Below, one piece after another: positions 1 to 64,000 of a stretch of 64,000 nucleotides of DNA. The notes under the pieces are model-generated. The model was given only the letters and a program-made list of their open reading frames with translations. It was not told the origin of the DNA and searched no databases. The stretch covers positions 62,001-126,000 of the forward strand of contig JAFLVD010000001.1 in NCBI GenBank assembly GCA_022508485.1, given 5' to 3'. Source of the DNA: Clostridiales bacterium. GTDB lineage: Bacteria; Bacillota; Clostridia; Christensenellales; Pumilibacteraceae. Every line of letters begins with the position of its first letter. Within the stretch, counting starts at the first letter, position 1. A program made the position numbers and the translations under genes.

Positions 1-444
1 CTCGACCACGAGTTTGAAGGAACGCACGTTTCGCTCGGCGTCGACGCCGCCAAAAAGTACAAAGAGAGCAAGGGCGTTATCCACTGCATTCAGGCGCATC
101 ATAACGACGTCGAGCCGGAAACAATCGAGGCGATTATCGTTCAGTGCTGCGACGCCATTTCGGGCGCAAGACCTGGCGCGCGTCGCGAGTCGCTCGACAG
201 CTACGTAAAGCGTCTCGAAAAGCTCGAGGAAATAGCCAACGGCTACGAGGGCGTCGAAAAGGCGTTCGCCGTCCAGGCAGGTAGGGAAGTGCGTATTATC
301 GTCAAGCCCGACGTTATCGACGACGTTAAGGCTATGTATATGTCCAAAGAGATCGCTAAACAGATCGAGCAGGATATGCAGTACCCCGGCCAGATTAAGG
401 TTAACGTAATCCGCGAAACCCGTGCCGTCGAGTACGCCAAATAA
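1..444 (+). CDS. rny: Ribonuclease Y, C-terminal part (5' truncated by window)
   Basis: Frame 1 reads [79 protein letters not shown]...[20 protein letters not shown], typical of the RNase Y HD/C-terminal region. Confidence 0.93.
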
Positions 445-608
445 AAGCCGTGGGCTCATTATTTGGTTTAGTTACAACTTGTTTGACTCGGTTCCGAATA
501 CACTTTTGCTTAAAGATATAAAGTTTTTAAGCAAAGATTTACGCAAACTCGACATTATGTAACAGCATATAATAAAAAATACTTTTTATATATTTTGTAT
601 AAAACGTC

Positions 609-637
609 TTGACAGGCACGTTTAATTACTATATAAT
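609..637 (+). promoter_or_regulatory. Predicted sigma-A promoter of the GH3 gene (TTGACA-17-TATAAT)
   Basis: TTGACA 609-614, 17-nt spacer, TATAAT 632-637, upstream of the 697 ORF. Confidence 0.75.
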
Positions 638-696
638 GTAGTGGATTAAGCGTGCTTTTCTTTTTTTTTGTTGCCTAAAAACACGTAACAGCATAG

Positions 697-3600
697 GTGA
701 ATGTGATGAAAAAGCAAATGTCTACTAAAAAAGCGATTGCGGTTTTCACACCCGGCATAACCGTAGTTTTTGCTATAATGCTTGCGGTTATTATCGCGTC
801 GTCTATTTTTTGGCAGGATATCAGCTTGTGGTTGTACGGGCGCGCTCAAAAAGCCGACCCTGCGGCGCTTGCAAGCGGTACCGCTCTTTGCGAGGATATA
901 GTCGAAGAAGGCGTTGTTCTTTTAAAGAACGAAAAGGACAAAAACGGCAAGGCCGCGCTTCCTCTTTCCGAAAAAGAAATCGAAAAGATTAACGTGTTCG
1001 GTTGGGCGGCGTACGACTGGATGACTATGGCGTTCGGCTCGGGCTATTCCAATACGAAGCTATCCAAGCTTAAACTTTTCCCGGCGCTCGAACAAGCCGG
1101 AATCGAATATAACAAAGACCTTTACAACCTGTACAAAAATTTCTATTCCGATTCCTCTAACGAGTATAACAAGCAAGAGGACGAGCAGGAGTACAGAGGC
1201 GGCGTCGCGTTCGGCTCGGAAAAAATATTCACTCTGCACGAGCCGGGCAAGAAATTTTACACCGCGGCAATAAAAGACAGCGTGGTTAACCATTCCGACG
1301 TTGCGCTCGTCGTTATAGGCAGAACGGGTAGCGAGAGCAAGGACCTTAAACTTAACCAGGTTAAGCAGGACCAGACCAATAAATCGACTCGCAATACCAC
1401 CGTTACTGACAGACACTATCTCGAGCTTTCCACCGAAGAGGAGGAGATGATCGAGGTCGCAAAGGAAACCTGCGGCAAGGTTATCGTTATTCTCAACACA
1501 GCCAACACGATGGAAACCGGCTTTATCGACGACCCGGACATTGACGGTGCGCTTCTCGTGGGGCTTACCGGTCTTACCGGCGTAAACGGGCTTATTAACG
1601 TTCTGCGCGGCTCGAAAGAGGCTAAGGTTGCAAAGCGCGACGACGACGGCAACGTGATCTACGACGATAACGGCGACGTTGTTTACGAAAAGGACGAAAG
1701 CGGCGAAATCGTAACCGAGAAGGTGCAGGTTTCCCCTTCGGGCAGGACGGTAGATACATACGCGTACGACGTATACACTGCGCCATCTATGGCTAATTAC
1801 GGCGCTTACAGCATCGACGGCGGCATAAATATATATTCCAACGCCACGAGCGAAGGCAACCAGTACAAGTCTTATATCGATTATAACGAAGGTATTTACG
1901 TCGGTTATAAGTGGTATGAAACCGCAAACGCGGAAGGGTACTGGGATAACGTTAACAACGAGTACGGCGACGGCTACGAGGGCGTCGTTCAGTATCCGTT
2001 CGGTTACGGTCTGTCGTATACCGAGTTTACCTGGACGGTTACCAACGTGCTTGTAAACGGCCAGTCGAAAACATCTGGCGAGCTTGGCAAAAACGATAAA
2101 ATCGAAATTTATGTGGAAGTTCAAAACGTAGGCGACTATTCCGGCCAAGACGTCGTCGAGCTTTATTACACCGCGCCTTATATTAAGGGCGGTATAGAAA
2201 AGGCGTACGTCAACCTCGGCGCGTTCGCCAAAACGGGCGTTATCGCACCCGGCGGAATTGATATCGTCAAGCTTGAGCTTTCCGTTCAAAGCATGGCGTC
2301 GTACGACTGCTACGACATGAACAAAAACGGTCATACCGGCTACGAGCTTGACGGCGGACCGTATCAGATTCGCTTAATGAAAAACGCGCACGAGGCGCAC
2401 GAGCTGAACGACACTTCCTCCAACGGCGTAAAAGCCGCCGTAACCAATCCGGTAATTACATACACAATTCCCGGCAGCGGTTACAATTACGACACCGACG
2501 AAAAGACGGGCGAGAAGATTGAAAACCGCTTTACCAACAAGGACGGCAAGGGCAACGACAAGGTTATAGACAACGGCGATCTCGACGGAAGCCGTGAGTC
2601 GACCCCGGTTAAATATCTGTCGAGGTCTGATTTTACGGGCACCTATCCCAAAAAAGCCGCGGCAAGGACGAGGACGACCGAGGCAGCGAACGTTGCCAAA
2701 AACAAGATTCCTTCTTCCGACCAGCTCGAATACGCCGGCTACGGCGGAATTTCGTCCATGCCGACTGTTTTAGACAGCGGACTGACAATTAACGACGCTA
2801 TCGGCATAAAAGACTACGACGACGATATGTGGGACTATCTTGTAGACCAAATCCCTGCGTCCGAGCTTGTAAACTTAATAAGCGACGGCTACTTTAAGAC
2901 GGCGGCGCTTAAAAGCATAGGCAAGGATGAGTATGTCGATTTGGACGGTCCCCTCGGCTTTAACACTCGCGTAACCTCGGGCACTGCGCTTTGCGAATTT
3001 GTCGCTTATCCGAGCGCGACTCTGCTTGCTCAAACCTGGAACGTAGAGCTTGCCCACGCAATGGGGCTAAGCGTCGGCAGAGAGGCAAAGTCGATGGACG
3101 GTCTTAAAGGCTGGTATGCGCCGGGTGCCAACATCCACCGCACACCTTTCGGCGGACGGAACGGCGAGTATTATTCCGAGGACGGCGTGCTTTCCGGCAT
3201 GATTTGCGCCGGCACCGTTCAGGGCGCAAAAGAAATGGGCGTGTATTCATACGTAAAACATTTTGCGGTAAACGACAGCGAAAAGAACCGCGAGGGACTG
3301 TTCACATTCCTTACCGAGCAAACCTTGCGCGAAGTCTACTTAAAGCCGTTCGAGCTTATGATTAAAGAGGGCGGCGGAAACGCGCTCATGACCAGTATGA
3401 ACCGTCTCGGCAGAGTATGGTCTGGCGCTAACTACGGTCTTATGACCGAAATCGTAAGAAATGAATGGGGCTTCTGCGGCACCGCCGTTACCGACTGGGT
3501 AAACGCAAGCGACGACTATATGCCGCCTTACCTCGGTATATGGGCCGGCAACGATATATGGCTGTCTAACGGTATAGGCAATCTGTTCGGCGCATTAAAC

Positions 3601-3996
3601 AATAATCCCACCGCCGCGACGATAGGTAAAAAGGTCGCTCACGACGTACTGTGGACGCTTATCGACACCGAAAACGCGGCGGCAGAATACGACCCGAGCG
3701 CCGCAAGAACAGAGCTTGGCGCCGGCGCCACTTACAACATGACCTGGGTCTGGTACATTGTACTTATCGAAATTGTGCTTGCGGCAGGCCTCGGCGTAAT
3801 GGTGTTCTTCATGGTAAAGAACATACTGCGCAACAAAAAAGCGGCTAAGGCTGAGGCTGACGGTAACTCCGAAGCCGAAGGCTCGCCCGAAACGGCGGAA
3901 TACGCGTCAGGATCCGAAAATACGGTAGTCTCGGACTCAGAGTCTTTAAACGCGACCGATCGAGAAACATCGGATACTTCGGAAAGCGGCGAATAA
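697..3996 (+). CDS. Membrane-anchored glycoside hydrolase family 3 protein with reversed domain order (C-terminal domain and FnIII before the TIM barrel)
   Basis: N-terminal TM; EDIVEEGVVLLKNE...LPLS (GH3_C); FGYGLSYTEF FnIII; then catalytic-domain motifs YAPGANIHRTPFGGRNGEYYSED, KHFAVND, TAVTDW...AGNDIWLSNG; C-terminal TM. Confidence 0.88.
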   Translation: MNVMKKQMSTKKAIAVFTPGITVVFAIMLAVIIASSIFWQDISLWLYGRAQKADPAALASGTALCEDIVEEGVVLLKNEKDKNGKAALPLSEKEIEKINVFGWAAYDWMTMAFGSGYSNTKLSKLKLFPALEQAGIEYNKDLYNLYKNFYSDSSNEYNKQEDEQEYRGGVAFGSEKIFTLHEPGKKFYTAAIKDSVVNHSDVALVVIGRTGSESKDLKLNQVKQDQTNKSTRNTTVTDRHYLELSTEEEEMIEVAKETCGKVIVILNTANTMETGFIDDPDIDGALLVGLTGLTGVNGLINVLRGSKEAKVAKRDDDGNVIYDDNGDVVYEKDESGEIVTEKVQVSPSGRTVDTYAYDVYTAPSMANYGAYSIDGGINIYSNATSEGNQYKSYIDYNEGIYVGYKWYETANAEGYWDNVNNEYGDGYEGVVQYPFGYGLSYTEFTWTVTNVLVNGQSKTSGELGKNDKIEIYVEVQNVGDYSGQDVVELYYTAPYIKGGIEKAYVNLGAFAKTGVIAPGGIDIVKLELSVQSMASYDCYDMNKNGHTGYELDGGPYQIRLMKNAHEAHELNDTSSNGVKAAVTNPVITYTIPGSGYNYDTDEKTGEKIENRFTNKDGKGNDKVIDNGDLDGSRESTPVKYLSRSDFTGTYPKKAAARTRTTEAANVAKNKIPSSDQLEYAGYGGISSMPTVLDSGLTINDAIGIKDYDDDMWDYLVDQIPASELVNLISDGYFKTAALKSIGKDEYVDLDGPLGFNTRVTSGTALCEFVAYPSATLLAQTWNVELAHAMGLSVGREAKSMDGLKGWYAPGANIHRTPFGGRNGEYYSEDGVLSGMICAGTVQGAKEMGVYSYVKHFAVNDSEKNREGLFTFLTEQTLREVYLKPFELMIKEGGGNALMTSMNRLGRVWSGANYGLMTEIVRNEWGFCGTAVTDWVNASDDYMPPYLGIWAGNDIWLSNGIGNLFGALNNNPTAATIGKKVAHDVLWTLIDTENAAAEYDPSAARTELGAGATYNMTWVWYIVLIEIVLAAGLGVMVFFMVKNILRNKKAAKAEADGNSEAEGSPETAEYASGSENTVVSDSESLNATDRETSDTSESGE

Positions 3997-4040
3997 CCCT
4001 TTCTAGAAATATAAAATTTTTATCAGGAGGAAAACTGATT

Positions 4041-5936
4041 ATGAAGAAAACAAGGAAAATCACCTCGCTTGTTGCAATCGTTCTTTCAGCTTTACTGCTG
4101 TTTGCAACGTTTGCGGCATGCGACACCACCAAACCCGATGGCGGTAAAGACCCCGTCATCAAAGAAATCTCCGTCAATCAAACCTCGAAAGAGATTGATC
4201 AGGGAGACTCGTTCGTACTTGAGGTAACTGCAAAGTATGACAACGGCACCAGCGGCAGAATTTATTCCCGTAACGGCCTTACGTTTGAAAGCAGCGCGCC
4301 TACCGTCGCAACCGTCGGCGCAAGCGGTTCGGTACTTGGCGTAGCCAAAGGTACCGCAACCATAACCGCTAAGGTTGAAAAGCTTTCCGCTACCTGCGAA
4401 GTAACCGTTCACTCGCTTACTCTCGAGCTTTCGGAAACCGAGCTTATGCTTGAAAAGGACACGAGCAAGACTCTTACCGCTACGGTTAAGAGAGACGGCA
4501 CCGTTCTTACCGGCGACGACGCTAAGGTAAAGTGGGAATCGGACAACACCACCGTTGCTACCGTTAACGATGACGGTCTTGTTACCGCAAAGTCGGTCGG
4601 TACCGCCAACATCAAGGCTACCAAGGGCGGACTTGAAGAAACCTGCGCACTCGAAGTAACATGGACTCCTCCCATCGGTTACAACGAAATAATGTGGTGC
4701 GAGCAGAACAAGCTCGAGCCTAACACCTGGGGCTACTGGAACTCTAAAGAATCCGGCTGGGCGAACGGCGGACTTGCCGAAGATTACGGCGTTTACACCG
4801 ACGAAACATTTAAAGAGAGCGAAACCACCCTTAACGAAGGCTTCGAGTACATCGGAATGGGCAAAATCACCTTCGAGTACGAGATTACTCACGAAGGCCC
4901 TAACTACACCTACCAGGCTTTCTACCGCAGCTCTGACAATGTAGAGGGCGGAAAGCTTCATTACAACCACGACTACCAAGTAACCTTTAAGGCGCTCTCC
5001 ACCGTCGGCGGCGAGATGCACGTCAACCCTTACGACGACGTTCGCGCTCAAAACGACGGCGAGTCCGAAGAAGAATACGAAGCTTACCTCGCAACACGCG
5101 AAGCTACCGGTAAGTACCAAAAGAATCACGACTTCGAACTCGTAGCCAACGTCGAGCAAGAGATATCCGTTATCTTCCGTCATGACGACTGCGGCAATAT
5201 CTACAAGCAGCTTGTCTACGACAACATGGGTTCGGCGCTTCACCTTCAGCTCGGCGACTTCCCCGTAGGCGAGAAAGTTACGCTTGTTATTTGGGACTTC
5301 CAGTACAAGGATTTGGGCGCAGCCGATCATCCTGTTACGTGCGACGAGACTAAGCACGCCGACTACGTCGATACCGACGCACCCGTTATTCCCAGCGTTC
5401 CCGAACTTATTCTTACCCCGGAAGAAATTTATGCTACCGAGGTTAAGCTCAGAGTAAAAGGCGAAGGCGACGAAGCAAGGGCGATCTTCCAGCTTTACGG
5501 CGTTATCGACGTATCGAAGTTCGACGACAAAACCGCTGCCGAAGAATGGCTCTACGCTTGCTACTTCGACCTTCAAATTGCGGGCGGTAGCTGGAAAATG
5601 GAACAGTTCAACAGAGAGGTTGTTTCCTTAGACGAAACCAGCGGCGAATTCTTAATCGAGTACGACATCACTCGTCTCTCGGTCAGCACGGGCGACGGTA
5701 GCGGCGCTTACGGCGGACACTTCGCAAGGAAAGATCCTTCCGAACCCGGTTATGGCGATAACCAGAACAGAGACCTTAAGCTCGATGCAGACAAGGCCGT
5801 TGCCGGCACCTCTATCACGGTTGGCAACAAGAAGTACACCATTGTCAACCACAAGGACTTCGAAGCCAACGAAGGTAACCAGTGGGGTCAGGCTTTCAAC
5901 TACGGCTGCGTAGCAATCAAGGTTGAATCTGTTTAA
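4041..5936 (+). CDS. Secreted lipoprotein with BIG_2 Ig-like repeats and an uncharacterised C-terminal, possibly carbohydrate-binding, region
   Basis: Signal peptide with lipobox-like LLLFATFAAC; two V-tolerant Ig-like repeats (SAPTVATVGASGSVLGVAKGTATITA; WESDNTTVATVNDDGLVTAKSVGTANIKA). Confidence 0.8.
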   Translation: MKKTRKITSLVAIVLSALLLFATFAACDTTKPDGGKDPVIKEISVNQTSKEIDQGDSFVLEVTAKYDNGTSGRIYSRNGLTFESSAPTVATVGASGSVLGVAKGTATITAKVEKLSATCEVTVHSLTLELSETELMLEKDTSKTLTATVKRDGTVLTGDDAKVKWESDNTTVATVNDDGLVTAKSVGTANIKATKGGLEETCALEVTWTPPIGYNEIMWCEQNKLEPNTWGYWNSKESGWANGGLAEDYGVYTDETFKESETTLNEGFEYIGMGKITFEYEITHEGPNYTYQAFYRSSDNVEGGKLHYNHDYQVTFKALSTVGGEMHVNPYDDVRAQNDGESEEEYEAYLATREATGKYQKNHDFELVANVEQEISVIFRHDDCGNIYKQLVYDNMGSALHLQLGDFPVGEKVTLVIWDFQYKDLGAADHPVTCDETKHADYVDTDAPVIPSVPELILTPEEIYATEVKLRVKGEGDEARAIFQLYGVIDVSKFDDKTAAEEWLYACYFDLQIAGGSWKMEQFNREVVSLDETSGEFLIEYDITRLSVSTGDGSGAYGGHFARKDPSEPGYGDNQNRDLKLDADKAVAGTSITVGNKKYTIVNHKDFEANEGNQWGQAFNYGCVAIKVESV

Positions 5937-5970
5937 TCTTAAAATAATTTAATATGATTCGAAACAATAG

Positions 5971-5994
5971 GGGGGTAATTATTTACCCCCTTAT
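5971..5994 (+). terminator. Rho-independent-like hairpin after the 4041 CDS
   Basis: GGGGGTAA-ttat-TTACCCCC followed by a T-rich tract. Confidence 0.6.
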
Positions 5995-6258
5995 GTATTT
6001 TCGGCGACGGGCTTATATCCGCCGCCGTTTTTTTATGAAATAAGTAATAGTGAATAGTGAAGAAGTGAAACACTCCCTCAGTCAAGCAGTCGCTACGCTT
6101 TGTGCTTGACAATTTTTGCACATGGAAGCATAAGGCGAGCCGCCGAAAAGCGGTAAAGTACTATGCGCCGTAAAAATCGTTTTTATTCGGTTTGATTTGT
6201 CAAAAAACCACAAAACAGACTTTTTTTTATTTGTTATTATTAAACCGAGGATAAGAGT

Positions 6259-6567
6259 ATGAAAATCGAACACAGTTTGTCGCACGGCGAACTTATTATA
6301 AAGCTTTCCGGCGAGCTTGACGAGAGGACGGGTCCGTACGTAAGAATGACGCTCGATTCTATTATCGACGCGTCCGATTTTAAGCGTATTCGTATCGACA
6401 TGTCTAAGCTTTCGTTTATGGACTCGACGGGGATAGGCGTGCTAATAGGCAGATACAAGCGCCTCTCGCCGCGCGGTATTCCAATCATATTGCAATCGCC
6501 GAACCCGTCAGTAGACCGCGTGCTCGGTCTGTCCGGCATATACAATATCATGATAAAGGCAGGTTAA
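6259..6567 (+). CDS. spoIIAA: Anti-sigma F factor antagonist SpoIIAA
   Basis: STAS-domain protein (LSGELDERTGPYVR...IRIDMSKLSFMDSTGIGVLIGRYK) directly followed by spoIIAB and sigF. Confidence 0.95.
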   Translation: MKIEHSLSHGELIIKLSGELDERTGPYVRMTLDSIIDASDFKRIRIDMSKLSFMDSTGIGVLIGRYKRLSPRGIPIILQSPNPSVDRVLGLSGIYNIMIKAG

Positions 6568-6569
6568 TT

Positions 6570-7019
6570 ATGCATAACGAAATGACCTTGATATTTTCGG
6601 CTGTGTCCGAAAACGAAGCATTTGCGCGCAACGCGGTTGCGGCGTTTTGCGTTCCGCTCGATCCCACAATCGACCAGATTAACGATATAAAAACCGCCGT
6701 GTCCGAGGCGGTTACCAACTGCATAGTCCACGCTTACCCGATAAAGCCGGAGGAAAAGTTTGTAACGGTTAAAACCGTTATAGACGGCGGCACCGTACAT
6801 ATCGTCGTATCGGATAACGGAATCGGTATAGAGGACGTGGAAAAGGCAATGCAGCCTTTCTTTACCACTAAGCCGGACGAGGAGAGAAGCGGAATGGGAT
6901 TTACAGTAATGGAATCGTTCTGCGACTCGCTCGAAGTTACAAAAAACACTCCGTCCGGAACAACCGTATCCATGACGAAACGAGTTAGAGGTGCGGATTG
7001 GAAAACGAACAAGTCTTAA
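6570..7019 (+). CDS. spoIIAB: Anti-sigma F factor SpoIIAB (serine kinase)
   Basis: HATPase motifs SEAVTNCIVHAY, VSDNGIGIEDVEKAMQPFFTTKPDEERSGMGFTVMESF; operon context. Confidence 0.96.
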   Translation: MHNEMTLIFSAVSENEAFARNAVAAFCVPLDPTIDQINDIKTAVSEAVTNCIVHAYPIKPEEKFVTVKTVIDGGTVHIVVSDNGIGIEDVEKAMQPFFTTKPDEERSGMGFTVMESFCDSLEVTKNTPSGTTVSMTKRVRGADWKTNKS

Positions 7020-7717
7020 ACCTAATAGCCGCGGCGCAAAGCGGCGACAACAGCGCGTGCGAGATTTTATTGACTCGCAATTCGCCGCTCATTAAGTCGG
7101 TTATCAGGCGGTACAAAAACAGAAACGTCGAGTACGACGATCTGTATCAGCTAGGGTGCGTAGGCTTTATTAAAGCGGTAAAAAACTTTTCAACCGCCTT
7201 CGAGGTTCGGTTTTCTACCTATGCCGTGCCCATGATAGCAGGCGAGGTAAAGCGTTTTTTGCGCGACGACGGACCAATAAAGGTGTCGCGAGGAACTAAG
7301 GCCGCGGCAATAAAAATCGCGCGGTTTATCGAGGATTACAGAGCCAAAAACGGCGATGCGCCCACGGTCGAACAAATCGCAAAAGAGTTTTCGATAGAAG
7401 CGCAAGAGGTCGTTTTTATACTCGACTCGGGCAAATATCCGATTTCTATTTACGACAGAACGGACGACGACGGTTCGCGATCTTTAATCGATAAGCTTCA
7501 TTCCGACGAGAACGAGGACGATCGTCTTGACAGCATGATGCTTAAAACCGTAATAGACTCGTTAGAGCCGCGCGACAAAAAAATAATACTGCTTAGGTAT
7601 TTTGCCGACAAAACGCAGGCGGAGGTCGCGCGCGTTCTTAACGTATCTCAGGTTCAGATTTCTCGGTTAGAGAATAAAGTGTTAAATAAAATCCGCGAGG
7701 CGTACGGCGAGATATAA
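6998..7717 (+). CDS. sigF: RNA polymerase sigma-F factor
   Basis: Sigma-70 family protein (SRGTKAAAIKIA..., LEPRDKKIILLRYFADKTQAEVARVLNVSQVQISRLE); TTG start overlapping spoIIAB; spoIIA order. Confidence 0.95.
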   Translation: MENEQVLNLIAAAQSGDNSACEILLTRNSPLIKSVIRRYKNRNVEYDDLYQLGCVGFIKAVKNFSTAFEVRFSTYAVPMIAGEVKRFLRDDGPIKVSRGTKAAAIKIARFIEDYRAKNGDAPTVEQIAKEFSIEAQEVVFILDSGKYPISIYDRTDDDGSRSLIDKLHSDENEDDRLDSMMLKTVIDSLEPRDKKIILLRYFADKTQAEVARVLNVSQVQISRLENKVLNKIREAYGEI

Positions 7718-7752
7718 AAATTGCCGCACTTGGCGCAGATTTTATCCGATAT

Positions 7753-7782
7753 GAATAATAACTCGGCTCAAGTATCAAATTA
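7753..7782 (+). promoter_or_regulatory. Candidate sigma-G/sigma-F-type forespore promoter for the spoVA genes
   Basis: GAATA 7753-7757, 18-nt spacer, CAAATTA 7776-7782, compared with the remembered sigma-G consensus gHATR/CATnhTA (one mismatch). Confidence 0.35.
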
Positions 7783-7787
7783 TCGGT

Positions 7788-7901
7788 ATGGATAATAAAA
7801 AAGAACGGGTTTTGGGCGAAGGCTTTATCACGACGACGGCGCGCGACGACGCTTTCGGTCCGATAAAAACCCACGAGTCGAGGAATTATTATGGCGAATA
7901 A
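7788..7901 (+). CDS. Small 37-aa ORF overlapping the spoVAC start
   Basis: MDNKKERVLGEGFITTTARDDAFGPIKTHESRNYYGE*, stop overlaps the spoVAC ATG region; below the ORF-track size cutoff. Confidence 0.4.
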   Translation: MDNKKERVLGEGFITTTARDDAFGPIKTHESRNYYGE

Positions 7902-8364
7902 AGAAGCGGCGGTAAAACGCCGTAACGAGCGTTACAATAAGTACGTAAACACAGTTACGCCTACTACAAGTCTGCCAAAAGCTTTGTGGCACAGCTTTTG
8001 GATAGGCGGTCTTACGTGTATGTTAGGCCAGGGTATAGGCGATATAGTAAAGGCGATTGCGCCCGATATGCCCGTCGACACGGTATCTAATATCACGTCG
8101 ATGATTCTCATTACGGTAGCTATTCTGTTTACCGGGCTTGGATTTTACGATGTTATCGCGCGGCACGGCGGCGCAGGCTCGTTCCTGCCTATTACCGGCT
8201 TTGCAAACGCAATGGCGAGCGCTTCCATGGAATTCAAAACGGAAGGGCTTATTTTCGGCACGAGCGTTAAGATGTTTTCGGTCGTCGGTCCCGTCGTTGT
8301 AAACGGAATAGTTTGGTCGACCGTCGCAGGTTTAATTAACCTTTTGATACTCGGGGCGGTGTAA
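7891..8364 (+). CDS. spoVAC: Stage V sporulation protein AC
   Basis: SpoVAC-type membrane protein (FWIGGLTCMLGQGIGDI...GLGFYDVIARHGGAGSFLPITGFANAMASASMEFKTEGLIFG). Confidence 0.95.
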   Translation: MANKEAAVKRRNERYNKYVNTVTPTTSLPKALWHSFWIGGLTCMLGQGIGDIVKAIAPDMPVDTVSNITSMILITVAILFTGLGFYDVIARHGGAGSFLPITGFANAMASASMEFKTEGLIFGTSVKMFSVVGPVVVNGIVWSTVAGLINLLILGAV

Positions 8365-8365
8365 T

Positions 8366-9058
8366 ATGTTCGACGAATTTATTAAATCCGAACGGACCAC
8401 GCTCTCAAAACGCAAAAGAATAATGCGCTTTGACAATAAGCCGCGCATAACCGGGCGAATGAGCGTTGTGGGCGTAAAGGAATCTCAAGGCCCGGTCGCA
8501 AGGTATTTTCACCGTTGCGAGGTAGACGATAAAATGGGCGAAAAAACCTTCGAGCGCGCGGAAATCCGCATGTTCGATACTGCGGTGCGAGGCGCGCTTA
8601 GGGACGCGCTTTTAACGGCGGAGGACGTGGATTTGTTTATTTCGGGCGATCTTCTCAATCAGATGACGACTTCGAGCTACGCCGCGCGCGATATAGGCGT
8701 GCCGCACGTCGGCGTGTACGGCGCGTGTTCGACCATGACCGAAAGTCTTATGCTTTCCGCGTCGATGGTAAACGCCGGGTATTTTAATAATGTGCTTTGC
8801 GCGGTGAGCAGCCACTTTGCTACGGCGGAACGCCAGTTCAGATATCCGCTCGAATACGGCTGTCAACGTCCGCCTTACGCGCAGTGGACGGTAACGGGTT
8901 CCGCGGCGTCTGTCGTGTCCCAAAACAGCGAAAAGACGGCGCGTTTCCCCAAAATCGTGTGCGCCATTCCCGGTATTATTACCGACTTCGGCACCAACGA
9001 TCTTAATAATATGGGGGCGGCAATGGCGCCCGATAATGTTATAATACCACCATATTAA
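8366..9058 (+). CDS. spoVAD: Stage V sporulation protein AD, N-terminal fragment (gene interrupted after codon ...MAP, followed by element-encoded DNVIIPPY*)
   Basis: Thiolase-like SpoVAD (VDLFISGDLLNQMTTSSYAARDIGVPHVGVYGACSTMTESL..SSHFATAERQFRYPLEYG) breaks off at NNMGAAMAP, within the conserved MAPAAxDT region. Confidence 0.95.
   Translation: MFDEFIKSERTTLSKRKRIMRFDNKPRITGRMSVVGVKESQGPVARYFHRCEVDDKMGEKTFERAEIRMFDTAVRGALRDALLTAEDVDLFISGDLLNQMTTSSYAARDIGVPHVGVYGACSTMTESLMLSASMVNAGYFNNVLCAVSSHFATAERQFRYPLEYGCQRPPYAQWTVTGSAASVVSQNSEKTARFPKIVCAIPGIITDFGTNDLNNMGAAMAPDNVIIPPY
9009..9053 (+). other. attL: left junction of the spoVAD intervening element
   Basis: spoVAD ATG GCG CCC G joined to element DNA; core CCCG 9029-9032 matches 33777-33780; CACCAT arm 9048-9053 is an inverted copy of ATGGTG 33754-33759. 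Confidence 0.85.
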
Positions 9059-9148
9059 GGCGAACAACGACGCTTTGGCACAAAAATTCAGTCAAAAAGG
9101 GGGTGAGTACGCTTTTTCGCCTTATTTTTAGGTTTAAATTATACACTT

Positions 9149-9442
9149 ATGAAAAACTCTCCGCCAAAAAGAAAAAACACCGCCGATATTTTACGCGAAG
9201 CAAATTACGATTGTGGGAATAAAAAGTACGTTCGGCGCGATTATACGGACGGCACGGTCGATTTAATTACATATAACGTGAATAAAAAATATTGGCTTTT
9301 TGAAACGTTCGTAAATAAAAAAATACTCGGCATGGAATATGACTTCGAGAATTGTTTGTCAAGCCCGGCGTTTTGCGGCTTGTATTTTGTTTATGCGACG
9401 ATAATTTATGACCGAAGAAGGGCACCTAAAAGTAAAGCTTAG
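9149..9442 (+). CDS. Hypothetical protein at the left end of the element
   Basis: 97-aa ORF, not recognised, weak RBS; would be the first ORF downstream of the predicted circle-junction promoter. Confidence 0.35.
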   Translation: MKNSPPKRKNTADILREANYDCGNKKYVRRDYTDGTVDLITYNVNKKYWLFETFVNKKILGMEYDFENCLSSPAFCGLYFVYATIIYDRRRAPKSKA

Positions 9443-10305
9443 GACGAGCTTTCCACAAGCGCAATGCCTCGGTCGGGATCGGGATCCAGATACTTAGCGT
9501 GTTTTATGGTCGAGGTAAATACAAAGTCAGGCGGAACGGTAGACGGCGTGTAGCCGGTGTACTTTTTAAATATGTCGTTAAAATTGCGGATTGTCCCGAA
9601 GCCGCACAGATTGGATATTTCGGTCATGGAATAGTCGCCGGTTTTAATAAGCTTTATCGCTTTTTGAATGCGAATGCGGTTTATGTAGTAGATAAGGTTG
9701 ACGCCCGTTTTTTGCGCAAACAATCTCGACAGATAGCTCGCGTTCATATTCATGAATTTTGCGGCGTCGTCCAGCGTATAGTTTTCGGCGTTAATTTCCA
9801 GCTCGCACAGCAGCGCCGCAAACCTGTCGTCTACGCCGTCGGTAGGCTTTTTGGCGGAAGTAGGGTTGTCGCGGAAAAGCTTGACCATAAGCTCGCTTAA
9901 TGTGGAAAGGGTCATTACGTTGTACATAACCGCTTTGTTTTTAAGCTCGTTTAATATAATATCGTACGCTCGTTTTACGTTTTCGCCTTTTTCGATTAGA
10001 GGTGAGGTAAGGGTTACGTCCATAGCGAAGTCGTTTATTATAGAGCGCGCAAACACCAAAACGATTAGCAGTGTGGATTCGTCCACCGAAACCATTTTGT
10101 GAAGCATTCGGCTGTCGAAAAACATTGCGTTGCCTTGAGTAACGCGGTAGTTTTTCCCGGACGTAAAAACGTCCATTGCGCCGCGCTCGATAAAAATAAG
10201 CTCACACTCGTCGTGCCAGTGCAGCATGTTTTTTGAGTTGAGATACTTCCCGACCCAAACCTTTTCCCCATGTTCGTAAATCCACGTTTGTCTTGCGGAG
10301 TCCAT
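9439..10305 (-). CDS. AraC family transcriptional regulator (cupin plus HTH)
   Basis: HWHDECELIFIERG N-terminal cupin; AraC HTH (FAQKTGVNLIYYINRIRIQKAIKLIKTGDYSMTEISNLCGFGTIRNFNDIFKKYTGYTPS). Confidence 0.93.
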   Translation of the reverse strand: MDSARQTWIYEHGEKVWVGKYLNSKNMLHWHDECELIFIERGAMDVFTSGKNYRVTQGNAMFFDSRMLHKMVSVDESTLLIVLVFARSIINDFAMDVTLTSPLIEKGENVKRAYDIILNELKNKAVMYNVMTLSTLSELMVKLFRDNPTSAKKPTDGVDDRFAALLCELEINAENYTLDDAAKFMNMNASYLSRLFAQKTGVNLIYYINRIRIQKAIKLIKTGDYSMTEISNLCGFGTIRNFNDIFKKYTGYTPSTVPPDFVFTSTIKHAKYLDPDPDRGIALVESSS

Positions 10306-10404
10306 ATTTATATTATACTATACAGCAAGCATTTTGTCAATCGGTTTTTTTTGAGGTAAAAGAATACAAGGTAAAAAAACTTCTACAAGTAACAAAAAAA
10401 CCTC

Positions 10405-10433
10405 TTGCTTAAAGATGTTTGTCTTGTTAAAAT
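10405..10433 (+). promoter_or_regulatory. Predicted sigma-A promoter of the galactan operon
   Basis: TTGCTT 10405-10410, 17-nt spacer, TAAAAT 10428-10433; divergent from the AraC gene. Confidence 0.55.
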
Positions 10434-10470
10434 ACCTACAACCGAATATAGGTAAAAAAGGGGGATAGCT

Positions 10471-13400
10471 ATGAAAAACAGCAAGAAAATGTTGTTATTC
10501 ACGGTCATTATTATGGCCGTAACAGCCATTTTTGCGCTAACGGCTTGTGAGGAAACAAAAACACCCACGCCTTCCGCTACGGGCGCTTACTATTTGTCCG
10601 TATACGAGAACGGGGCTTGGACTTCCTATAAGTCGGAAAGCGACATACCTGCTTCCGTTAAGTTCGGCGTAAACGCGCAGGACAAAGCGGTCTACACTCT
10701 CTCGATAAAACTCGAAGAGGGCGCTCAAGTAAAAATCGCGCAAATCGGCTCGACAACCACTTACGGTGCGGACGAGCTTTTCAGTGCGCTCACAGCCTTA
10801 ACTAAGGGCAGCAATAACGCCCTTGTCGTAGCGAATGCCGGAACGTTTGTGTTTACGTTAAATACCGAATTTGCGACCGTTTCGTACACCCACACGCCGT
10901 CGACCTCGGGCGATCTTCCGACCGACGCCGAGGTCCTCTTTGTCGATATCGACAACGTTTCGGGCGCTGTTAACATTTTATATAACGAAACGAAACAGCT
11001 TACCGCAACCGTTACATACGACGACGACACCACCTCGTCGGAAGGCGTTACCTGGATAAGCTCGGCGCCGAGCGTTGCCACCGTCGTAAACGGTTTGGTA
11101 ACCGCGGTTACCGCAGGCACGACGCAGATTAAAGCGGAGTGCGGCGGAGTGGAGAGCGATCCCGTAACGGTAAACGTAAACGGCACGGCGACGCTTGATA
11201 TCACCTCGCACACTTTAAAGGTGGACGAGTCCAAGCAGATTACCGCGACCCTTGCCGGCGGCGCAACCAAAATTCAGTGGACTACCTCGGACGAATCCGT
11301 CGCAACCGTTTCGGACGACGGTCTTGTTACCGGTGTTGCACCCGGTTCCGCCGAGATTAAGTTCTTCTACAACGAGCGCCCCGGCGCGACTCCCAAATCC
11401 ATTACGTGCGCAATTACTGTCAGCACGCCGGTAGAGGATATCGCGTTTGCAAGCACGCTTACGGTAGCGGTCAACGGAACGCAAAACCTTACGATAGGCT
11501 TTGTTCCGACGGACGCGACCAACAAAAACTACACGCACACTTTAACCCAGTCTGACGAGTACATTTCGGTCGTCAAGAACGGCACGACGCTTGCTATAAC
11601 CGGTCTTAAACAGGGCGGCCCGGCGACGATAACCGTTACTTCGGAAGACGGAAACATCACCAAGACATGCACGGTTACCGTTATCGAAGCAGGATCCGAG
11701 TTCGTAAACGACATCGACCCTCAGACCCTTACTCTCAATAAGTCCGAAACGGGCACGCTTACCGTATCCGGTTCGGGAATTTCCTCGGTCGCTTGGTCGA
11801 CGACTTCCTCGGCAATCGTATCCGTTGCGGCAAGCGCCGACGACAGCAAGATTGCTACCGTTACAGGCGCAGGCTTCGGTACTGCGACTATTACCGCAAC
11901 TGTAACGCTTGTAAGCGGCGGCGAACCCGTCGTCAAAACACTCGACGTAATGGTCGCGCCCAACCAAATGTGGGTATACGGCGATATTATCGAAGGCGGC
12001 GACGGCTGGAACATGACCGATACCTACGAGGAAGCTTTGGAAGCCGGCACCACTCTTACCAAGTCCGAAAACGGAATATTCACCGCCGAAATTCATCTTC
12101 CCGCGAACAAGGATTTCCGTCTCGGCCACGACAACTTCGACTGGAAGGGAATACGCTGGGAACACATTTCGAGCGTTGCGGCGGAAAAGCAGAACGCTAT
12201 TCAGGGCGGCAATGACCAAAACAGCGGCTACAACGTAAGAGTAACTAAGGCAGGCACGTATTCCGTTACCGCCGACTTTACCAAAATAGGCAAGCCCGTT
12301 CTTAAAATTTCGGTCGTATCGATTGACGTTACGAGCGTTACCGTAAATGCCGACGAGACCATGATTACCTCGAGCGGCGACCTTAACGCGGCGGCAATCA
12401 CCGTTACGATTACGCCCGATGACGCGACCTACACCGACGACGACATCGTTTGGACGCTTACAAACGAGAACCTTGTTAATAAGGGTCTTTCCAACAATAA
12501 TAAGACAATAACCGTTACCGCGCTCGACAGCCTCGCAGAGGGCGGCACGGTAAGAGTAACCGTTACCGTTAAAGGCAAAACCGCCTATGTCGAAATTACC
12601 GTAGTTGCGGCAGGCGCGCAGACGACGCCCGTATCGACGATCGCCTTCGAACAAACCTCGTACGCCTTTAACGTAAACAATAACGGCGCGTTTAATGGCA
12701 CCGGCACCGTCGTCGCTAAGGTCAACGAGGACGCAACCAATAAGGGCGTTTCGTACAGCACGAGCGACAGTGGCGTGTCCGTAGACGCCGCAACCGGCGT
12801 TGTTACCGCCACTAAGGTCGGTACCTACACAATTACCGCCACTGCGGCAGGCGATTCGTCCAAAACTGCCACGACAACCGTAACCTTCTATTCGGATATG
12901 TTCTATATTACCGGTTCGGTAAATACTTGGGGCGACGCCGGTTCGGCAAGCACTACGGTTGGAACCAAGTTCGAAAACTTCACCTTTACGCCTAATGCGA
13001 GCAACACAGAGTTTACTATCGACGTCGCTCTGTCCGCCGGCACCACGTTCCAGATTATGTTTATCGGTGCAGGCAGCACTTGGGACTACGCAATTACCGG
13101 CGCCAACGCAACGCTCAGCGGTGCATCGGCAAGCGGTTCCAACATCTACATTTCGACAGCCGGCTTGTACACTATTAAGCTTGATATTTCGGGTGTAAAA
13201 CCGTCCGTAACTGCGACGAGAAAGGGCGATATTCCCACGTATACCGCTTCGCTTATGAAAGGTTCGGACACCGTTGTTACGAGCGAAAACAGCACGCTTT
13301 CCAACAATAGGTACACAATGGGCTTTGTCGCCAATACGGAAGCCAACACCGAATACACTATCCAAATCAGTAACGGCTCGACTAACGTTACGGCTAACAT

Positions 13401-13956
13401 AACCTCGCTTGACGGCGCTTCCGATTCGGATAAGACTTACTTCACACTTTCCGAAGGTAAGCTTAATTGCGTAACCGCAGGTAACTATCGTTTGGATATA
13501 GTTGCCGATACTGCCGGTAACTGCAAGGTTTCCATTACCGCAATCACTTCTTCCGGTCCGGTTATTAGCACAGATTACACCGTACTGATTAGCGGTAACG
13601 ATAACGGTTGGAAAGCTACGGATGTCGAGGCAGTCGTATACTTCGACACAGCTTCCGGTCAGTACAAGGCGTACTTCTCTATAACGATTACGGCATATAG
13701 CGGATTCGGATTCTATATTTACTATAATGGCGGCGCCTTTAAAGAAATATGGATGTCTGACGTTACTTTGACAAACGAATCCGGCAAGGTTCAGGTTAAC
13801 GACAACGCAGGCTGGCTGACCGATAGCATATCCGGGAAATGGAATGATATCCAGTCGAAAACTGCCGGCACTCTGTATTGCATGCTGACATTCACTTCGT
13901 CAACCATCCTGTCTCTCGACACGTCTACAACCGACCTTGCACCCTCTGCAACCTAA
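10471..13956 (+). CDS. Large secreted lipoprotein with multiple BIG_2 Ig-like repeats and SusE/F-like modules (probable polysaccharide-binding)
   Basis: Signal peptide plus LTAC lipobox; repeats such as SDESVATVSDDGLVTGVAPGSAEIKF; MFYITGSVNTWGDAGS- and VLISGNDNGWKATDVE-type beta-sandwich modules. Confidence 0.8.
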   Translation: MKNSKKMLLFTVIIMAVTAIFALTACEETKTPTPSATGAYYLSVYENGAWTSYKSESDIPASVKFGVNAQDKAVYTLSIKLEEGAQVKIAQIGSTTTYGADELFSALTALTKGSNNALVVANAGTFVFTLNTEFATVSYTHTPSTSGDLPTDAEVLFVDIDNVSGAVNILYNETKQLTATVTYDDDTTSSEGVTWISSAPSVATVVNGLVTAVTAGTTQIKAECGGVESDPVTVNVNGTATLDITSHTLKVDESKQITATLAGGATKIQWTTSDESVATVSDDGLVTGVAPGSAEIKFFYNERPGATPKSITCAITVSTPVEDIAFASTLTVAVNGTQNLTIGFVPTDATNKNYTHTLTQSDEYISVVKNGTTLAITGLKQGGPATITVTSEDGNITKTCTVTVIEAGSEFVNDIDPQTLTLNKSETGTLTVSGSGISSVAWSTTSSAIVSVAASADDSKIATVTGAGFGTATITATVTLVSGGEPVVKTLDVMVAPNQMWVYGDIIEGGDGWNMTDTYEEALEAGTTLTKSENGIFTAEIHLPANKDFRLGHDNFDWKGIRWEHISSVAAEKQNAIQGGNDQNSGYNVRVTKAGTYSVTADFTKIGKPVLKISVVSIDVTSVTVNADETMITSSGDLNAAAITVTITPDDATYTDDDIVWTLTNENLVNKGLSNNNKTITVTALDSLAEGGTVRVTVTVKGKTAYVEITVVAAGAQTTPVSTIAFEQTSYAFNVNNNGAFNGTGTVVAKVNEDATNKGVSYSTSDSGVSVDAATGVVTATKVGTYTITATAAGDSSKTATTTVTFYSDMFYITGSVNTWGDAGSASTTVGTKFENFTFTPNASNTEFTIDVALSAGTTFQIMFIGAGSTWDYAITGANATLSGASASGSNIYISTAGLYTIKLDISGVKPSVTATRKGDIPTYTASLMKGSDTVVTSENSTLSNNRYTMGFVANTEANTEYTIQISNGSTNVTANITSLDGASDSDKTYFTLSEGKLNCVTAGNYRLDIVADTAGNCKVSITAITSSGPVISTDYTVLISGNDNGWKATDVEAVVYFDTASGQYKAYFSITITAYSGFGFYIYYNGGAFKEIWMSDVTLTNESGKVQVNDNAGWLTDSISGKWNDIQSKTAGTLYCMLTFTSSTILSLDTSTTDLAPSAT

Positions 13957-13978
13957 TTTTATGAGGCAACTACTCTAA

Positions 13979-15790
13979 ATGGAAAAACAACTTGCATTAA
14001 ACATTATTCACCGTCCCGAGCTCTCTCCCGAATATGCGGAGAGAGCTTTGGGAGGGCGGAAGGACGTATCAAACGAGTCGCTCGAAATTTTCCTCTTTCA
14101 GCAGAACGCGGCGCATAAGAACGGTCTTAAAACGACAATCCACATTACTTATGCGTCGATGTTTTCGGACGAAATCGTCAATGTCGCAAAGGAACACCAC
14201 GCAAAGTACGGAGACGAAATCGCTTTGTCGCTATTGGGGCTTCCGTGCAAACAGTTCAAGGAAAAGTACAAAACCGAGGACTTTTGTATATGGATGTTCG
14301 ACGAAGAAACGAAAAAAGAGATTATCGACGACTGCTTTTCGCTGTTTCATAAAAAGTTCGGGTTCTATCCGCAGTCTACGGGCAGCTACTTCCTCGACGC
14401 GTTTTGTATTAACTACATAAAGAGCAAATATCCGTCGGTTAAGTGCGCCGTTGCGACGTGCTGGGAAGAGGGACCTAAGGCGTATCACACCTGCAACAAC
14501 AGCTGGTATACCTTTATGGACGGCGGTCCGTGGAATCCGTGGATTCCGTCTAAGGTAAATTCGCACTGTCCGGCGTCCGACAAAGACGACGACTGCGGTA
14601 TCGTAGCCATTCCGCACCTGTCGCGCGACCTTATGGCGTGCTTTGACGGTAACGGAAGCAACTTCGGAACGCACCCTCAAAACGTTCTTCGCGGAATGAT
14701 TTATTACGACGACAACGGTTCGATCGAGTATCCGTACCTTTATAACCTTATTGACCAGTACCGCCACCTTGAAAAGTACAACGACGGCTACGCCTACAAC
14801 ATGATGTTCGTAGGACCGGGCTGGCTCAACAAGGCAGGCAGGTGGGAAGCTCCGTACGAGCTTCTCGCAAAGTCCTACGAGGACGGCATGAAGTACTACG
14901 GAAAGCTTAAAAAGGAAGGGAAGCTTCTCGATCTTACAATGGCGGAGTTCGCAGACTACTACCGAGAAAAACACCCCGACTACCGTAGGCCCGAATGCGC
15001 GCTGTGGAAGGATATTCTGTACGGCGGCGACAAACAGTATTTTTGGCTCGCAGACCCTACGAAGCGGCTTTGCCTCGACTTTAATCAGGGCGGCGCTATG
15101 GTCGATTTACGCCCGTACGTTGCGCGTATTCCTCAAAAGACGGGTATCGGCACAGACAACGTTTACGACGCGTCGTATCCGTACCTTATCCAAATCAATT
15201 ACAGAGCCGGATATTTTACGCACTACGCAGGCGCCGGGACGATTAAGTCGTGCAAGATTACTTACAAGGGTGAGAGCGCGGACCTCTGCTTATGCCGCAC
15301 AATGGCTTCGTTTAAAAAAGTCGAGGACGGCGTTCTTATTACCGCCAATCCCGTAACGGTAACGCTCGGAGGGCTTGATATCGTCGTTAAATCGACCTTC
15401 CTATTCGAAAACTCGGGGCGCGTCGTTACGACTCGCGAAATAGTCGGCGACCTTAAAGGTGAAGAGGTTACGATAGAAGAGTACTTTACCGGCGCGTTCG
15501 GTACGACCGAGTACCAGGCGGACATGACTAAGCTCACGTTGGGCATAGGCGACGACAAAATGAAGTACTCCTACCGCGGAAAGAAAATCATTAAGTCGCA
15601 AGGCGCCGATCCGCTTACCGCGTTTGTCGAAATTCCCGACGTTATGACGCGTATCGAAATGGGCGGCGACGTCGATGAGCTTTGCGTGGAAGAGGGTATC
15701 GCTTTCTCGCCGGTGTATCATCTGTCGGTTAAAAAGACTTTGCGTAAAGGAGGTGTTACGACGTGGCTCAATCTTCTAAAGGCAAACTGA
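13979..15790 (+). CDS. Uncharacterised protein, possibly a NodB/GH57-like barrel carbohydrate-active enzyme
   Basis: 603-aa cytosolic ORF inside the galactan operon; N-terminal THITYAS..DEIALSLLGLP..KKEIIDDCFSLFHKKFGFYPQSTGSYFLDAF resembles deacetylase-like barrels; family not firmly recognised. Confidence 0.6.
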   Translation: MEKQLALNIIHRPELSPEYAERALGGRKDVSNESLEIFLFQQNAAHKNGLKTTIHITYASMFSDEIVNVAKEHHAKYGDEIALSLLGLPCKQFKEKYKTEDFCIWMFDEETKKEIIDDCFSLFHKKFGFYPQSTGSYFLDAFCINYIKSKYPSVKCAVATCWEEGPKAYHTCNNSWYTFMDGGPWNPWIPSKVNSHCPASDKDDDCGIVAIPHLSRDLMACFDGNGSNFGTHPQNVLRGMIYYDDNGSIEYPYLYNLIDQYRHLEKYNDGYAYNMMFVGPGWLNKAGRWEAPYELLAKSYEDGMKYYGKLKKEGKLLDLTMAEFADYYREKHPDYRRPECALWKDILYGGDKQYFWLADPTKRLCLDFNQGGAMVDLRPYVARIPQKTGIGTDNVYDASYPYLIQINYRAGYFTHYAGAGTIKSCKITYKGESADLCLCRTMASFKKVEDGVLITANPVTVTLGGLDIVVKSTFLFENSGRVVTTREIVGDLKGEEVTIEEYFTGAFGTTEYQADMTKLTLGIGDDKMKYSYRGKKIIKSQGADPLTAFVEIPDVMTRIEMGGDVDELCVEEGIAFSPVYHLSVKKTLRKGGVTTWLNLLKAN

Positions 15791-16023
15791 ACTTTCGCTG
15801 TCCGTCGTGCTTTATGCGCGACATAGACATAGACATGTTCTACGACAATGAAAAAAAGGAATATTACTGTCTGCGCTGTTGCTTCCACGGCAGCGAGGCG
15901 CAGGTGATTGCGCTTAACGAACAAGCGCGTTACCGCTACGGCAGACTTAAAATGCGCGTGGCAGACTTCGGCGAGGATAACGAGCCGCCCAAGTTCGTAA
16001 TGCACAAACGCGGAGAGCAGTAA
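15763..16023 (+). CDS. Small zinc-ribbon-like protein
   Basis: 86-aa ORF with CPSC...CLRCC, overlaps the end of the preceding gene; RBS AAAGGAGG upstream. Confidence 0.6.
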   Translation: MAQSSKGKLNFRCPSCFMRDIDIDMFYDNEKKEYYCLRCCFHGSEAQVIALNEQARYRYGRLKMRVADFGEDNEPPKFVMHKRGEQ

Positions 16024-16026
16024 GAC

Positions 16027-17136
16027 ATGAAGTTAGGAATAGACGTTTCTACATACTACGAGGAAATTGACCGCGGCGCAACGTACTACGACGGCGATAA
16101 AAAGGTAGAGCCGCTCGGTATGCTTCGGGATAACGGAGTGGATATTATGCGTATTCGCGTTTGGGTAAATCCTTATGACGAAGAAGGCAATCCCTATCTC
16201 GGCGGAACGTGCGACCTTGATAATTTTATTCGCCTTGCCAAAAAGGCGGAAAGCATGGGCTTTGCCGTGATGCTCGATATTCACTATTCCGACTTTTGGT
16301 GCGATCCCGGTAAGCAGACTATTCCAAAAGCGTGGAAGGACCTCGATTTGTCGGGGCTTACCCAAAAAGTGTACGAGTATACAAAACACGTTCTTTCCGT
16401 AGCCGAAGGCAACGGAATAGACATTAAGTACATTCAGGTAGGCAACGAGATAACAAACGGTATGCTTTGGCCGATCGGAAAGCTTATAGAGCACGATAAA
16501 GGGCCTCGTACCAATTACGAAAGCTTAATTGCGCTTTTAAAGGCAGGAATTATGGCCTGCCGCGAAGTTAAGCCGTCCGCCGCGCTGATACTGCACCTTG
16601 AAAAAAGCTACGATATACAGCTTTACAACGAGTTTTTCTCGAATATGCAAGGGCTTGATTACGATATAATCGGATTTTCGTACTATCCGTACTGGCACGG
16701 TACTTTCGAGCAGTTTTACGCAAACGTTGAAAACTGCAAGAAATTCGGGAAAAGACTTATGGTTGTCGAAATCGGTTACGGCTTTACTCTCGAGGACTAC
16801 ATAAAAAGCTCGCACGGTGGGGCGCATCTCGTTATAGACGCCACCGTAGTGGAAGGCATGGGCTTTGTAAACGACTATCCGTTAACGCCGGCAGGTCAAG
16901 CAAAGTTTATAAGGGATTTTTTACCGCTCGCGCGCAAGCACGGCATAGAGGCCGTTATATGGTGGGAACCGCTTTGGATTCCCGGCGACGGCATTTGTTG
17001 GTCGAGCGAGAACGCTCAGCGCTACACCGGCGCGGAAGAAATAAAGTCGACTCGTAACGAATGGGCTAATCAGTGTCTGTTCGATTACGAGGGCAAAAAG
17101 CTTCCGGCTTTCGACGAATTCGTATTAAAAGGTTAA
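16027..17136 (+). CDS. GH53 arabinogalactan endo-beta-1,4-galactanase, no signal peptide (cytosolic)
   Basis: GVDIMRIRVWVNPY, VMLDIHYSDFWCDPGKQTIPKAW, IQVGNE (acid/base), MVVEIGY (nucleophile). Confidence 0.93.
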   Translation: MKLGIDVSTYYEEIDRGATYYDGDKKVEPLGMLRDNGVDIMRIRVWVNPYDEEGNPYLGGTCDLDNFIRLAKKAESMGFAVMLDIHYSDFWCDPGKQTIPKAWKDLDLSGLTQKVYEYTKHVLSVAEGNGIDIKYIQVGNEITNGMLWPIGKLIEHDKGPRTNYESLIALLKAGIMACREVKPSAALILHLEKSYDIQLYNEFFSNMQGLDYDIIGFSYYPYWHGTFEQFYANVENCKKFGKRLMVVEIGYGFTLEDYIKSSHGGAHLVIDATVVEGMGFVNDYPLTPAGQAKFIRDFLPLARKHGIEAVIWWEPLWIPGDGICWSSENAQRYTGAEEIKSTRNEWANQCLFDYEGKKLPAFDEFVLKG

Positions 17137-17181
17137 TAATCCGAAAGGATAACAAATTTAATTTTATAAAGGAGAAAAAAG

Positions 17182-18465
17182 ATGAAAAAAGTAATTTCCA
17201 CACTGCTAAGCGCACTTATGCTCAGCGGCTGCGTTGCCGGCTTTGCCGCGTGCGACGGCGCGCCCAAAGACGACGGCATCGACGCAAAGTATAAGTACGA
17301 CATCACCGTATGGGTCGGTGAGGACACAAGCAACCTTACCAAAGACCTTATTACCAAGTTTAACACCGAAAACACAAACAGCATTTATTTTAACGCAAAG
17401 GTTATAGAGGTTACGGAAAGTAAGGCCGCCGGCGACATTCTCTCAAAGCCTTCTTCCGCGCCCGAAATTTTCTGCTTTGCGCAGGACCAGATTGCGCGTC
17501 TTGTCAGCGCCGGACTTCTCGCGGCGCCGAGCGCGTCAATTAAAAACAAAATTGTGGAAACCCATTCCGAAACCGCGGTAGCAGCGGCAACTATGGGCAC
17601 CACTCTGTACGCATATCCTCTTACCGAGGACAACGGCTACTTCCTTTACTATGACAACCGTCTGATTAACGAAACGCAGGCGGACTCGATTGAGAGCATT
17701 ATAGAAGTATGTAAATCCTCTACCACAAAGTTTAGCTTCGGGCTTAACGGCGGCTGGTACGTTTCGTCCTTCTTCTACGCGGCAGGCGCTCATTCCGAGT
17801 GGACTGTCGACGATCAGGGCAGGTTTACCGACTACGACGACACATTTAATTCCGCCGAGGGCAAAATTGCCGCAAAGGGATTGCAGAAGGTTCTTAAAGA
17901 AGAAGCGGTATACAGCAAAAACGGCGCCGCATCCGACTTTAACGCCGCTATCCCGGCGGCTGCCGTCGTAAGCGGTATCTGGGACTATAACACCGCCAAA
18001 AACGCGCTCAGCAAAAAGGACGGCGAGGGCGTTCCCGACGGTAAGGGGGATTATCTCGGCATTGCAAAGCTTCCCACATATACCGTAGACGATGAGTCTT
18101 ACAGGCTTAAATCGTATCTCGGCAGCAAGCTTCTCGGCGTATCGCCTCAGACCAACGCCAATAAGTCCGCGGCGTTATCCATACTTGCCCAGTATCTTAC
18201 GAACGCGGAAAGCCAGCTCGCGCGTTACAAAGCGTTCGGCTGGGGTCCTTCCGCAAAGACCGCAAAGGAAAACGCCGACGTTAAGGCGGACGTTGCCCTT
18301 AACGCACTGAAAGAAACGGCTACCGTTCCTCAGGGTCAGTATCCCGCAAACTGGTGGGCTAAACCCGAGGTTCTGTCTGCGTCCCTTGCTACGGCGACGA
18401 GCGATCTTGCGATAGATACCGCTCTTTCGACCTATGCGGAATCGTTAAGCGGACTCCTCGACTGA
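17182..18465 (+). CDS. ABC sugar transporter extracellular solute-binding lipoprotein
   Basis: MKKVISTLLSALMLSGCVAGFAAC lipobox; YDITVWVGEDTSNLTKDLITKFNTEN; followed by MalF/MalG-type permeases. Confidence 0.9.
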   Translation: MKKVISTLLSALMLSGCVAGFAACDGAPKDDGIDAKYKYDITVWVGEDTSNLTKDLITKFNTENTNSIYFNAKVIEVTESKAAGDILSKPSSAPEIFCFAQDQIARLVSAGLLAAPSASIKNKIVETHSETAVAAATMGTTLYAYPLTEDNGYFLYYDNRLINETQADSIESIIEVCKSSTTKFSFGLNGGWYVSSFFYAAGAHSEWTVDDQGRFTDYDDTFNSAEGKIAAKGLQKVLKEEAVYSKNGAASDFNAAIPAAAVVSGIWDYNTAKNALSKKDGEGVPDGKGDYLGIAKLPTYTVDDESYRLKSYLGSKLLGVSPQTNANKSAALSILAQYLTNAESQLARYKAFGWGPSAKTAKENADVKADVALNALKETATVPQGQYPANWWAKPEVLSASLATATSDLAIDTALSTYAESLSGLLD

Positions 18466-18491
18466 TAAAAAGGCCGACTGAGTAAAAGGAG

Positions 18492-20036
18492 GTGGTAGAG
18501 ATGACTAAATTGGATTCTCTCGCTTATCTTAAACTGAATAAATGGCAGAAGTTTATTTACAAGCTTAAATGCTTCTTTTGCGCCATTCCCGGCTGGCTCG
18601 ACGACAAGATCAGATATATAAACAGATTCTTTAAAAAGCTGTTCTTTAAAATCGGCGAAACTTTTGTCGATGTCTGGCAGACTTTTAAAAACGGAAGCTG
18701 GTCCACAAAAGTATCTTTTCTTGTCATGGGATTCGGCAACTTTTTCCACAAACAATGGTTAAGGGGTTTGGTTTTCCTGATATTGGAAGTCGTATTTATC
18801 CTATACATGATTCTTGCCGGCGCGTACTGGCTATCTATGTTCGGCTCACTCGGTAAAATAGAGACTCGGACGGAGATGGTGCCGAGCGACCTACTGGACG
18901 GCGAGCTTGTGGAACAAATCTATTACGGCGACAATTCGTTTAAGATATTGCTTTACGGACTGTTAACGATATTCTTTATTATAGCTTTTATTTATACCTG
19001 GCGTCTAAACGTCAAGCAGTGCAAAATCTGCGACCAAATTACTCGCGCAGGTAAAAAGATTAAGTCGTCGGGCGACGATCTTAAATCGATGGTCGACAAC
19101 GACTTCCACAAAACGCTTCTCGCATTGCCCGTTGCCGGTATTACGATGTTTACGGTGCTGCCCATAATCTTCATGATTTTGGTTGCATTTACAAACTACG
19201 ACAAAAACCACGACGGACTTATGAACCTCTTCCAGTGGGTAGGGCTTGATAACTTTAATTCGGTGCTCACATTCGGATCGGGTATGCAGGTTGCATTCGG
19301 CGAGATACTTGCCTGGACGCTTATATGGGCGTTTTTCGCAACGTTCAGCTGTTACTTCCTCGGAATGTTTGTTGCGATAATGATTAACAAGAAGGGCATC
19401 AAAATCAAAAAGTTCTGGCGGACTATTTTGGTTATGACGATAGCCGTTCCGCAGTTTATATCGCTTCTTTACATTTCCAATCTGTTTGCGGATAACGGAA
19501 TAGTGAACGCAACGCTAATGAACTGGGGCTGGATACAAAGTCCGATAAAGTTCTGGGGCGACGGAACCCTCGCCAAAATAATGGTACTCGTTATAAACAT
19601 CTGGGTAGGTATTCCGTACCTCATGCTTATTACGACGGGTATACTTATGAATATCCCTGCCGATCTTTACGAGTCGGCGAGGATAGACGGCGCCAACGCC
19701 TTCCAGCAGTTTGCTAAAATAACGCTACCGTACATGCTGTTCGTTACCGGCCCGTACCTACTTACAAGCTTTGTAAGCAACATAAACAACTTTAACGTTA
19801 TATACTTGCTGACGCAGGGCGGACCTACAAACCCCGTTTGGGGCGACGTCGGCGGTTATGTAGCCGGCGATACGACTATTCTTATTACTTGGTTATTCGG
19901 AATAACGACGGGTAACGACGCTAACTACAAGATGGCTTCCGTAATAGGTATATTGATATTCATTGTAGTATCTGTGCTGTCGCTCGTGGTGTTCTCTATT
20001 ATGCCTGCAACCAAAAGGGAGGACGATTTCTCATGA
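18492..20036 (+). CDS. ABC sugar transporter permease (MalF/GanP-like)
   Basis: Multi-TM; EAA-type motif ESARIDGANAFQQFAKITLPYMLFVTGPYL. Confidence 0.92.
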   Translation: MVEMTKLDSLAYLKLNKWQKFIYKLKCFFCAIPGWLDDKIRYINRFFKKLFFKIGETFVDVWQTFKNGSWSTKVSFLVMGFGNFFHKQWLRGLVFLILEVVFILYMILAGAYWLSMFGSLGKIETRTEMVPSDLLDGELVEQIYYGDNSFKILLYGLLTIFFIIAFIYTWRLNVKQCKICDQITRAGKKIKSSGDDLKSMVDNDFHKTLLALPVAGITMFTVLPIIFMILVAFTNYDKNHDGLMNLFQWVGLDNFNSVLTFGSGMQVAFGEILAWTLIWAFFATFSCYFLGMFVAIMINKKGIKIKKFWRTILVMTIAVPQFISLLYISNLFADNGIVNATLMNWGWIQSPIKFWGDGTLAKIMVLVINIWVGIPYLMLITTGILMNIPADLYESARIDGANAFQQFAKITLPYMLFVTGPYLLTSFVSNINNFNVIYLLTQGGPTNPVWGDVGGYVAGDTTILITWLFGITTGNDANYKMASVIGILIFIVVSVLSLVVFSIMPATKREDDFS

Positions 20037-21103
20037 CGGATAAAGATATTAAACAGATTGAAGAAAACGGCGAAATGATAACCGTCGTAGAGTTCGGACT
20101 CGACGAGCAAAAAGGCAAATCGAAGAGCACGAAAACCGAACCTAACGCAATAGAAATCGACGCGTCGGGCGTAGAGGAATTTTTGGAACGGCAAGAGGCG
20201 GCGCAGATACACCACGTTCGGTCCGCCAAAGAGCAGTCGCAGGACAACAAAAGGCACGGCTCGCAAAGCAAAAGGCGTTTGGTGGGCAACACCATTATAC
20301 ATATAGTGCTTGCTATAATGAGCATTATTTGGATAGCGCCGTTCGTGTTTATCGTGTTTGAGTCGTTCCGCTGCGAAAGCACCGGTCTTGCCGGATACAT
20401 AATTCCGCATAAGTGGGGCTTTGACAACTACATTAGGCTCTTTACCCAAACGGAATTTCCGAGATGGTTTTTAAGCACCTTCCTTATGGGACTTGTTTGT
20501 GCGGTTGTTCAGACTGTATTTATACTTGCAATGAGCTACGCTTTGTCCCGTAACAGGTTTAAAGGCAGAAAATTCCTTATGAACGCAATGCTCGTACTCG
20601 GAATGTTCCCCGGATTCTTAACGCTTATACTTTTGTATACGCTTTTGAACGGTTGGGGACTCACCGGGTCCAACGCGCCGTACGGCTTGGTGCTTATTTA
20701 TGTGGCAAGCTCGGGCATGGGCTACTACGTATGTAAGGGCTTTTTCGACACCATATCGCATTCGCTCGACGAGGCGGCAATGGTGGACGGGGCGAGCAAG
20801 TTCCAAATCTTCTACAAGATAATCATTCCCATGAGTAAGCCTATAATCATATACACCATTCTTATGGGCTTTATGGGACCGTGGGGCGACTTTATTACCG
20901 CAAGATTCATGTCCGACAACGATCCGCTCGGCTTTAACGTTGCAACCGGTTTGCAGTGGCTGATAGGCGAGACGCGCGTCGACAAATACTACACGACTTT
21001 CTGTGCAGGCGGCGTTATCGTTGCGTTACCCATTACGCTACTGTTTATGTTCCTTCAAAAATACTATGTCGCCGGTGTTACGGGCGGCGCCGTTAAAGGT
21101 TAA
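20033..21103 (+). CDS. ABC sugar transporter permease (MalG/GanQ-like)
   Basis: EAA-type motif SLDEAAMVDGASKFQIFYKIIIPMSKP; overlaps the previous permease. Confidence 0.92.
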   Translation: MTDKDIKQIEENGEMITVVEFGLDEQKGKSKSTKTEPNAIEIDASGVEEFLERQEAAQIHHVRSAKEQSQDNKRHGSQSKRRLVGNTIIHIVLAIMSIIWIAPFVFIVFESFRCESTGLAGYIIPHKWGFDNYIRLFTQTEFPRWFLSTFLMGLVCAVVQTVFILAMSYALSRNRFKGRKFLMNAMLVLGMFPGFLTLILLYTLLNGWGLTGSNAPYGLVLIYVASSGMGYYVCKGFFDTISHSLDEAAMVDGASKFQIFYKIIIPMSKPIIIYTILMGFMGPWGDFITARFMSDNDPLGFNVATGLQWLIGETRVDKYYTTFCAGGVIVALPITLLFMFLQKYYVAGVTGGAVKG

Positions 21104-21115
21104 GGAGAATGAATT

Positions 21116-22318
21116 ATGGCAAGTGTCAAATTAACAAACGTTAAAAAAATCTACGGCAAAAATACGGTTGCCGTGCACGACTTTAATCTCGATATCGCCG
21201 ATAAGGAATTTATAGTTTTCGTAGGTCCTTCGGGTTGCGGAAAGAGTACCACGCTTCGTATGATTGCCGGACTGGAGGACATTTCGGAAGGCACGGTGGA
21301 AATCGACGGCAGGGTTGTTAACGACCTTCTGCCCAAAGACCGCGGCATAGCGATGGTTTTCCAAAACTACGCGCTGTATCCGCACCTTACGGTTTTCGAG
21401 AATATGGCTTTCTCGTTGCGGCTTAAAAAGGTCGACAACGACGAGATATATAAGCGCGTTACCGAGGCTGCCGAGGTGCTCGGAATTACGGAATACTTAA
21501 CGCGCAGACCTCGCGAGCTTTCGGGCGGACAGCGCCAGCGCGTGGCAATCGGCCGCGCTATGGTCAGAGACTCTAAGGTTTTCCTTATGGACGAGCCGCT
21601 AAGTAACCTCGACGCCAAGCTCAGAAACCAAATGCGCGCGGAGATTATTTTACTCCGCAAAAAGATAAATACTACGTTCATCTACGTTACGCACGACCAA
21701 ACCGAGGCTATGACGCTCGGCGACCGTATCGTAATTATGAAAGACGGGTATATAATGCAGGTCGGATCGCCTTCGCAGGTATTCGAAATGCCCGACAACC
21801 TGTTTGTCGCGGAATTTATAGGCGCGCCTAAGATGAACACCGTTCATACCGCGCTCGAATTAGAGGACGGCAAGTATTACGTATCGCCGTTCGGTGTGAA
21901 AATGCCGGTCGACGGCGACAAAGGCGAGGCGCTCAAAGAGAAGGGCGTAGAGGCACAGGATATTATTCTCGGCGTTCGTCCCGAACATATCACGCTTTCC
22001 AACAGCAAAAATCCGTGCGCCGTGCCTTGCCAAATCCGCGTAAACGAGATGATGGGAAGCGAACTGCATCTGCACGTTACCACGCCTACCGACGAACCGC
22101 TCGTTATCCGCGTTCCTACGGTCGACATTTTGCCCAACCAGCTTGCGGCGCTTGTTCCGGGCGTGCGTATTTACGTTACGTTCCGCAGCAAGGTAATGCA
22201 CTTCTTTAACGCACAGTCCGAGCTTAATCTTTTAACTATGCCCGACTCGACGGAGGAGGCTACAACAAAAGAGAGCCCTGCCGAAACGGACGAGCAAGTC
22301 CAACCCGAAAATAAATAG
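21116..22318 (+). CDS. ABC transporter ATP-binding protein (MsmX/UgpC-like)
   Basis: Walker A GPSGCGKSTTLRMIAGLE, LSGGQRQRVAIGRAM, Walker B VFLMDEPLSNLDAKLR, C-terminal TOBE-like region. Confidence 0.95.
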   Translation: MASVKLTNVKKIYGKNTVAVHDFNLDIADKEFIVFVGPSGCGKSTTLRMIAGLEDISEGTVEIDGRVVNDLLPKDRGIAMVFQNYALYPHLTVFENMAFSLRLKKVDNDEIYKRVTEAAEVLGITEYLTRRPRELSGGQRQRVAIGRAMVRDSKVFLMDEPLSNLDAKLRNQMRAEIILLRKKINTTFIYVTHDQTEAMTLGDRIVIMKDGYIMQVGSPSQVFEMPDNLFVAEFIGAPKMNTVHTALELEDGKYYVSPFGVKMPVDGDKGEALKEKGVEAQDIILGVRPEHITLSNSKNPCAVPCQIRVNEMMGSELHLHVTTPTDEPLVIRVPTVDILPNQLAALVPGVRIYVTFRSKVMHFFNAQSELNLLTMPDSTEEATTKESPAETDEQVQPENK

Positions 22319-22326
22319 GAGGAATT

Positions 22327-24951
22327 ATGAAAACCAATAAGTTTTACAGAACTGCGGTAAGCCTTATGCTCGGCATTATCATGCTGTTTTCGGCGGCGGC
22401 TTGTACCGTAACACCCGAACCTTCGGGCGACGAAAACGTCGAAAGCGTGGATATTATGGCTTCGCTTGTTATCGACATAGGCGATACCTACACGTTGCAG
22501 GCGACGCTTATGCCGTTCGGCGTAGAAGCTAAGGTTTCGTGGCTTTCGAGCGACCCTTCCGTCGCTACCGTAAATAACGACGGTTTAGTAACCGGCGTTG
22601 CCGCAGGCGTAACCATTGTAAGAGCTTCCGCCGGCGGTAAATTCGCCAACTGCACCGTTACCGTAAACGACCCCAATAACAGAAACGTACCCGTAACCTC
22701 GGTCAAGTTTAATACCAACGTTGTGCGAGACCTCGAAGTGGGCGGCGACACCGTAAAGCTTACGGCAACTATTTTGCCTGAAAACGCCACCGACAAAACG
22801 CTTGTATGGGCAAGCTCGGATCCGAGCGTTGCTACCGTCAGTAATGCCGGAGAAATTACCGCCGTCGCACCGGGAACGACTAACGTAACCGCAACCGCTC
22901 ACAACGGCTTAAAGGCGACGTGCCGTGTTACGGTTGCCGGCGAGGCGCAAGCCGTTTCCACACTCAACGTTAAAAAGATAGACGAGCTTGAGGACCGCGA
23001 CGACTTTATTATGGGTATGGATGCGTCCGCAGTTCCGTCGCTCGAGGCGGCAGGCGTTGTTTATAAGGACTACGACGGCACGGTAAAGGACGTTTTCCAA
23101 ATTCTCAAAGATAACGGAATAACCGACATTCGTATCCGTATCTGGAACAATCCTTATCAAGCCGGTCATTACGGCGATGTGGCGTACAGCTACGGCGGAG
23201 GAAACTGCGACGTAGAAAACGCTGTCGCCATTGCCGAGCGCTGCGAGGAAATCGGTCTCGGCGTAATTATCGACTTCCATTATTCCGACTTCTGGGCGGA
23301 CCCCGGTAAGCAGAAAGCGCCTAAGGACTGGGCGAGTAAATCCACCGCCGAGCGCGAAACGGCTATCTATGAGTTTACCAAGTCCTGCCTCGAGGATATT
23401 AAGGAAACAGGCGTTAAAATCACAATGGTTCAGGTCGGCAACGAAACGACGAGAAGCATCTGCGAAGCCAATTTCGACAGCGCGCGCTCTACGTACTGCG
23501 CGTACATCAACGCAGGCTCTCGCGCGGTTAGAGAGGTTACCGGCACGGTAGCTAACGGCGGTGCGAAGGTAGCTATCCATCTTACAAACCCCGAATCGAG
23601 AGATTACGCAGGATACGCTCAAGCGTTTATCGATTATAACGTCGATTACGACGTATTCGGTTCTTCGTATTATCCGTTCTGGCACGGCACGCTTGCTAAC
23701 CTTGCCAACAAGCTTAAACAGGTTCACGACGTAAGCGGAAAGGAAGTTATGGTCCTCGAAACGTCCTACGCCTTTACCGACGAGGACTTTGACGGCACCG
23801 GCAACACCCAGCTTCCGGTTAAGACTCAGCCCTTTACCGTTCAGGGTCAGTCCAACGCGATTTTGGACGTCATCGAAACGATTGCAAAGCTCGGCGATTA
23901 CGGTCTCGGTATTTGCTACTGGGAAGGCACCTGGATTGCCCCTGCCGATAACCGCGCGGAAACAATCGAGCTGTGCAATCGCTACGGTTGCGGCTGGGCG
24001 TCCGCTAAGGCAGGTCCCTCGTCGATAGGCGGCGACGGCTACCAAGCAAGCGACGTAACTACCGCAGGCGGCGTAGTTATAGACAATCAGGCGTTTTTCA
24101 GCTCGATCGACGGAAAGGTTATCGAATCGCTTAAAGTGTTTAAGTACGCTAAATTGGGTCTCGAAGCGCCGCCCGTCGCAGATTACCTTTACACGCAGGA
24201 ACTCTTCTACACCGTAAACGAAGGCACGATTACGCTTCCTGCCAAAGTAACTATCGTACTTAACGACGGTTCTATTATGTCCGTCGACGCCCTTTGGGAC
24301 GTCGATAACGATGAGGTTGCCGGCTATATTAACGTGGTTAACGACTACGTTATTAAGGGCACCACCCCCTACGGCGGCGAGGCTATCTGCAAGATTTACG
24401 TTCAGAACAAAAACCTGCTCGTAGACGGTAGCTTCGAAAACACCGCCGGTTACGGCTCTGTCGATAACAAGATAGACGTTCCCGACCCGTGGAAGTACGA
24501 ACTTATCGCTTCCAAGCACGTGCTTCAGTTGTACGTTTCAACCGACGAGGCCAACGCAAAGATGGGCACCAAGTCGATGCACTTCTGGGACGACGCCGCT
24601 ATCGAGTTAAGACTGTACCAGGAAGTCGATCTTGCCTCCGCCGTTGCGGAATACGGACTCGGCGTGTACGGCTTCAGCGTTGACTTTGCCGGCGGCGACT
24701 GCGGCGACACTCAAGAGATTTATTCCTACGCTCTTATTACCTACAAGAACGGAAAGGAAGCGCTCACAGTTAAGGGAACGAGTGTTACTGCCGACGGCTG
24801 GCAGCAGTGGAGTAGGTCCGCAATCGACGAGATTGTAATTACAGAGGACGTCGCGTCCGTCAAGGTAGGCGTTTACCTTAAAGCGGAGGCCGGCGGATGG
24901 GGCAACTTCGATAACGCGCAGTTCTTCTTTAAGTCCGCCTCGAATGCATAA
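22327..24951 (+). CDS. Secreted GH53 endo-beta-1,4-galactanase with N-terminal BIG_2 Ig-like domains and C-terminal binding module
   Basis: Lipobox SAAAC; two BIG_2 repeats; GITDIRIRIWNNPY, VIIDFHYSDFWADPGKQKAPKDW, VQVGNE, VMVLETSYAFT. Confidence 0.93.
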   Translation: MKTNKFYRTAVSLMLGIIMLFSAAACTVTPEPSGDENVESVDIMASLVIDIGDTYTLQATLMPFGVEAKVSWLSSDPSVATVNNDGLVTGVAAGVTIVRASAGGKFANCTVTVNDPNNRNVPVTSVKFNTNVVRDLEVGGDTVKLTATILPENATDKTLVWASSDPSVATVSNAGEITAVAPGTTNVTATAHNGLKATCRVTVAGEAQAVSTLNVKKIDELEDRDDFIMGMDASAVPSLEAAGVVYKDYDGTVKDVFQILKDNGITDIRIRIWNNPYQAGHYGDVAYSYGGGNCDVENAVAIAERCEEIGLGVIIDFHYSDFWADPGKQKAPKDWASKSTAERETAIYEFTKSCLEDIKETGVKITMVQVGNETTRSICEANFDSARSTYCAYINAGSRAVREVTGTVANGGAKVAIHLTNPESRDYAGYAQAFIDYNVDYDVFGSSYYPFWHGTLANLANKLKQVHDVSGKEVMVLETSYAFTDEDFDGTGNTQLPVKTQPFTVQGQSNAILDVIETIAKLGDYGLGICYWEGTWIAPADNRAETIELCNRYGCGWASAKAGPSSIGGDGYQASDVTTAGGVVIDNQAFFSSIDGKVIESLKVFKYAKLGLEAPPVADYLYTQELFYTVNEGTITLPAKVTIVLNDGSIMSVDALWDVDNDEVAGYINVVNDYVIKGTTPYGGEAICKIYVQNKNLLVDGSFENTAGYGSVDNKIDVPDPWKYELIASKHVLQLYVSTDEANAKMGTKSMHFWDDAAIELRLYQEVDLASAVAEYGLGVYGFSVDFAGGDCGDTQEIYSYALITYKNGKEALTVKGTSVTADGWQQWSRSAIDEIVITEDVASVKVGVYLKAEAGGWGNFDNAQFFFKSASNA

Positions 24952-24969
24952 TAAATTGACGTAACACAT

Positions 24970-25005
24970 AAAGCGCCGTGCGGATTTCGTACGGCGCTTT
25001 AAAAA
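24970..25005 (+). terminator. Hairpin after the secreted GH53 gene
   Basis: AAAGCGCCGT...ACGGCGCTTT (24970-24979/24991-25000) ahead of an A/T-rich tract. Confidence 0.65.
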
Positions 25006-25044
25006 ATTTACCACAACCTGTTTAGATTTTTCACGGAGGAATAT

Positions 25045-26976
25045 ATGAAAAAATTGTATTTCGGTGCGGCGTACTATCCCGAGCTTTGGGATAAATCGGA
25101 AATTGACGAGGATATAAAACGCTGTAAGGAACTCGGCTTAAACGTTTTGAGAGTGGGCGAGTTTGCTTGGGGCAAAATGGAACCGCGAGAGGGCGAGTAC
25201 GACCTCGACTGGCTCGAATGCGTAGTGGATAAATTGCATAAAGCCGGTATCGTTACGGTTATGTGTACGCCTACCTGCACGCCGCCGCGCTATATGCTCG
25301 ATAAATACGAGGAAATGCGCAACGTTTCCGACCGCGGAGTGAGGACTAAAACGTCCTGGCGGTGTCATCCGTGCAAAACCTCGCATATAATGCGCGAAAA
25401 GAATAGGGGTATAGTTACCGAAATGGCCAAACGCTTCGGATCTCACCCCGGCATAATAGGTTGGCAGATAGACAACGAGTTGTATCCGTACGGCGGTGGG
25501 TGCTATTGTCCGCTCTGCGTAAAGGAATTTCAAAAGTATCTTAAAAATAAATTCAAAACGGTAGATGCGCTTAACGACGCATGGGGAATGTCGCGCTGGT
25601 CGCTCGACTATCAAAGCTTCGACGCGGTAAATCCGCCGCTTGACGGCGAGTGGAAGCATCCGTCGCTGGTAAAGGCTTGGTGGGATTTTCAGTGCCGACA
25701 GATTAAAACCTACATAGACGAGCAGGCGGAAATACTTCATAAGTACACAAAGGTTCCTATCGGCACCGACATGATGTCTAATAACAACCTCGGTTACTAC
25801 GAAACGACGCATTCACTTGACATTGTACAGTTTAACCACTATAATAAAGCCGAAGAGCTTTACGAAACGGAGTTCTGGTACGACTTTTTGCGTTGCGTAA
25901 AAGATAAACCGTTTTGGGTAACCGAAACGCAGGTCGGTTGGAACGGCTCGACATTTGCCGCGTGCGGCGCGCGCCCGACGGGGAACTGCTTTATAAACAC
26001 GATTCTTCCGTTTGCTCACGGTGCTGATATGAACATGTATTGGCTTTTCCGAGCGCACCGTAACGGGCACGAGCTTTCTCACGGCGCGCTGTACTCTACG
26101 TCAGGTCAATTATACTCCGTTTCGTTCGAGGTAGAAGAGGCGATAAAGCTTATCTCAAAGCACGAGAAAACCTTTACGTCGCCTATAAAATCGGATATTG
26201 CGCTCAGCTTTTCTTCGACCGCGGCTAACACCTTTATGGCGGCGCCCATGCTTGAAAACTTCGACTACACCGCGACGATAAGGGATAAGTACTACACCGC
26301 GCTCAGGCATTACAACGTTGACGTAATCGACACGGCGCATTCGCTCGACGAATATAAGGTGGTTATTTCACCATTTATGTGCCACGCTCGGGAAAACAAC
26401 TTTAAAGAGCGCATTACCGAGTTCGTAAAGTCGGGCGGAACGTGGATAGTAGGTCCTATGACCGATATTGTCGATACGGAAGTAACCAAGTACACAAAAT
26501 CCACTTTATCTTTTGTAGAAGAAATGGTCGGCGCAGAGCTGCTTTACCAACGCCCGATAGAAAATCCGCAGTTTAAAGCCGAGTGGAACGACGGCACCCC
26601 GTGCGAAATATCTATGTGCTACGACTCGTTTTTGTTCGCTAATCCGCTCGCAACCTATACGGCAGGAGATTTCGGTAAAGAGTATGCCGTCGTGCAAAAG
26701 GAAATAGGGAAAGGCAAGGTAATACTTGTCGGCAGCGTTCTCTCTCATAAAGACCTTCGCAGACTTATTGAGCAAAACCCCATTCTTAAAGCAAGCGACA
26801 ACGTTTCGCTGACAGAGCGCGGCGCAAAAACCAAGACCGTTATTGCGGTCGAGATTGAAAACAAACAGGGATTTATCGAGTTTGACGGCAGATACAAATC
26901 CCTGCTGACCGGAGACGTAGTTTCGGGAAAAATTACAATCGAACCTTATTCGGTAGATATTTTCGAAAAGATTTAA
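25045..26976 (+). CDS. GH42 beta-galactosidase
   Basis: FGAAYYPELWDKSEIDEDIKRCKELGLNVLRVGEFAWGKMEPREGEYDLDWLE, WQIDNELYPYGGGCYCPLC, FWVTETQVGWNG. Confidence 0.95.
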   Translation: MKKLYFGAAYYPELWDKSEIDEDIKRCKELGLNVLRVGEFAWGKMEPREGEYDLDWLECVVDKLHKAGIVTVMCTPTCTPPRYMLDKYEEMRNVSDRGVRTKTSWRCHPCKTSHIMREKNRGIVTEMAKRFGSHPGIIGWQIDNELYPYGGGCYCPLCVKEFQKYLKNKFKTVDALNDAWGMSRWSLDYQSFDAVNPPLDGEWKHPSLVKAWWDFQCRQIKTYIDEQAEILHKYTKVPIGTDMMSNNNLGYYETTHSLDIVQFNHYNKAEELYETEFWYDFLRCVKDKPFWVTETQVGWNGSTFAACGARPTGNCFINTILPFAHGADMNMYWLFRAHRNGHELSHGALYSTSGQLYSVSFEVEEAIKLISKHEKTFTSPIKSDIALSFSSTAANTFMAAPMLENFDYTATIRDKYYTALRHYNVDVIDTAHSLDEYKVVISPFMCHARENNFKERITEFVKSGGTWIVGPMTDIVDTEVTKYTKSTLSFVEEMVGAELLYQRPIENPQFKAEWNDGTPCEISMCYDSFLFANPLATYTAGDFGKEYAVVQKEIGKGKVILVGSVLSHKDLRRLIEQNPILKASDNVSLTERGAKTKTVIAVEIENKQGFIEFDGRYKSLLTGDVVSGKITIEPYSVDIFEKI

Positions 26977-26997
26977 AAATAATTTTCGGAGTCGAAA

Positions 26998-28362
26998 ATG
27001 GATATTCTTACACAAATCAACGATTTAATCGAATATGCTCAAAAAGAGCTTAACCTCGACGAACGCGACAAGCTTTACAAGGCCAACCGTTTACTCGAGA
27101 TTATGGAAAGCGGCTTAGAGGGCGGAGAAAAAGAGGACGCAATATACGGCGAGCTGTCCCTTTTGCCCTCCGCCGTCGACAAGACTTTTTCGAGCATTCT
27201 CAAAAAACAAGGCGGAAAAGCGGCAACCGATTGGCTGTATAACTATTGCGTTAAAAACATGTACGTTAAAAAGGCGGTACTCGACAAAAATCCGCGCCGA
27301 GACACCTCCAACGGCCTTACAATTACCATAAATAAAGCAAAGCCCGAGTTTAGGGATCCCAAAAAGGCGGTTCAGGGCAACAGTGTGGACGGCGGATTTT
27401 GTAAGTGCGTTATCTGCCGCGAAAACGAGGGCTTCGGCGCAAAAAACAAGCGCAACCTTCGCACCGTATCGCTAAAACTGAAAGGAAAAAATTGGTTTTG
27501 GCAGTATTCGCCGTACGGCTATTTTAACGAGCACGGCATTGCCGTTAACTGCGAGCATACGCCCATGCACGTCGATAGGCGCACGTTTGAAAATCTTATC
27601 GATTTTGTAGACAAGTTTCCGCATTACTTTATAGGCTGCAACGCGGCGCTTCCGAGGATAGGCGGCAGCGTGCTCGCTCACGACCACTACCAGGGCGGCG
27701 GCGAGGTGCTTCCGCTTCACAAGGCTAAAATCAAAAAGCTAATTGTCGACAAAAAGTATCCAGAAGTTACGGTCGGAATTCTCGACTGGCCGGGCACCGT
27801 TATAAGAATTAAAAACGATTCCAAAAACAAAATCGTCGATATTGCGGACAGAATTCGTACTGCGTGGGAATGTTACGAAAATGCCGCTCTCGGCATTATT
27901 CCCGTCGACAAAGACGGCGTTCATAACGCGGTAAGCCCGACTGTAATAAAAACCTCGGCAGGGTACGAGATGAACGTAATCCTTCGCAGCAACATCACGA
28001 ACGAAGTATACCCCGACGGAGTATTCCACGCTCACCCCGAATATCACGCAATTAAAAAAGAGAGTATCGGACTAATCGAGGCGCAAGGACTTTTTATTCT
28101 TCCCGGCAGGCTGGACGACGAGCTTAACGAGGTTAAAAAGCTGATAACGGACGGCAAGCCCCTTCCCGAAGAGTATTCCCAATTCGCGCTTGTGTACAAG
28201 GAAACAAAACAATTGTACGACAGCGGAAAATACACGGATATACATACGGCTATGTGGGAAGAGCTTGGAAGCATCTGTTACAGAATTTTGGAAAACACGG
28301 CCGTGTTTAAAAACGAAACGGACTTAATCGATTTTGTAAAACAAGTGGGTTTTAAAGCATGA
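26998..28362 (+). CDS. galT: UDP-glucose-hexose-1-phosphate uridylyltransferase (Firmicutes-type GalT)
   Basis: FCKCVICRENEGFGAKNKRNLRTVSLKLKGKNWFWQYSPYGYFNEHGIAVN, GSVLAHDHYQGG; followed by galK-galE-galM. Confidence 0.93.
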   Translation: MDILTQINDLIEYAQKELNLDERDKLYKANRLLEIMESGLEGGEKEDAIYGELSLLPSAVDKTFSSILKKQGGKAATDWLYNYCVKNMYVKKAVLDKNPRRDTSNGLTITINKAKPEFRDPKKAVQGNSVDGGFCKCVICRENEGFGAKNKRNLRTVSLKLKGKNWFWQYSPYGYFNEHGIAVNCEHTPMHVDRRTFENLIDFVDKFPHYFIGCNAALPRIGGSVLAHDHYQGGGEVLPLHKAKIKKLIVDKKYPEVTVGILDWPGTVIRIKNDSKNKIVDIADRIRTAWECYENAALGIIPVDKDGVHNAVSPTVIKTSAGYEMNVILRSNITNEVYPDGVFHAHPEYHAIKKESIGLIEAQGLFILPGRLDDELNEVKKLITDGKPLPEEYSQFALVYKETKQLYDSGKYTDIHTAMWEELGSICYRILENTAVFKNETDLIDFVKQVGFKA

Positions 28363-29477
28363 CAAAAGAATATACATACAAAGTAACTGCGGCAGGCAGA
28401 ATAAACATAATAGGCGAGCATATCGACTATTGCGGCGGAAAGGTTATGCCGGCGGCTCTGTCGCTTAAAAATACGGTATACATATGCCCCAACGGCACTA
28501 ATACGATAAATTTAAGCTGGACGACGCTTCCCGATAATGTATCGCTCGATATCGATAAGCTTGAAAGCTACAAAGGCTTAAAGTACGGCAATTATCAGGC
28601 CGGCGCGGCTCTTATGTGGAAAAACGCCGGGCATAAGGTGATTGGCTGCGATATGCTTCACGACTGTACCGTTCCTTTCGGCAGCGGACTTTCTTCCTCC
28701 GCCGCGATAGAGGTAAGCACGATTGCGGCGCTTGCAACCGTCGCCGGCGATTCTTTCGATCCGGTGGACGTGGCGTTAAAAGCGCAGCAAGCCGAGCGCG
28801 AATACACCGGCGTAAACTGCGGCATTATGGACCAGTACGCCTCCGCGTGCGGAAAAAAGAACAGCGTAATGCTTTTGGATTGCAGTACCGTTAAATGCGA
28901 CTATCTTCCGCTTAATCTCGGCGACTATTCGCTTGTAATAATCAACTGCAACAAGCCGCACAACCTTGTGGAAAGCAAATACAACGAGCGCCGTGCTCAA
29001 ACGGAAGAAGCGCTAAGCATACTCAAAACCGTTCTTCCTGTTTCGTGCCTTGCCGAAGTTTCCGTAGAGCAATTCGAAAAGTACGGTAAAAAATTGAGCG
29101 GCAAGGTGTACGATAGGTGCAAGCACGTTGTGGAAGAGTGCGAGAGGGTAAACAAGGCTGCCGCCGCTATGAAAAGCGGCGATATTCTCTTACTCGGCAA
29201 GCTTCTCAACGAGTCGCACAAATCGCTCAAAGAGCTATACGAGGTAACAGGGGCCGAGCTTGACGCCCTTGCCGCGGCCGCGCAAGCTCACCCTGCGTGT
29301 ATCGGGTCGAGAATGACGGGCGCCGGCTTCGGAGGCTGCACGATTTCGCTTGTTCACAAAGACGGCGTGGACGACTTTAAAAAGGTTGTTTCCGCCGAAT
29401 ACTTAAATAAAATCGGCTACGAGTGCAAGATTTACGACGCGGAGATAGCCGACGGCATTACGGTTACAAAAATTTAG
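28359..29477 (+). CDS. galK: Galactokinase
   Basis: GRINIIGEHIDYCGGKVMPAAL, VPFGSGLSSSAAIEVS, GSRMTGAGFGGCTISLV. Confidence 0.95.
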   Translation: MTKEYTYKVTAAGRINIIGEHIDYCGGKVMPAALSLKNTVYICPNGTNTINLSWTTLPDNVSLDIDKLESYKGLKYGNYQAGAALMWKNAGHKVIGCDMLHDCTVPFGSGLSSSAAIEVSTIAALATVAGDSFDPVDVALKAQQAEREYTGVNCGIMDQYASACGKKNSVMLLDCSTVKCDYLPLNLGDYSLVIINCNKPHNLVESKYNERRAQTEEALSILKTVLPVSCLAEVSVEQFEKYGKKLSGKVYDRCKHVVEECERVNKAAAAMKSGDILLLGKLLNESHKSLKELYEVTGAELDALAAAAQAHPACIGSRMTGAGFGGCTISLVHKDGVDDFKKVVSAEYLNKIGYECKIYDAEIADGITVTKI

Positions 29478-29485
29478 GGGGTTTT

Positions 29486-30496
29486 ATGAAGATTTTAGTT
29501 ACAGGCGGTGCCGGTTATATCGGCTCTCATACGTGCGTTGAGCTTCTCGAAAAAGGTTACGAGGTTGTGGTTATCGATAATTTCGACAATTCCTCGCCTA
29601 AGGCGATATCTCGTGTACAACAGATTACCGGCAAAAAGATTGATTTATACAAGGGCGATTTGCGCAACGGTAAGCTTCTCGACAAGATTTTTACCGAGCA
29701 TAAAATCGACTGGGTAATTCACTTCGCCGGATTGAAGGCGGTGGGCGAAAGCTGCGTAAAGCCTATCGAGTACTACGACAACAATCTGTACGGAACGCTC
29801 GTTCTGACCGATAAAATGCGCAAGTACGGCTGCAAAAAGATTGTGTTTTCTTCGTCGGCTACAGTTTACGGCGACCCAGAATCTTTGCCGCTCACCGAGC
29901 AAAGCAAAACGGGCGGAACGACAAACCCCTACGGCACGAGCAAGTATTTTCAAGAGATTATGCTTAACGACATATATAAGTCGGATAACGAGTGGACGGT
30001 CGTTCTGTTAAGGTACTTTAACCCCGTCGGCGCGCACGAAAGCGGACTTATAGGCGAGGATCCGCAGGGCATTCCCAACAACCTGACGCCGTATATAGCA
30101 AAGGTAGCTATCGGCGCGTTAAAAGAAGTGGGCGTTTTCGGCAACGATTACGACACGCCCGACGGCACCGGCGTAAGGGATTATATCCACGTCGTCGACC
30201 TTGCCAAAGGCCACGTTGCCGCAATCGATAAAATTTCCAAGTCGGGCGTCTATACCTACAATCTCGGCACGGGAATCGGGTATTCCGTTTTGGACGTTAT
30301 AAATGCGTTTAGTAAGGCGTGCGGAAAACAGATTCCGTACTCTATTAAGCCGCGCCGCGCCGGCGACATTGCCGCGTGCTATGCAGACGCAAGTAAAGCG
30401 AAAAAAGAGATCGGCTGGGAAGCAAAGCTCGGTATAGACGACATGTGCGCGTCGCTTTGGAACTGGCAGTCCAAAAATCCAAAAGGCTACAATTAA
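29486..30496 (+). CDS. galE: UDP-glucose 4-epimerase
   Basis: MKILVTGGAGYIGSHTCVELLEKGYEVVVIDNFDNSS, YGTSKYFQEIMLND; internal ATG at 29486 preferred over the ORF-track start. Confidence 0.95.
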   Translation: MKILVTGGAGYIGSHTCVELLEKGYEVVVIDNFDNSSPKAISRVQQITGKKIDLYKGDLRNGKLLDKIFTEHKIDWVIHFAGLKAVGESCVKPIEYYDNNLYGTLVLTDKMRKYGCKKIVFSSSATVYGDPESLPLTEQSKTGGTTNPYGTSKYFQEIMLNDIYKSDNEWTVVLLRYFNPVGAHESGLIGEDPQGIPNNLTPYIAKVAIGALKEVGVFGNDYDTPDGTGVRDYIHVVDLAKGHVAAIDKISKSGVYTYNLGTGIGYSVLDVINAFSKACGKQIPYSIKPRRAGDIAACYADASKAKKEIGWEAKLGIDDMCASLWNWQSKNPKGYN

Positions 30497-30521
30497 ATTC
30501 GACAAAAAGAGGTAATTTACA

Positions 30522-31511
30522 ATGAAACAGCGTTACGACGTAGTGGACGGAAAGGATATATTTATCTACACCATTAAGCGCGACAAGGTGGAAGTCGATA
30601 TTGTCGAGATGGGCGCGCGCATAAACGCCATTCGCGTGGACGGCGTGGACGTTGTACTCGGCTACAATTCGGTTAACGATTATATGGTCGGCGGCGGATA
30701 TATCGGCGCGACGGTAGGACGCGTCGCCAACAGAATAGCAGGCGGTGTCTTTACGCTCGGCGGAAAGGAATACAAACTTTACACAAACAACGGCAAAAAC
30801 CACCTTCACGGCGGCAAGGTCGGCTTCGATAAAAAGATTTTCGTTGTTACGGACTGTACCGACAGCTCGGTTACAATGGAATACGTTAGCCCCGACGGCG
30901 AGGAAAACTACCCGGGAACTCTCAAACTAACCGTAAAATTCACGGTTGAGCACAATTCGCTTATTATCGATTTTACCGCGGTCAGCGACAAGGACACGCT
31001 CTGGTGCCCGACAAACCATGCGTACTTTAATCTTAACGGCGAGCAGAGCGGCGACTGTCTTACAAACCTTCTTCAAATTAACGCCGATTATTATACGCCC
31101 GTCGACGAGGGGCTTATCCCGACAGGTGAAAAGAGGGCGGTAAAAAACACGCCGTTCGACTTTAACACGCCAAAAAACGTCGGTAAGGATATTACGGATA
31201 AGTCGCTCGCTCACACCTCCGGCTACGACCATAACTACGTTTTATCGGACGAGCACGCCGCGCATCTCGAAGGCCCCGATACAGGCATTATCATGGACCT
31301 TTACACAGATATGCCGTGCGTTCAATTCTATTCCGCAGGTAAGATTGTGGAAATTAACGGAAAGAGCGGTATTTACCGTAAGTGGGCCGGATTTTGCTTA
31401 GAGCCGCAATATTGCCCCAATGCAATCAATATGGAAGGCTTCGAAAAACCAATAATCAAAAAAGGCGAAGTAAAAAAGCACTATATCCGCTATCAATTCC
31501 ACAAAAACTGA
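30522..31511 (+). CDS. galM: Aldose 1-epimerase (mutarotase)
   Basis: GARINAIRVDGVDVVLGYNSVNDYMVGGGYIGATVGRVANRI, NNGKNHLHGG, NHAYFNL. Confidence 0.95.
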   Translation: MKQRYDVVDGKDIFIYTIKRDKVEVDIVEMGARINAIRVDGVDVVLGYNSVNDYMVGGGYIGATVGRVANRIAGGVFTLGGKEYKLYTNNGKNHLHGGKVGFDKKIFVVTDCTDSSVTMEYVSPDGEENYPGTLKLTVKFTVEHNSLIIDFTAVSDKDTLWCPTNHAYFNLNGEQSGDCLTNLLQINADYYTPVDEGLIPTGEKRAVKNTPFDFNTPKNVGKDITDKSLAHTSGYDHNYVLSDEHAAHLEGPDTGIIMDLYTDMPCVQFYSAGKIVEINGKSGIYRKWAGFCLEPQYCPNAINMEGFEKPIIKKGEVKKHYIRYQFHKN

Positions 31512-31524
31512 TTTTATATAATAA

Positions 31525-31556
31525 AATTGCTCTCGATACGTCGAGGGCAATTTTTT
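31525..31556 (+). terminator. Rho-independent terminator after galM
   Basis: AAATTGCTCTCGA-tacg-TCGAGGGCAATTTTTT. Confidence 0.85.
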
Positions 31557-31590
31557 GTTTAATTTTTTTAATAATGGTAAAAATTTCGGT

Positions 31591-31833
31591 ATGGATACCT
31601 TGCCGCTTAAAGAAGTAAGTCCCGATTTGTTAAGCGAATTAAGCAGTATAGAAATCGATTGCTATTTATCCGTGCCGGAACGTGTAAAAACGTTTTTAAT
31701 GGCGATAAAATCGCCGTACCTATTTAGCGTTAAAGGAAGAGCGGTAAAAGTTGTTTTTGACGGTTTTTCTGTCAGATCGCTCGAGGACGGGCTTATTTCC
31801 GCGCTGAAAAATATCACAAAAGTATACGATTAA
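31591..31833 (+). CDS. Small protein preceding the recombinase; candidate recombination accessory/directionality factor
   Basis: 80-aa ORF MDTLPLKEVSPDLL...VPERVKTFLMAIKSPYLFSVKGRAVKVVFDGFSVRSLEDGLISALKNITKVYD; resembles small proteins found next to serine recombinases in Firmicutes elements. Confidence 0.55.
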   Translation: MDTLPLKEVSPDLLSELSSIEIDCYLSVPERVKTFLMAIKSPYLFSVKGRAVKVVFDGFSVRSLEDGLISALKNITKVYD

Positions 31834-31846
31834 CCTCTTTTTGCTA

Positions 31847-31875
31847 TTGCATTCGTCGGAAAAATAATGTATAAT
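31847..31875 (+). promoter_or_regulatory. Predicted sigma-A promoter of the serine recombinase
   Basis: TTGCAT 31847-31852, 17-nt spacer, TATAAT 31870-31875; RBS AAGGAAAGG before ATG 31922. Confidence 0.65.
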
Positions 31876-31921
31876 AATTTCGTGCCAAAGCGTCATTATT
31901 CGCCGAAAGGAAAGGTGAATT

Positions 31922-33592
31922 ATGGCAAGACAAAGTAAATATTCCATTTCTCCGCCGCCTGCCGAAAAAATTTGGAAGGCCGGTCTTTACATTAGAATTT
32001 CCCGTGAGGACGGCGACGGTGCGGAAAGCGAGAGCGTTTCGTCTCAGCGCGCTATAACCGAGCAGTTTGTTTCGACTCACGACGATATTATTATAGCCGA
32101 TTATTATATCGACGACGGTTACACGGGTACCGATTTCGACCGTCCCGATTTTAAACGCATGTTCGACGACGTTACATCTAAGCGCATTAACTGCGTTATA
32201 GTAAAGGATTTGTCGCGTTTCGGGCGTAACTATGTAGAAGCCGGGAAGTACCTCGAGGTGCTTTTTCCCATGCTTAACGTTCGGTTTATCGCCGTAAACG
32301 ACATGATAGACAGCATACTCAACCCGTCGTCAATGAACACGATGATGGTTCCCATTAAAAATATCATGAACGACGAGTATTGTAGGGATATTTCCACAAA
32401 GGTTAAAACCTCGCTCGATATCAGACGGAAAAACGGAATGTTTATAGGCTCGTTCGCTTCCTACGGCTACAAAAAGGATCCCTCTGACCGCCACAAGCTT
32501 ATTATAGACGAGGAAGCCGCGCGTACCGTCAGATATATTTTCGATAGGTTTATAAGCGGATACAGTATAATAGGGATTGCACGCGAGCTTAACGAAAGAG
32601 GTGTTCTTAATCCGTCCGAATACAAAAAGAGCTTAGGTCTTAACTATAAACACGCGCATAAAGCCCAAAATTGCGCTCTGTGGTGCGATACGACCGTTCG
32701 TCGTATTCTTAACAGCGAAATATATATCGGACATCTCGTGCAAAAGAAAACCGAAGTCGTAAGCTACAAGGTGCACGTTTGTAAGACGGTCGAAAAAAGT
32801 AAAAACATTAAAGTGGAAAATACTCACGAGCCGATTATACCCGTCGAGGTTTTTTATAAGGCACAAGAGCTTTTATCGCGCGACACTCGATCTACGGCAA
32901 AAGACGGCAGGCTGTCCGTTTTCGCCGGGTTTATTAAGTGCGCCGACTGCGGTCGCGCCATGCAAAAAAGAACGGTCAAAGGCCCTAATAAAAAGTACGA
33001 TTACTACGTTTGTTCCACTTTCCGAAAACTCGATAAAAACAAGTGTACGAAACACGCGATTCGCGCCGACGTTTTGGAAGAAACGGTGCTTGCCGTACTC
33101 AATAAATACATTCAAATAGCAATCGACTTCGATAGGGTAATACGCGAAATCGAAAAATACGACTCATTTAGCGGAAAGTCCGCACGGCTGTTATCGGTTA
33201 TAGAAACTAAAAAGGGCGAGATAGAGTCGGCTAAAAAAATACTGCAAGACATTTATCCCGATTATAAATCGGGACTTCTCAGTCTCGAGAGCTATTTGGC
33301 GCTAAAAGATAGGTACGAAAAAACTATTTCCGATTGCGAAAAGGTAATATCCGCTCTAAATTCGGAAGAGAAAAAAACGACGGCAAATAAAAACAACGAG
33401 TTTATCTCGAAATTTAAAAGTCGGCGTTTTCTTTCGGAACTGACGCGAGAGGTGCTTGTAGAGCTGCTGGATAATATCTATATACACGAAGGCGGCGCGG
33501 TAGAGCTTCACCTTAAATGCCGCGACGAGTTTCTATCCGCAACAGAGTTTTTATATGCAAATAAAGAAAAGGCGACAGAAAACTGCATTTAG
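31922..33592 (+). CDS. Large serine recombinase (SpoIVCA/TnpX-like)
   Basis: AGLYIRISREDGDGAESESVSSQ catalytic motif, VIVKDLSRFGRNYVEAGKYLE, recombinase domain, zinc ribbon (CADCGRAMQKR...YYVCSTFRKLDKNKC), C-terminal coiled coil; 556 aa. Confidence 0.96.
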   Translation: MARQSKYSISPPPAEKIWKAGLYIRISREDGDGAESESVSSQRAITEQFVSTHDDIIIADYYIDDGYTGTDFDRPDFKRMFDDVTSKRINCVIVKDLSRFGRNYVEAGKYLEVLFPMLNVRFIAVNDMIDSILNPSSMNTMMVPIKNIMNDEYCRDISTKVKTSLDIRRKNGMFIGSFASYGYKKDPSDRHKLIIDEEAARTVRYIFDRFISGYSIIGIARELNERGVLNPSEYKKSLGLNYKHAHKAQNCALWCDTTVRRILNSEIYIGHLVQKKTEVVSYKVHVCKTVEKSKNIKVENTHEPIIPVEVFYKAQELLSRDTRSTAKDGRLSVFAGFIKCADCGRAMQKRTVKGPNKKYDYYVCSTFRKLDKNKCTKHAIRADVLEETVLAVLNKYIQIAIDFDRVIREIEKYDSFSGKSARLLSVIETKKGEIESAKKILQDIYPDYKSGLLSLESYLALKDRYEKTISDCEKVISALNSEEKKTTANKNNEFISKFKSRRFLSELTREVLVELLDNIYIHEGGAVELHLKCRDEFLSATEFLYANKEKATENCI

Positions 33593-33753
33593 CGGTCGTC
33601 GACTGATTTATATTATATGTTATTATTTTTGTCGGAAAAACGATAGGGGTTTCAGTTGTGCCCAAAAAACACAATCATATTTACCCCGATTTACATATTT
33701 AAAAATGGATCGAAAAGGACGGAAAAATATACAATAAAAAATAAAACTTTTTT

Positions 33754-33800
33754 ATGGTGTTTTATTGACAATAGCCCCCGCCGCAATGGATACCATGTTT
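33754..33800 (+). other. attR: right junction of the spoVAD intervening element
   Basis: ATGGTG arm 33754-33759, core GCCCCCG 33774-33780, then spoVAD sequence GCCGCAATGGATACC. Confidence 0.85.
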
Positions 33801-34181
33801 ACGCTTCTTACCGAGTCCGGGTATAACGAAAACGACTTTGATATGATTTGCACAGGCGATCTCGGCAAGCTCGGGTCGGATATTTTACGCGATTTAATGC
33901 GTCGACGCGGAATAAAGCTCGGTCAAAACTATATCGACTGCGGCAATATGATGTACAGCGACAAGCAGAATTGCTATCAAGGCGGAAGCGGCTGCGCGTG
34001 TTCCGCCACGGTTTTTAATTCCTATATTATGGAAAAATTGATTTCGGGCGAATTCAGGCGCGTTGCGTATATGGCAACGGGTGCGCTTATGAGCACTCAA
34101 AGCTGTTACCAGGGCGAAACTATACCGGGTATCTGCCACTGCGTTGTTGTGGAAAGCGCATTCGAGGGGGAGGATAAATAA
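33765..34181 (+). CDS. spoVAD: Stage V sporulation protein AD, C-terminal fragment (true SpoVAD sequence from 33780)
   Basis: APAAMDTMFTLLTESGYNENDFDMICTGDLGKLGSDIL...CYQGGSGCACSATV...ATGALMSTQSCYQGETIPGICHCVVVE is the C-terminal third of SpoVAD; spoVAE follows. Confidence 0.95.
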   Translation: MTIAPAAMDTMFTLLTESGYNENDFDMICTGDLGKLGSDILRDLMRRRGIKLGQNYIDCGNMMYSDKQNCYQGGSGCACSATVFNSYIMEKLISGEFRRVAYMATGALMSTQSCYQGETIPGICHCVVVESAFEGEDK

Positions 34182-34555
34182 TGACGGCGTTATCTATGAT
34201 TGGGACTTACGCAGCCGTGTTCGCTACGGGCGGCGCGCTGTGTGCGATTGCAGAGCTTTTAATAGTCAGAACTCGACTAACGCCTGCGCGAATACTCGTA
34301 ATATTTTTAATTGCCGGTATCATTCTGGAAGGAATAGGCGTTTACGATTATATATTTAAGTTCTGCCAGGCAGGAATAAGCGTTCCTATCGTCGGCTTCG
34401 GCGCGGCGCTTGCAAAGGGTTCGATAGAGGCGGCAAGGACGTACGGCTTTATAGGCGCTTTTGCCGGCGGTCTAATTCGAACGGCGTTCGGCGTGGGTAC
34501 AGCTATCGTTATGAGCTATCTTGTAACGCTCATATTCAGCCCGAAAACAAAATAA
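34181..34555 (+). CDS. spoVAE: Stage V sporulation protein AE
   Basis: SpoVAE-type membrane protein (GGALCAIAELLIVRTRLTPARILVIFLIAGIILEGIGVYDYIFKFCQAGISVPIVGFG). Confidence 0.95.
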   Translation: MTALSMIGTYAAVFATGGALCAIAELLIVRTRLTPARILVIFLIAGIILEGIGVYDYIFKFCQAGISVPIVGFGAALAKGSIEAARTYGFIGAFAGGLIRTAFGVGTAIVMSYLVTLIFSPKTK

Positions 34556-34561
34556 TGTATT

Positions 34562-34586
34562 AAGCGCCCAAATGCGGCGCTTTTTT
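34562..34586 (+). terminator. Rho-independent terminator of the spoVA genes
   Basis: AAGCGCC-caaatgc-GGCGCTT followed by a T run. Confidence 0.8.
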
Positions 34587-34611
34587 ATTACGCGATATAA
34601 CTATAAAGGTA

Positions 34612-34641
34612 TTGACTATCGAATACACATAATGGTATACT
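34612..34641 (+). promoter_or_regulatory. Predicted sigma-A promoter of the NusG paralog
   Basis: TTGACT 34612-34617, 18-nt spacer, TATACT 34636-34641. Confidence 0.5.
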
Positions 34642-34674
34642 GATTCGGTATATAAAGCGTTAGTGGTGCGAGGT

Positions 34675-35229
34675 ATGCGCGACAATTACAATTGGTACGT
34701 ATTGTACACCAAAACAAATACAGAATCGCGTGTAATATCCGATTTTTCCGAGGCGTTTAACAACCGAAAACTCGATTATTCAATCGAGCTGTTTTGTCCC
34801 GAGTCGGAGATGTATTACAGAAAAAGCAAGGACGCAACCGGCGGCACGTACAAAAAGCGTCCGCTTTTTCCAAATTACGTTTTTATCGAAACGGACATGC
34901 CCGAAAACGATTTTATAAAAGAATTTTCCGATTTTATTTATAAGTCGAACGACATAATTCGTCTGCTTAAATACGGCACCGGCAGAATAGCCATCGCCGC
35001 CGAAGAGCGAATGAGGTTTGAATATCTGTTTAAAGGCAAGCGCTGTCTCGACCGCTCGGTGGGGATTATAGTAGGGGATAAGATTACGATTACGTTAGGA
35101 CCGCTTAAAGGCTTTGAGGGATTGATTTCGCATATAAACAGACATAACCGCACGGCAACTATTCAGGTAGAAATGTTCGGCGGCGTGATAGAAGCGAAGG
35201 TCGCGCTTGAGATTGTGGAAAAAAGATAA
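34675..35229 (+). CDS. NusG-family paralog (LoaP-like antitermination protein)
   Basis: NGN domain (NWYVLYTKTNTESRVISDF...KKRPLFPNYVFIET) and KOW motif (VGDKITITLGPLKGFEGLISHINRHNRTATIQVEMFG). Confidence 0.85.
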   Translation: MRDNYNWYVLYTKTNTESRVISDFSEAFNNRKLDYSIELFCPESEMYYRKSKDATGGTYKKRPLFPNYVFIETDMPENDFIKEFSDFIYKSNDIIRLLKYGTGRIAIAAEERMRFEYLFKGKRCLDRSVGIIVGDKITITLGPLKGFEGLISHINRHNRTATIQVEMFGGVIEAKVALEIVEKR

Positions 35230-35315
35230 TTTTTTTACCGTCGAAGTCGTCGGGTTTTTGTTATAATAATTATATAAAGTGGCAAAAATACGCTGTATAT
35301 CATATAAATATTTGT

Positions 35316-35993
35316 ATGAGCGTTATTGTGTGCAGCGTAAAAAAGAAACGTCATGTTAAAAGAACGTTGTTTATTATTCTGTTCGTTTTTATTTTAATTT
35401 TGATTGCGGTCTGGATTTTCGTCGCGAAAAACGTCAATCCTGTGATATTAAGAGTGTCCGACGAGCGAATCCGCGCTATATCGCAGGACGCGGTGAGTAA
35501 ATCCGTTTTGGAAGTTATGTCGACCAAAAGCGACGAAAGCCTTGTGTCGATTGTTCGCGACGAGAACAACAAAATACAAAGTGTGGAAATCGACGCCGAT
35601 ACGATAACCTCGATTGCGCAGGACATTACTATTGCGGCGCAAAAAAAGATTAACGAAGCCGGGATTGACGGCGTAAGAATTCCGCTTGGTTCGTTAAGCG
35701 GCGTAACCGTTCTTACCGGCCTCGGTCCCGACGTAAACATTAAAATATACCTTGTCGGCTCTACAAAAACGAGAATAACGTCCGTCTTTTCGGAATCGGG
35801 GATAAATCAAACGCTTCACCGAGTGTATCTCGACATATCCGGCTCGGTTGCGGTTGCCGTGCCCGGAATTCCGTCCACCATAGATACGGAAACGCAGGTA
35901 CTCATGAGCGAGATGATAATAATAGGCGAGGTTCCGCCCACGTATTTAAAGGCGGTAAGCGTAGGCGATATGCTCGATTTAATAGTCAATTAA
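35316..35993 (+). CDS. yunB: Sporulation protein YunB
   Basis: N-terminal TM; ISQDAVSKSVLEVM, IPLGSLSGVTVLTGLGPDVNIKIYLVGS, SGINQTLHRVYLDISGSVAVAVPG. Confidence 0.9.
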   Translation: MSVIVCSVKKKRHVKRTLFIILFVFILILIAVWIFVAKNVNPVILRVSDERIRAISQDAVSKSVLEVMSTKSDESLVSIVRDENNKIQSVEIDADTITSIAQDITIAAQKKINEAGIDGVRIPLGSLSGVTVLTGLGPDVNIKIYLVGSTKTRITSVFSESGINQTLHRVYLDISGSVAVAVPGIPSTIDTETQVLMSEMIIIGEVPPTYLKAVSVGDMLDLIVN

Positions 35994-36086
35994 AAAACAA
36001 TTCAATTTGTCAGCTTCACCGAGATGATTTTTATACGAAACTAAATACGGGGTAAAAATAGGTTTATTAAAATCGCGGTAAAACGG

Positions 36087-36115
36087 TTGCACATATTTAT
36101 TCTTTGTGTTATAAT
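36087..36115 (+). promoter_or_regulatory. Predicted extended -10 sigma-A promoter of pheST
   Basis: TTGCAC 36087-36092, 17-nt spacer, TGT-TATAAT ending 36115. Confidence 0.7.
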
Positions 36116-36121
36116 CAGTCT

Positions 36122-36352
36122 AACAAGATAGATGCGTTTGAGTACGGCACAAGACACGCGCATAATAACAGAGAGCCGCTTATAGCTGAGAGGCGGCACG
36201 CGCCAAAAATATTCACCGTACGAGCACCGCCGCGTAAAGCGTTTTTGTGATTAAGCGGCGGCGTATGCCGCGTTACGAGCAAAATCAAGACCCAATTCGG
36301 GTGGTACCGCGTTGTCCACGCCCCGATCCTTTCGTCGGGGCGTTATTTTTTA
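36122..36352 (+). ncRNA. T-box leader upstream of pheS
   Basis: T-box core AATTCGGGTGGTACCGCG at 36294-36311; specifier loop AAAAATATTCA with Phe codon TTC 36212-36214; terminator CGCCCCGA...TCGGGGCG plus T-rich tract at 36319-36351. Confidence 0.92.
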
Positions 36353-36371
36353 GAGAATGCAGGAGGAACAA

Positions 36372-37403
36372 ATGACACCGGAACAAATCAAGGCCGATTA
36401 TATCGACAAAATCGAGCGCGTCGGGTCCGAAAAAGAGCTTGCTGATTTAAAAGCCGCAATATTCGGTAAGTCGGGCGTAATTACCGAGCTTACGCGTTCG
36501 TTAAAGGATTTGCCAAACGAGGAAAAGCCGGCCGCAGGCAAAAAGATAAACGACCTTCGCGTCGAAATACTCGCACTTTGCGACAAAAAGGAAGCCGAGC
36601 TTCACCGCGCCGCAATCGAAAGGCAGCTTAATTCCGAAACGCTCGATCTTTCCATAGACAAGCCGTTCCGCACGGTCGGGGCGATACACCCGATAAACCA
36701 AATTAAAAAGCGGCTTACCGATTATTTTGTGGGTAACGGCTATATCGTTTACGACAGTCCCGAGATTGAGACCGATTATTATAACTTCCAGGCGCTTAAT
36801 ATTCCGCCCGATCATCCGGCGCGTGATATGCAAGACACGTTTTTTATAGGCGACGGTATGCTGCTTCGCTCGCAGACTTCGAGCGGACAAGTCAGGCTTA
36901 TGGAAAAGGTAAAGCCGCCGCTTAAAATGATTTGCCCGGGCCGAGTTTTTCGCGCCGACGACGACTCTACGCACTCGCCTGTATTCCATCAAATGGAAGG
37001 GCTTGTTGTTGACAAAAACGTAACTCTTTGCGATCTTAAAGGCGCGCTCGAAGGCTTTGCCAAATTTATTTTCGGAGGGCAAACGCGTATTCGCTTCCGT
37101 CCGAGCTATTTCCCGTTCACGGAACCGAGCGTAGAGGTTGACGTTTCGTGCTTTAACTGCGGCGGCGAGGGGTGCAGAGTGTGCAAAAACACCGGCTGGA
37201 TAGAAATTCTCGGCGCAGGTATGGTTAACAGAAAGGTGCTCGCAAATTGCGGAATCGACCCCGACGAATATCAAGGCTTTGCCTTCGGACTGGGGCTTGA
37301 CCGTATTACGATGATACTATGCGAAATTAACGATATAAAACTCTTATGGGAAAACGACGTGCGGTTCTTACGTGCGTTCCGCGGTCAAGGAGGCGACAAA
37401 TGA
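36372..37403 (+). CDS. pheS: Phenylalanyl-tRNA synthetase alpha subunit
   Basis: Class II aaRS motifs (MKPPLKMICPGRVFRADDDSTHSPVFHQMEGLVV-like, RFRPSYFPFTEPSVEVDVSC); T-box upstream; start ATG 36372 after AGGAGGAA. Confidence 0.97.
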   Translation: MTPEQIKADYIDKIERVGSEKELADLKAAIFGKSGVITELTRSLKDLPNEEKPAAGKKINDLRVEILALCDKKEAELHRAAIERQLNSETLDLSIDKPFRTVGAIHPINQIKKRLTDYFVGNGYIVYDSPEIETDYYNFQALNIPPDHPARDMQDTFFIGDGMLLRSQTSSGQVRLMEKVKPPLKMICPGRVFRADDDSTHSPVFHQMEGLVVDKNVTLCDLKGALEGFAKFIFGGQTRIRFRPSYFPFTEPSVEVDVSCFNCGGEGCRVCKNTGWIEILGAGMVNRKVLANCGIDPDEYQGFAFGLGLDRITMILCEINDIKLLWENDVRFLRAFRGQGGDK

Positions 37404-39772
37404 AACTGCCTTTAAGTTGGTTAAGCGAATATGTGGATATTTCGGGCGTTCCCGCGCAGGCTTTGTCCGATAAATTGCTTTCTATCGGCTTCGAGGTCGA
37501 AGAAATTATCGAACCGCGCAAGGATATTTCGGGCGTTGTCGTAGGACATGTGCTTTCCATTGAGCGCAACGTTAATTCCGAAAAGCTTTGGGTGTGCCAA
37601 ATCGATATCGGCGGTGAGGTCGTTCAAATCGTAACCGGCGCGCAAAACGTGAGTAAGGGCGATTTCGTCCCCGTCGCGACAGTGGGCGCGTGCCTTCCCG
37701 GCGGTAAAAAGATAGTCCCTGCCGTTCTTCGCGGCGTAGACAGCTACGGAATGCTGTGCTCGGGCGGAGAGCTTGAGGTGGACGACGACGTTATCGACGG
37801 CGCGAGCGTGGACGGAATACTTATTCTTCCCAAAGATTCGAAGGTAGGCGAGAATATTATGCACACGCTCGGCATCGACGACACCGTTCTCGACGTATCG
37901 ATAACGGCAAACCGTCCGGACTGCCAAGCGGTAGTTAATATCGCGCGCGAGATTGCGATTCTTCTCGGAAAGAAATTCCGTGCGCCTAAGTTTACCTATA
38001 AAACAGTCGATCTTCCGGCAGAGTTTCCGCCCGTAAGAATAGAAAACAAGGATTTATGCAGCCGTTATATCGGGCGCATTATCAAAAACATAAAAATCGA
38101 AAAGTCGCCCAAATGGCTGCGCGACCGTTTGCGCATGTGCGGAATTCGCCCGATTAACAACATTGTAGACATAACAAACTACGTTCTTTTGGAAATCGGT
38201 CAGCCCCTTCACGCATTCGATAGGCGGTTTATCGACGGCGAGATAATCGTTCGCCGCGGCAAGGCAGACGAGAGCATCGTCGCGCTCGACGGCAACAAGT
38301 ACGATGTGGAAGGCTCGCTCGTTATCGCCGACAGCCACAAGCCGCTTGCAATTGCGGGCATTATGGGCGGCGAGTACACGAGTATTCTTCCCGACACAGT
38401 AGACGTGTTTTTGGAAGCGGCACGCTTCGAGCGTAGTAACGTTCGTCGCACGTCGAGAAAAATCGGACTTCGCTCTGACTCGTCGTCCCGATACGAAAAG
38501 GGCGTCGACTGGGCTTCCACCGAGCTCGGATCTAACAGAGCGCTTGCGCTTATGGACATGCTCGACTGCGGACAGATTCTTTCCGGCGTAACAGCTGACT
38601 CTGTCGAAACGCCTAAGCAAAAGGTTATCACGACGTCCAAAGAGCAAATTTGTTCGCTTCTCGGCATAGATATCGAAAAGAAAACTATAATATCCATTCT
38701 TAAAAAGCAGGGGTTTGATGTAACGAGTAAGGGCAAGGTTATTACCTGCACCGTTCCGCTCGTTCGCGAGGATATTGACGCATATCCCGACCTTGCCGAG
38801 GATATTATGCGTTTTTACGGCTACGACAACATCGTTTCTACAAACTCGGAAAACACACACCAAACTAAAGGCGGACTTAACGTTCACGACGTTAATACAG
38901 ACGCGCTCAAAGCCAAGCTGACCGCGCTGGGACTTGACGAAATTCTTAACTATTCGTTTATTTCGCCGGAGGCTTGCGATAAACTTCTTCTCGATCCTTC
39001 CGATTATAGAAGGGGCGAGATTGCGATAAAAAATCCTTTAAGCCGCGATATTTCGGTTATGCGCACCCAGCTTCTTACATGTATGCTGTCGTCGATTGCA
39101 CGTAACGTAACGCGTAAAAACGATATCATGAGCTTTTTCGAGCTTGGTAAAGTGTTTATACCGTACGAGCTTCCCATAAATAAACTTCCCGACGAGCGCG
39201 ACGTTTTATGTATCGGGCTGTGCGGTTCGGGCGACTTTTACACAGTAAAGGCGATAGTCGGCGAGGTGCTCGGAATATTCGGAATAACGCCCGACTACAC
39301 ACCGTGCACGCAGCCGTATATGCACCCCAAGCAATCCTTGTCGTTTGATATCGACGGTGCAAAAGGCGAGTTCGGTAAGGTTCACCCTCTGGTTTGCGAA
39401 AACTACGACCTTCCGAACGGCGTTTACATTGCGCATATCGACTTAACCGAAGCGTTGCGTACGCCAATTAAGGTTGCAAAGTCCAAGCCTATATCTAAGC
39501 TTCCGCCGGTCGACCGCGACCTTGCGCTTGTCATGGAAAAATCCGTGCCGGTTGGCACGCTTCTTTCCGCCGTAAAAGCGGTAAGTCCGTATATAGAGGA
39601 AGTTAAATTGTTCGATATCTACGACGGCGAGCAGATTCCCGACGGTTACAAGAGCGTTGCGTTTTCCATGCGCTTACAGCCGACGGATTCCACCTTCTCG
39701 GACGCACAGATTAAACAAATCGTCGAGGCGGTGCTGTCTAAGTCCGCCGAGTTCGGCGCAAAGTTACGATAA
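37400..39772 (+). CDS. pheT: Phenylalanyl-tRNA synthetase beta subunit
   Basis: MKLPLSWLSEYVDIS, tRNA-binding domain, DVSITANRPDC, C-terminal FDX-ACB domain. Confidence 0.97.
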   Translation: MKLPLSWLSEYVDISGVPAQALSDKLLSIGFEVEEIIEPRKDISGVVVGHVLSIERNVNSEKLWVCQIDIGGEVVQIVTGAQNVSKGDFVPVATVGACLPGGKKIVPAVLRGVDSYGMLCSGGELEVDDDVIDGASVDGILILPKDSKVGENIMHTLGIDDTVLDVSITANRPDCQAVVNIAREIAILLGKKFRAPKFTYKTVDLPAEFPPVRIENKDLCSRYIGRIIKNIKIEKSPKWLRDRLRMCGIRPINNIVDITNYVLLEIGQPLHAFDRRFIDGEIIVRRGKADESIVALDGNKYDVEGSLVIADSHKPLAIAGIMGGEYTSILPDTVDVFLEAARFERSNVRRTSRKIGLRSDSSSRYEKGVDWASTELGSNRALALMDMLDCGQILSGVTADSVETPKQKVITTSKEQICSLLGIDIEKKTIISILKKQGFDVTSKGKVITCTVPLVREDIDAYPDLAEDIMRFYGYDNIVSTNSENTHQTKGGLNVHDVNTDALKAKLTALGLDEILNYSFISPEACDKLLLDPSDYRRGEIAIKNPLSRDISVMRTQLLTCMLSSIARNVTRKNDIMSFFELGKVFIPYELPINKLPDERDVLCIGLCGSGDFYTVKAIVGEVLGIFGITPDYTPCTQPYMHPKQSLSFDIDGAKGEFGKVHPLVCENYDLPNGVYIAHIDLTEALRTPIKVAKSKPISKLPPVDRDLALVMEKSVPVGTLLSAVKAVSPYIEEVKLFDIYDGEQIPDGYKSVAFSMRLQPTDSTFSDAQIKQIVEAVLSKSAEFGAKLR

Positions 39773-41886
39773 TGCAGCTTGTAGCGCCGGCCGGAAATTT
39801 CGAAGCATTGCGTGCCGCAGTCGAGTTCGGCGCGGACGCGGTGTATATCGGTATGCCGAAATACGGCGCGCGCGCAAAAGCGGACAATTTCGACTTGTCG
39901 GAATTCGAGCGAGCCGTTAAATTCGCACACGCATACGGCGTTAAAATTTTCGCCACATTTAACACGCTTATTAAGGACGGCGAAATGGCAGACGCACTAA
40001 GCTCTGCCGAAAATGCGTATTCTCTCGGTGCGGACGCGGCGATAGTTCAAGATTTGCGCTTTATAAAAGAGCTTAAAAAAACTCTTCCCGATTTTACTCT
40101 TCACGCAAGTACACAAATGGGCATTCACAATGCCGACGGGGCAAAAGCGCTTATCGATATGGGAATATCGCGTGCGGTGCTTTCGCGCGAAACTTTGCCT
40201 TGCGACATTCCCGAAATTAAAAAAACGGGCATTGATATAGAGTTTTTCGTTCAAGGCGCGTTGTGTATTTGCTTTTCGGGAAATTGCTATTTTTCCTCGC
40301 TCGCTTCGTCATACAGCGGTAACCGCGGAAAGTGTATGCAGCTTTGCCGCAAAAAATATTTTTTCGGCGGCAAAAACGGTTACTACCTTTCCGCCAAAGA
40401 CCTTTGCTTATACGACGATCTGAAAAGACTGAACGAACTCGGTGTCGACGCAATCAAAATTGAAGGCAGAATGCGTTCGAGCGAGTATGTTGCGCAGTCT
40501 GTCTGCGTATATAAATCGAATATGCCCACAAACGCCGCCGTTTCAGCCCTTAAAGCGGTGTTTAATCGGGGTGATTACTGCAACGCCTATTTGGATGAAG
40601 TTGCGCCTTTTCGCGTCTTATATCCAAAATCTCAGGCTAATATCGGCGTTCCCGTCGGTAAAATCACAAAAGCTTCCGGAAAAAAGTTGTTGGTAGGCGG
40701 ATTTACTCCGTCGGAGGGCGACGGGTATAAGGTTATGCGCGGCGGAACGGAAGTCGGCGGCGCGGCGGAAAAGGGCGGTGAGGTTATTGCGGACTGTACC
40801 GCAAAAGCCGGCGACGAGCTTAGGCGCACGTTCGACGGTGCCCTGTCCCGTAAATTAAAACAATTCGAAAAAAAGATTGACGTGTCCGTTATCGTAAAGC
40901 TCGTAGCGGATAAAAAACCGTTCGCCGAGCTCTACGCCCAAGACGTTTCCGTTACAGTAGAGGGCGACGAAGAAATTTTGCGCGCAAGCGGTAACGGAAT
41001 ATCGAACGGCGACGTTGTTAAAGCGTTTAATAAAACCGCGGAATATCCGTTTAACCCTACGATTGACGTTAATATTTCTAATGCGGTTTTTACGCCGATA
41101 TCCGTTCTTAACGCTTTTAGACGCAAGTGCTTCGATACTTTATACACCGCGCTGTATTCGAGACTTCCTGTACGTTCAACCAGTAAACCATTTTCACTCG
41201 ACTACAATAAGTTCGAGGGTAATGGAAAAATACTTTCCGTCAACGATTTATCGGTCCTTACGCCGAGAATTATATCCAAAGTGGATTATATTGCATTCGA
41301 CCCGGACGATTACGCAACTGTTAGTAAAACCGATTTTTCGCGTATTGATAAGCCGATACTTTTAAACCTGCCGGTTACGATGCGTGGCGAGGATAAAAAG
41401 ATAATCGAATCGGCGGTACTCAATTCCGATATATACGGCGTAATTTCCAACAATTACTATTCGCTTAAACTGACAAATAAACCTATTCTACTCGGAACGG
41501 GACACAATATAATAGGCGAATGCGAATATCCGCACATAACTTCATTCGAGGCGGACAGATTAGGCAACGGATTTTTGTATGCGTACGGATATGCGCCGGT
41601 TATGACTTTATCGCATTGTCCGTACGGAAAGTGTATTAATTGCAATGGCGAGGACGCGCTTACCGACGAGCAGGGAAGGATTTTTAAGCTTCACCACTAC
41701 AAAATTGCGCATTGTTACTGGCAGCTACTGAACTGCGTTCCCGTTTACCACCCTGAAAACAAAATTAAAACAAACAATCTGTTTTACGATTGCAGGTTTT
41801 TAAACTCGGATAAAATAGAAAAGATACTCGACGGAAAGTACTTCGGCGAGTACACGCGCGGCAATTTTAACAAGGATCTAAAATAG
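39772..41886 (+). CDS. U32 family peptidase (collagenase-like, DUF3656-containing)
   Basis: MQLVAPAGNFEALRAAVEFGADAVYIGMPKYGARAKADNF, RGKCMQLCRKKYFF, DAIKIEGRMRSSEYVA. Confidence 0.93.
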   Translation: MQLVAPAGNFEALRAAVEFGADAVYIGMPKYGARAKADNFDLSEFERAVKFAHAYGVKIFATFNTLIKDGEMADALSSAENAYSLGADAAIVQDLRFIKELKKTLPDFTLHASTQMGIHNADGAKALIDMGISRAVLSRETLPCDIPEIKKTGIDIEFFVQGALCICFSGNCYFSSLASSYSGNRGKCMQLCRKKYFFGGKNGYYLSAKDLCLYDDLKRLNELGVDAIKIEGRMRSSEYVAQSVCVYKSNMPTNAAVSALKAVFNRGDYCNAYLDEVAPFRVLYPKSQANIGVPVGKITKASGKKLLVGGFTPSEGDGYKVMRGGTEVGGAAEKGGEVIADCTAKAGDELRRTFDGALSRKLKQFEKKIDVSVIVKLVADKKPFAELYAQDVSVTVEGDEEILRASGNGISNGDVVKAFNKTAEYPFNPTIDVNISNAVFTPISVLNAFRRKCFDTLYTALYSRLPVRSTSKPFSLDYNKFEGNGKILSVNDLSVLTPRIISKVDYIAFDPDDYATVSKTDFSRIDKPILLNLPVTMRGEDKKIIESAVLNSDIYGVISNNYYSLKLTNKPILLGTGHNIIGECEYPHITSFEADRLGNGFLYAYGYAPVMTLSHCPYGKCINCNGEDALTDEQGRIFKLHHYKIAHCYWQLLNCVPVYHPENKIKTNNLFYDCRFLNSDKIEKILDGKYFGEYTRGNFNKDLK

Positions 41887-41887
41887 T

Positions 41888-44197
41888 ATGAGTGCAATTC
41901 ACAGTCTCGAATTCGATACCATTTGCGATATAATAGGGGGATTATGCGCGTCGAACGTGTGCGCCGAAATTGTTAGAAACACAACGCCCACCGACGATAT
42001 TGTTAAGGCGAAAAAGCTTCTCGAAAAAACCGGCGACGCGCTCTACATTCTCGCTTCGCGTAGACCGGACCTTGCATTCGACGACATACTTCCCGTTATA
42101 TCAAAGGCGAAGGTGGGTGCGGTTTTGCAACCGGGCGAACTTCTTTCCCTCAAACGAAGTATTTTGTGCCTAAAATCGCTCAAAAACGCGGTAGAAGATT
42201 CGGAAGGCTGTGATTCGCTTAAAGACGTTACCGCCTGGGTCAGAGCATGCGACGATCTCGAGCGCGAAATTTCGCTCTGCGTTCAGAACGAAACAGATTT
42301 AAAGGATTCCGCAAGCGATAAATTATATAATATCCGAAGGGCGATTACTCGGGCAAACGCGAAATTAAAGGAAAGGCTCGATTCGCTTACGCGAAAAAGC
42401 GAGATAAGTAAGTATTTGCAGGACAATATCGTTACAATACGCGACGGAAGGTACGTTGTCCCGGTTAAATCGGAATGCCGTTCGGAAGTAAAGGGGCTTG
42501 TTCACGACATTTCTTCGACCGGCGCAACAGTTTTTATAGAGCCTTTTGCGATAGTCGAGGCCAACAACGAGCTTAAAACGCTTAAAACAGAGGAAAATAT
42601 CGAGATTGAACGCATTCTTTCAGAGCTTAGTAAATCCGTTGCGAATAACGCGCGCGACCTTACGGAAGGTCAGCACGTTTTATCCGAGTGCGGCGTGATT
42701 TTCGCAAAAGCGGAATACGCAAAAAAAATCGACGCGTTTTGTCCCAAATTAAATACCGAAGGCAAAATATCGTTAAAGGCTGCAAGGCACCCTTTAATCG
42801 ACCCCGGCACAGTCGTTCCCGTCGATATAGAATTCGACAGTAGAATTCTTTTGGTTTCCGGGCCCAATACCGGCGGAAAGACCGTCGTATTAAAAACGGT
42901 AGGGCTTTTTGCGCTCATGGCGGCAAGCGGAATGTTTTTACCTACCGCCGAAAACAGCGAGATTGCGATTTTCGACGATGTTTTTTGCGATATCGGCGAC
43001 GCCCAAAGCATAACGCAGTCGCTTAGCACGTTTTCCTCTCACATAAAAAACATCGCGGCGATAACCGAAAAAATGAACGAAACCTCGCTTGTTCTTCTCG
43101 ACGAGGTGGGGGACGGCACAGACCCCGACGACGGCGCGGCGCTCGCCATTGCCATAATAAAACGTTTAATCAACTCTAAATCCACCGCTGTCGTTACGAC
43201 GCACTTTAATGCCGTCAAGGAATTTGCGCTGTCATCAGAGCACATTACAAATGCTTCCATGCAGTTTGACAGCGCATTTTTAGCGCCTACATATAAACTT
43301 ATTCGCGGCGTTGCCGGCTCGAGCTATGCGCTCGAAATTGCCGAGCGGCTCGGGCTTGATAAGGAAATTATATCCGAAGCAAAAAAATCTCAAAGCGCGC
43401 AAAAAATCGCATTCGACAACATGATGAAGGAAACAGAGCGGCTTATGGCGGAAGCGGCAAGGGAAAAAGCCGAATATGCCGCTTTACTTCAAAGCGCAGA
43501 GCACGAGCGTGCAAAAATACAAAAAATTAAAAGCGAGTACGAGCAAAAGCTTGCGGATATTAAAGCTAAGTCGCGCGAGCTTGTCAGGAAAAAGGCAGAC
43601 GAGTACGCCGAAAAAGCGGAAGAGGTTATAGAAGAAATCAAGCTGAAACTGCGCGAGGCGAACGAGGCGGCGCTCTTCGAGGCGAGAAAAGCCGCCAAAA
43701 AGCTTTCGGATATTCCGACGGACTCCGTAAAACCCAAGTCTGTTGGAAGTTCCGTAGGCGCGGACGAGTTAAAAGTAAATACTCGCGTTTATATATCGGG
43801 ACTGGAAAAAGAGGGCGTCGTCGTATCCGAACCGCGCGGAAACAAGGTTACGGTCGTAATAGGCTCGCTTAAAACGGAGGTTCCCGTTTCTTCGCTGACT
43901 TTAATCGAAAGCAAAAAAGAAAAGAACGCCTCTGCGGTTAAGCACGAAACGCCTGAAAGTAAAAATATAGAGCTTATGATGCTCGGGTTTACAGTTGACG
44001 ACGCCACAGAGCAGCTTGACAGAGTGCTTTCGGATATTCCGCCGCATAGCACTATAAGAATCGTACACGGAAAGGGGACGGGTGCGCTCGGAAAAGGCGT
44101 ACAAAACTACCTGCGTCGACACCCGAAGGTAAAGTCGTTTAGGTACGGCCGTTACGGCGAGGGCGATACCGGCGTTACCATAGTCGAAGTTAAATAG
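41888..44197 (+). CDS. mutS2: Endonuclease MutS2
   Basis: LLVSGPNTGGKTVVLKTVGL, TSLVLLDEVGDGTDPDDGAALA, C-terminal Smr domain HGKGTGALGKGVQNYLRRHPKV. Confidence 0.97.
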   Translation: MSAIHSLEFDTICDIIGGLCASNVCAEIVRNTTPTDDIVKAKKLLEKTGDALYILASRRPDLAFDDILPVISKAKVGAVLQPGELLSLKRSILCLKSLKNAVEDSEGCDSLKDVTAWVRACDDLEREISLCVQNETDLKDSASDKLYNIRRAITRANAKLKERLDSLTRKSEISKYLQDNIVTIRDGRYVVPVKSECRSEVKGLVHDISSTGATVFIEPFAIVEANNELKTLKTEENIEIERILSELSKSVANNARDLTEGQHVLSECGVIFAKAEYAKKIDAFCPKLNTEGKISLKAARHPLIDPGTVVPVDIEFDSRILLVSGPNTGGKTVVLKTVGLFALMAASGMFLPTAENSEIAIFDDVFCDIGDAQSITQSLSTFSSHIKNIAAITEKMNETSLVLLDEVGDGTDPDDGAALAIAIIKRLINSKSTAVVTTHFNAVKEFALSSEHITNASMQFDSAFLAPTYKLIRGVAGSSYALEIAERLGLDKEIISEAKKSQSAQKIAFDNMMKETERLMAEAAREKAEYAALLQSAEHERAKIQKIKSEYEQKLADIKAKSRELVRKKADEYAEKAEEVIEEIKLKLREANEAALFEARKAAKKLSDIPTDSVKPKSVGSSVGADELKVNTRVYISGLEKEGVVVSEPRGNKVTVVIGSLKTEVPVSSLTLIESKKEKNASAVKHETPESKNIELMMLGFTVDDATEQLDRVLSDIPPHSTIRIVHGKGTGALGKGVQNYLRRHPKVKSFRYGRYGEGDTGVTIVEVK

Positions 44198-44198
44198 T

Positions 44199-44669
44199 TT
44201 AGTAGTGCGGTATTTTGTCGTCGATTAGCTCTGCGTACGTGTATGCTCTGGTTATTACCTCGCGTCCGTTTATTCGCTTATCTCGCGACAAATCGAGCGA
44301 AATAACGTAGACTATATAGTTAATTGCGCGCATGTACATTTTTTCTATTTCGATATAATTATCGCCGAGCACCGTTTGTGCGTACATATCGAACTTGTCT
44401 TTAATCGGCAAAAACGCGCTTTCTACCGTAGTATAAAGCGATTTATCCGATCTCCTTAACGTTGTAATAATCTCGTCGGCTGACGACGGGGTTATTTTAT
44501 CGTTAAGCGCAAGATTCAGTACAACGGCGTCGACAATGCGCCTACTCGATAAATAGTGAACGCTTTTAAACCTTATGCCGACCGCTTCCGCAACCAAAGT
44601 TCTTAGCATCGTGTCGAAAGAAGCGTCGATAATACGGTTCATATCGTCTTCCGAAACCACGTTTTTCAT
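44199..44669 (-). CDS. Conserved hypothetical protein
   Basis: 156-aa ORF immediately downstream of tmcAL on the same strand. Confidence 0.6.
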   Translation of the reverse strand: MKNVVSEDDMNRIIDASFDTMLRTLVAEAVGIRFKSVHYLSSRRIVDAVVLNLALNDKITPSSADEIITTLRRSDKSLYTTVESAFLPIKDKFDMYAQTVLGDNYIEIEKMYMRAINYIVYVISLDLSRDKRINGREVITRAYTYAELIDDKIPHY

Positions 44670-44676
44670 ACGTTTT

Positions 44677-45852
44677 TTATACCTTCACCAAAGAATAATT
44701 GTAGTAGTCTCCGCTGACAGAGCAAATGGTATTAAATAAATCTGTAACTCTCTCGTCTATGCCCAAAACGCTTTTTATGTCCGAATTGTTTTCCGCCGCA
44801 AGCTTTATATCTTTATTGGTAATCTTAACAAAATCCGGTAGAATGGAAAAGTCGAAGTTTGTTTTACATGATAGTAATCTTGTTACAAACGGGTAATCGA
44901 GGTATTCTTTTTTTATTCCGCACACAGCGTCGAGAAAGAATCTGTTTAACCGTTTTGCGCCGTAAACTTTCAGCTTGTCGCTTCCTATAATCCCGTCGTA
45001 ATCGCACTTTTTAGCTATTTCTTTTATCGCATATTCCATTCCGTCCGAGCAGTCGCGCAAAACGGAAAGCTCTTCGACTTGTTTCGATTTTATCGAAAAA
45101 AGTGCCATTTTTTTGAAAGTATCTATATTCGGAGCATGATTTTCGGCGAAATTTACAACTTTTTCGTAATTAAACGGCATGTAAGTTTCAGCCGCGCCGT
45201 CGCGAGATATAATGAATTTTCTTATATTCGTCGCCGAAGTAAACTCATTGCTGTAATACTCGTTACTTAGGTGAGCGCCGCGGCGCGTAATTATGTACGG
45301 CTCTATGTTTGCGGCAAGATTATTTACGGCGCAAACGTATTCGATACCCAAAATGGAATTGGGATCATCAAAGGCGCGGTCCGGCTCGCGCTCGCCGTAT
45401 TTTTCTCTGTATAGCTCTGACAGTGCGGAACGCGTTGCGTAGTTATGGCTTTTCCCTTGTTTAAGATATGATTTATAAATCGAATTGAATCTGTCGGCGC
45501 ACTTTATTTTTATTTCCGCAAGCCTAAGTATGCAGTCTTTATCGGACGACGCCCCAAAGGCGAGGTGTGTTACGCCTTTTACCTTAGATATTATTTTAAG
45601 CGCGCCCTCGGCAAACGACTTTGCGCTTGCCGTTGCGTACAGCGCCGGAAGCTCTATAACGGCGTCTGCGCCGGACAATACGGCGCTCTCCGCACGAATA
45701 CCTTTATCGCAAATCGACGGCATTGCGGATTGAACAAACTGACCGCTCATGACGCAAATAACGTTATCGGCGTACTCTCTAACACTGTCGATAAGTTTTT
45801 TATGCCCGGAGTGGAAGGGATTGAATTCTGCAATAACGGCGTAATTTCTCAT
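44677..45852 (-). CDS. tmcAL: tRNA(Met) cytidine acetate ligase
   Basis: YAVIAEFNPFHSGHKKLIDSVRE..DNVICVMSGQFVQ, nucleotidyltransferase HxGH-like motif; YlbM/TmcAL family. Confidence 0.93.
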   Translation of the reverse strand: MRNYAVIAEFNPFHSGHKKLIDSVREYADNVICVMSGQFVQSAMPSICDKGIRAESAVLSGADAVIELPALYATASAKSFAEGALKIISKVKGVTHLAFGASSDKDCILRLAEIKIKCADRFNSIYKSYLKQGKSHNYATRSALSELYREKYGEREPDRAFDDPNSILGIEYVCAVNNLAANIEPYIITRRGAHLSNEYYSNEFTSATNIRKFIISRDGAAETYMPFNYEKVVNFAENHAPNIDTFKKMALFSIKSKQVEELSVLRDCSDGMEYAIKEIAKKCDYDGIIGSDKLKVYGAKRLNRFFLDAVCGIKKEYLDYPFVTRLLSCKTNFDFSILPDFVKITNKDIKLAAENNSDIKSVLGIDERVTDLFNTICSVSGDYYNYSLVKV

Positions 45853-45947
45853 AAATACTTTACATACGAAACAAATAGTTGTATAATATTTAACTGTGAA
45901 TACATTTTAACACAATACTCACAAAATGTAAATAAAAGGAGACAAAA

Positions 45948-46937
45948 ATGAGCGATTTACTCAATTCCGTTCGCGAAAAAGCAAAAAAACTGAAAAAAAC
46001 AATCGTACTTGCCGAGGGTGAAGAGCCGCGCATAATCACCGCCGCGGCCCAAGCAAGCAAAGAGGGCATAGCTAACCTCGTGCTTTTGGGTAATCCCGAC
46101 GTTATTGCAAAAAAAGCGCAGGGCGCCAAGCTCGACGGCGTTAAAATAATCGATATCAAAAAGATCGATACCGAACCTTACGCGCAGCTATTATACGAGC
46201 TTCGCAAGGACAAAGGAATGGATATCGAAAAGGCGAGAAAAACTGTTTTGGATCCGCTGTACTTCGGCGTTTTAATGGTTAAACGCGGTGAGGCGGACGG
46301 AATGGTAGCCGGTTCCGTAAATGCGACGGGCGACGTTTTACGTCCGGCGCTTCAAATAATAAAAACCGCAAAAGGAATTAAAACGGTCAGCTCATGCTTT
46401 ATTATGGTGCTCGACAAAAATTCCAAGTACGGCGAAAACGGCGTAATGGTTTTCGGCGACTGCGCAGTAAATCCCAATCCCGATTCCCGTCAGCTTGCCG
46501 ATATTGCGGTGGCTTCCGCGGCAACGGCAAAAGCGATTGCCGGCATTTCGCCTAAGGTCGCGCTTCTTTCTTTCTCGACTAAGGGTTCGGCAAAGCACGA
46601 ATTAGTCGACAAGGTTACCGCGGCGCTCGAAATTATAAAGACCGAACACCCCGAGCTTGACGTTGACGGCGAGCTACAGGCGGACGCGGCTCTTGTACCC
46701 ACCGTCGCAGAGCTTAAAGCGCCGGGAAGCAAGGTCGCCGGCCATGCTAACGTTCTTATTTTCCCCGACCTTCAAGCGGGAAATATCGGCTACAAGCTCG
46801 TACAGCGCCTTGCCGGCGCCGAGGCGATAGGACCTATCTGCCAGGGCTTTAATATGCCGGTTAACGATTTGTCGCGCGGTTGCAGTAGCGAGGACGTTGT
46901 TAATGTAATCGCCATGACGGCGCTTCAGTGCGGTTAA
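45948..46937 (+). CDS. pta: Phosphate acetyltransferase
   Basis: AEGEEPRIITAAAQA, MVAGSVNATGDVLRPALQIIKT, PDLQAGNIGYKLVQRLAGAEAIGPI. Confidence 0.96.
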   Translation: MSDLLNSVREKAKKLKKTIVLAEGEEPRIITAAAQASKEGIANLVLLGNPDVIAKKAQGAKLDGVKIIDIKKIDTEPYAQLLYELRKDKGMDIEKARKTVLDPLYFGVLMVKRGEADGMVAGSVNATGDVLRPALQIIKTAKGIKTVSSCFIMVLDKNSKYGENGVMVFGDCAVNPNPDSRQLADIAVASAATAKAIAGISPKVALLSFSTKGSAKHELVDKVTAALEIIKTEHPELDVDGELQADAALVPTVAELKAPGSKVAGHANVLIFPDLQAGNIGYKLVQRLAGAEAIGPICQGFNMPVNDLSRGCSSEDVVNVIAMTALQCG

Positions 46938-46945
46938 GACCACGA

Positions 46946-47854
46946 ATGAAGTTTATTAAAATTACCGTAAAATGCACAACGGAAACGTCCGACACCGTCG
47001 CCTATTCTCTTCATGAAGCAGGCAGTATGGGCGAGGTGTTTGACGATTACGACACCGTGAGGCAGGTGCTTAACGATAAACGTTGGGATTATGCCGATAT
47101 CTCGCTGTTTGACGAAACCGAAGGATCGTTTGTAAGCGGCTTTTTTCCGCTCGAAACGGACGCAGAAAAAGTTATTTCTCAAATAGAACGGCTTAAAAAT
47201 ATCGACTATGCCGATTTTTCGGGTATATCGTGCCAAACGGAAATAATCGATTCCGTCGAATGGGAAAACGAGTGGAAAAAGTACTACACTCCGTTTAATA
47301 TCGGAAAGGTTGTAATTATCCCGGAATGGATTGATTACACTCCGAGTGGAGGAGACGTTCCTTTAAAGCTAAATCCCGGGCTTGCGTTCGGTACGGGAAT
47401 GCACGAAACGACTTCTATGTGCATCTCGCTCATGCAAAAGATAGATCTATCGAGTAGTTCAGTTCTCGATTTCGGTTGCGGAAGCGGTATACTCGGTATT
47501 TGCGCGGCTAAGCTCGGCGCAAAAGACGTCATTTTTGTGGATACTGACGAACAGGCTGTTACCGCCACAAAATACAACTGCGGCTTAAACGGTATAAACT
47601 CACCAAAAATATATAATTGCGACGTCAGACAAATTCGCGATCCGGCCGACGTCGTCATAGCCAACATTACGGCAGACGTCCTAACCGACGTCGAGCCGCT
47701 TATAAAGTCGGCGCTTAAAACGGGCGGTTACGCTATAATAAGCGGAATTATTTCTCAAAAGGCCGAAGCTGTCAAGGCGATGTACGAACGCGATTTTACG
47801 TTAATTGACAGCGAACACAAAAACGAATGGAGTGCATATCTTTTTAAATTATGA
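46946..47854 (+). CDS. prmA: Ribosomal protein L11 methyltransferase
   Basis: LNPGLAFGTGMHETTSMC, VLDFGCGSGILGICAAKLGAKDVIFVDTDEQAV. Confidence 0.96.
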   Translation: MKFIKITVKCTTETSDTVAYSLHEAGSMGEVFDDYDTVRQVLNDKRWDYADISLFDETEGSFVSGFFPLETDAEKVISQIERLKNIDYADFSGISCQTEIIDSVEWENEWKKYYTPFNIGKVVIIPEWIDYTPSGGDVPLKLNPGLAFGTGMHETTSMCISLMQKIDLSSSSVLDFGCGSGILGICAAKLGAKDVIFVDTDEQAVTATKYNCGLNGINSPKIYNCDVRQIRDPADVVIANITADVLTDVEPLIKSALKTGGYAIISGIISQKAEAVKAMYERDFTLIDSEHKNEWSAYLFKL

Positions 47855-48558
47855 GATTCTACTTACCGGAATTCGAAAAAACTCATTGCCTTATCGGCGA
47901 CACGCACACTCACGCCGCGTACGCGCTTAGGATACATTCCGGCGACTATGTAATCGTGTTCGACGGCGAGGGCAACGAGTATAATTGCGTTGTGCTCGAG
48001 GTTAAGCGCGACAGAACGGAATTGGATGTAATCGACACCAAAAAGAACGTGGGCGAGAGCAAAATAGACGTATCGTTGTACTTGTCGGTTATAAAACAAG
48101 ATAGGTACGAGCTTGCGGTACAAAAGGCTACCGAGCTTGGCGTTAACAGAATAATCCCCGTATACTCGGCTTACACTCAGCGCGGCGGCTCGCTAAACTA
48201 CGACAGATTGTTTAAGATTGCGGTGTCTGCGTGCGAACAGTGCGGAAGAAGCCGCGTCCCCGAAATACATAAAAGCATAGAGTTCGACGAGCTTGTTAAG
48301 CGCGCCAAAGACTCGTACTTGATTTTCCCGTGGGAACGCGAGCTGAAAGGCGATATTAAATCGGCAATAGACAAGTCGCAAAAAAGCTATTCCGTGTTTA
48401 TCGGGCCGGAAGGCGGAATTACCGAAAACGAAAAACAAATTCTCACCGAAGTCGGTGCAAAATCAGTAACGCTCGGCCCCCGGATTTTACGCGCCGAAAC
48501 TGCCGCAATAACGGCGTTGTCGGTTATTTACTACGAGATGGGAGAGTGGGCGCTTTGA
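47851..48558 (+). CDS. rsmE: 16S rRNA (uracil1498-N3)-methyltransferase
   Basis: QKATELGVNRIIPVYS, FIGPEGGITENEKQIL, LGPRILRAETAAI. Confidence 0.95.
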   Translation: MRFYLPEFEKTHCLIGDTHTHAAYALRIHSGDYVIVFDGEGNEYNCVVLEVKRDRTELDVIDTKKNVGESKIDVSLYLSVIKQDRYELAVQKATELGVNRIIPVYSAYTQRGGSLNYDRLFKIAVSACEQCGRSRVPEIHKSIEFDELVKRAKDSYLIFPWERELKGDIKSAIDKSQKSYSVFIGPEGGITENEKQILTEVGAKSVTLGPRILRAETAAITALSVIYYEMGEWAL

Positions 48559-49835
48559 TAATATCCGTAATAACACTCGGATGCAAGGTAAACTATTGCG
48601 AAAGCGGTTCGATAATTTCGCGTCTAATCGAAATGAAGCATCAAGCGTCGGAAGGACTTATTCCTGCCGACGTTTATATTATCAATACTTGTTCCGTAAC
48701 CGCGGAAGCGGATAGAAAATCGCGGCAATATATCAGTAAATGTATATCGCTTAACCCAGAATGTAAAATTATAATAATAGGATGCAGCGCACAAAACAAT
48801 CCCGAAAGATTTTATAAAAACAACGTTATTGCAGTAGGCGGTACTCAAAATAAAGAAGAATTTGTCGTCTCAATCATAGAAAATATCGATAATTATCGTT
48901 ATAATACTCTATCAGATAGAATACTTAGCACAAAAAATGACGAAATATCATGTAATAATCCGATATATGGTAGGGAATCTACGCCAAAATCGGATAAGAC
49001 TCGCACATTCGTAAAAATACAAGACGGCTGTAATAGGTTTTGCTCTTACTGTATTATTCCGTATCTTAGAGGAAGAAGCAGGTCGAGGGCGATAGAAGAT
49101 ATTGTTAACGAATGCTCTTCATCGGATTCCAACGAGATTGTTTTAACGGGTATCGATATATCCGTATACGGGGTAGATATAGGGTGCGATCTGCCGCAGC
49201 TTATGACTTCTTTAAAGCCTGTAAAGGCGCGTAAAAGACTCGGTTCGCTCGAGTGCGAGGTTGTAGACGACAGACTGTTAAACGCGGCTTTAGAGGCCGA
49301 TTTTTGCCCTCATTTTCACTTATCGCTTCAATCGGGCAACGATACGGTGTTAAAAACAATGAATAGGCGGTACGATACGGAATATTTTTATTCTAAGGTT
49401 GAGCTGATAAGAAAATACTTCCCGAATGCCGGAATAACCACAGATATTATCGTAGGTTTTCCTACGGAAACGGACGAATTATTTGCCGACAGTCTTAAAT
49501 TTATCGATAAATGCGCGTTTTCGGATATACATGTTTTCCCGTACAGCAGTCGAACGGGCACTTTGGCGTCTAAAAAGTACTCGGTTTTGCCAAAAACCGT
49601 CGTAACGAGTAGAGTAAAGGAAATGCTCGATATAAAAAAGCGCACACATGAGCGTTTTATAGCTCAAAATTTAAAGAGTGTTATGCCGGTTTACGTAGAG
49701 GACAGCGAAAACGGCTATAACGTCGGCTACACGCCTAATTATATAAGGGTATATTCCGACGCACCGTGCGGAAAAATTTCAGATGTTAAGCTGCTCTTGG
49801 CGTACGAGGACGGCGCTCTGGGAGAGAGGGCATGA
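48546..49835 (+). CDS. mtaB: tRNA (t6A37) methylthiotransferase MtaB
   Basis: TLGCKVNYCES, NTCSVTAEADRKSRQ, radical SAM CNRFCSYCIIPYLRGRSRSR, TDIIVGFPTET. Confidence 0.94.
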   Translation: MGALIISVITLGCKVNYCESGSIISRLIEMKHQASEGLIPADVYIINTCSVTAEADRKSRQYISKCISLNPECKIIIIGCSAQNNPERFYKNNVIAVGGTQNKEEFVVSIIENIDNYRYNTLSDRILSTKNDEISCNNPIYGRESTPKSDKTRTFVKIQDGCNRFCSYCIIPYLRGRSRSRAIEDIVNECSSSDSNEIVLTGIDISVYGVDIGCDLPQLMTSLKPVKARKRLGSLECEVVDDRLLNAALEADFCPHFHLSLQSGNDTVLKTMNRRYDTEYFYSKVELIRKYFPNAGITTDIIVGFPTETDELFADSLKFIDKCAFSDIHVFPYSSRTGTLASKKYSVLPKTVVTSRVKEMLDIKKRTHERFIAQNLKSVMPVYVEDSENGYNVGYTPNYIRVYSDAPCGKISDVKLLLAYEDGALGERA

Positions 49836-50050
49836 TACCGACCCCGAGCTTGACGGTTTTATACAGATTTTTACTAAACGAAAACGCCCTTTCGCTCTAA
49901 AAATATACTTTATAACGCGCTCACACAGAAAATTATATTTTCCGCAAAATTTTTCCCGACGTTTTTAATTTTTTTTTTATAGATTATTCCCGTATAAACC
50001 ACGATTCCGACGCCCGTTGCCGTTTGATAGGGGAAAATACGGATAATATC

Positions 50051-50100
50051 ATATTACTTCGCAAAAGACAGCTTTTGCGAAGTAATATATGCTTTTTTTT
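50051..50100 (+). terminator. Long perfect hairpin followed by a T run
   Basis: 17-bp perfect stem ATATTACTTCGCAAAAG (50051-50067) / CTTTTGCGAAGTAATAT (50072-50088), loop ACAG, then TTTTTTTT. Confidence 0.75.
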
Positions 50101-50275
50101 ACCCAAAAGTAGGGGTATTCGGCTTTATTCGAATATTTCTCGATTTAAGCTTTTTATGTAATGCTTCGTTTGATATTCTTATTTATTATTTTCTTTTATC
50201 TCTATTTTTAATTTATTATTATATTATTAATTTGTCTTTACATAAAAAGTTATATCTATTAGAAAAATATATATT

Positions 50276-52246
50276 GTGAAAAAGTCTGTACGTGTATCGT
50301 TAATAATTGTCGGAGTGTTATTGTTTTTAGCGGCGCTTGCGGTTTGCGTATTTTTTCTTTTAATAAGTCCTAATATAAATATTATGAATGCGCCGAACCT
50401 TGACGAAAGCAAGCTTGCGTCAAGCTCGCGCACCGTAAATATTCTCGACAAAAACGGCGATATTATCGGCGACTCGCTTATAAGTAAAAACAGATTTTAC
50501 GTTACGCTATCAGAGCTTAACGACGACACCGTAAACGCGTTTATAGCTATCGAGGATAAAAGATTTTATTCTCACGGCGGCATAGATTACCGCAGAGCGT
50601 GTTCCGCGCTGTTATCGAATATCAAGTCGCGCTCGTTTCGCGAAGGCGCTTCCACGATATCACAACAGCTTATAAAAAACACCCATTTATCGAACGAGAA
50701 AACCATTAAACGAAAGCTTGTGGAAATGCGGCTTGCGCGCCAGCTCGAACAAAAATACACAAAAGAACAAATTCTCGAAGGGTATTTCAATATTCTGTAC
50801 TTCGGCTCGGGGATTTACGGGCTTGGTACGGCGTGTCATGTAATGTACGGAATCTCGCCTTCCGAGTTGTCTGTGGCGCAGTCTGCGGCGCTTGCGGCCA
50901 TTATCAATAACCCGGCTAAATACAATCCTTATAAAAATATCGACGCGCTTAATTCCAGAAAAAACACCGTTCTTTCGTGCATGCTCGACCAGGGCTATAT
51001 AAATAAAGATACGTTCGAGTACGCAAAAAACGAAAAGCTCGAGTTTAGCTATTACAAACAAAACGGCTTTACGGAAGCCGTTATTCGTTCTGTATGCCGA
51101 GAAAGAAATATATCGGAAAAAGAGCTGTTCAGCGGCAATCCGACATTTAAAACAGCGTACGACGCGGCGCTTGCAAACGCCGCGCAAAAAATAATTAAAA
51201 GCTCGAATATCGATGCCAAAATCCGCATTTTGGCGCTCGATAACAAAACGGGCGGCGTAGTTTGCGACGAGTCGAACGGCAGCGATAATTTATTTATTAA
51301 GCGCAGTCCGGCGTCTGCGATTAAGCCGTTTATCGCGTACGCGCCGGCGCTCGAGAGAGGATACAACCCTCTATCGCAAATCGACGACTCCCCCACCGAT
51401 TTTAATAATTACTCGCCCAAAAACTACAAAAACGTCTATCGCGGAATGATGTCTGCGACAGACTGTCTTATATACTCGTCGAATGTTGCCGCGGTAAAGC
51501 TTGTAGATGAGATAGGCATAAATAATTGTATGTCCGTTGCACGTAAATTCGGAATTACTTTTTCCGAAAAAGATACCGGGCTTCCCGTAGCGCTCGGCGG
51601 AATGTATAACGGAATAACTCTTATCGACCTTGCTAACGCTTACAGAACGCTGGCAAACGGCGGTGTTTATTCCAAAACTCGGTACGTTTTAGACGATGAA
51701 AAAGACGAAAAACAGTACGGTTTATTTGAAAAAAGCCGTGCCGTCGGCGACGACACGGCATATCTTCTTACGGATATGCTCATGGCGTGCGCTAAATCAG
51801 GCACCGCAAAAAAGCTTTCCGGTATTCCGAATATCGCCGCAAAAACCGGCACAAACGGCGATGGAGACGGCAATACCGATTGTTACTGCATAGCGTACAC
51901 GCCGGATATTACAATCGCCGTTTGGCTCGGCGCGGCCGATAAAAAAATCGATAATACCGTTACCGGCGCGACGTGCGCCAAAATGATTGCGCAGCTTATA
52001 TCGGATGCAAAAATAGATACGAGTAAGGAATTTACCCGTCCCGATTCTGTCGCGTATTACGATATAGACGCGCAGGAACTGATAACCTCGCACGAGGTTT
52101 ACCTTGCCGATCCGTTGCTTCCCCCAAAATACAGAAAAAGAGTGTTATTAAGCAAAAAGCATTTGCCGATAAGAAAATCCGTCGACTATTTGGATTTTTT
52201 CGACGGACTGTATTTACACGATTATGATTACTTTTCTTTTAATTAG
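50276..52246 (+). CDS. Class A penicillin-binding protein (GT51 transglycosylase/transpeptidase)
   Basis: AFIAIEDKRFYSHGGIDYRRA, REGASTISQQLIKNTHL, SxxK SASAIKPF region, SSN, KTGT. Confidence 0.95.
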   Translation: MKKSVRVSLIIVGVLLFLAALAVCVFFLLISPNINIMNAPNLDESKLASSSRTVNILDKNGDIIGDSLISKNRFYVTLSELNDDTVNAFIAIEDKRFYSHGGIDYRRACSALLSNIKSRSFREGASTISQQLIKNTHLSNEKTIKRKLVEMRLARQLEQKYTKEQILEGYFNILYFGSGIYGLGTACHVMYGISPSELSVAQSAALAAIINNPAKYNPYKNIDALNSRKNTVLSCMLDQGYINKDTFEYAKNEKLEFSYYKQNGFTEAVIRSVCRERNISEKELFSGNPTFKTAYDAALANAAQKIIKSSNIDAKIRILALDNKTGGVVCDESNGSDNLFIKRSPASAIKPFIAYAPALERGYNPLSQIDDSPTDFNNYSPKNYKNVYRGMMSATDCLIYSSNVAAVKLVDEIGINNCMSVARKFGITFSEKDTGLPVALGGMYNGITLIDLANAYRTLANGGVYSKTRYVLDDEKDEKQYGLFEKSRAVGDDTAYLLTDMLMACAKSGTAKKLSGIPNIAAKTGTNGDGDGNTDCYCIAYTPDITIAVWLGAADKKIDNTVTGATCAKMIAQLISDAKIDTSKEFTRPDSVAYYDIDAQELITSHEVYLADPLLPPKYRKRVLLSKKHLPIRKSVDYLDFFDGLYLHDYDYFSFN

Positions 52247-52260
52247 AGGTATTTTTGCCG

Positions 52261-53418
52261 TTACAGCTCGATAGTTTCTATGTTTTCTATCGCTTGTTCT
52301 ACCAGTTGCTCGGCGTCGTCTATAAAGCTTTCCTGTTCGACAACCTTATCGAGCGTCGGTTTAATAAGAGGATAATCCGGCAAAAACACAGTGCAGCAGT
52401 CTTCAAACGGCTCGATTGACTTTTCGAACGTGCCGATTTTTTGCGCAATCGCTATAATCTCGTCCTTGTCAAAACCGATAAGCGGCCTAAGTACAGGCAT
52501 ATCGACGACGGCGTTTGTAACCGTAATGCTCTCTATCGTCTGGCTTGCTACCTGGCCGAGACTTTCGCCGTTAATTATACAGCCGCACGACTCGGAAACG
52601 GCAATGCGCTGAGCAATTTTCATCATAAACCGCCTAACGAGCGTTATCATATAGTTCGGTTTGCACTTTTCATGTATTCTTTCTTGAATCTTGGTGAGCG
52701 ATATTGCCTTTAATTTTATCGTCGGGCAGTATCTTTTTAAAATGCGTGCAAGCTCAACCGCCTTATCCTTAGCGGCTTCCGAGGTGTACGGATAGGAATG
52801 GAAATGTAGCGCCGTAATACTCATGCCGCGCTTTCCCATCATGTAGCCGGCTACGGGACTGTCGATACCGCCCGATAAAAGCAGTAATCCGTTCCCTGCC
52901 GTTCCGTACGGCATACCGCCTGCGCACGGGATAACGCTGTCATAAAGATATACGTCGCCCCCTTCCCTGATGTCGATATTTATAACGTAGTCAGGCGAGT
53001 GCAAGTCGACGGTAAGATTCGGCTTGCTTTCGAGAATTTTTTCGCCGACGTAGCGATTTAACTGCATCGAGTCGAGCGGATATTTTTTGTTGGATCTGTG
53101 CGAGGACACGCGAAAAGAGCCACTAGACGGCGTCATTTCCAGCGCAAGAGCGACTATTTCGTCAAGCTCGTAGCCGCAACGCCTTGCAACGGACATGGAA
53201 TGAAGTCCGAAAACCTGCTTCATTCTGTCGAGAATTTCTTTTTCGTCGAACTCGCCGTACTCTTTAATCGCATAGCGGCCGCGCCCGAAATAAATTTTGC
53301 AATCTATCCCTTCAAGCTTAGCGCGGATATTGTCCTTTAACGCATTTTCGAAATAGCTTTGATTTTTGCCTTTAAGGTACAGCTCGCCGTACCGTAATAT
53401 TATAACGTTATTAAACAT
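52261..53418 (-). CDS. thiI: tRNA 4-thiouridine synthase ThiI
   Basis: THUMP domain (ILRYGELYLKGKNQSYFENAL), PP-loop LLLLSGGIDSPVAGYMMGKRG. Confidence 0.96.
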   Translation of the reverse strand: MFNNVIILRYGELYLKGKNQSYFENALKDNIRAKLEGIDCKIYFGRGRYAIKEYGEFDEKEILDRMKQVFGLHSMSVARRCGYELDEIVALALEMTPSSGSFRVSSHRSNKKYPLDSMQLNRYVGEKILESKPNLTVDLHSPDYVINIDIREGGDVYLYDSVIPCAGGMPYGTAGNGLLLLSGGIDSPVAGYMMGKRGMSITALHFHSYPYTSEAAKDKAVELARILKRYCPTIKLKAISLTKIQERIHEKCKPNYMITLVRRFMMKIAQRIAVSESCGCIINGESLGQVASQTIESITVTNAVVDMPVLRPLIGFDKDEIIAIAQKIGTFEKSIEPFEDCCTVFLPDYPLIKPTLDKVVEQESFIDDAEQLVEQAIENIETIEL

Positions 53419-54529
53419 TTCCTCTCCTTATCGAGTCCGCACATTCGAGTATGATTTTTGAGGCGGCGACCGCGTCGTCCATAGTCGTATCGTTACAAAA
53501 GCTGATTCGTATACAACGCTCGACTTCCGTATCGGATAATCCGATAGCGGAAAGCACTCTGTTTCCGCGTTTGGAACCCGAGCACGCCGCGCCTTTTCCG
53601 ATAATAACCCCCTTATCGCACGCCGCATTCTGAACGATTTCCGCTTTGGCGCCGTCTAAGCACACGCAAAGAATATAGCCGCTGTTATTATTCTTGCCGA
53701 CAATTTTACAGCCTGCGCTCGAAAAAACTTCGATTAACTTACTTCGTATCGCATTTGTGCGCTCTATATCTCGCGTCTTAACAAAATCCTTGACCGCCGC
53801 TGCAAAGGCGGCAATGTACGGCGTGTTTTGCGTTCCAGAACGAAATCCGCGCTCTTGACCGCCCCCTACGAGCATAGGCGCGATATTGAGTTTTTTGTTG
53901 ACGTACAAAAGACCTATACCCTTTGGCGCGCCTATTTTGTGCGCGCTCAAACTGTAATAGTCGACGCCGAGCGCGTTTATCGGTTCGGTTTTTAAAGCCG
54001 CCTGAACGCCGTCCGAATGAAAAAGCGCATTTTTCGCCTTGCGCTTTACCGCCGAACAAATATCTTTTATTGGATTTACCGCGCCCGTTTCGTTGCTTAC
54101 GTGTATTACGGAAACGAGCGAAGTATTGTCGTCTACGAGGCTTAAAAGGTGGTCTATATCGACGCGGCCGTCCTTATCGAGTTTTGCCACGCGAATATCC
54201 GTTCCGTGGTTTTTAAGCCGCATTGCAGGCTCGTACACAGAAGAATGCTCGCCGGCGGAGATAACAACGTTTCCGTTAGGGCGCTTTCTGCCGTATGAAA
54301 ACACCCAGTTATTGGATTCGGTCGCGCACGAAGTAAAGAAAAGCTCTTTATCTTCCGCGCCGATATATTTAGCGATATCCTTTCGGCACGACTCTATATA
54401 CGCCTTGACGTTAACACCCGGCTTATAAGTCGCATTGGGGTTGAAAAAGTTTTCCTTCATCATTTCCAACGCCGCGGAAACGGCGGCGTCCGACACTATC
54501 GTTGTGGCGGCGTTATCAAGATAAATCAT
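53411..54529 (-). CDS. Cysteine desulfurase (NifS/IscS-like)
   Basis: MIYLDNAATTIVSDAAV, FTSCATESNN, YSLSAHKIGAPKGIGLLYV, GAACSG. Confidence 0.95.
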   Translation of the reverse strand: MIYLDNAATTIVSDAAVSAALEMMKENFFNPNATYKPGVNVKAYIESCRKDIAKYIGAEDKELFFTSCATESNNWVFSYGRKRPNGNVVISAGEHSSVYEPAMRLKNHGTDIRVAKLDKDGRVDIDHLLSLVDDNTSLVSVIHVSNETGAVNPIKDICSAVKRKAKNALFHSDGVQAALKTEPINALGVDYYSLSAHKIGAPKGIGLLYVNKKLNIAPMLVGGGQERGFRSGTQNTPYIAAFAAAVKDFVKTRDIERTNAIRSKLIEVFSSAGCKIVGKNNNSGYILCVCLDGAKAEIVQNAACDKGVIIGKGAACSGSKRGNRVLSAIGLSDTEVERCIRISFCNDTTMDDAVAASKIILECADSIRRGNV

Positions 54530-55133
54530 TGTCTTCCGCCTCCCTTTCCTCAAGCAGTTTAATCAGCCCATTCATGCTTTCGTCGAAAACGGTTAAAGCG
54601 GCGACGCTGCGTTTAAGCGCGATAATAAATCCGCGGTCGGGTTCGATAAAAAGAATTTTTCTGCCTTTTTCTGTGTAGTAGTAAATATAAACGATTGTTT
54701 TTTCGTCGTCGTAGTTGACTATTGCGAGGTTCTTTTTTACGGCGTTTCCTTGAACCTTATTATACTTTTCTGAATCGAAAGTTCCTACCGACTCGATTGC
54801 TCTTAGCTGAATGGAATATTTTACTTTTCGCGACTCTCTGTAATAAATTTCGGTTATCGTTATTTTTTCATTGTCGATAGTGTAATCGTATTCGGTATTG
54901 TTGCGCTTGTTAAAGTATCCGATAACGATAGCGGCGACAAAAAAAGGAACGGCGACGCCGATAAGCACAAAGACCATGAAAAACGCCTCGCTCAAAATAA
55001 ACATGGCTGTTAAAATAAGCGGCGCAACGCCGAGAACAAAACACACCGAACGCGCGATATTAAGTGTTTTGGTGCGTTTAGAGCGCTTGTCTATGTCTCT
55101 GTTTGTAACGTTTTGCTCGTAATACTGTTCCAT
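54516..55133 (-). CDS. Conserved hypothetical membrane protein
   Basis: Two TM segments followed by a PH-like cytoplasmic region; overlapping in operon with HK and desulfurase. Confidence 0.65.
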   Translation of the reverse strand: MEQYYEQNVTNRDIDKRSKRTKTLNIARSVCFVLGVAPLILTAMFILSEAFFMVFVLIGVAVPFFVAAIVIGYFNKRNNTEYDYTIDNEKITITEIYYRESRKVKYSIQLRAIESVGTFDSEKYNKVQGNAVKKNLAIVNYDDEKTIVYIYYYTEKGRKILFIEPDRGFIIALKRSVAALTVFDESMNGLIKLLEEREAEDNDLS

Positions 55134-56269
55134 CAGCCTTCCCCTGCTTTGTTTATCGGACCGTCGGCGGCGCTCTCCGACTTAATGATTGTGCCTTTAT
55201 TGGACTTATGCCTATTTTCGTCGAACAGCGTAAGCGTAAAAATAAAGGTCGCGCCGGCGCCGCGGCTTGATTCTATCCAAATAACCTCTCCGTGCTCGTC
55301 GATAATCTTTTTGACGATGGAAAGCCCCAGGCCCGATCCTTTTGCTTTGACCGGCGAGCGTGATTTGTCGGTCATGTAAAAGGTATCCCAAACAAGCATT
55401 TGGTCCTTTTTGCTTATTCCGTAGCCGAAGTCCTTAACTTTAACGTACACCTTGTTTGCGTGAATACTTGTCGTAAGAAGTATTCTCGAATACGACGGCG
55501 AGTATTTTATGGCATTATCCACAAGGTTATTTATAACCTGAATAATCTTGTCCTTATCGGCATAGACGTAGCATATTTCACGCGCGAAATCGACGTTGAT
55601 TTGAAGAACCTTTTTAATAAGCGCAGGCTCGAACCGCACTGCCACCTCGCTTATAATATCGTTTATGTTAAATTTAGTGTACACAAGCGGATTCTTGCCC
55701 GATTCGAGCCGCGATAAATCGAGCATGGAATTGATGAGCGAGTTTAGTCGCTTTGTCTCGCTAAGCGCGATTTTAAGGTATTTTTCCTTATCCTCTTCGG
55801 TTGCCGTTCCGTCGAGGACCGCTTGTAAAAAGCCTTGAACGGAGGTAAGCGGCGAACGAAGCTCGTGCGAAGCGTTGGCAACGAATTGTTTACGACCCTG
55901 CTCTAATCTTTTGTACTCTTCCGCCGCGGAATTTATCGAGTCGACAAGCTCGGTTACGGTATTGTCTACGGAAGCGCTATTTTCCTTAACGTCGTAAGAA
56001 TCGTTATTCGACAGCTTTTTCAGCTTTTTATTCGCGCTCGACAGCCTGCCGTACACCAAAAAATGTGAAATTACAAGAAAAACAACGGTCTCGAACGCCG
56101 CCGCAAATATAATAACTACAATAAGAACGCGCTGCGTTTCGACATGGTCGATTGTCGGATAAAGATAATACATCGGAAAAAAAACGGTGGAAAATATGAT
56201 AACCGCGCCGATAATTACTCTGAAAATATGAGATTTGACAAATCTTTTTAACGCCGAAAAAAACCGCAC
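55133..56269 (-). CDS. Sensor histidine kinase
   Basis: Two TMs, FVANASHELRSPLTSVQGFLQAVLDG H-box, DNAIKYSP N-box, GSGLGLSIVKKIIDEHG. Confidence 0.96.
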   Translation of the reverse strand: MRFFSALKRFVKSHIFRVIIGAVIIFSTVFFPMYYLYPTIDHVETQRVLIVVIIFAAAFETVVFLVISHFLVYGRLSSANKKLKKLSNNDSYDVKENSASVDNTVTELVDSINSAAEEYKRLEQGRKQFVANASHELRSPLTSVQGFLQAVLDGTATEEDKEKYLKIALSETKRLNSLINSMLDLSRLESGKNPLVYTKFNINDIISEVAVRFEPALIKKVLQINVDFAREICYVYADKDKIIQVINNLVDNAIKYSPSYSRILLTTSIHANKVYVKVKDFGYGISKKDQMLVWDTFYMTDKSRSPVKAKGSGLGLSIVKKIIDEHGEVIWIESSRGAGATFIFTLTLFDENRHKSNKGTIIKSESAADGPINKAGEG

Positions 56270-56270
56270 T

Positions 56271-56957
56271 CTAAAACACTTCTATTTTATAACCGACGCC
56301 CCAGACCGTGGTCAGCCGCCAATGCGGATTGTCGCCGAGCTTTTCCCTGATTCGTTTGATATGCACGTCGACGGTACGCGAGTCGCCGTTGTAGTTTTGT
56401 CCCCAAACCTGCTTTAACAGATCGTCGCGAGTAAAAACGTGCATAGGCGTTTTTACAAGCGTATATAATAGCTCGATTTCCTTAGGCGGCATGTCGACGA
56501 TATTGCCGTCAAGCGTAACCGTAAAATTATCGATATTGACCGAAAGGTTAAACAAATCGATTTTTTTATCCGATTTGGGCTTAATGCGCCGCAGAACTGC
56601 GCGAATACGCGCAATAAGCTCTTGCGGATCAAACGGTTTTGTTATGTAATCGTCGGCGCCGCAATCGAGTCCCGAGATTTTATCCATAGGTTCGCCGCGC
56701 GCGGACAGCATAATTACCGGAATGTTGGAAAAGGTCCGAAGCTCTTTAAGAGTTTCGAAGCCGTCTATACCCGGCATCATTATGTCGAGAAGAAGCACGT
56801 CGTGTTTATTTTCGCGCAGAACGGAAAGTCCGGTTTCTCCGTCATGGTAATAATCGACGGCAAATCCGTCTTTATCGAGATACAATGCAATAAGCTGGCA
56901 GATATTTTCGTCATCATCGATAATAATAACTTTTGTTTTGTTTTGTGCCTTATCCAT
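56271..56957 (-). CDS. OmpR/PhoB-family response regulator
   Basis: IIDDDENI, LLLDIMMPGIDGFE, KPFDPQELIARIRA, winged-helix DNA-binding C-terminus. Confidence 0.96.
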   Translation of the reverse strand: MDKAQNKTKVIIIDDDENICQLIALYLDKDGFAVDYYHDGETGLSVLRENKHDVLLLDIMMPGIDGFETLKELRTFSNIPVIMLSARGEPMDKISGLDCGADDYITKPFDPQELIARIRAVLRRIKPKSDKKIDLFNLSVNIDNFTVTLDGNIVDMPPKEIELLYTLVKTPMHVFTRDDLLKQVWGQNYNGDSRTVDVHIKRIREKLGDNPHWRLTTVWGVGYKIEVF

Positions 56958-57474
56958 TTATCAAAATCCTATTTTTGTGTATAAGTAATATTTTGTCTTC
57001 TTCCGTTTCCGTGTCGCCTACCACATTGCAGTTATAATAACGTTTGAAGATAGCGCCGAGTATAAGTACAGTAGATTCCACTTCCCCACATTCTTCGTCA
57101 GACAGAGTAACGAAAAGCATTTTTGACGCAAGAGCGCGGAAAGATCCGTTAAGTTCGATTACCTTTTTAATATTCGATTTAACAAACGCGTTTTCTATTC
57201 CGTACCGCTCAGACACAAAGGTAAGCCCGTTATCAAGATTTAAGCCGTTGTCGCAAACTAAATAGTATTGCATAAGCTTTGCAAGATATCTGTAACCGAG
57301 AAGCGTAATGTCGAATTTAAGATAAGCGAGCATTTCCCTTACGAGAAAATAAAACCTGTCTATCGAAACGTCGGCTTCCGGCACGGAATGATTAAAGATG
57401 TAGCCGTTAAGGTCGAAATGCGACCAGTCGATATCGTTGCCTATTAAGTACGGATTGTTCGATAAGTCGTTCAA
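56950..57474 (-). CDS. Hypothetical protein, possible Spo0A C-terminal-like (receiver-less) domain
   Basis: LAYLKFDITLLGYRYLAKLMQYYL....FVSERYGIENAFVKSNIKKVIEL resembles the Spo0A_C helical pattern (GYxYLREAI...VERAIRHAIE). Confidence 0.5.
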   Translation of the reverse strand: MNDLSNNPYLIGNDIDWSHFDLNGYIFNHSVPEADVSIDRFYFLVREMLAYLKFDITLLGYRYLAKLMQYYLVCDNGLNLDNGLTFVSERYGIENAFVKSNIKKVIELNGSFRALASKMLFVTLSDEECGEVESTVLILGAIFKRYYNCNVVGDTETEEDKILLIHKNRILING

Positions 57475-57974
57475 AAGCTTTGCCCTTCACTGTAAAAAAT
57501 TACTCGTACATAGGCGGATAAATCCACGAGCGCGTCCTTCGCCGTTTGCGGCTCGGTGCGAGTAAGATACTTTATCCGCTCGTACATATCGAGATTGAAA
57601 ACATTAAAGCATCTGTCAAGTCGGTGCGAAATCGCTTTTTCGCTAACACTCATTTTGCTTGCGGCAAAGGTCAAAACCTTAGCCAGCTCGTCGCGCGGCC
57701 TAACCGCGAGCGTTTCGATAAGTTTTGCGACAAGCGCGATATATTCCGAGTCAACGCCTACGAAAAGCAGAAGTTTTATTATAAACGGACGGAGAGCCTC
57801 TCTGCGTTTGTACGGAATAACGGAGTCGGTCGGCGATAAGGATAACGAGCTTACCGCTTCGCATTCAAACGCGTCGATTAAATCATCGTACCAGTACTCG
57901 CCGTAAGAATTGTCTATGTATTTACCGAGCGGAGAGCGCAACAGTACGGATTCGGAATAACGAGAATCACTCAT
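57471..57974 (-). CDS. Hypothetical protein, possible Spo0A C-terminal-like (receiver-less) domain
   Basis: IIKLLLFVGVDSEYIALVAKLIETL...LAKVLTFAASKMSVSEKAISHRLDRCF resembles the Spo0A_C pattern; tandem with the 56950 ORF. Confidence 0.5.
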   Translation of the reverse strand: MSDSRYSESVLLRSPLGKYIDNSYGEYWYDDLIDAFECEAVSSLSLSPTDSVIPYKRREALRPFIIKLLLFVGVDSEYIALVAKLIETLAVRPRDELAKVLTFAASKMSVSEKAISHRLDRCFNVFNLDMYERIKYLTRTEPQTAKDALVDLSAYVRVIFYSEGQSF

Positions 57975-58320
57975 CTACCGTAAAACCGCCTATACCGAGC
58001 TTTTGACCGCCCAAAAGGTGGATATGGAGATGCGGAACGGTCTGGACTGCGTCGTCGCCCTGATTGACTATTACCCTATACCCGTTTTCGAGTCCGAGCG
58101 ACGGGGCAAGCTCTGCGATTTTGGAAATACATTTGGCGAGATTTGCCGCGTCGCCAACCGTCATTTCCGAAAAATACTTATAGTGCTTTTTGGGAATTGC
58201 AAGATAATGTTTTTTCGCGCGAGGATTGACGTCGGCTATAATAATCATAAGGTCGTCCTCGTAAAATTTTTTGGAAGGAATCTCGCCTTTTATAATTTTA
58301 CAAAAGATACAATTGTCCAT
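57967..58320 (-). CDS. HIT family protein
   Basis: DNCIFCKIIKGEIPSKKFYEDD, HIT motif HLHIHLLGG. Confidence 0.95.
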   Translation of the reverse strand: MDNCIFCKIIKGEIPSKKFYEDDLMIIIADVNPRAKKHYLAIPKKHYKYFSEMTVGDAANLAKCISKIAELAPSLGLENGYRVIVNQGDDAVQTVPHLHIHLLGGQKLGIGGFTVDE

Positions 58321-58451
58321 AATAAACACCTCGCAACAATTATACTACTTTGTTAACAATTTTGCAATATTTTACTTGATATTTTATAAACAAAAAAAGA
58401 CGGCTCTAATTACATAGAACCGCCATTTTGTGTTTTAGTCGTTTAAAAGAA

Positions 58452-59765
<1,314 letters not shown>

Positions 59766-59866
59766 TTATTTTGGTTTAACCGAATAAAGTATACCGCATC
59801 GAAATTCAAAAATCAAGCGTTTATACAAGATAATGAAAATCGCGATAACTCTTCGGCTTTGTTACA

Positions 59867-60223
59867 TTAAAGCTTCGTTACCCACAAACCGTGGAGAGTG
59901 CAGTACTCGTACGCCGCTTCAGCCTTTTCGCCGTCGCATAAAGCAAAGCAAGCCGCCGGCTTATCGGTGCAAGCGAGCTTACGGACGTGCGCACCGTAAT
60001 TGGTTTTAAGCACGATATAAGAAATAAAATGCTCTTCCGTCATGGGGTGAGCGACCGAACCAACGTCCACGCAAACGGTGTTGCCGTTTACTTTAACTAC
60101 GGGAACGTGCTTTTCGAGCGCGGCGTCGGTATCGTTTTCTTTAAGAAGGACAAATCCTTCCGCCTCGCAGCCGCAAAGGTCGAGGCGAAGATCGCCCGAC
60201 TTTTTATTGACGTATAATTTCAT
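59867..60223 (-). CDS. Superoxide reductase (desulfoferrodoxin family)
   Basis: EKHVPVVKVNGNTVCVDVGSVAHPMTEEHFISYI....YEYCTLHGLW: SOR iron-site residues. Confidence 0.9.
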   Translation of the reverse strand: MKLYVNKKSGDLRLDLCGCEAEGFVLLKENDTDAALEKHVPVVKVNGNTVCVDVGSVAHPMTEEHFISYIVLKTNYGAHVRKLACTDKPAACFALCDGEKAEAAYEYCTLHGLWVTKL

Positions 60224-60315
60224 GATAATTCTCCTTGACAATTATTTTTTTCGCATTGTGCAATTAACTACAAAATAACATAATCGGATGAAAATGTCAA
60301 TCGGTATTTAGCCGT

Positions 60316-61518
60316 TTACGAAATACCGAGAAAGTCGAGACATTTTTCAAGCGCTATTATACCGTGCTCTATTGTAAGTCCGCCTTGGATATACGCAACG
60401 TAAGGCGGACGAATGGGTCCGTCGCACGACAATTCTATGGACGAGCCTTGTACGAACGCGCCTGCCGCCATAATAACTTGGTCGTCGTAGCCGGGCATAT
60501 CCCACGGCTCGGGCGTTACGAAGCTGTCGACCGGCGACGCGCTCTGAACGGCCTTGCAAAACTTTATAAGCGCTTCCTTATCCCCAAACTTAATAGAGCA
60601 AATTATATCGTCGTAGCACTCGCCCGTTTTCGGCATTGTCTCATAGCCGAGCGAACCGAATACCTCGGAAAACAGCATTGCCGTTTTTATCGCTTGCGCG
60701 GTCGTGTGCGGCGATAGGAACAATCCCTCGTAAAACAGTCTGTAATCGCCCGAATACGAGCCTACTTCCCTTCCTATTGACGGCGAAGTAAGCCTTCCTT
60801 CTATTTGCAAAATCGCTTGCTTGCTTCCGACGATATAGCCGCCGGTCGGGGCAATGCCGCCTCCCGGGTTTTTTATTAAAGAGCCGACAAGCGCGTCCGC
60901 CTTAGGTTCCGCGCTCTCGGTAAACTCGCCGTAGCAGTTATCTACAAGAACATAAGCGCCCGAAGCCTTTGCCAATTCGTATATCCCGTTTATCGTCTCG
61001 ACGGAAAGTGCTGGACGCATATCGTAACCGCGCGAGCGCTGAACTGCGACAACGGCCGGCTTATGCTTTTTTATTTCCGATTTTATCGAATCCATGTCCG
61101 GCTTTCCGTTTTTAAGCGGAACAATAACAGTATTTACGTTAAAATCTTTAAGCGAGCCGATATTTTCACCGAAAATTACGTCGTTTAAGGTATCGTACGG
61201 CGTGCCGGTGGCGCATAACAGAGTCTGTCCGGGGCGAAGCAGCCCGAAAAGCGCAATCGTGAGCGCATGCGTTCCAGAGGCGATTAAGGGCGACACAATA
61301 CCGTCCTCGCAGCCGAAAACGGTTGCGTACAGCTTATTAAGGGTATCTCTTGCCACGTCGTCGTAACCGTAGCCCGTGGTAGGCGCAAAGTGCCGAAGCG
61401 CGATACGGTGTTTATTAAACGCGTCCAAAACCCTGCGCTCGTTATTCAGCGCGATTTCGTCTACCTTTTTGAATTGTTTTTGCAGCGATTTTATCGCGTT
61501 TTCTATAAGTCTGTGCAT
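60316..61518 (-). CDS. Methionine gamma-lyase family protein (PLP-dependent, 'aluminium resistance' family)
   Basis: TTGYGYDDVARDTLNKLYATVFGCEDGIVSPLIASGTHALTIALFGLLRPG; IKNPGGGIAPTGGYIVG. Confidence 0.9.
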   Translation of the reverse strand: MHRLIENAIKSLQKQFKKVDEIALNNERRVLDAFNKHRIALRHFAPTTGYGYDDVARDTLNKLYATVFGCEDGIVSPLIASGTHALTIALFGLLRPGQTLLCATGTPYDTLNDVIFGENIGSLKDFNVNTVIVPLKNGKPDMDSIKSEIKKHKPAVVAVQRSRGYDMRPALSVETINGIYELAKASGAYVLVDNCYGEFTESAEPKADALVGSLIKNPGGGIAPTGGYIVGSKQAILQIEGRLTSPSIGREVGSYSGDYRLFYEGLFLSPHTTAQAIKTAMLFSEVFGSLGYETMPKTGECYDDIICSIKFGDKEALIKFCKAVQSASPVDSFVTPEPWDMPGYDDQVIMAAGAFVQGSSIELSCDGPIRPPYVAYIQGGLTIEHGIIALEKCLDFLGIS

Positions 61519-61519
61519 G

Positions 61520-62431
61520 TTATTTCCTCAAAAAAACACTCACGGTCTGTTCGATTTTTTCCGTGTCCCGAGCGTCGATAAACACTTTGTCGAGTTTCAT
61601 ATTGTTAAAATAAGTTATCTGCCTCTTGGCGTAATTACGCGTTTTTTGTGAAACCAAAGACAATAGATCGTCGTACGGCATATCGGGATTTTCTACAATC
61701 TGCTTATAACCGAGCGCCTGCATCGAACCACAGTCGACGTAGCGCGTCAGCCCTTTAACTTCGTCTATAAGCCCTTTTTCGAACATTTTTTTTACACGCG
61801 CGTTTATCCTTTCGTATAAAAGTTCTCGCGGCAGCGTTACGACAACGGTGAGTGCGTCGAACGGCGGAGACGACTTTGAAGAAATAACGGATTTTGGCGC
61901 GCCCGTTAAATAAAAAATCTCGAGGGCGCGAACGGTGCGCTTAACGTCGTTACACGATATTTTTTCGGCGGCGGCTTTATCGACAATACGTAGCATATTA
62001 TGTAATGTTTTGCCGCCTAAAAAATGCCCGGCGGTTTTAAGCGCCGCTCTAACCGAGTCGTTTTTTGGCGTCCCTGCAAAATCGCAGCCCGAAAGCAACG
62101 AATAAACGTACATACCCGTTCCGCCGACGAGTATGGGAAGCTTTCCCGAGCGCGCCGTTTCTGTTACGGCGACCTTAGCAAGCTCGACGTACTCGCCCAC
62201 TGAAAAGTCCTTATCTCCGTCCGCAACGTCGATAAGCTTGTGAGTAATTCCGCGGCACTCTTCTTTTGTAAGCTTACCTGTGCCTATATCGAAGCCGCGG
62301 TAAATCTGCATGGAATCGGCGCCGATAAGCTCGCCGTTAAACTTTTCGGCAAGATTAAGCGCGATTTCAGACTTTCCGACGGCGGTACAACCTACTATAG
62401 CGACCGTTTTTATACGATTCGCTTGAACCAC
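61520..62431 (-). CDS. miaA: tRNA dimethylallyltransferase
   Basis: VAIVGCTAVGKSEIALNLAEKFNGELIGADSMQIYRGFDIGTGKLT. Confidence 0.96.
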   Translation of the reverse strand: MVQANRIKTVAIVGCTAVGKSEIALNLAEKFNGELIGADSMQIYRGFDIGTGKLTKEECRGITHKLIDVADGDKDFSVGEYVELAKVAVTETARSGKLPILVGGTGMYVYSLLSGCDFAGTPKNDSVRAALKTAGHFLGGKTLHNMLRIVDKAAAEKISCNDVKRTVRALEIFYLTGAPKSVISSKSSPPFDALTVVVTLPRELLYERINARVKKMFEKGLIDEVKGLTRYVDCGSMQALGYKQIVENPDMPYDDLLSLVSQKTRNYAKRQITYFNNMKLDKVFIDARDTEKIEQTVSVFLRK

Positions 62432-64000
62432 TTTTCAATCTCCTTTTGAGAAAAGCATACGGCAATCGGTCTGCCGTGCGGACAAAACATGGCAATATTT
62501 CTCGCGGTCATCTCGGCAAGTAGCGCGTCGATCTCGGATTTATTCAGGTCGTCGATTTCGCCCTTGACGGCGGCCTTACACGCCGCCTGCATAAGCCGTT
62601 CGCGAAGCACCATAGGGCTTTTTTCGCGCGACGATATTGTAAGCAGGTCGGACACGAACGACTGTAAGTCAATCCCCACACACTCGAGAGGAACGGACGA
62701 TAACGCAAAAGTATTATCGCCGAAAGGCGAAAGCGAAAATCCGCAGTCCTCTATCAATTCCAAGTTGTCCGTTATAGTTTCCGCGTCGCTCGGCGACACG
62801 TCAAATACGAAGGGAACTATTAACGGCTGCGTTTTAAGCCGCTTGCTTTCGTACTCCGCCAGCAATCTGTCGTACAAAAGCTTTTCGTGTGCGGCGTGCT
62901 GATCGACAAAATAGCACTTGTCGCCCGATTCGAGTATCAAATACGTATTGAATAATTTTCCTACATATTTACATTCGGCGGCCGCAAAATGCTCTTTTTG
63001 CGAGTAGTCGACGACAGTTTCGTATACGTCTGCATATTTATCGGCAGTCGGCGGCGGATCGGGATTGGGATTATAGGTTGATTGCGGCTCTTCTCGCCGC
63101 GCGATAGTATCGTCCGAACTTGAAGAAGGCTGTCTCGGTATAATATCGAAGAACGAGCCGAGCGTATGACTTCTCGTAAATTCGGGTTCGGGTGAAGGCG
63201 CGTCTATATGAAAATCCTCGTCGGTAAGACGCTTCGCTTCGGTAAGGCGCGGCATAACCGCGTTTTTAATGGCGCGCGCGACAATGGACTTAATCTTTAC
63301 CGTGTCAGCAAACTTAACCTGCATTTTACTCGGATGAACGTTTACGTCCACCATATCGAACGGCATTTCGATATGAAGTACGAAAAGCGGATATTGCCGT
63401 TTCATAAGATACGGCATGTATACGGACAGCGCCGCATAGCAAATGTCCGAGCTTTCCACATACCTACCGTTAATAATTATGTTTTGATAATTGCGCGACG
63501 GCTTGGTAAACGTGGGAACGCACGTATACCCTACTATTTTAACGGGCGGTTCGTCAAGCTCGACTTTAAGCGTATTTTTAAGTACGGTATCACCGTAAAC
63601 GGCAAAAACTGCGCTTTGGAGTCCCTCGCCCGACGACGAAAAGTGTTTTGTTTCGCTCTCGAACTTGAAAACGATATTGGGATTTGCGAGGACGAGATGC
63701 TCTATAAGAGTAAAAATCTTAGTTTCTTCACGCGACGGCTTTGCCAAAAACTTTTTGCGCGCCGGAATTCTTTCGAACAGCTTTTCGACGGTAACGGTGG
63801 TACCGAGCTTTGCGCCGCATTCCTCGTGAGAGGAAAGCTTTCCGCCCACGTATGATACCTTTCCGCCCATTTCTGCCTCCGCGGTTCTCGAAACCATAGT
63901 AACGTCGGCAACGGCCGCGATGCTGGGAAGCGCCTCGCCTCTAAACCCGAGCGTGCCTATCGTGTCGAGATCCTCGATTTTTTTAATCTTGCTTGTGGCG
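62410..64000 (-). CDS. mutL: DNA mismatch repair protein MutL (5' end beyond window)
   Basis: Reverse strand from the window end reads ATSKIKKIEDLDTIGTLGFRGEALPSIAAVADVTMVSRT...; C-terminal ACKAAVKGEIDDLNKSEIDALL...CPHGRPIAV. Confidence 0.96.
   Translation of the reverse strand, partial: ATSKIKKIEDLDTIGTLGFRGEALPSIAAVADVTMVSRTAEAEMGGKVSYVGGKLSSHEECGAKLGTTVTVEKLFERIPARKKFLAKPSREETKIFTLIEHLVLANPNIVFKFESETKHFSSSGEGLQSAVFAVYGDTVLKNTLKVELDEPPVKIVGYTCVPTFTKPSRNYQNIIINGRYVESSDICYAALSVYMPYLMKRQYPLFVLHIEMPFDMVDVNVHPSKMQVKFADTVKIKSIVARAIKNAVMPRLTEAKRLTDEDFHIDAPSPEPEFTRSHTLGSFFDIIPRQPSSSSDDTIARREEPQSTYNPNPDPPPTADKYADVYETVVDYSQKEHFAAAECKYVGKLFNTYLILESGDKCYFVDQHAAHEKLLYDRLLAEYESKRLKTQPLIVPFVFDVSPSDAETITDNLELIEDCGFSLSPFGDNTFALSSVPLECVGIDLQSFVSDLLTISSREKSPMVLRERLMQAACKAAVKGEIDDLNKSEIDALLAEMTARNIAMFCPHGRPIAVCFSQKEIEKWFKRIV

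Follow-up and report, generated by a model that had tools for sequence, protein, structure and literature searches.

Elements that interrupt sporulation genes

Elements inserted within a bacterial gene can serve as reversible switches of that gene, as occurs in the active lysogeny of the Listeria comK prophage. Among spore formers, the sigK gene is split by skin in B. subtilis and by skinCd in C. difficile, the latter with CD1234 as recombination directionality factor (RDF). Such an element uses a large serine recombinase, and its sporulation-controlled excision restores the frame of a gene of the mother cell, a terminal cell line (PMC6957869, PMC5025042). The non-phage element gin (28.6 kb), described in one strain, B. 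cereus ATCC10987, encodes three serine recombinases and interrupts gerE, another mother-cell gene (PMC5595907). In fact, "almost all" intervening elements are found in mother-cell genes, a bias attributed to the fact that the mother cell dies (PMC6957869), and the contrast with mother-cell genes drawn in the original prediction for the locus presented here agrees with this rule in the literature.

Two further systems are related to this locus in other ways. In Tn4451, the joined ends of the element form a promoter for tnpX, according to the passage of PMC13023037 that cites Lyras and Rood 2000. The operon spoVA2mob, located on Tn1546, ties spoVA genes to mobile DNA (PMC5133452, PMC6907783). 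A literature search found no published description of an interrupted spoVAD.

The element reported in this study shares with skin a large serine recombinase and a split sporulation gene whose frame excision would restore, and it resembles gin in size and in the absence of recognised phage genes. However, its target is the forespore gene spoVAD and not a mother-cell-specific one, which makes it an exception to the mother-cell rule, and it also differs from skin in the sigma-A-type promoter of its integrase and in its nutrient cargo. The closest PDB match of this integrase is TnpX (2mhc, 2.8e-24), and one related element carries TnpV. Nevertheless, the spoVAD element has a fixed site, and its predicted junction promoter is directed not towards the integrase but into a predicted structured RNA, while that of Tn4451 serves tnpX in the passage mentioned above. 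As a possible reversible switch it recalls active lysogeny, although no phage genes are recognised in it and reintegration is hypothetical. Finally, spoVA2mob carries spoVA genes, whereas this element interrupts the chromosomal spoVAD (PMC5133452, PMC6907783).

An integrative element within spoVAD

The window (the whole stretch of 64,000 nucleotides that was analysed) holds the following features in and around spoVAD:

6259-6567, spoIIAA, intact
6570-7019, spoIIAB, intact
6998-7717, sigF, intact
7753..7782, + strand, sigma-G-type (forespore) promoter of spoVAC-spoVAD-spoVAE, GAATA-N18-CAAATTA
7891..8364, + strand, spoVAC, intact (NCBIfam TIGR02838, Pfam PF03862)
8366..9058, + strand, N-terminal part of spoVAD (PF07451, Pfam SpoVAD, positions 2-205; relatives continue MAPAAMDT)
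9029..9030, + strand, attL crossover dinucleotide CC (comparison of attL, attR and empty sites; joined frame)
33777..33778, + strand, attR crossover dinucleotide CC (same basis)
33765..34181, + strand, C-terminal part of spoVAD (PF07451 positions 200-329)
34181..34555, + strand, spoVAE (TIGR02839)

The original prediction of an interrupted spoVAD beside an intact spoIIAA-AB-sigF-spoVAC region has thus been confirmed. The two halves lie 24.7 kb apart, the C-terminal one and spoVAE being placed behind a TnpX-type serine integrase, and spoVAE is separated by the element from its own promoter. The last residues of the N-terminal reading frame are derived from the element, SpoVAD itself ending at residue ~205. 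That prediction also depended on whether another intact spoVAD exists elsewhere, and a search of the whole genome (2.07 Mb assembly, 95.8% complete) found no second SpoVAD, only the two split pieces. Most relatives read MGAAMAPAAMDT across the site, each with one uninterrupted spoVAD, and in others the break falls at this very codon, indicating that the break is not a chance event. Just upstream of spoIIAA, the window encodes a GH3 protein and an Ig-like lipoprotein (697-5936); a similar lipoprotein gene is also upstream in the sister species G007, and the remaining stretches read from the genus show neither gene immediately before spoIIAA.

Alignment of attL, attR and empty sites puts the crossover at codon positions one and two of an invariant Pro (ATG GCN CCN GCN, or M-A-P-A, in intact relatives). 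Computational joining of the flanks yields a single open frame of 355 codons, and the predicted circle has 24,748 bp. Inverted-repeat arms around a 2-bp core are typical of serine integrases, and here CC is enclosed by an 18-nt imperfect inverted repeat made up of the attP arms TATGGTGTTTTATTGACA and TGTTATAATACCACCATA, as in TnpX-like integrative elements. The window genome is assembled in the integrated form, with one contig running across it. Searches of 396 genomes and of IMG/VR revealed no assembled circle junction, and in IMG/VR the attR pattern gave no match either; three junction matches among the 396 genomes were rejected as chance, the left arm missing in each.

The genes of the element, and the promoter of its integrase, are the following:

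9149..9442, + strand, 97-aa protein without Pfam match, first + strand gene of the element, conserved in the G005 and G007 elements
9439..10305, - strand, AraC-type regulator (ORF reading), with orthologues in the G005 and G007 elements
13979-15790, 603-aa protein encoded in the galactan cluster, no Pfam match, conserved in the G005 element
16027..17136, + strand, GH53 endo-galactanase (PF07745, 1.6e-90)
17182..22318, + strand, sugar ABC transporter: binding protein, two permeases and ATPase (ORF reading)
22327..24951, + strand, secreted GH53 galactanase with Ig-like domains (PF07745, 9.6e-102; Big_2)
25045..26976, + strand, GH42 beta-galactosidase (PF02449, 2.6e-92)
26998..31511, + strand, galT (PF02744), galK, galE and galM (the last three by ORF reading), with orthologues in the G005 and G007 elements
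31591..31833, + strand, DUF6870 protein, candidate recombination directionality factor (PF21757, 7e-13)
31847..31875, + strand, sigma-A-type promoter of the integrase, TTGCAT-N17-TATAAT
31922..33592, + strand, TnpX-type large serine integrase (Resolvase, Recombinase and Zn-ribbon domains)

A DUF6870-like gene directly precedes the integrase in most spoVAD elements, which makes this protein the leading candidate for the directionality factor; its predicted fold is of low confidence, too uncertain for comparison. The ORFs of the window element include no recognised gene for transfer, mobilisation or replication, and reading of all ORFs in 9031-33778 revealed no structural phage gene.

Occupation of the same codon in relatives

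Elements with unrelated cargo and integrases of one clade occupy the Pro codon in about 28 species, which represent at least six families of the order. In the family of the window, most genomes have a single intact spoVAD and empty sites are the majority, while six genomes of four genera are broken at the same residue (G000, which is the window genome, G005, G007, G030, G066 and G069). An even sample of the order adds G079, G157, G217, G223, G234, G316, G412 and G426. Moreover, scanning 84,980 species genomes with the attR pattern gave 22 matches, 21 of which lead in frame into the SpoVAD C-terminus; all 21 belong to Clostridia MAGs, and 14 represent species new to the tally. The 22nd, in a cyanobacterium (L124), is a chance match. 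The integrases at the spoVAD site form a group when compared with the family's remaining serine recombinases, and only one, the second recombinase of G217, is loosely placed. The G217 element presents two adjacent serine recombinases ahead of attR (L110:7413-10770).

Galactan/galactose cargo is found in the elements of G000, G005 and G007, with apparent glgC/D/A genes in addition in G005 (ORF reading). Several of the cargo names in relatives rest on ORF reading, and they include a TraG/VirB4-type gene (G030), an alpha-amylase (L134), restriction-type genes with TnpV (G426) and surface-glycan synthesis (G234, L123, L131 and L143). The G079 element holds a ParA gene at the end into which the circle promoter described below would read. 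As unrelated cargo occupies the same site elsewhere, the proposed trade-off between galactan use and sporulation is not specific.

Other variations of the locus have been observed. In two genera of family f3 (g51 and g78), spoVAD was considered as a split gene, but this was rejected because the two matches share one frame; their SpoVAD has an in-frame insertion at residue ~174 (L088, L089, L090; G181, G106, G148). In the intact genome G006 (C21; L045:1-2000), galE and galM are located between sigF and spoVAC, beside spoVAD and not within it.

Predicted forespore expression and timing of excision

The spoVA genes are sigma-G genes in B. subtilis. A sigma-G-type site, GMATA-N18-CAAATTA, precedes spoVAC in each of the 15 genomes of the genus that were tested, the three with an interrupted spoVAD among them; overall it occurs in 21 of 47 genomes, against 0.2 expected. 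Homology, position and this conserved promoter together support the assignment of spoVAD to the forespore programme, as had been proposed.

The integrase promoter, by contrast, looks vegetative. Only a sigma-A-type promoter was found upstream of it, similar ones precede the other spoVAD integrases examined, and no sporulation-type (sigma-G-type) promoter was found at the integrase or at DUF6870, which argues against a switch timed by sporulation. The integrase may nonetheless answer to an activator or repressor, and through it to sporulation. Following the integrase promoter (window 31876-31921), many spoVAD elements conserve a GTGYYAAAGTGTC-like motif, a possible operator. Thus, the forespore argument of the original prediction is supported, but its framing of excision as an event timed by sporulation has not been borne out.

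Two assemblies suggest that empty and occupied sites may coexist. The empty site of G085 lies within contig C4, which stops 141 nt past the first position of the core CC. Contig C3 opens at this CC with the identical 141-mer, the element side not being seen. In G412, one contig ends and another starts exactly at the core. These breaks lend indirect support to mixed populations because coexisting empty and occupied sites branch the assembly graph, although they could equally mean two strains instead of excision. Other contig breaks, near residue 100 and in G082, have no relation to the core. Contig C136 of G042 (L117:1-56) starts with apparent Illumina adapter sequence.

A predicted promoter of the circle

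Joining of the element ends creates TTGACA-N17-TATAAT, a promoter-like sequence formed in the circle only, which points away from the integrase into the left end of the element:

33765..33770, + strand, TTGACA in attR, -35 half of the circle-only promoter
9040..9045, + strand, TATAAT, -10 half of the circle-only promoter
9052..9130, + strand, structured RNA predicted for the left end (stem: 9056-9064 paired with 9116-9124; T-run)

TTGACA is present in the 11 attR sites (11/11) that were found without using it as a search key, and TATNNT occupies the -10 place in 10 of 10 attL sequences. The spacing between hexamers is 17 in the eight elements for which both ends are available, and random joins within the element gave no such promoter pair in 200,000 trials. 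Integrase binding alone is an insufficient explanation of the hexamers, since they break the dyad symmetry of the arms. The predicted RNA presents CACAAAAA and a GGAGGT-like motif in its loop, and its stem is formed by differing sequences in eight elements (combined p 3.6e-8); leader stems were tested one by one, after sequence alignment failed to align them. An Rfam match to FuFi-1 is at chance level and absent in relatives. That the junction promoter or the RNA might help to keep the circle is speculation.

These features bear on a programmed excision in the forespore, in which an unrecognised trigger acting there or just before asymmetric division would release the circle, to be packed into the spore and reintegrated at outgrowth. 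The forespore-type operon, the selection still acting on spoVAD (see below) and the promoter and structured RNA that the circle would gain, with ParA at that position in one relative, all agree with this possibility. Nevertheless, it is considered unlikely in view of the lack of sporulation-type promoters at the integrase and DUF6870 and of a recognised replication gene in the window element.

Selection on the split gene and persistence of the element

In the host tree, the carriers G000 and G007 come out as sister species, and G005 is nested among intact genomes, so gains or losses recur. Between G000 and G007, dS is 0.7-1.0 for most host flank genes (1.98 for spoVAE) and 0.9-1.1 for the element genes (0.49 for galK), values that near 1 are rough due to saturation. 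Since both sets share a dS of ~1, the comparison indicates that element and host co-diverged. During this co-divergence the two halves of spoVAD have remained under strong purifying selection (dN/dS 0.058 for the N half and 0.042 for the C half), and the joined gene (0.053) falls inside the range of intact pairs. Such constraint is not expected of a gene that is permanently switched off. This suggests that spoVAD is still used in element carriers, excision in some cells or generations being the simplest reason, and it disfavours the "loss of normal sporulation" offered as one outcome in the original prediction.

It is likewise rather improbable that the insertion is simply parasitic, that is, that carriers are unable to form normal spores, that the element persists through horizontal transfer and that spoVAD is maintained in element-free cells. 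The recurring gains or losses and the majority of empty sites would fit such turnover, but the co-divergence in G000 and G007 argues against it, as does the fact that no conjugation or phage gene is recognised in the galactan element.

A split protein, whose halves would be made separately and then assemble with no need of excision, is very unlikely: both halves are conserved and each attR has an in-frame TTG where the C half begins, but the break cuts one Pfam domain, the TTG belongs to the TTGACA motif, neither a clear ribosome site nor a sporulation promoter serves the C half, and spoVAE is separated as well. Equally slight is the chance that the host no longer forms spores and the interruption has no effect, for although alpha/beta-type SASP (PF00269, a short model that may miss divergent forms) were detected in none of 74 family genomes including that of the window, purifying selection acts on the spoVA genes and the window genome retains four sporulation sigma factors (sigF, sigG, sigE with SpoIIGA, and an uninterrupted sigK) as well as SpoIVA.

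A model for heritable excision and its implications

The sequence facts of the spoVAD element are firm, and the model that we favour to explain them has somewhat better than an even chance of being correct as a whole. According to this model, the 24.7 kb element, inserted at the CC of the invariant Pro codon of a forespore gene, would encode an integrase active at a low level in growing cells. The population would then mix integrated cells, which use galactan and have spoVAD and spoVAE off, with excised cells, and only in the latter would the spoVA operon be completed at sporulation to give competent spores. The element would persist because it reintegrates, because some lineages retain it and perhaps also through the circle, whose junction promoter may produce the structured RNA or, in one relative, ParA. 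Excision would not be a step restricted to the mother cell but, unlike that of skin, heritable, because excision in growing cells would yield excised cells that sporulate.

A broader proposal is held only tentatively and is probably not correct in full: spoVAD would be a lineage-wide docking site and its islands a heritable, reversible switch, in which excision activates both the operon of the forespore DPA channel and the circle promoter, and the RNA or partition genes under this promoter let the circle stay with the spore up to reintegration.

The new aspects of this locus are the recurrence at the same codon, the conservation of the sigma-G-type promoter, the co-divergence with purifying selection, the sigma-A-type promoter of the integrase, the circle promoter and the core-exact contig breaks. 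The islands in spoVAD define a new integrase/attachment-site family, and carbohydrate, surface-glycan and defence islands reach uncultured gut Clostridia through one fixed landing site, the Pro codon. A conserved and selected interruption of a forespore gene breaks a rule that rests on the mother cell as a dead end. It also makes testable the question of whether a programmed or stochastic DNA deletion is passed to the bacterial germ line, and how the element returns.

Follow-up and report, generated by a model that had tools for sequence, protein, structure and literature searches.

The window, that is, the whole 64,000-nucleotide stretch of DNA analysed here, spans a spoIIAB-sigF-spoVAC-spoVAD-spoVAE region in which spoVAD is split by a 24.7-kb element whose cargo is a galactan and galactose utilisation set. 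The 5' part of the interrupted host gene (positions 8366-9031, forward strand, as are all features below; Pfam SpoVAD, profile positions 2-205) ends in the left copy of a shared crossover core, CCC (attL, 9029-9031), and the right core CCC with the spoVAD 3' part (33777-34181) covers profile positions 200-329 of the same family. Joining the flanks restores the reading frame across ..NNMGAAMAP and AAMDTMFTLL.., which corresponds to the intact spoVAD product of congeners, and a survey of the genus found spoVAD intact in 16 members and split in 3, this genome included. Together with the SpoVAD matches of both halves, this agreement and the 16 intact genes give the element ends independent support. 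The right end of the element encodes a DUF6870 protein (31555-31833; Pfam PF21757) just 5' of a large serine recombinase of 556 amino acids (31922-33592; Pfam Resolvase, Recombinase and Zn_ribbon_recom). In most relatives, too, the DUF6870 gene immediately precedes the recombinase gene, and its product is a candidate accessory or recombination directionality factor. With a serine recombinase element inside a sporulation gene and flanks that restore the frame, the locus has the structure of a sporulation-gene intervening element. Just 3' of it, between spoVAE and yunB, lies a LoaP-like NusG-family antiterminator gene (34663-35229) that scores slightly under the curated cut-off.

The initial annotation had claimed that excision would assemble an exact sigma-A consensus promoter at attP, absent from both integrated junctions, and re-reading the sequence confirmed this. 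When the ends are joined over the shared C-run, the -35 hexamer TTGACA of the right end (33765-33770, within the right recombinase half-site TATGGTG... at 33753-33782) comes to stand before the -10 hexamer TATAAT of the left end (9040-9045), giving TTGACA-N17-TATAAT with the 17-bp spacer ATAGCCCCCGATAATGT and a TG at -15/-14. In the integrated form the two halves were both located at the element ends, 24.7 kb apart, and the -35 position reads GCGGCA at attL and the -10 position GGATAC at attR; the extended -10 (TGn-TATAAT) is unbroken at attL and could give weak promoter activity there. Among 20,000 shuffled junctions, 12 of 12 hexamer matches occurred in none and 11 of 12 in 46. At the level of sequence, the predicted circle-junction consensus promoter is strongly supported. 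The composite attP pattern (TTGACA, a spaced -10 and an arm) was not found in the assemblies of 17 carrier genomes, and a search of IMG/VR for circular copies returned 10 pattern matches, none with attP arms, and no relative of the recombinase. Relatives of the recombinase in the phage collection were also considered as circles, but were set aside because the top three records, at 37-40% identity, are linear scaffolds.

The -35 and -10 thus come from opposite ends and are complete only in the circle, as in a promoter of the Tn4451 kind, to which the junction had been likened. Conservation among relatives strongly supports a promoter found only in the circle, and the comparison is apt in its logic, which links a joint promoter with a recombinase; the means differ, as the recombinase is not transcribed directly: the promoter faces the left end, with the recombinase 22.9 kb beyond. 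The orientation toward the left end had been correctly annotated, whereas the output then proposed, namely the open reading frame at 9149-9442 and RNA antisense to the AraC gene, is probably not the main one, since the first-made RNA (from 9052) is complementary to the recombinase leader at 31882-31904. This complementarity of its first-transcribed stretch suggests that the circle promoter most likely exerts its effect by way of an RNA that reaches the recombinase mRNA in trans.

The predicted trigger RNA (9052-9129) runs from a +1 placed by its spacing from the -10 to a weak terminator-like hairpin followed by a T-run. Positions 9059-9085 emerged from a repeat search as the complement of 31878-31904, a stretch just 5' of the recombinase ATG; about 25 nt near the start of the trigger (9059-9081 for the part complementary to the mRNA leader) would pair with the mRNA, beginning at its predicted +1 and extending into a start-masking hairpin along its 5' arm. 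The recombinase gene has its own promoter (TTGCAT-N17-TATAAT, 31847-31875), with the predicted +1 lying 6 nt after the -10, a spacing kept in all relatives. Its leader (31882-31921) is predicted to fold into a toehold and then a stem-loop masking the Shine-Dalgarno sequence (SD) and the AUG, the stem extending into the recombinase coding sequence. Across the relatives, leaders are 34-57 nt long and are predicted to have a largely unpaired 5' stretch followed by a stem-loop, with the AUG in the stem and the SD located either in the loop or in the 3' arm. Leader fold z-scores against dinucleotide shuffles were -3.0 or lower in 11 of 16, and a start-masking hairpin 3' of a mostly single-stranded toehold was predicted throughout, weakly so in G250 (leader z -0.2). 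No match above the gathering score was found in Rfam 15 at trigger or leader; weak off-site matches occurred near the leader and nothing at the trigger. Tandem recombinase gene pairs were observed in elements L043, L047, L049, L053, L099 and L101, with a hairpin leader on the first gene only.

The relatives carry the same trigger/leader complementarity in other letters: from element to element, most toehold positions are occupied by different Watson-Crick pairs. Sequence change that preserves the match in this way is better accounted for by base pairing than by a site bound by a protein. Because close relatives are not independent, the 16 elements compared were sorted into eight clades, and duplexes were computed between each trigger from its predicted +1 and each leader from the predicted recombinase +1. 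Mean duplex energy was -37 kcal/mol with the own leader versus -17 kcal/mol with leaders of other clades, and the own leader ranked first for 15 of the 16 trigger RNAs, the exception being G250, whose own duplex came second. Energies with cross-clade ranks were chosen as the measure; gap-free counts at fixed positions part own from foreign leaders less sharply since the toeholds share GUGUU, and the hairpin arms alone separate own and cross pairs poorly in some clades because similar SD/AUG letters are masked in all. Over 12,788 windows of the 64 kb, both strands included, the trigger site was the best match after the leader's own complement. The predicted helix spans the mRNA from +1 to position 19-30 and stops short of the SD. 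The cognate trigger is complementary to both the toehold and the 5' arm, as in a toehold switch. When the paired stretch was taken out of the folding, the predicted probability of an unpaired AUG rose in 15 of 16 leaders (from 0.05 to 0.61 in the window), G077 being the one in which the AUG is not predicted to open, and predicted SD accessibility rose in about two thirds only. The split promoter and the predicted pairing of trigger and leader are well supported by these comparisons of sequence.

These observations lead us to propose, with a probability of roughly 0.78, that the recombinase of this element is governed by an RNA switch responsive to excision, a natural toehold switch as judged from sequence and predicted folds. 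While the element is integrated, the promoter halves would be kept apart and the recombinase mRNA shut by its leader hairpin, whose stem would enclose the AUG and whose loop or 3' arm would contain the SD. Excision would join the right-end TTGACA to the left-end TATAAT, and a short trigger RNA would be made from near 9052, pair with the 5' toehold of the mRNA, invade the 5' arm of the hairpin and free the start site. The recombinase could then be made and the circle could re-integrate, which would split the promoter again and reset the switch. Transcription, an activating sign and re-integration as the purpose are parts of this model that we infer. Activation is the likeliest sign because pairing removes the masking strand and leaves the SD and AUG free, and re-integration of the circle is the likeliest use by analogy with Tn4451 and with integrative and conjugative elements (ICEs) whose excised state favours the integrase. 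Complementarity would fit repression equally well, and since the duplex covers the 5' end of the mRNA, the circle-made RNA might instead be an antisense repressor, comparable to RNA-OUT of IS10, that turns the recombinase off once the element has left and thereby keeps the restored spoVAD whole. This opposite sign appears unlikely: the helix stops short of both SD and AUG and takes away the very strand that masks them, and a conserved leader hairpin would be needless.

Conservation of the junction bears both on the proposed switch and on whether the promoter match has a function at all. The attPs of relatives were rebuilt by locating both spoVAD parts in each genome, which gave 17 complete pairs from MAG assemblies that may contain assembly errors, several element end pairs being drawn from different contigs of one MAG. 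Altogether, 18 of 19 rebuilt attPs, spanning the two sporulation genes spoVAD and spoIVB, have an exact TTGACA, a spacer of exactly 17 bp and a -10 that departs from TATAAT at no more than one base (11/12 or 12/12), and the recombinases compared share 41-100% identity with that of the window and fall into several deep branches. For spoVAD, the exact TTGACA and 17 bp are present in 16 of 17 attPs, with a -10 of TATAAT (12), TATTAT (3) or TATACT (1); the spoVAD element of G088 has neither hexamer. It is conceivable that the hexamers and repeats are only binding sites for the recombinase or a regulator, as the half-sites are inverted (TATGGTG...), both hexamers lie inside them and the adjoining TG/CA is symmetric. 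However, in all 16 promoter-bearing spoVAD elements the -35 arm has T, G and A where the mirror arm has A, A and a variable base, and the outer part of the hexamer is kept in the -10 arm only, again in 16 of 16. Since the hexamer positions differ between the arms alike in every case, the symmetry of the recombinase site fails to explain them, and a by-product of a symmetric site was rejected on this ground. The promoter-less G088 further shows that the hexamers are dispensable for the site, and the paired sequences vary widely between elements while matching within each, unlike a protein site, which makes a promoter match without function highly improbable.

Homologues of the 97-aa open reading frame at 9149-9442 occur at the left ends of six further elements (L055, L056, L062, L063, L065 and L066), and this family of small proteins, about 90-125 aa in length, shares the motif RRDYxDG; the window copy has no match in Pfam, NCBIfam or PHROG. 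In the trigger RNAs, a conserved SD-like tract, GGAGG(T), follows the pairing stretch at a distance of about 20 nt (9098-9103 in the window) and is present even where the terminator comes at once and the reading frame is absent. That the circle promoter mainly serves this protein, for example as a directionality or maintenance factor, with leader pairing secondary, is scarcely credible despite the homologues and the SD-like tract before the frame, as a terminator-like hairpin follows the tract in about half of the elements and many elements lack the frame yet keep the complementarity. In G095 (L134), the first gene past the trigger resembles a ParA-type ATPase by eye, which suggests a plasmid-like circle.

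Two genomes with intact spoVAD, G388 and G436, encode recombinases of about 43% identity with the same leader type, and were kept outside model building, though their leaders had already been seen. When the G388 genome was scanned for sequence complementary to its leader, a single further site turned up on a separate contig, where TATAAT is followed by GGCGATAGATAAAGGCACTTTTAACACA, a purine tract and a terminator, directly after ..GMSGSPIVQNGKLVGAVTHV, which we take to be a SpoIVB motif. The opposite element end has TTGACA before ..THVFINDPTRGYG. In G436, a search with the interrupted protein of G388 revealed a gene interrupted at the equivalent position, with the interruption covering about 65.7 kb, together with 27 nt of trigger/leader pairing and TTGACA-N17-TATAAT. 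The trigger predicted from the G388 leader was recovered along with its promoter and an interrupted spoIVB, and G436 shows the same arrangement. Both spoVAD and spoIVB are forespore genes, by homology with B. subtilis. In G081 (L068/L045, L147/L170), the element is inverted in spoVAD, with the recombinase end on the spoVAD 5' side; a 15-bp trigger match is retained at the other end, and no attP promoter is present at the corresponding position. In the single MAG G075 (L141, L148, L038, L039), the spoVAD 3' part occurs twice, along with two close recombinases, and one right end (..GTGTGACTTTTGCTTGACAATGGC) is of another type in which TTGACA is still present. The explanation may be two elements, or else two strains that share the bin. 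Counted against the switch are the partial rise in SD accessibility, the G077 AUG, G250, G088 and G081, as well as the conserved GGAGG tract of the trigger RNAs, for which the switch gives no account.

Several known systems resemble parts of this arrangement. Lyras and Rood reportedly described in 2000 that the joint promoter of Tn4451/Tn4453, made by excision, transcribes tnpX directly. There, as proposed here, excision joins the ends into a promoter favouring a large serine recombinase, but tnpX is read directly, whereas the far-end recombinase of the present element would be reached by a trans-acting RNA at the level of translation. DsrA-rpoS and RNAIII-hla are activating small RNAs of the anti-antisense type, and RNA-OUT of IS10, encoded opposite its target, represses the transposase; all resemble the present case in that a trans or antisense RNA controls translation at an mRNA leader, and to our knowledge none is switched on by excision. 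ICEKp1, ICEclc and ICEEc1 switch integrase promoters between the integrated and excised states, and the authors of that work suggest that a segment of junction RNA could base-pair with the stem-loop of a leader (PMC13023037). Integrase expression thus follows the state of the element, as proposed here, but those integrases are tyrosine enzymes, the whole promoter lies in one end, and the segment is in the same transcript with no separate trigger. Serine-recombinase elements also split sporulation genes and can restore them in skin/sigK, SPbeta/spsM, vfbin/spoVFB, gin/gerE and yin/yabG (PMC5025042, PMC4191935, PMC5595907, PMC10747680), with targets other than spoVAD or spoIVB; we found no such RNA switch reported for these five. 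In the synthetic toehold switch of Green et al. (2014), as described in PMC7247568, a 5' toehold precedes a hairpin holding the SD and AUG, and a trigger invades its 5' arm. The leader layout predicted here from folds matches that description, the difference being that this one would be natural and its trigger gated by DNA rearrangement. Junction promoters, activating small RNAs and sporulation-gene intervening elements are each known, and the RNA actuator is the unusual part. In the open literature, which mostly leaves subscription papers outside, we found no paper combining the three and none on spoVAD or spoIVB intervening elements.

In every promoter-bearing element the trigger lies on the coding strand of the interrupted gene, just past the break, which makes it possible that the host transcript of that gene carries the trigger and calls for excision. 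More tentatively than the switch itself, and with the odds somewhat against it, one RNA may read both states. When integrated, the trigger would be the tail of the interrupted gene's transcript, so that the host's attempted use of the gene would unlock the recombinase that repairs it; when excised, it would come from the assembled promoter, and a circle in the spore would re-integrate after germination instead of being lost. If this is true, the device would be a toehold switch of natural origin, gated by rearrangement of DNA. If the switch itself is real, it bears on how an element in a forespore gene escapes loss when that gene must be repaired, a mobile element would sense its presence in the chromosome or its absence from it by an RNA whose promoter needs excision, nature would be using the layout that engineers devised as the toehold switch, and about 18 co-evolved trigger/switch pairs would be tied to serine recombinases.
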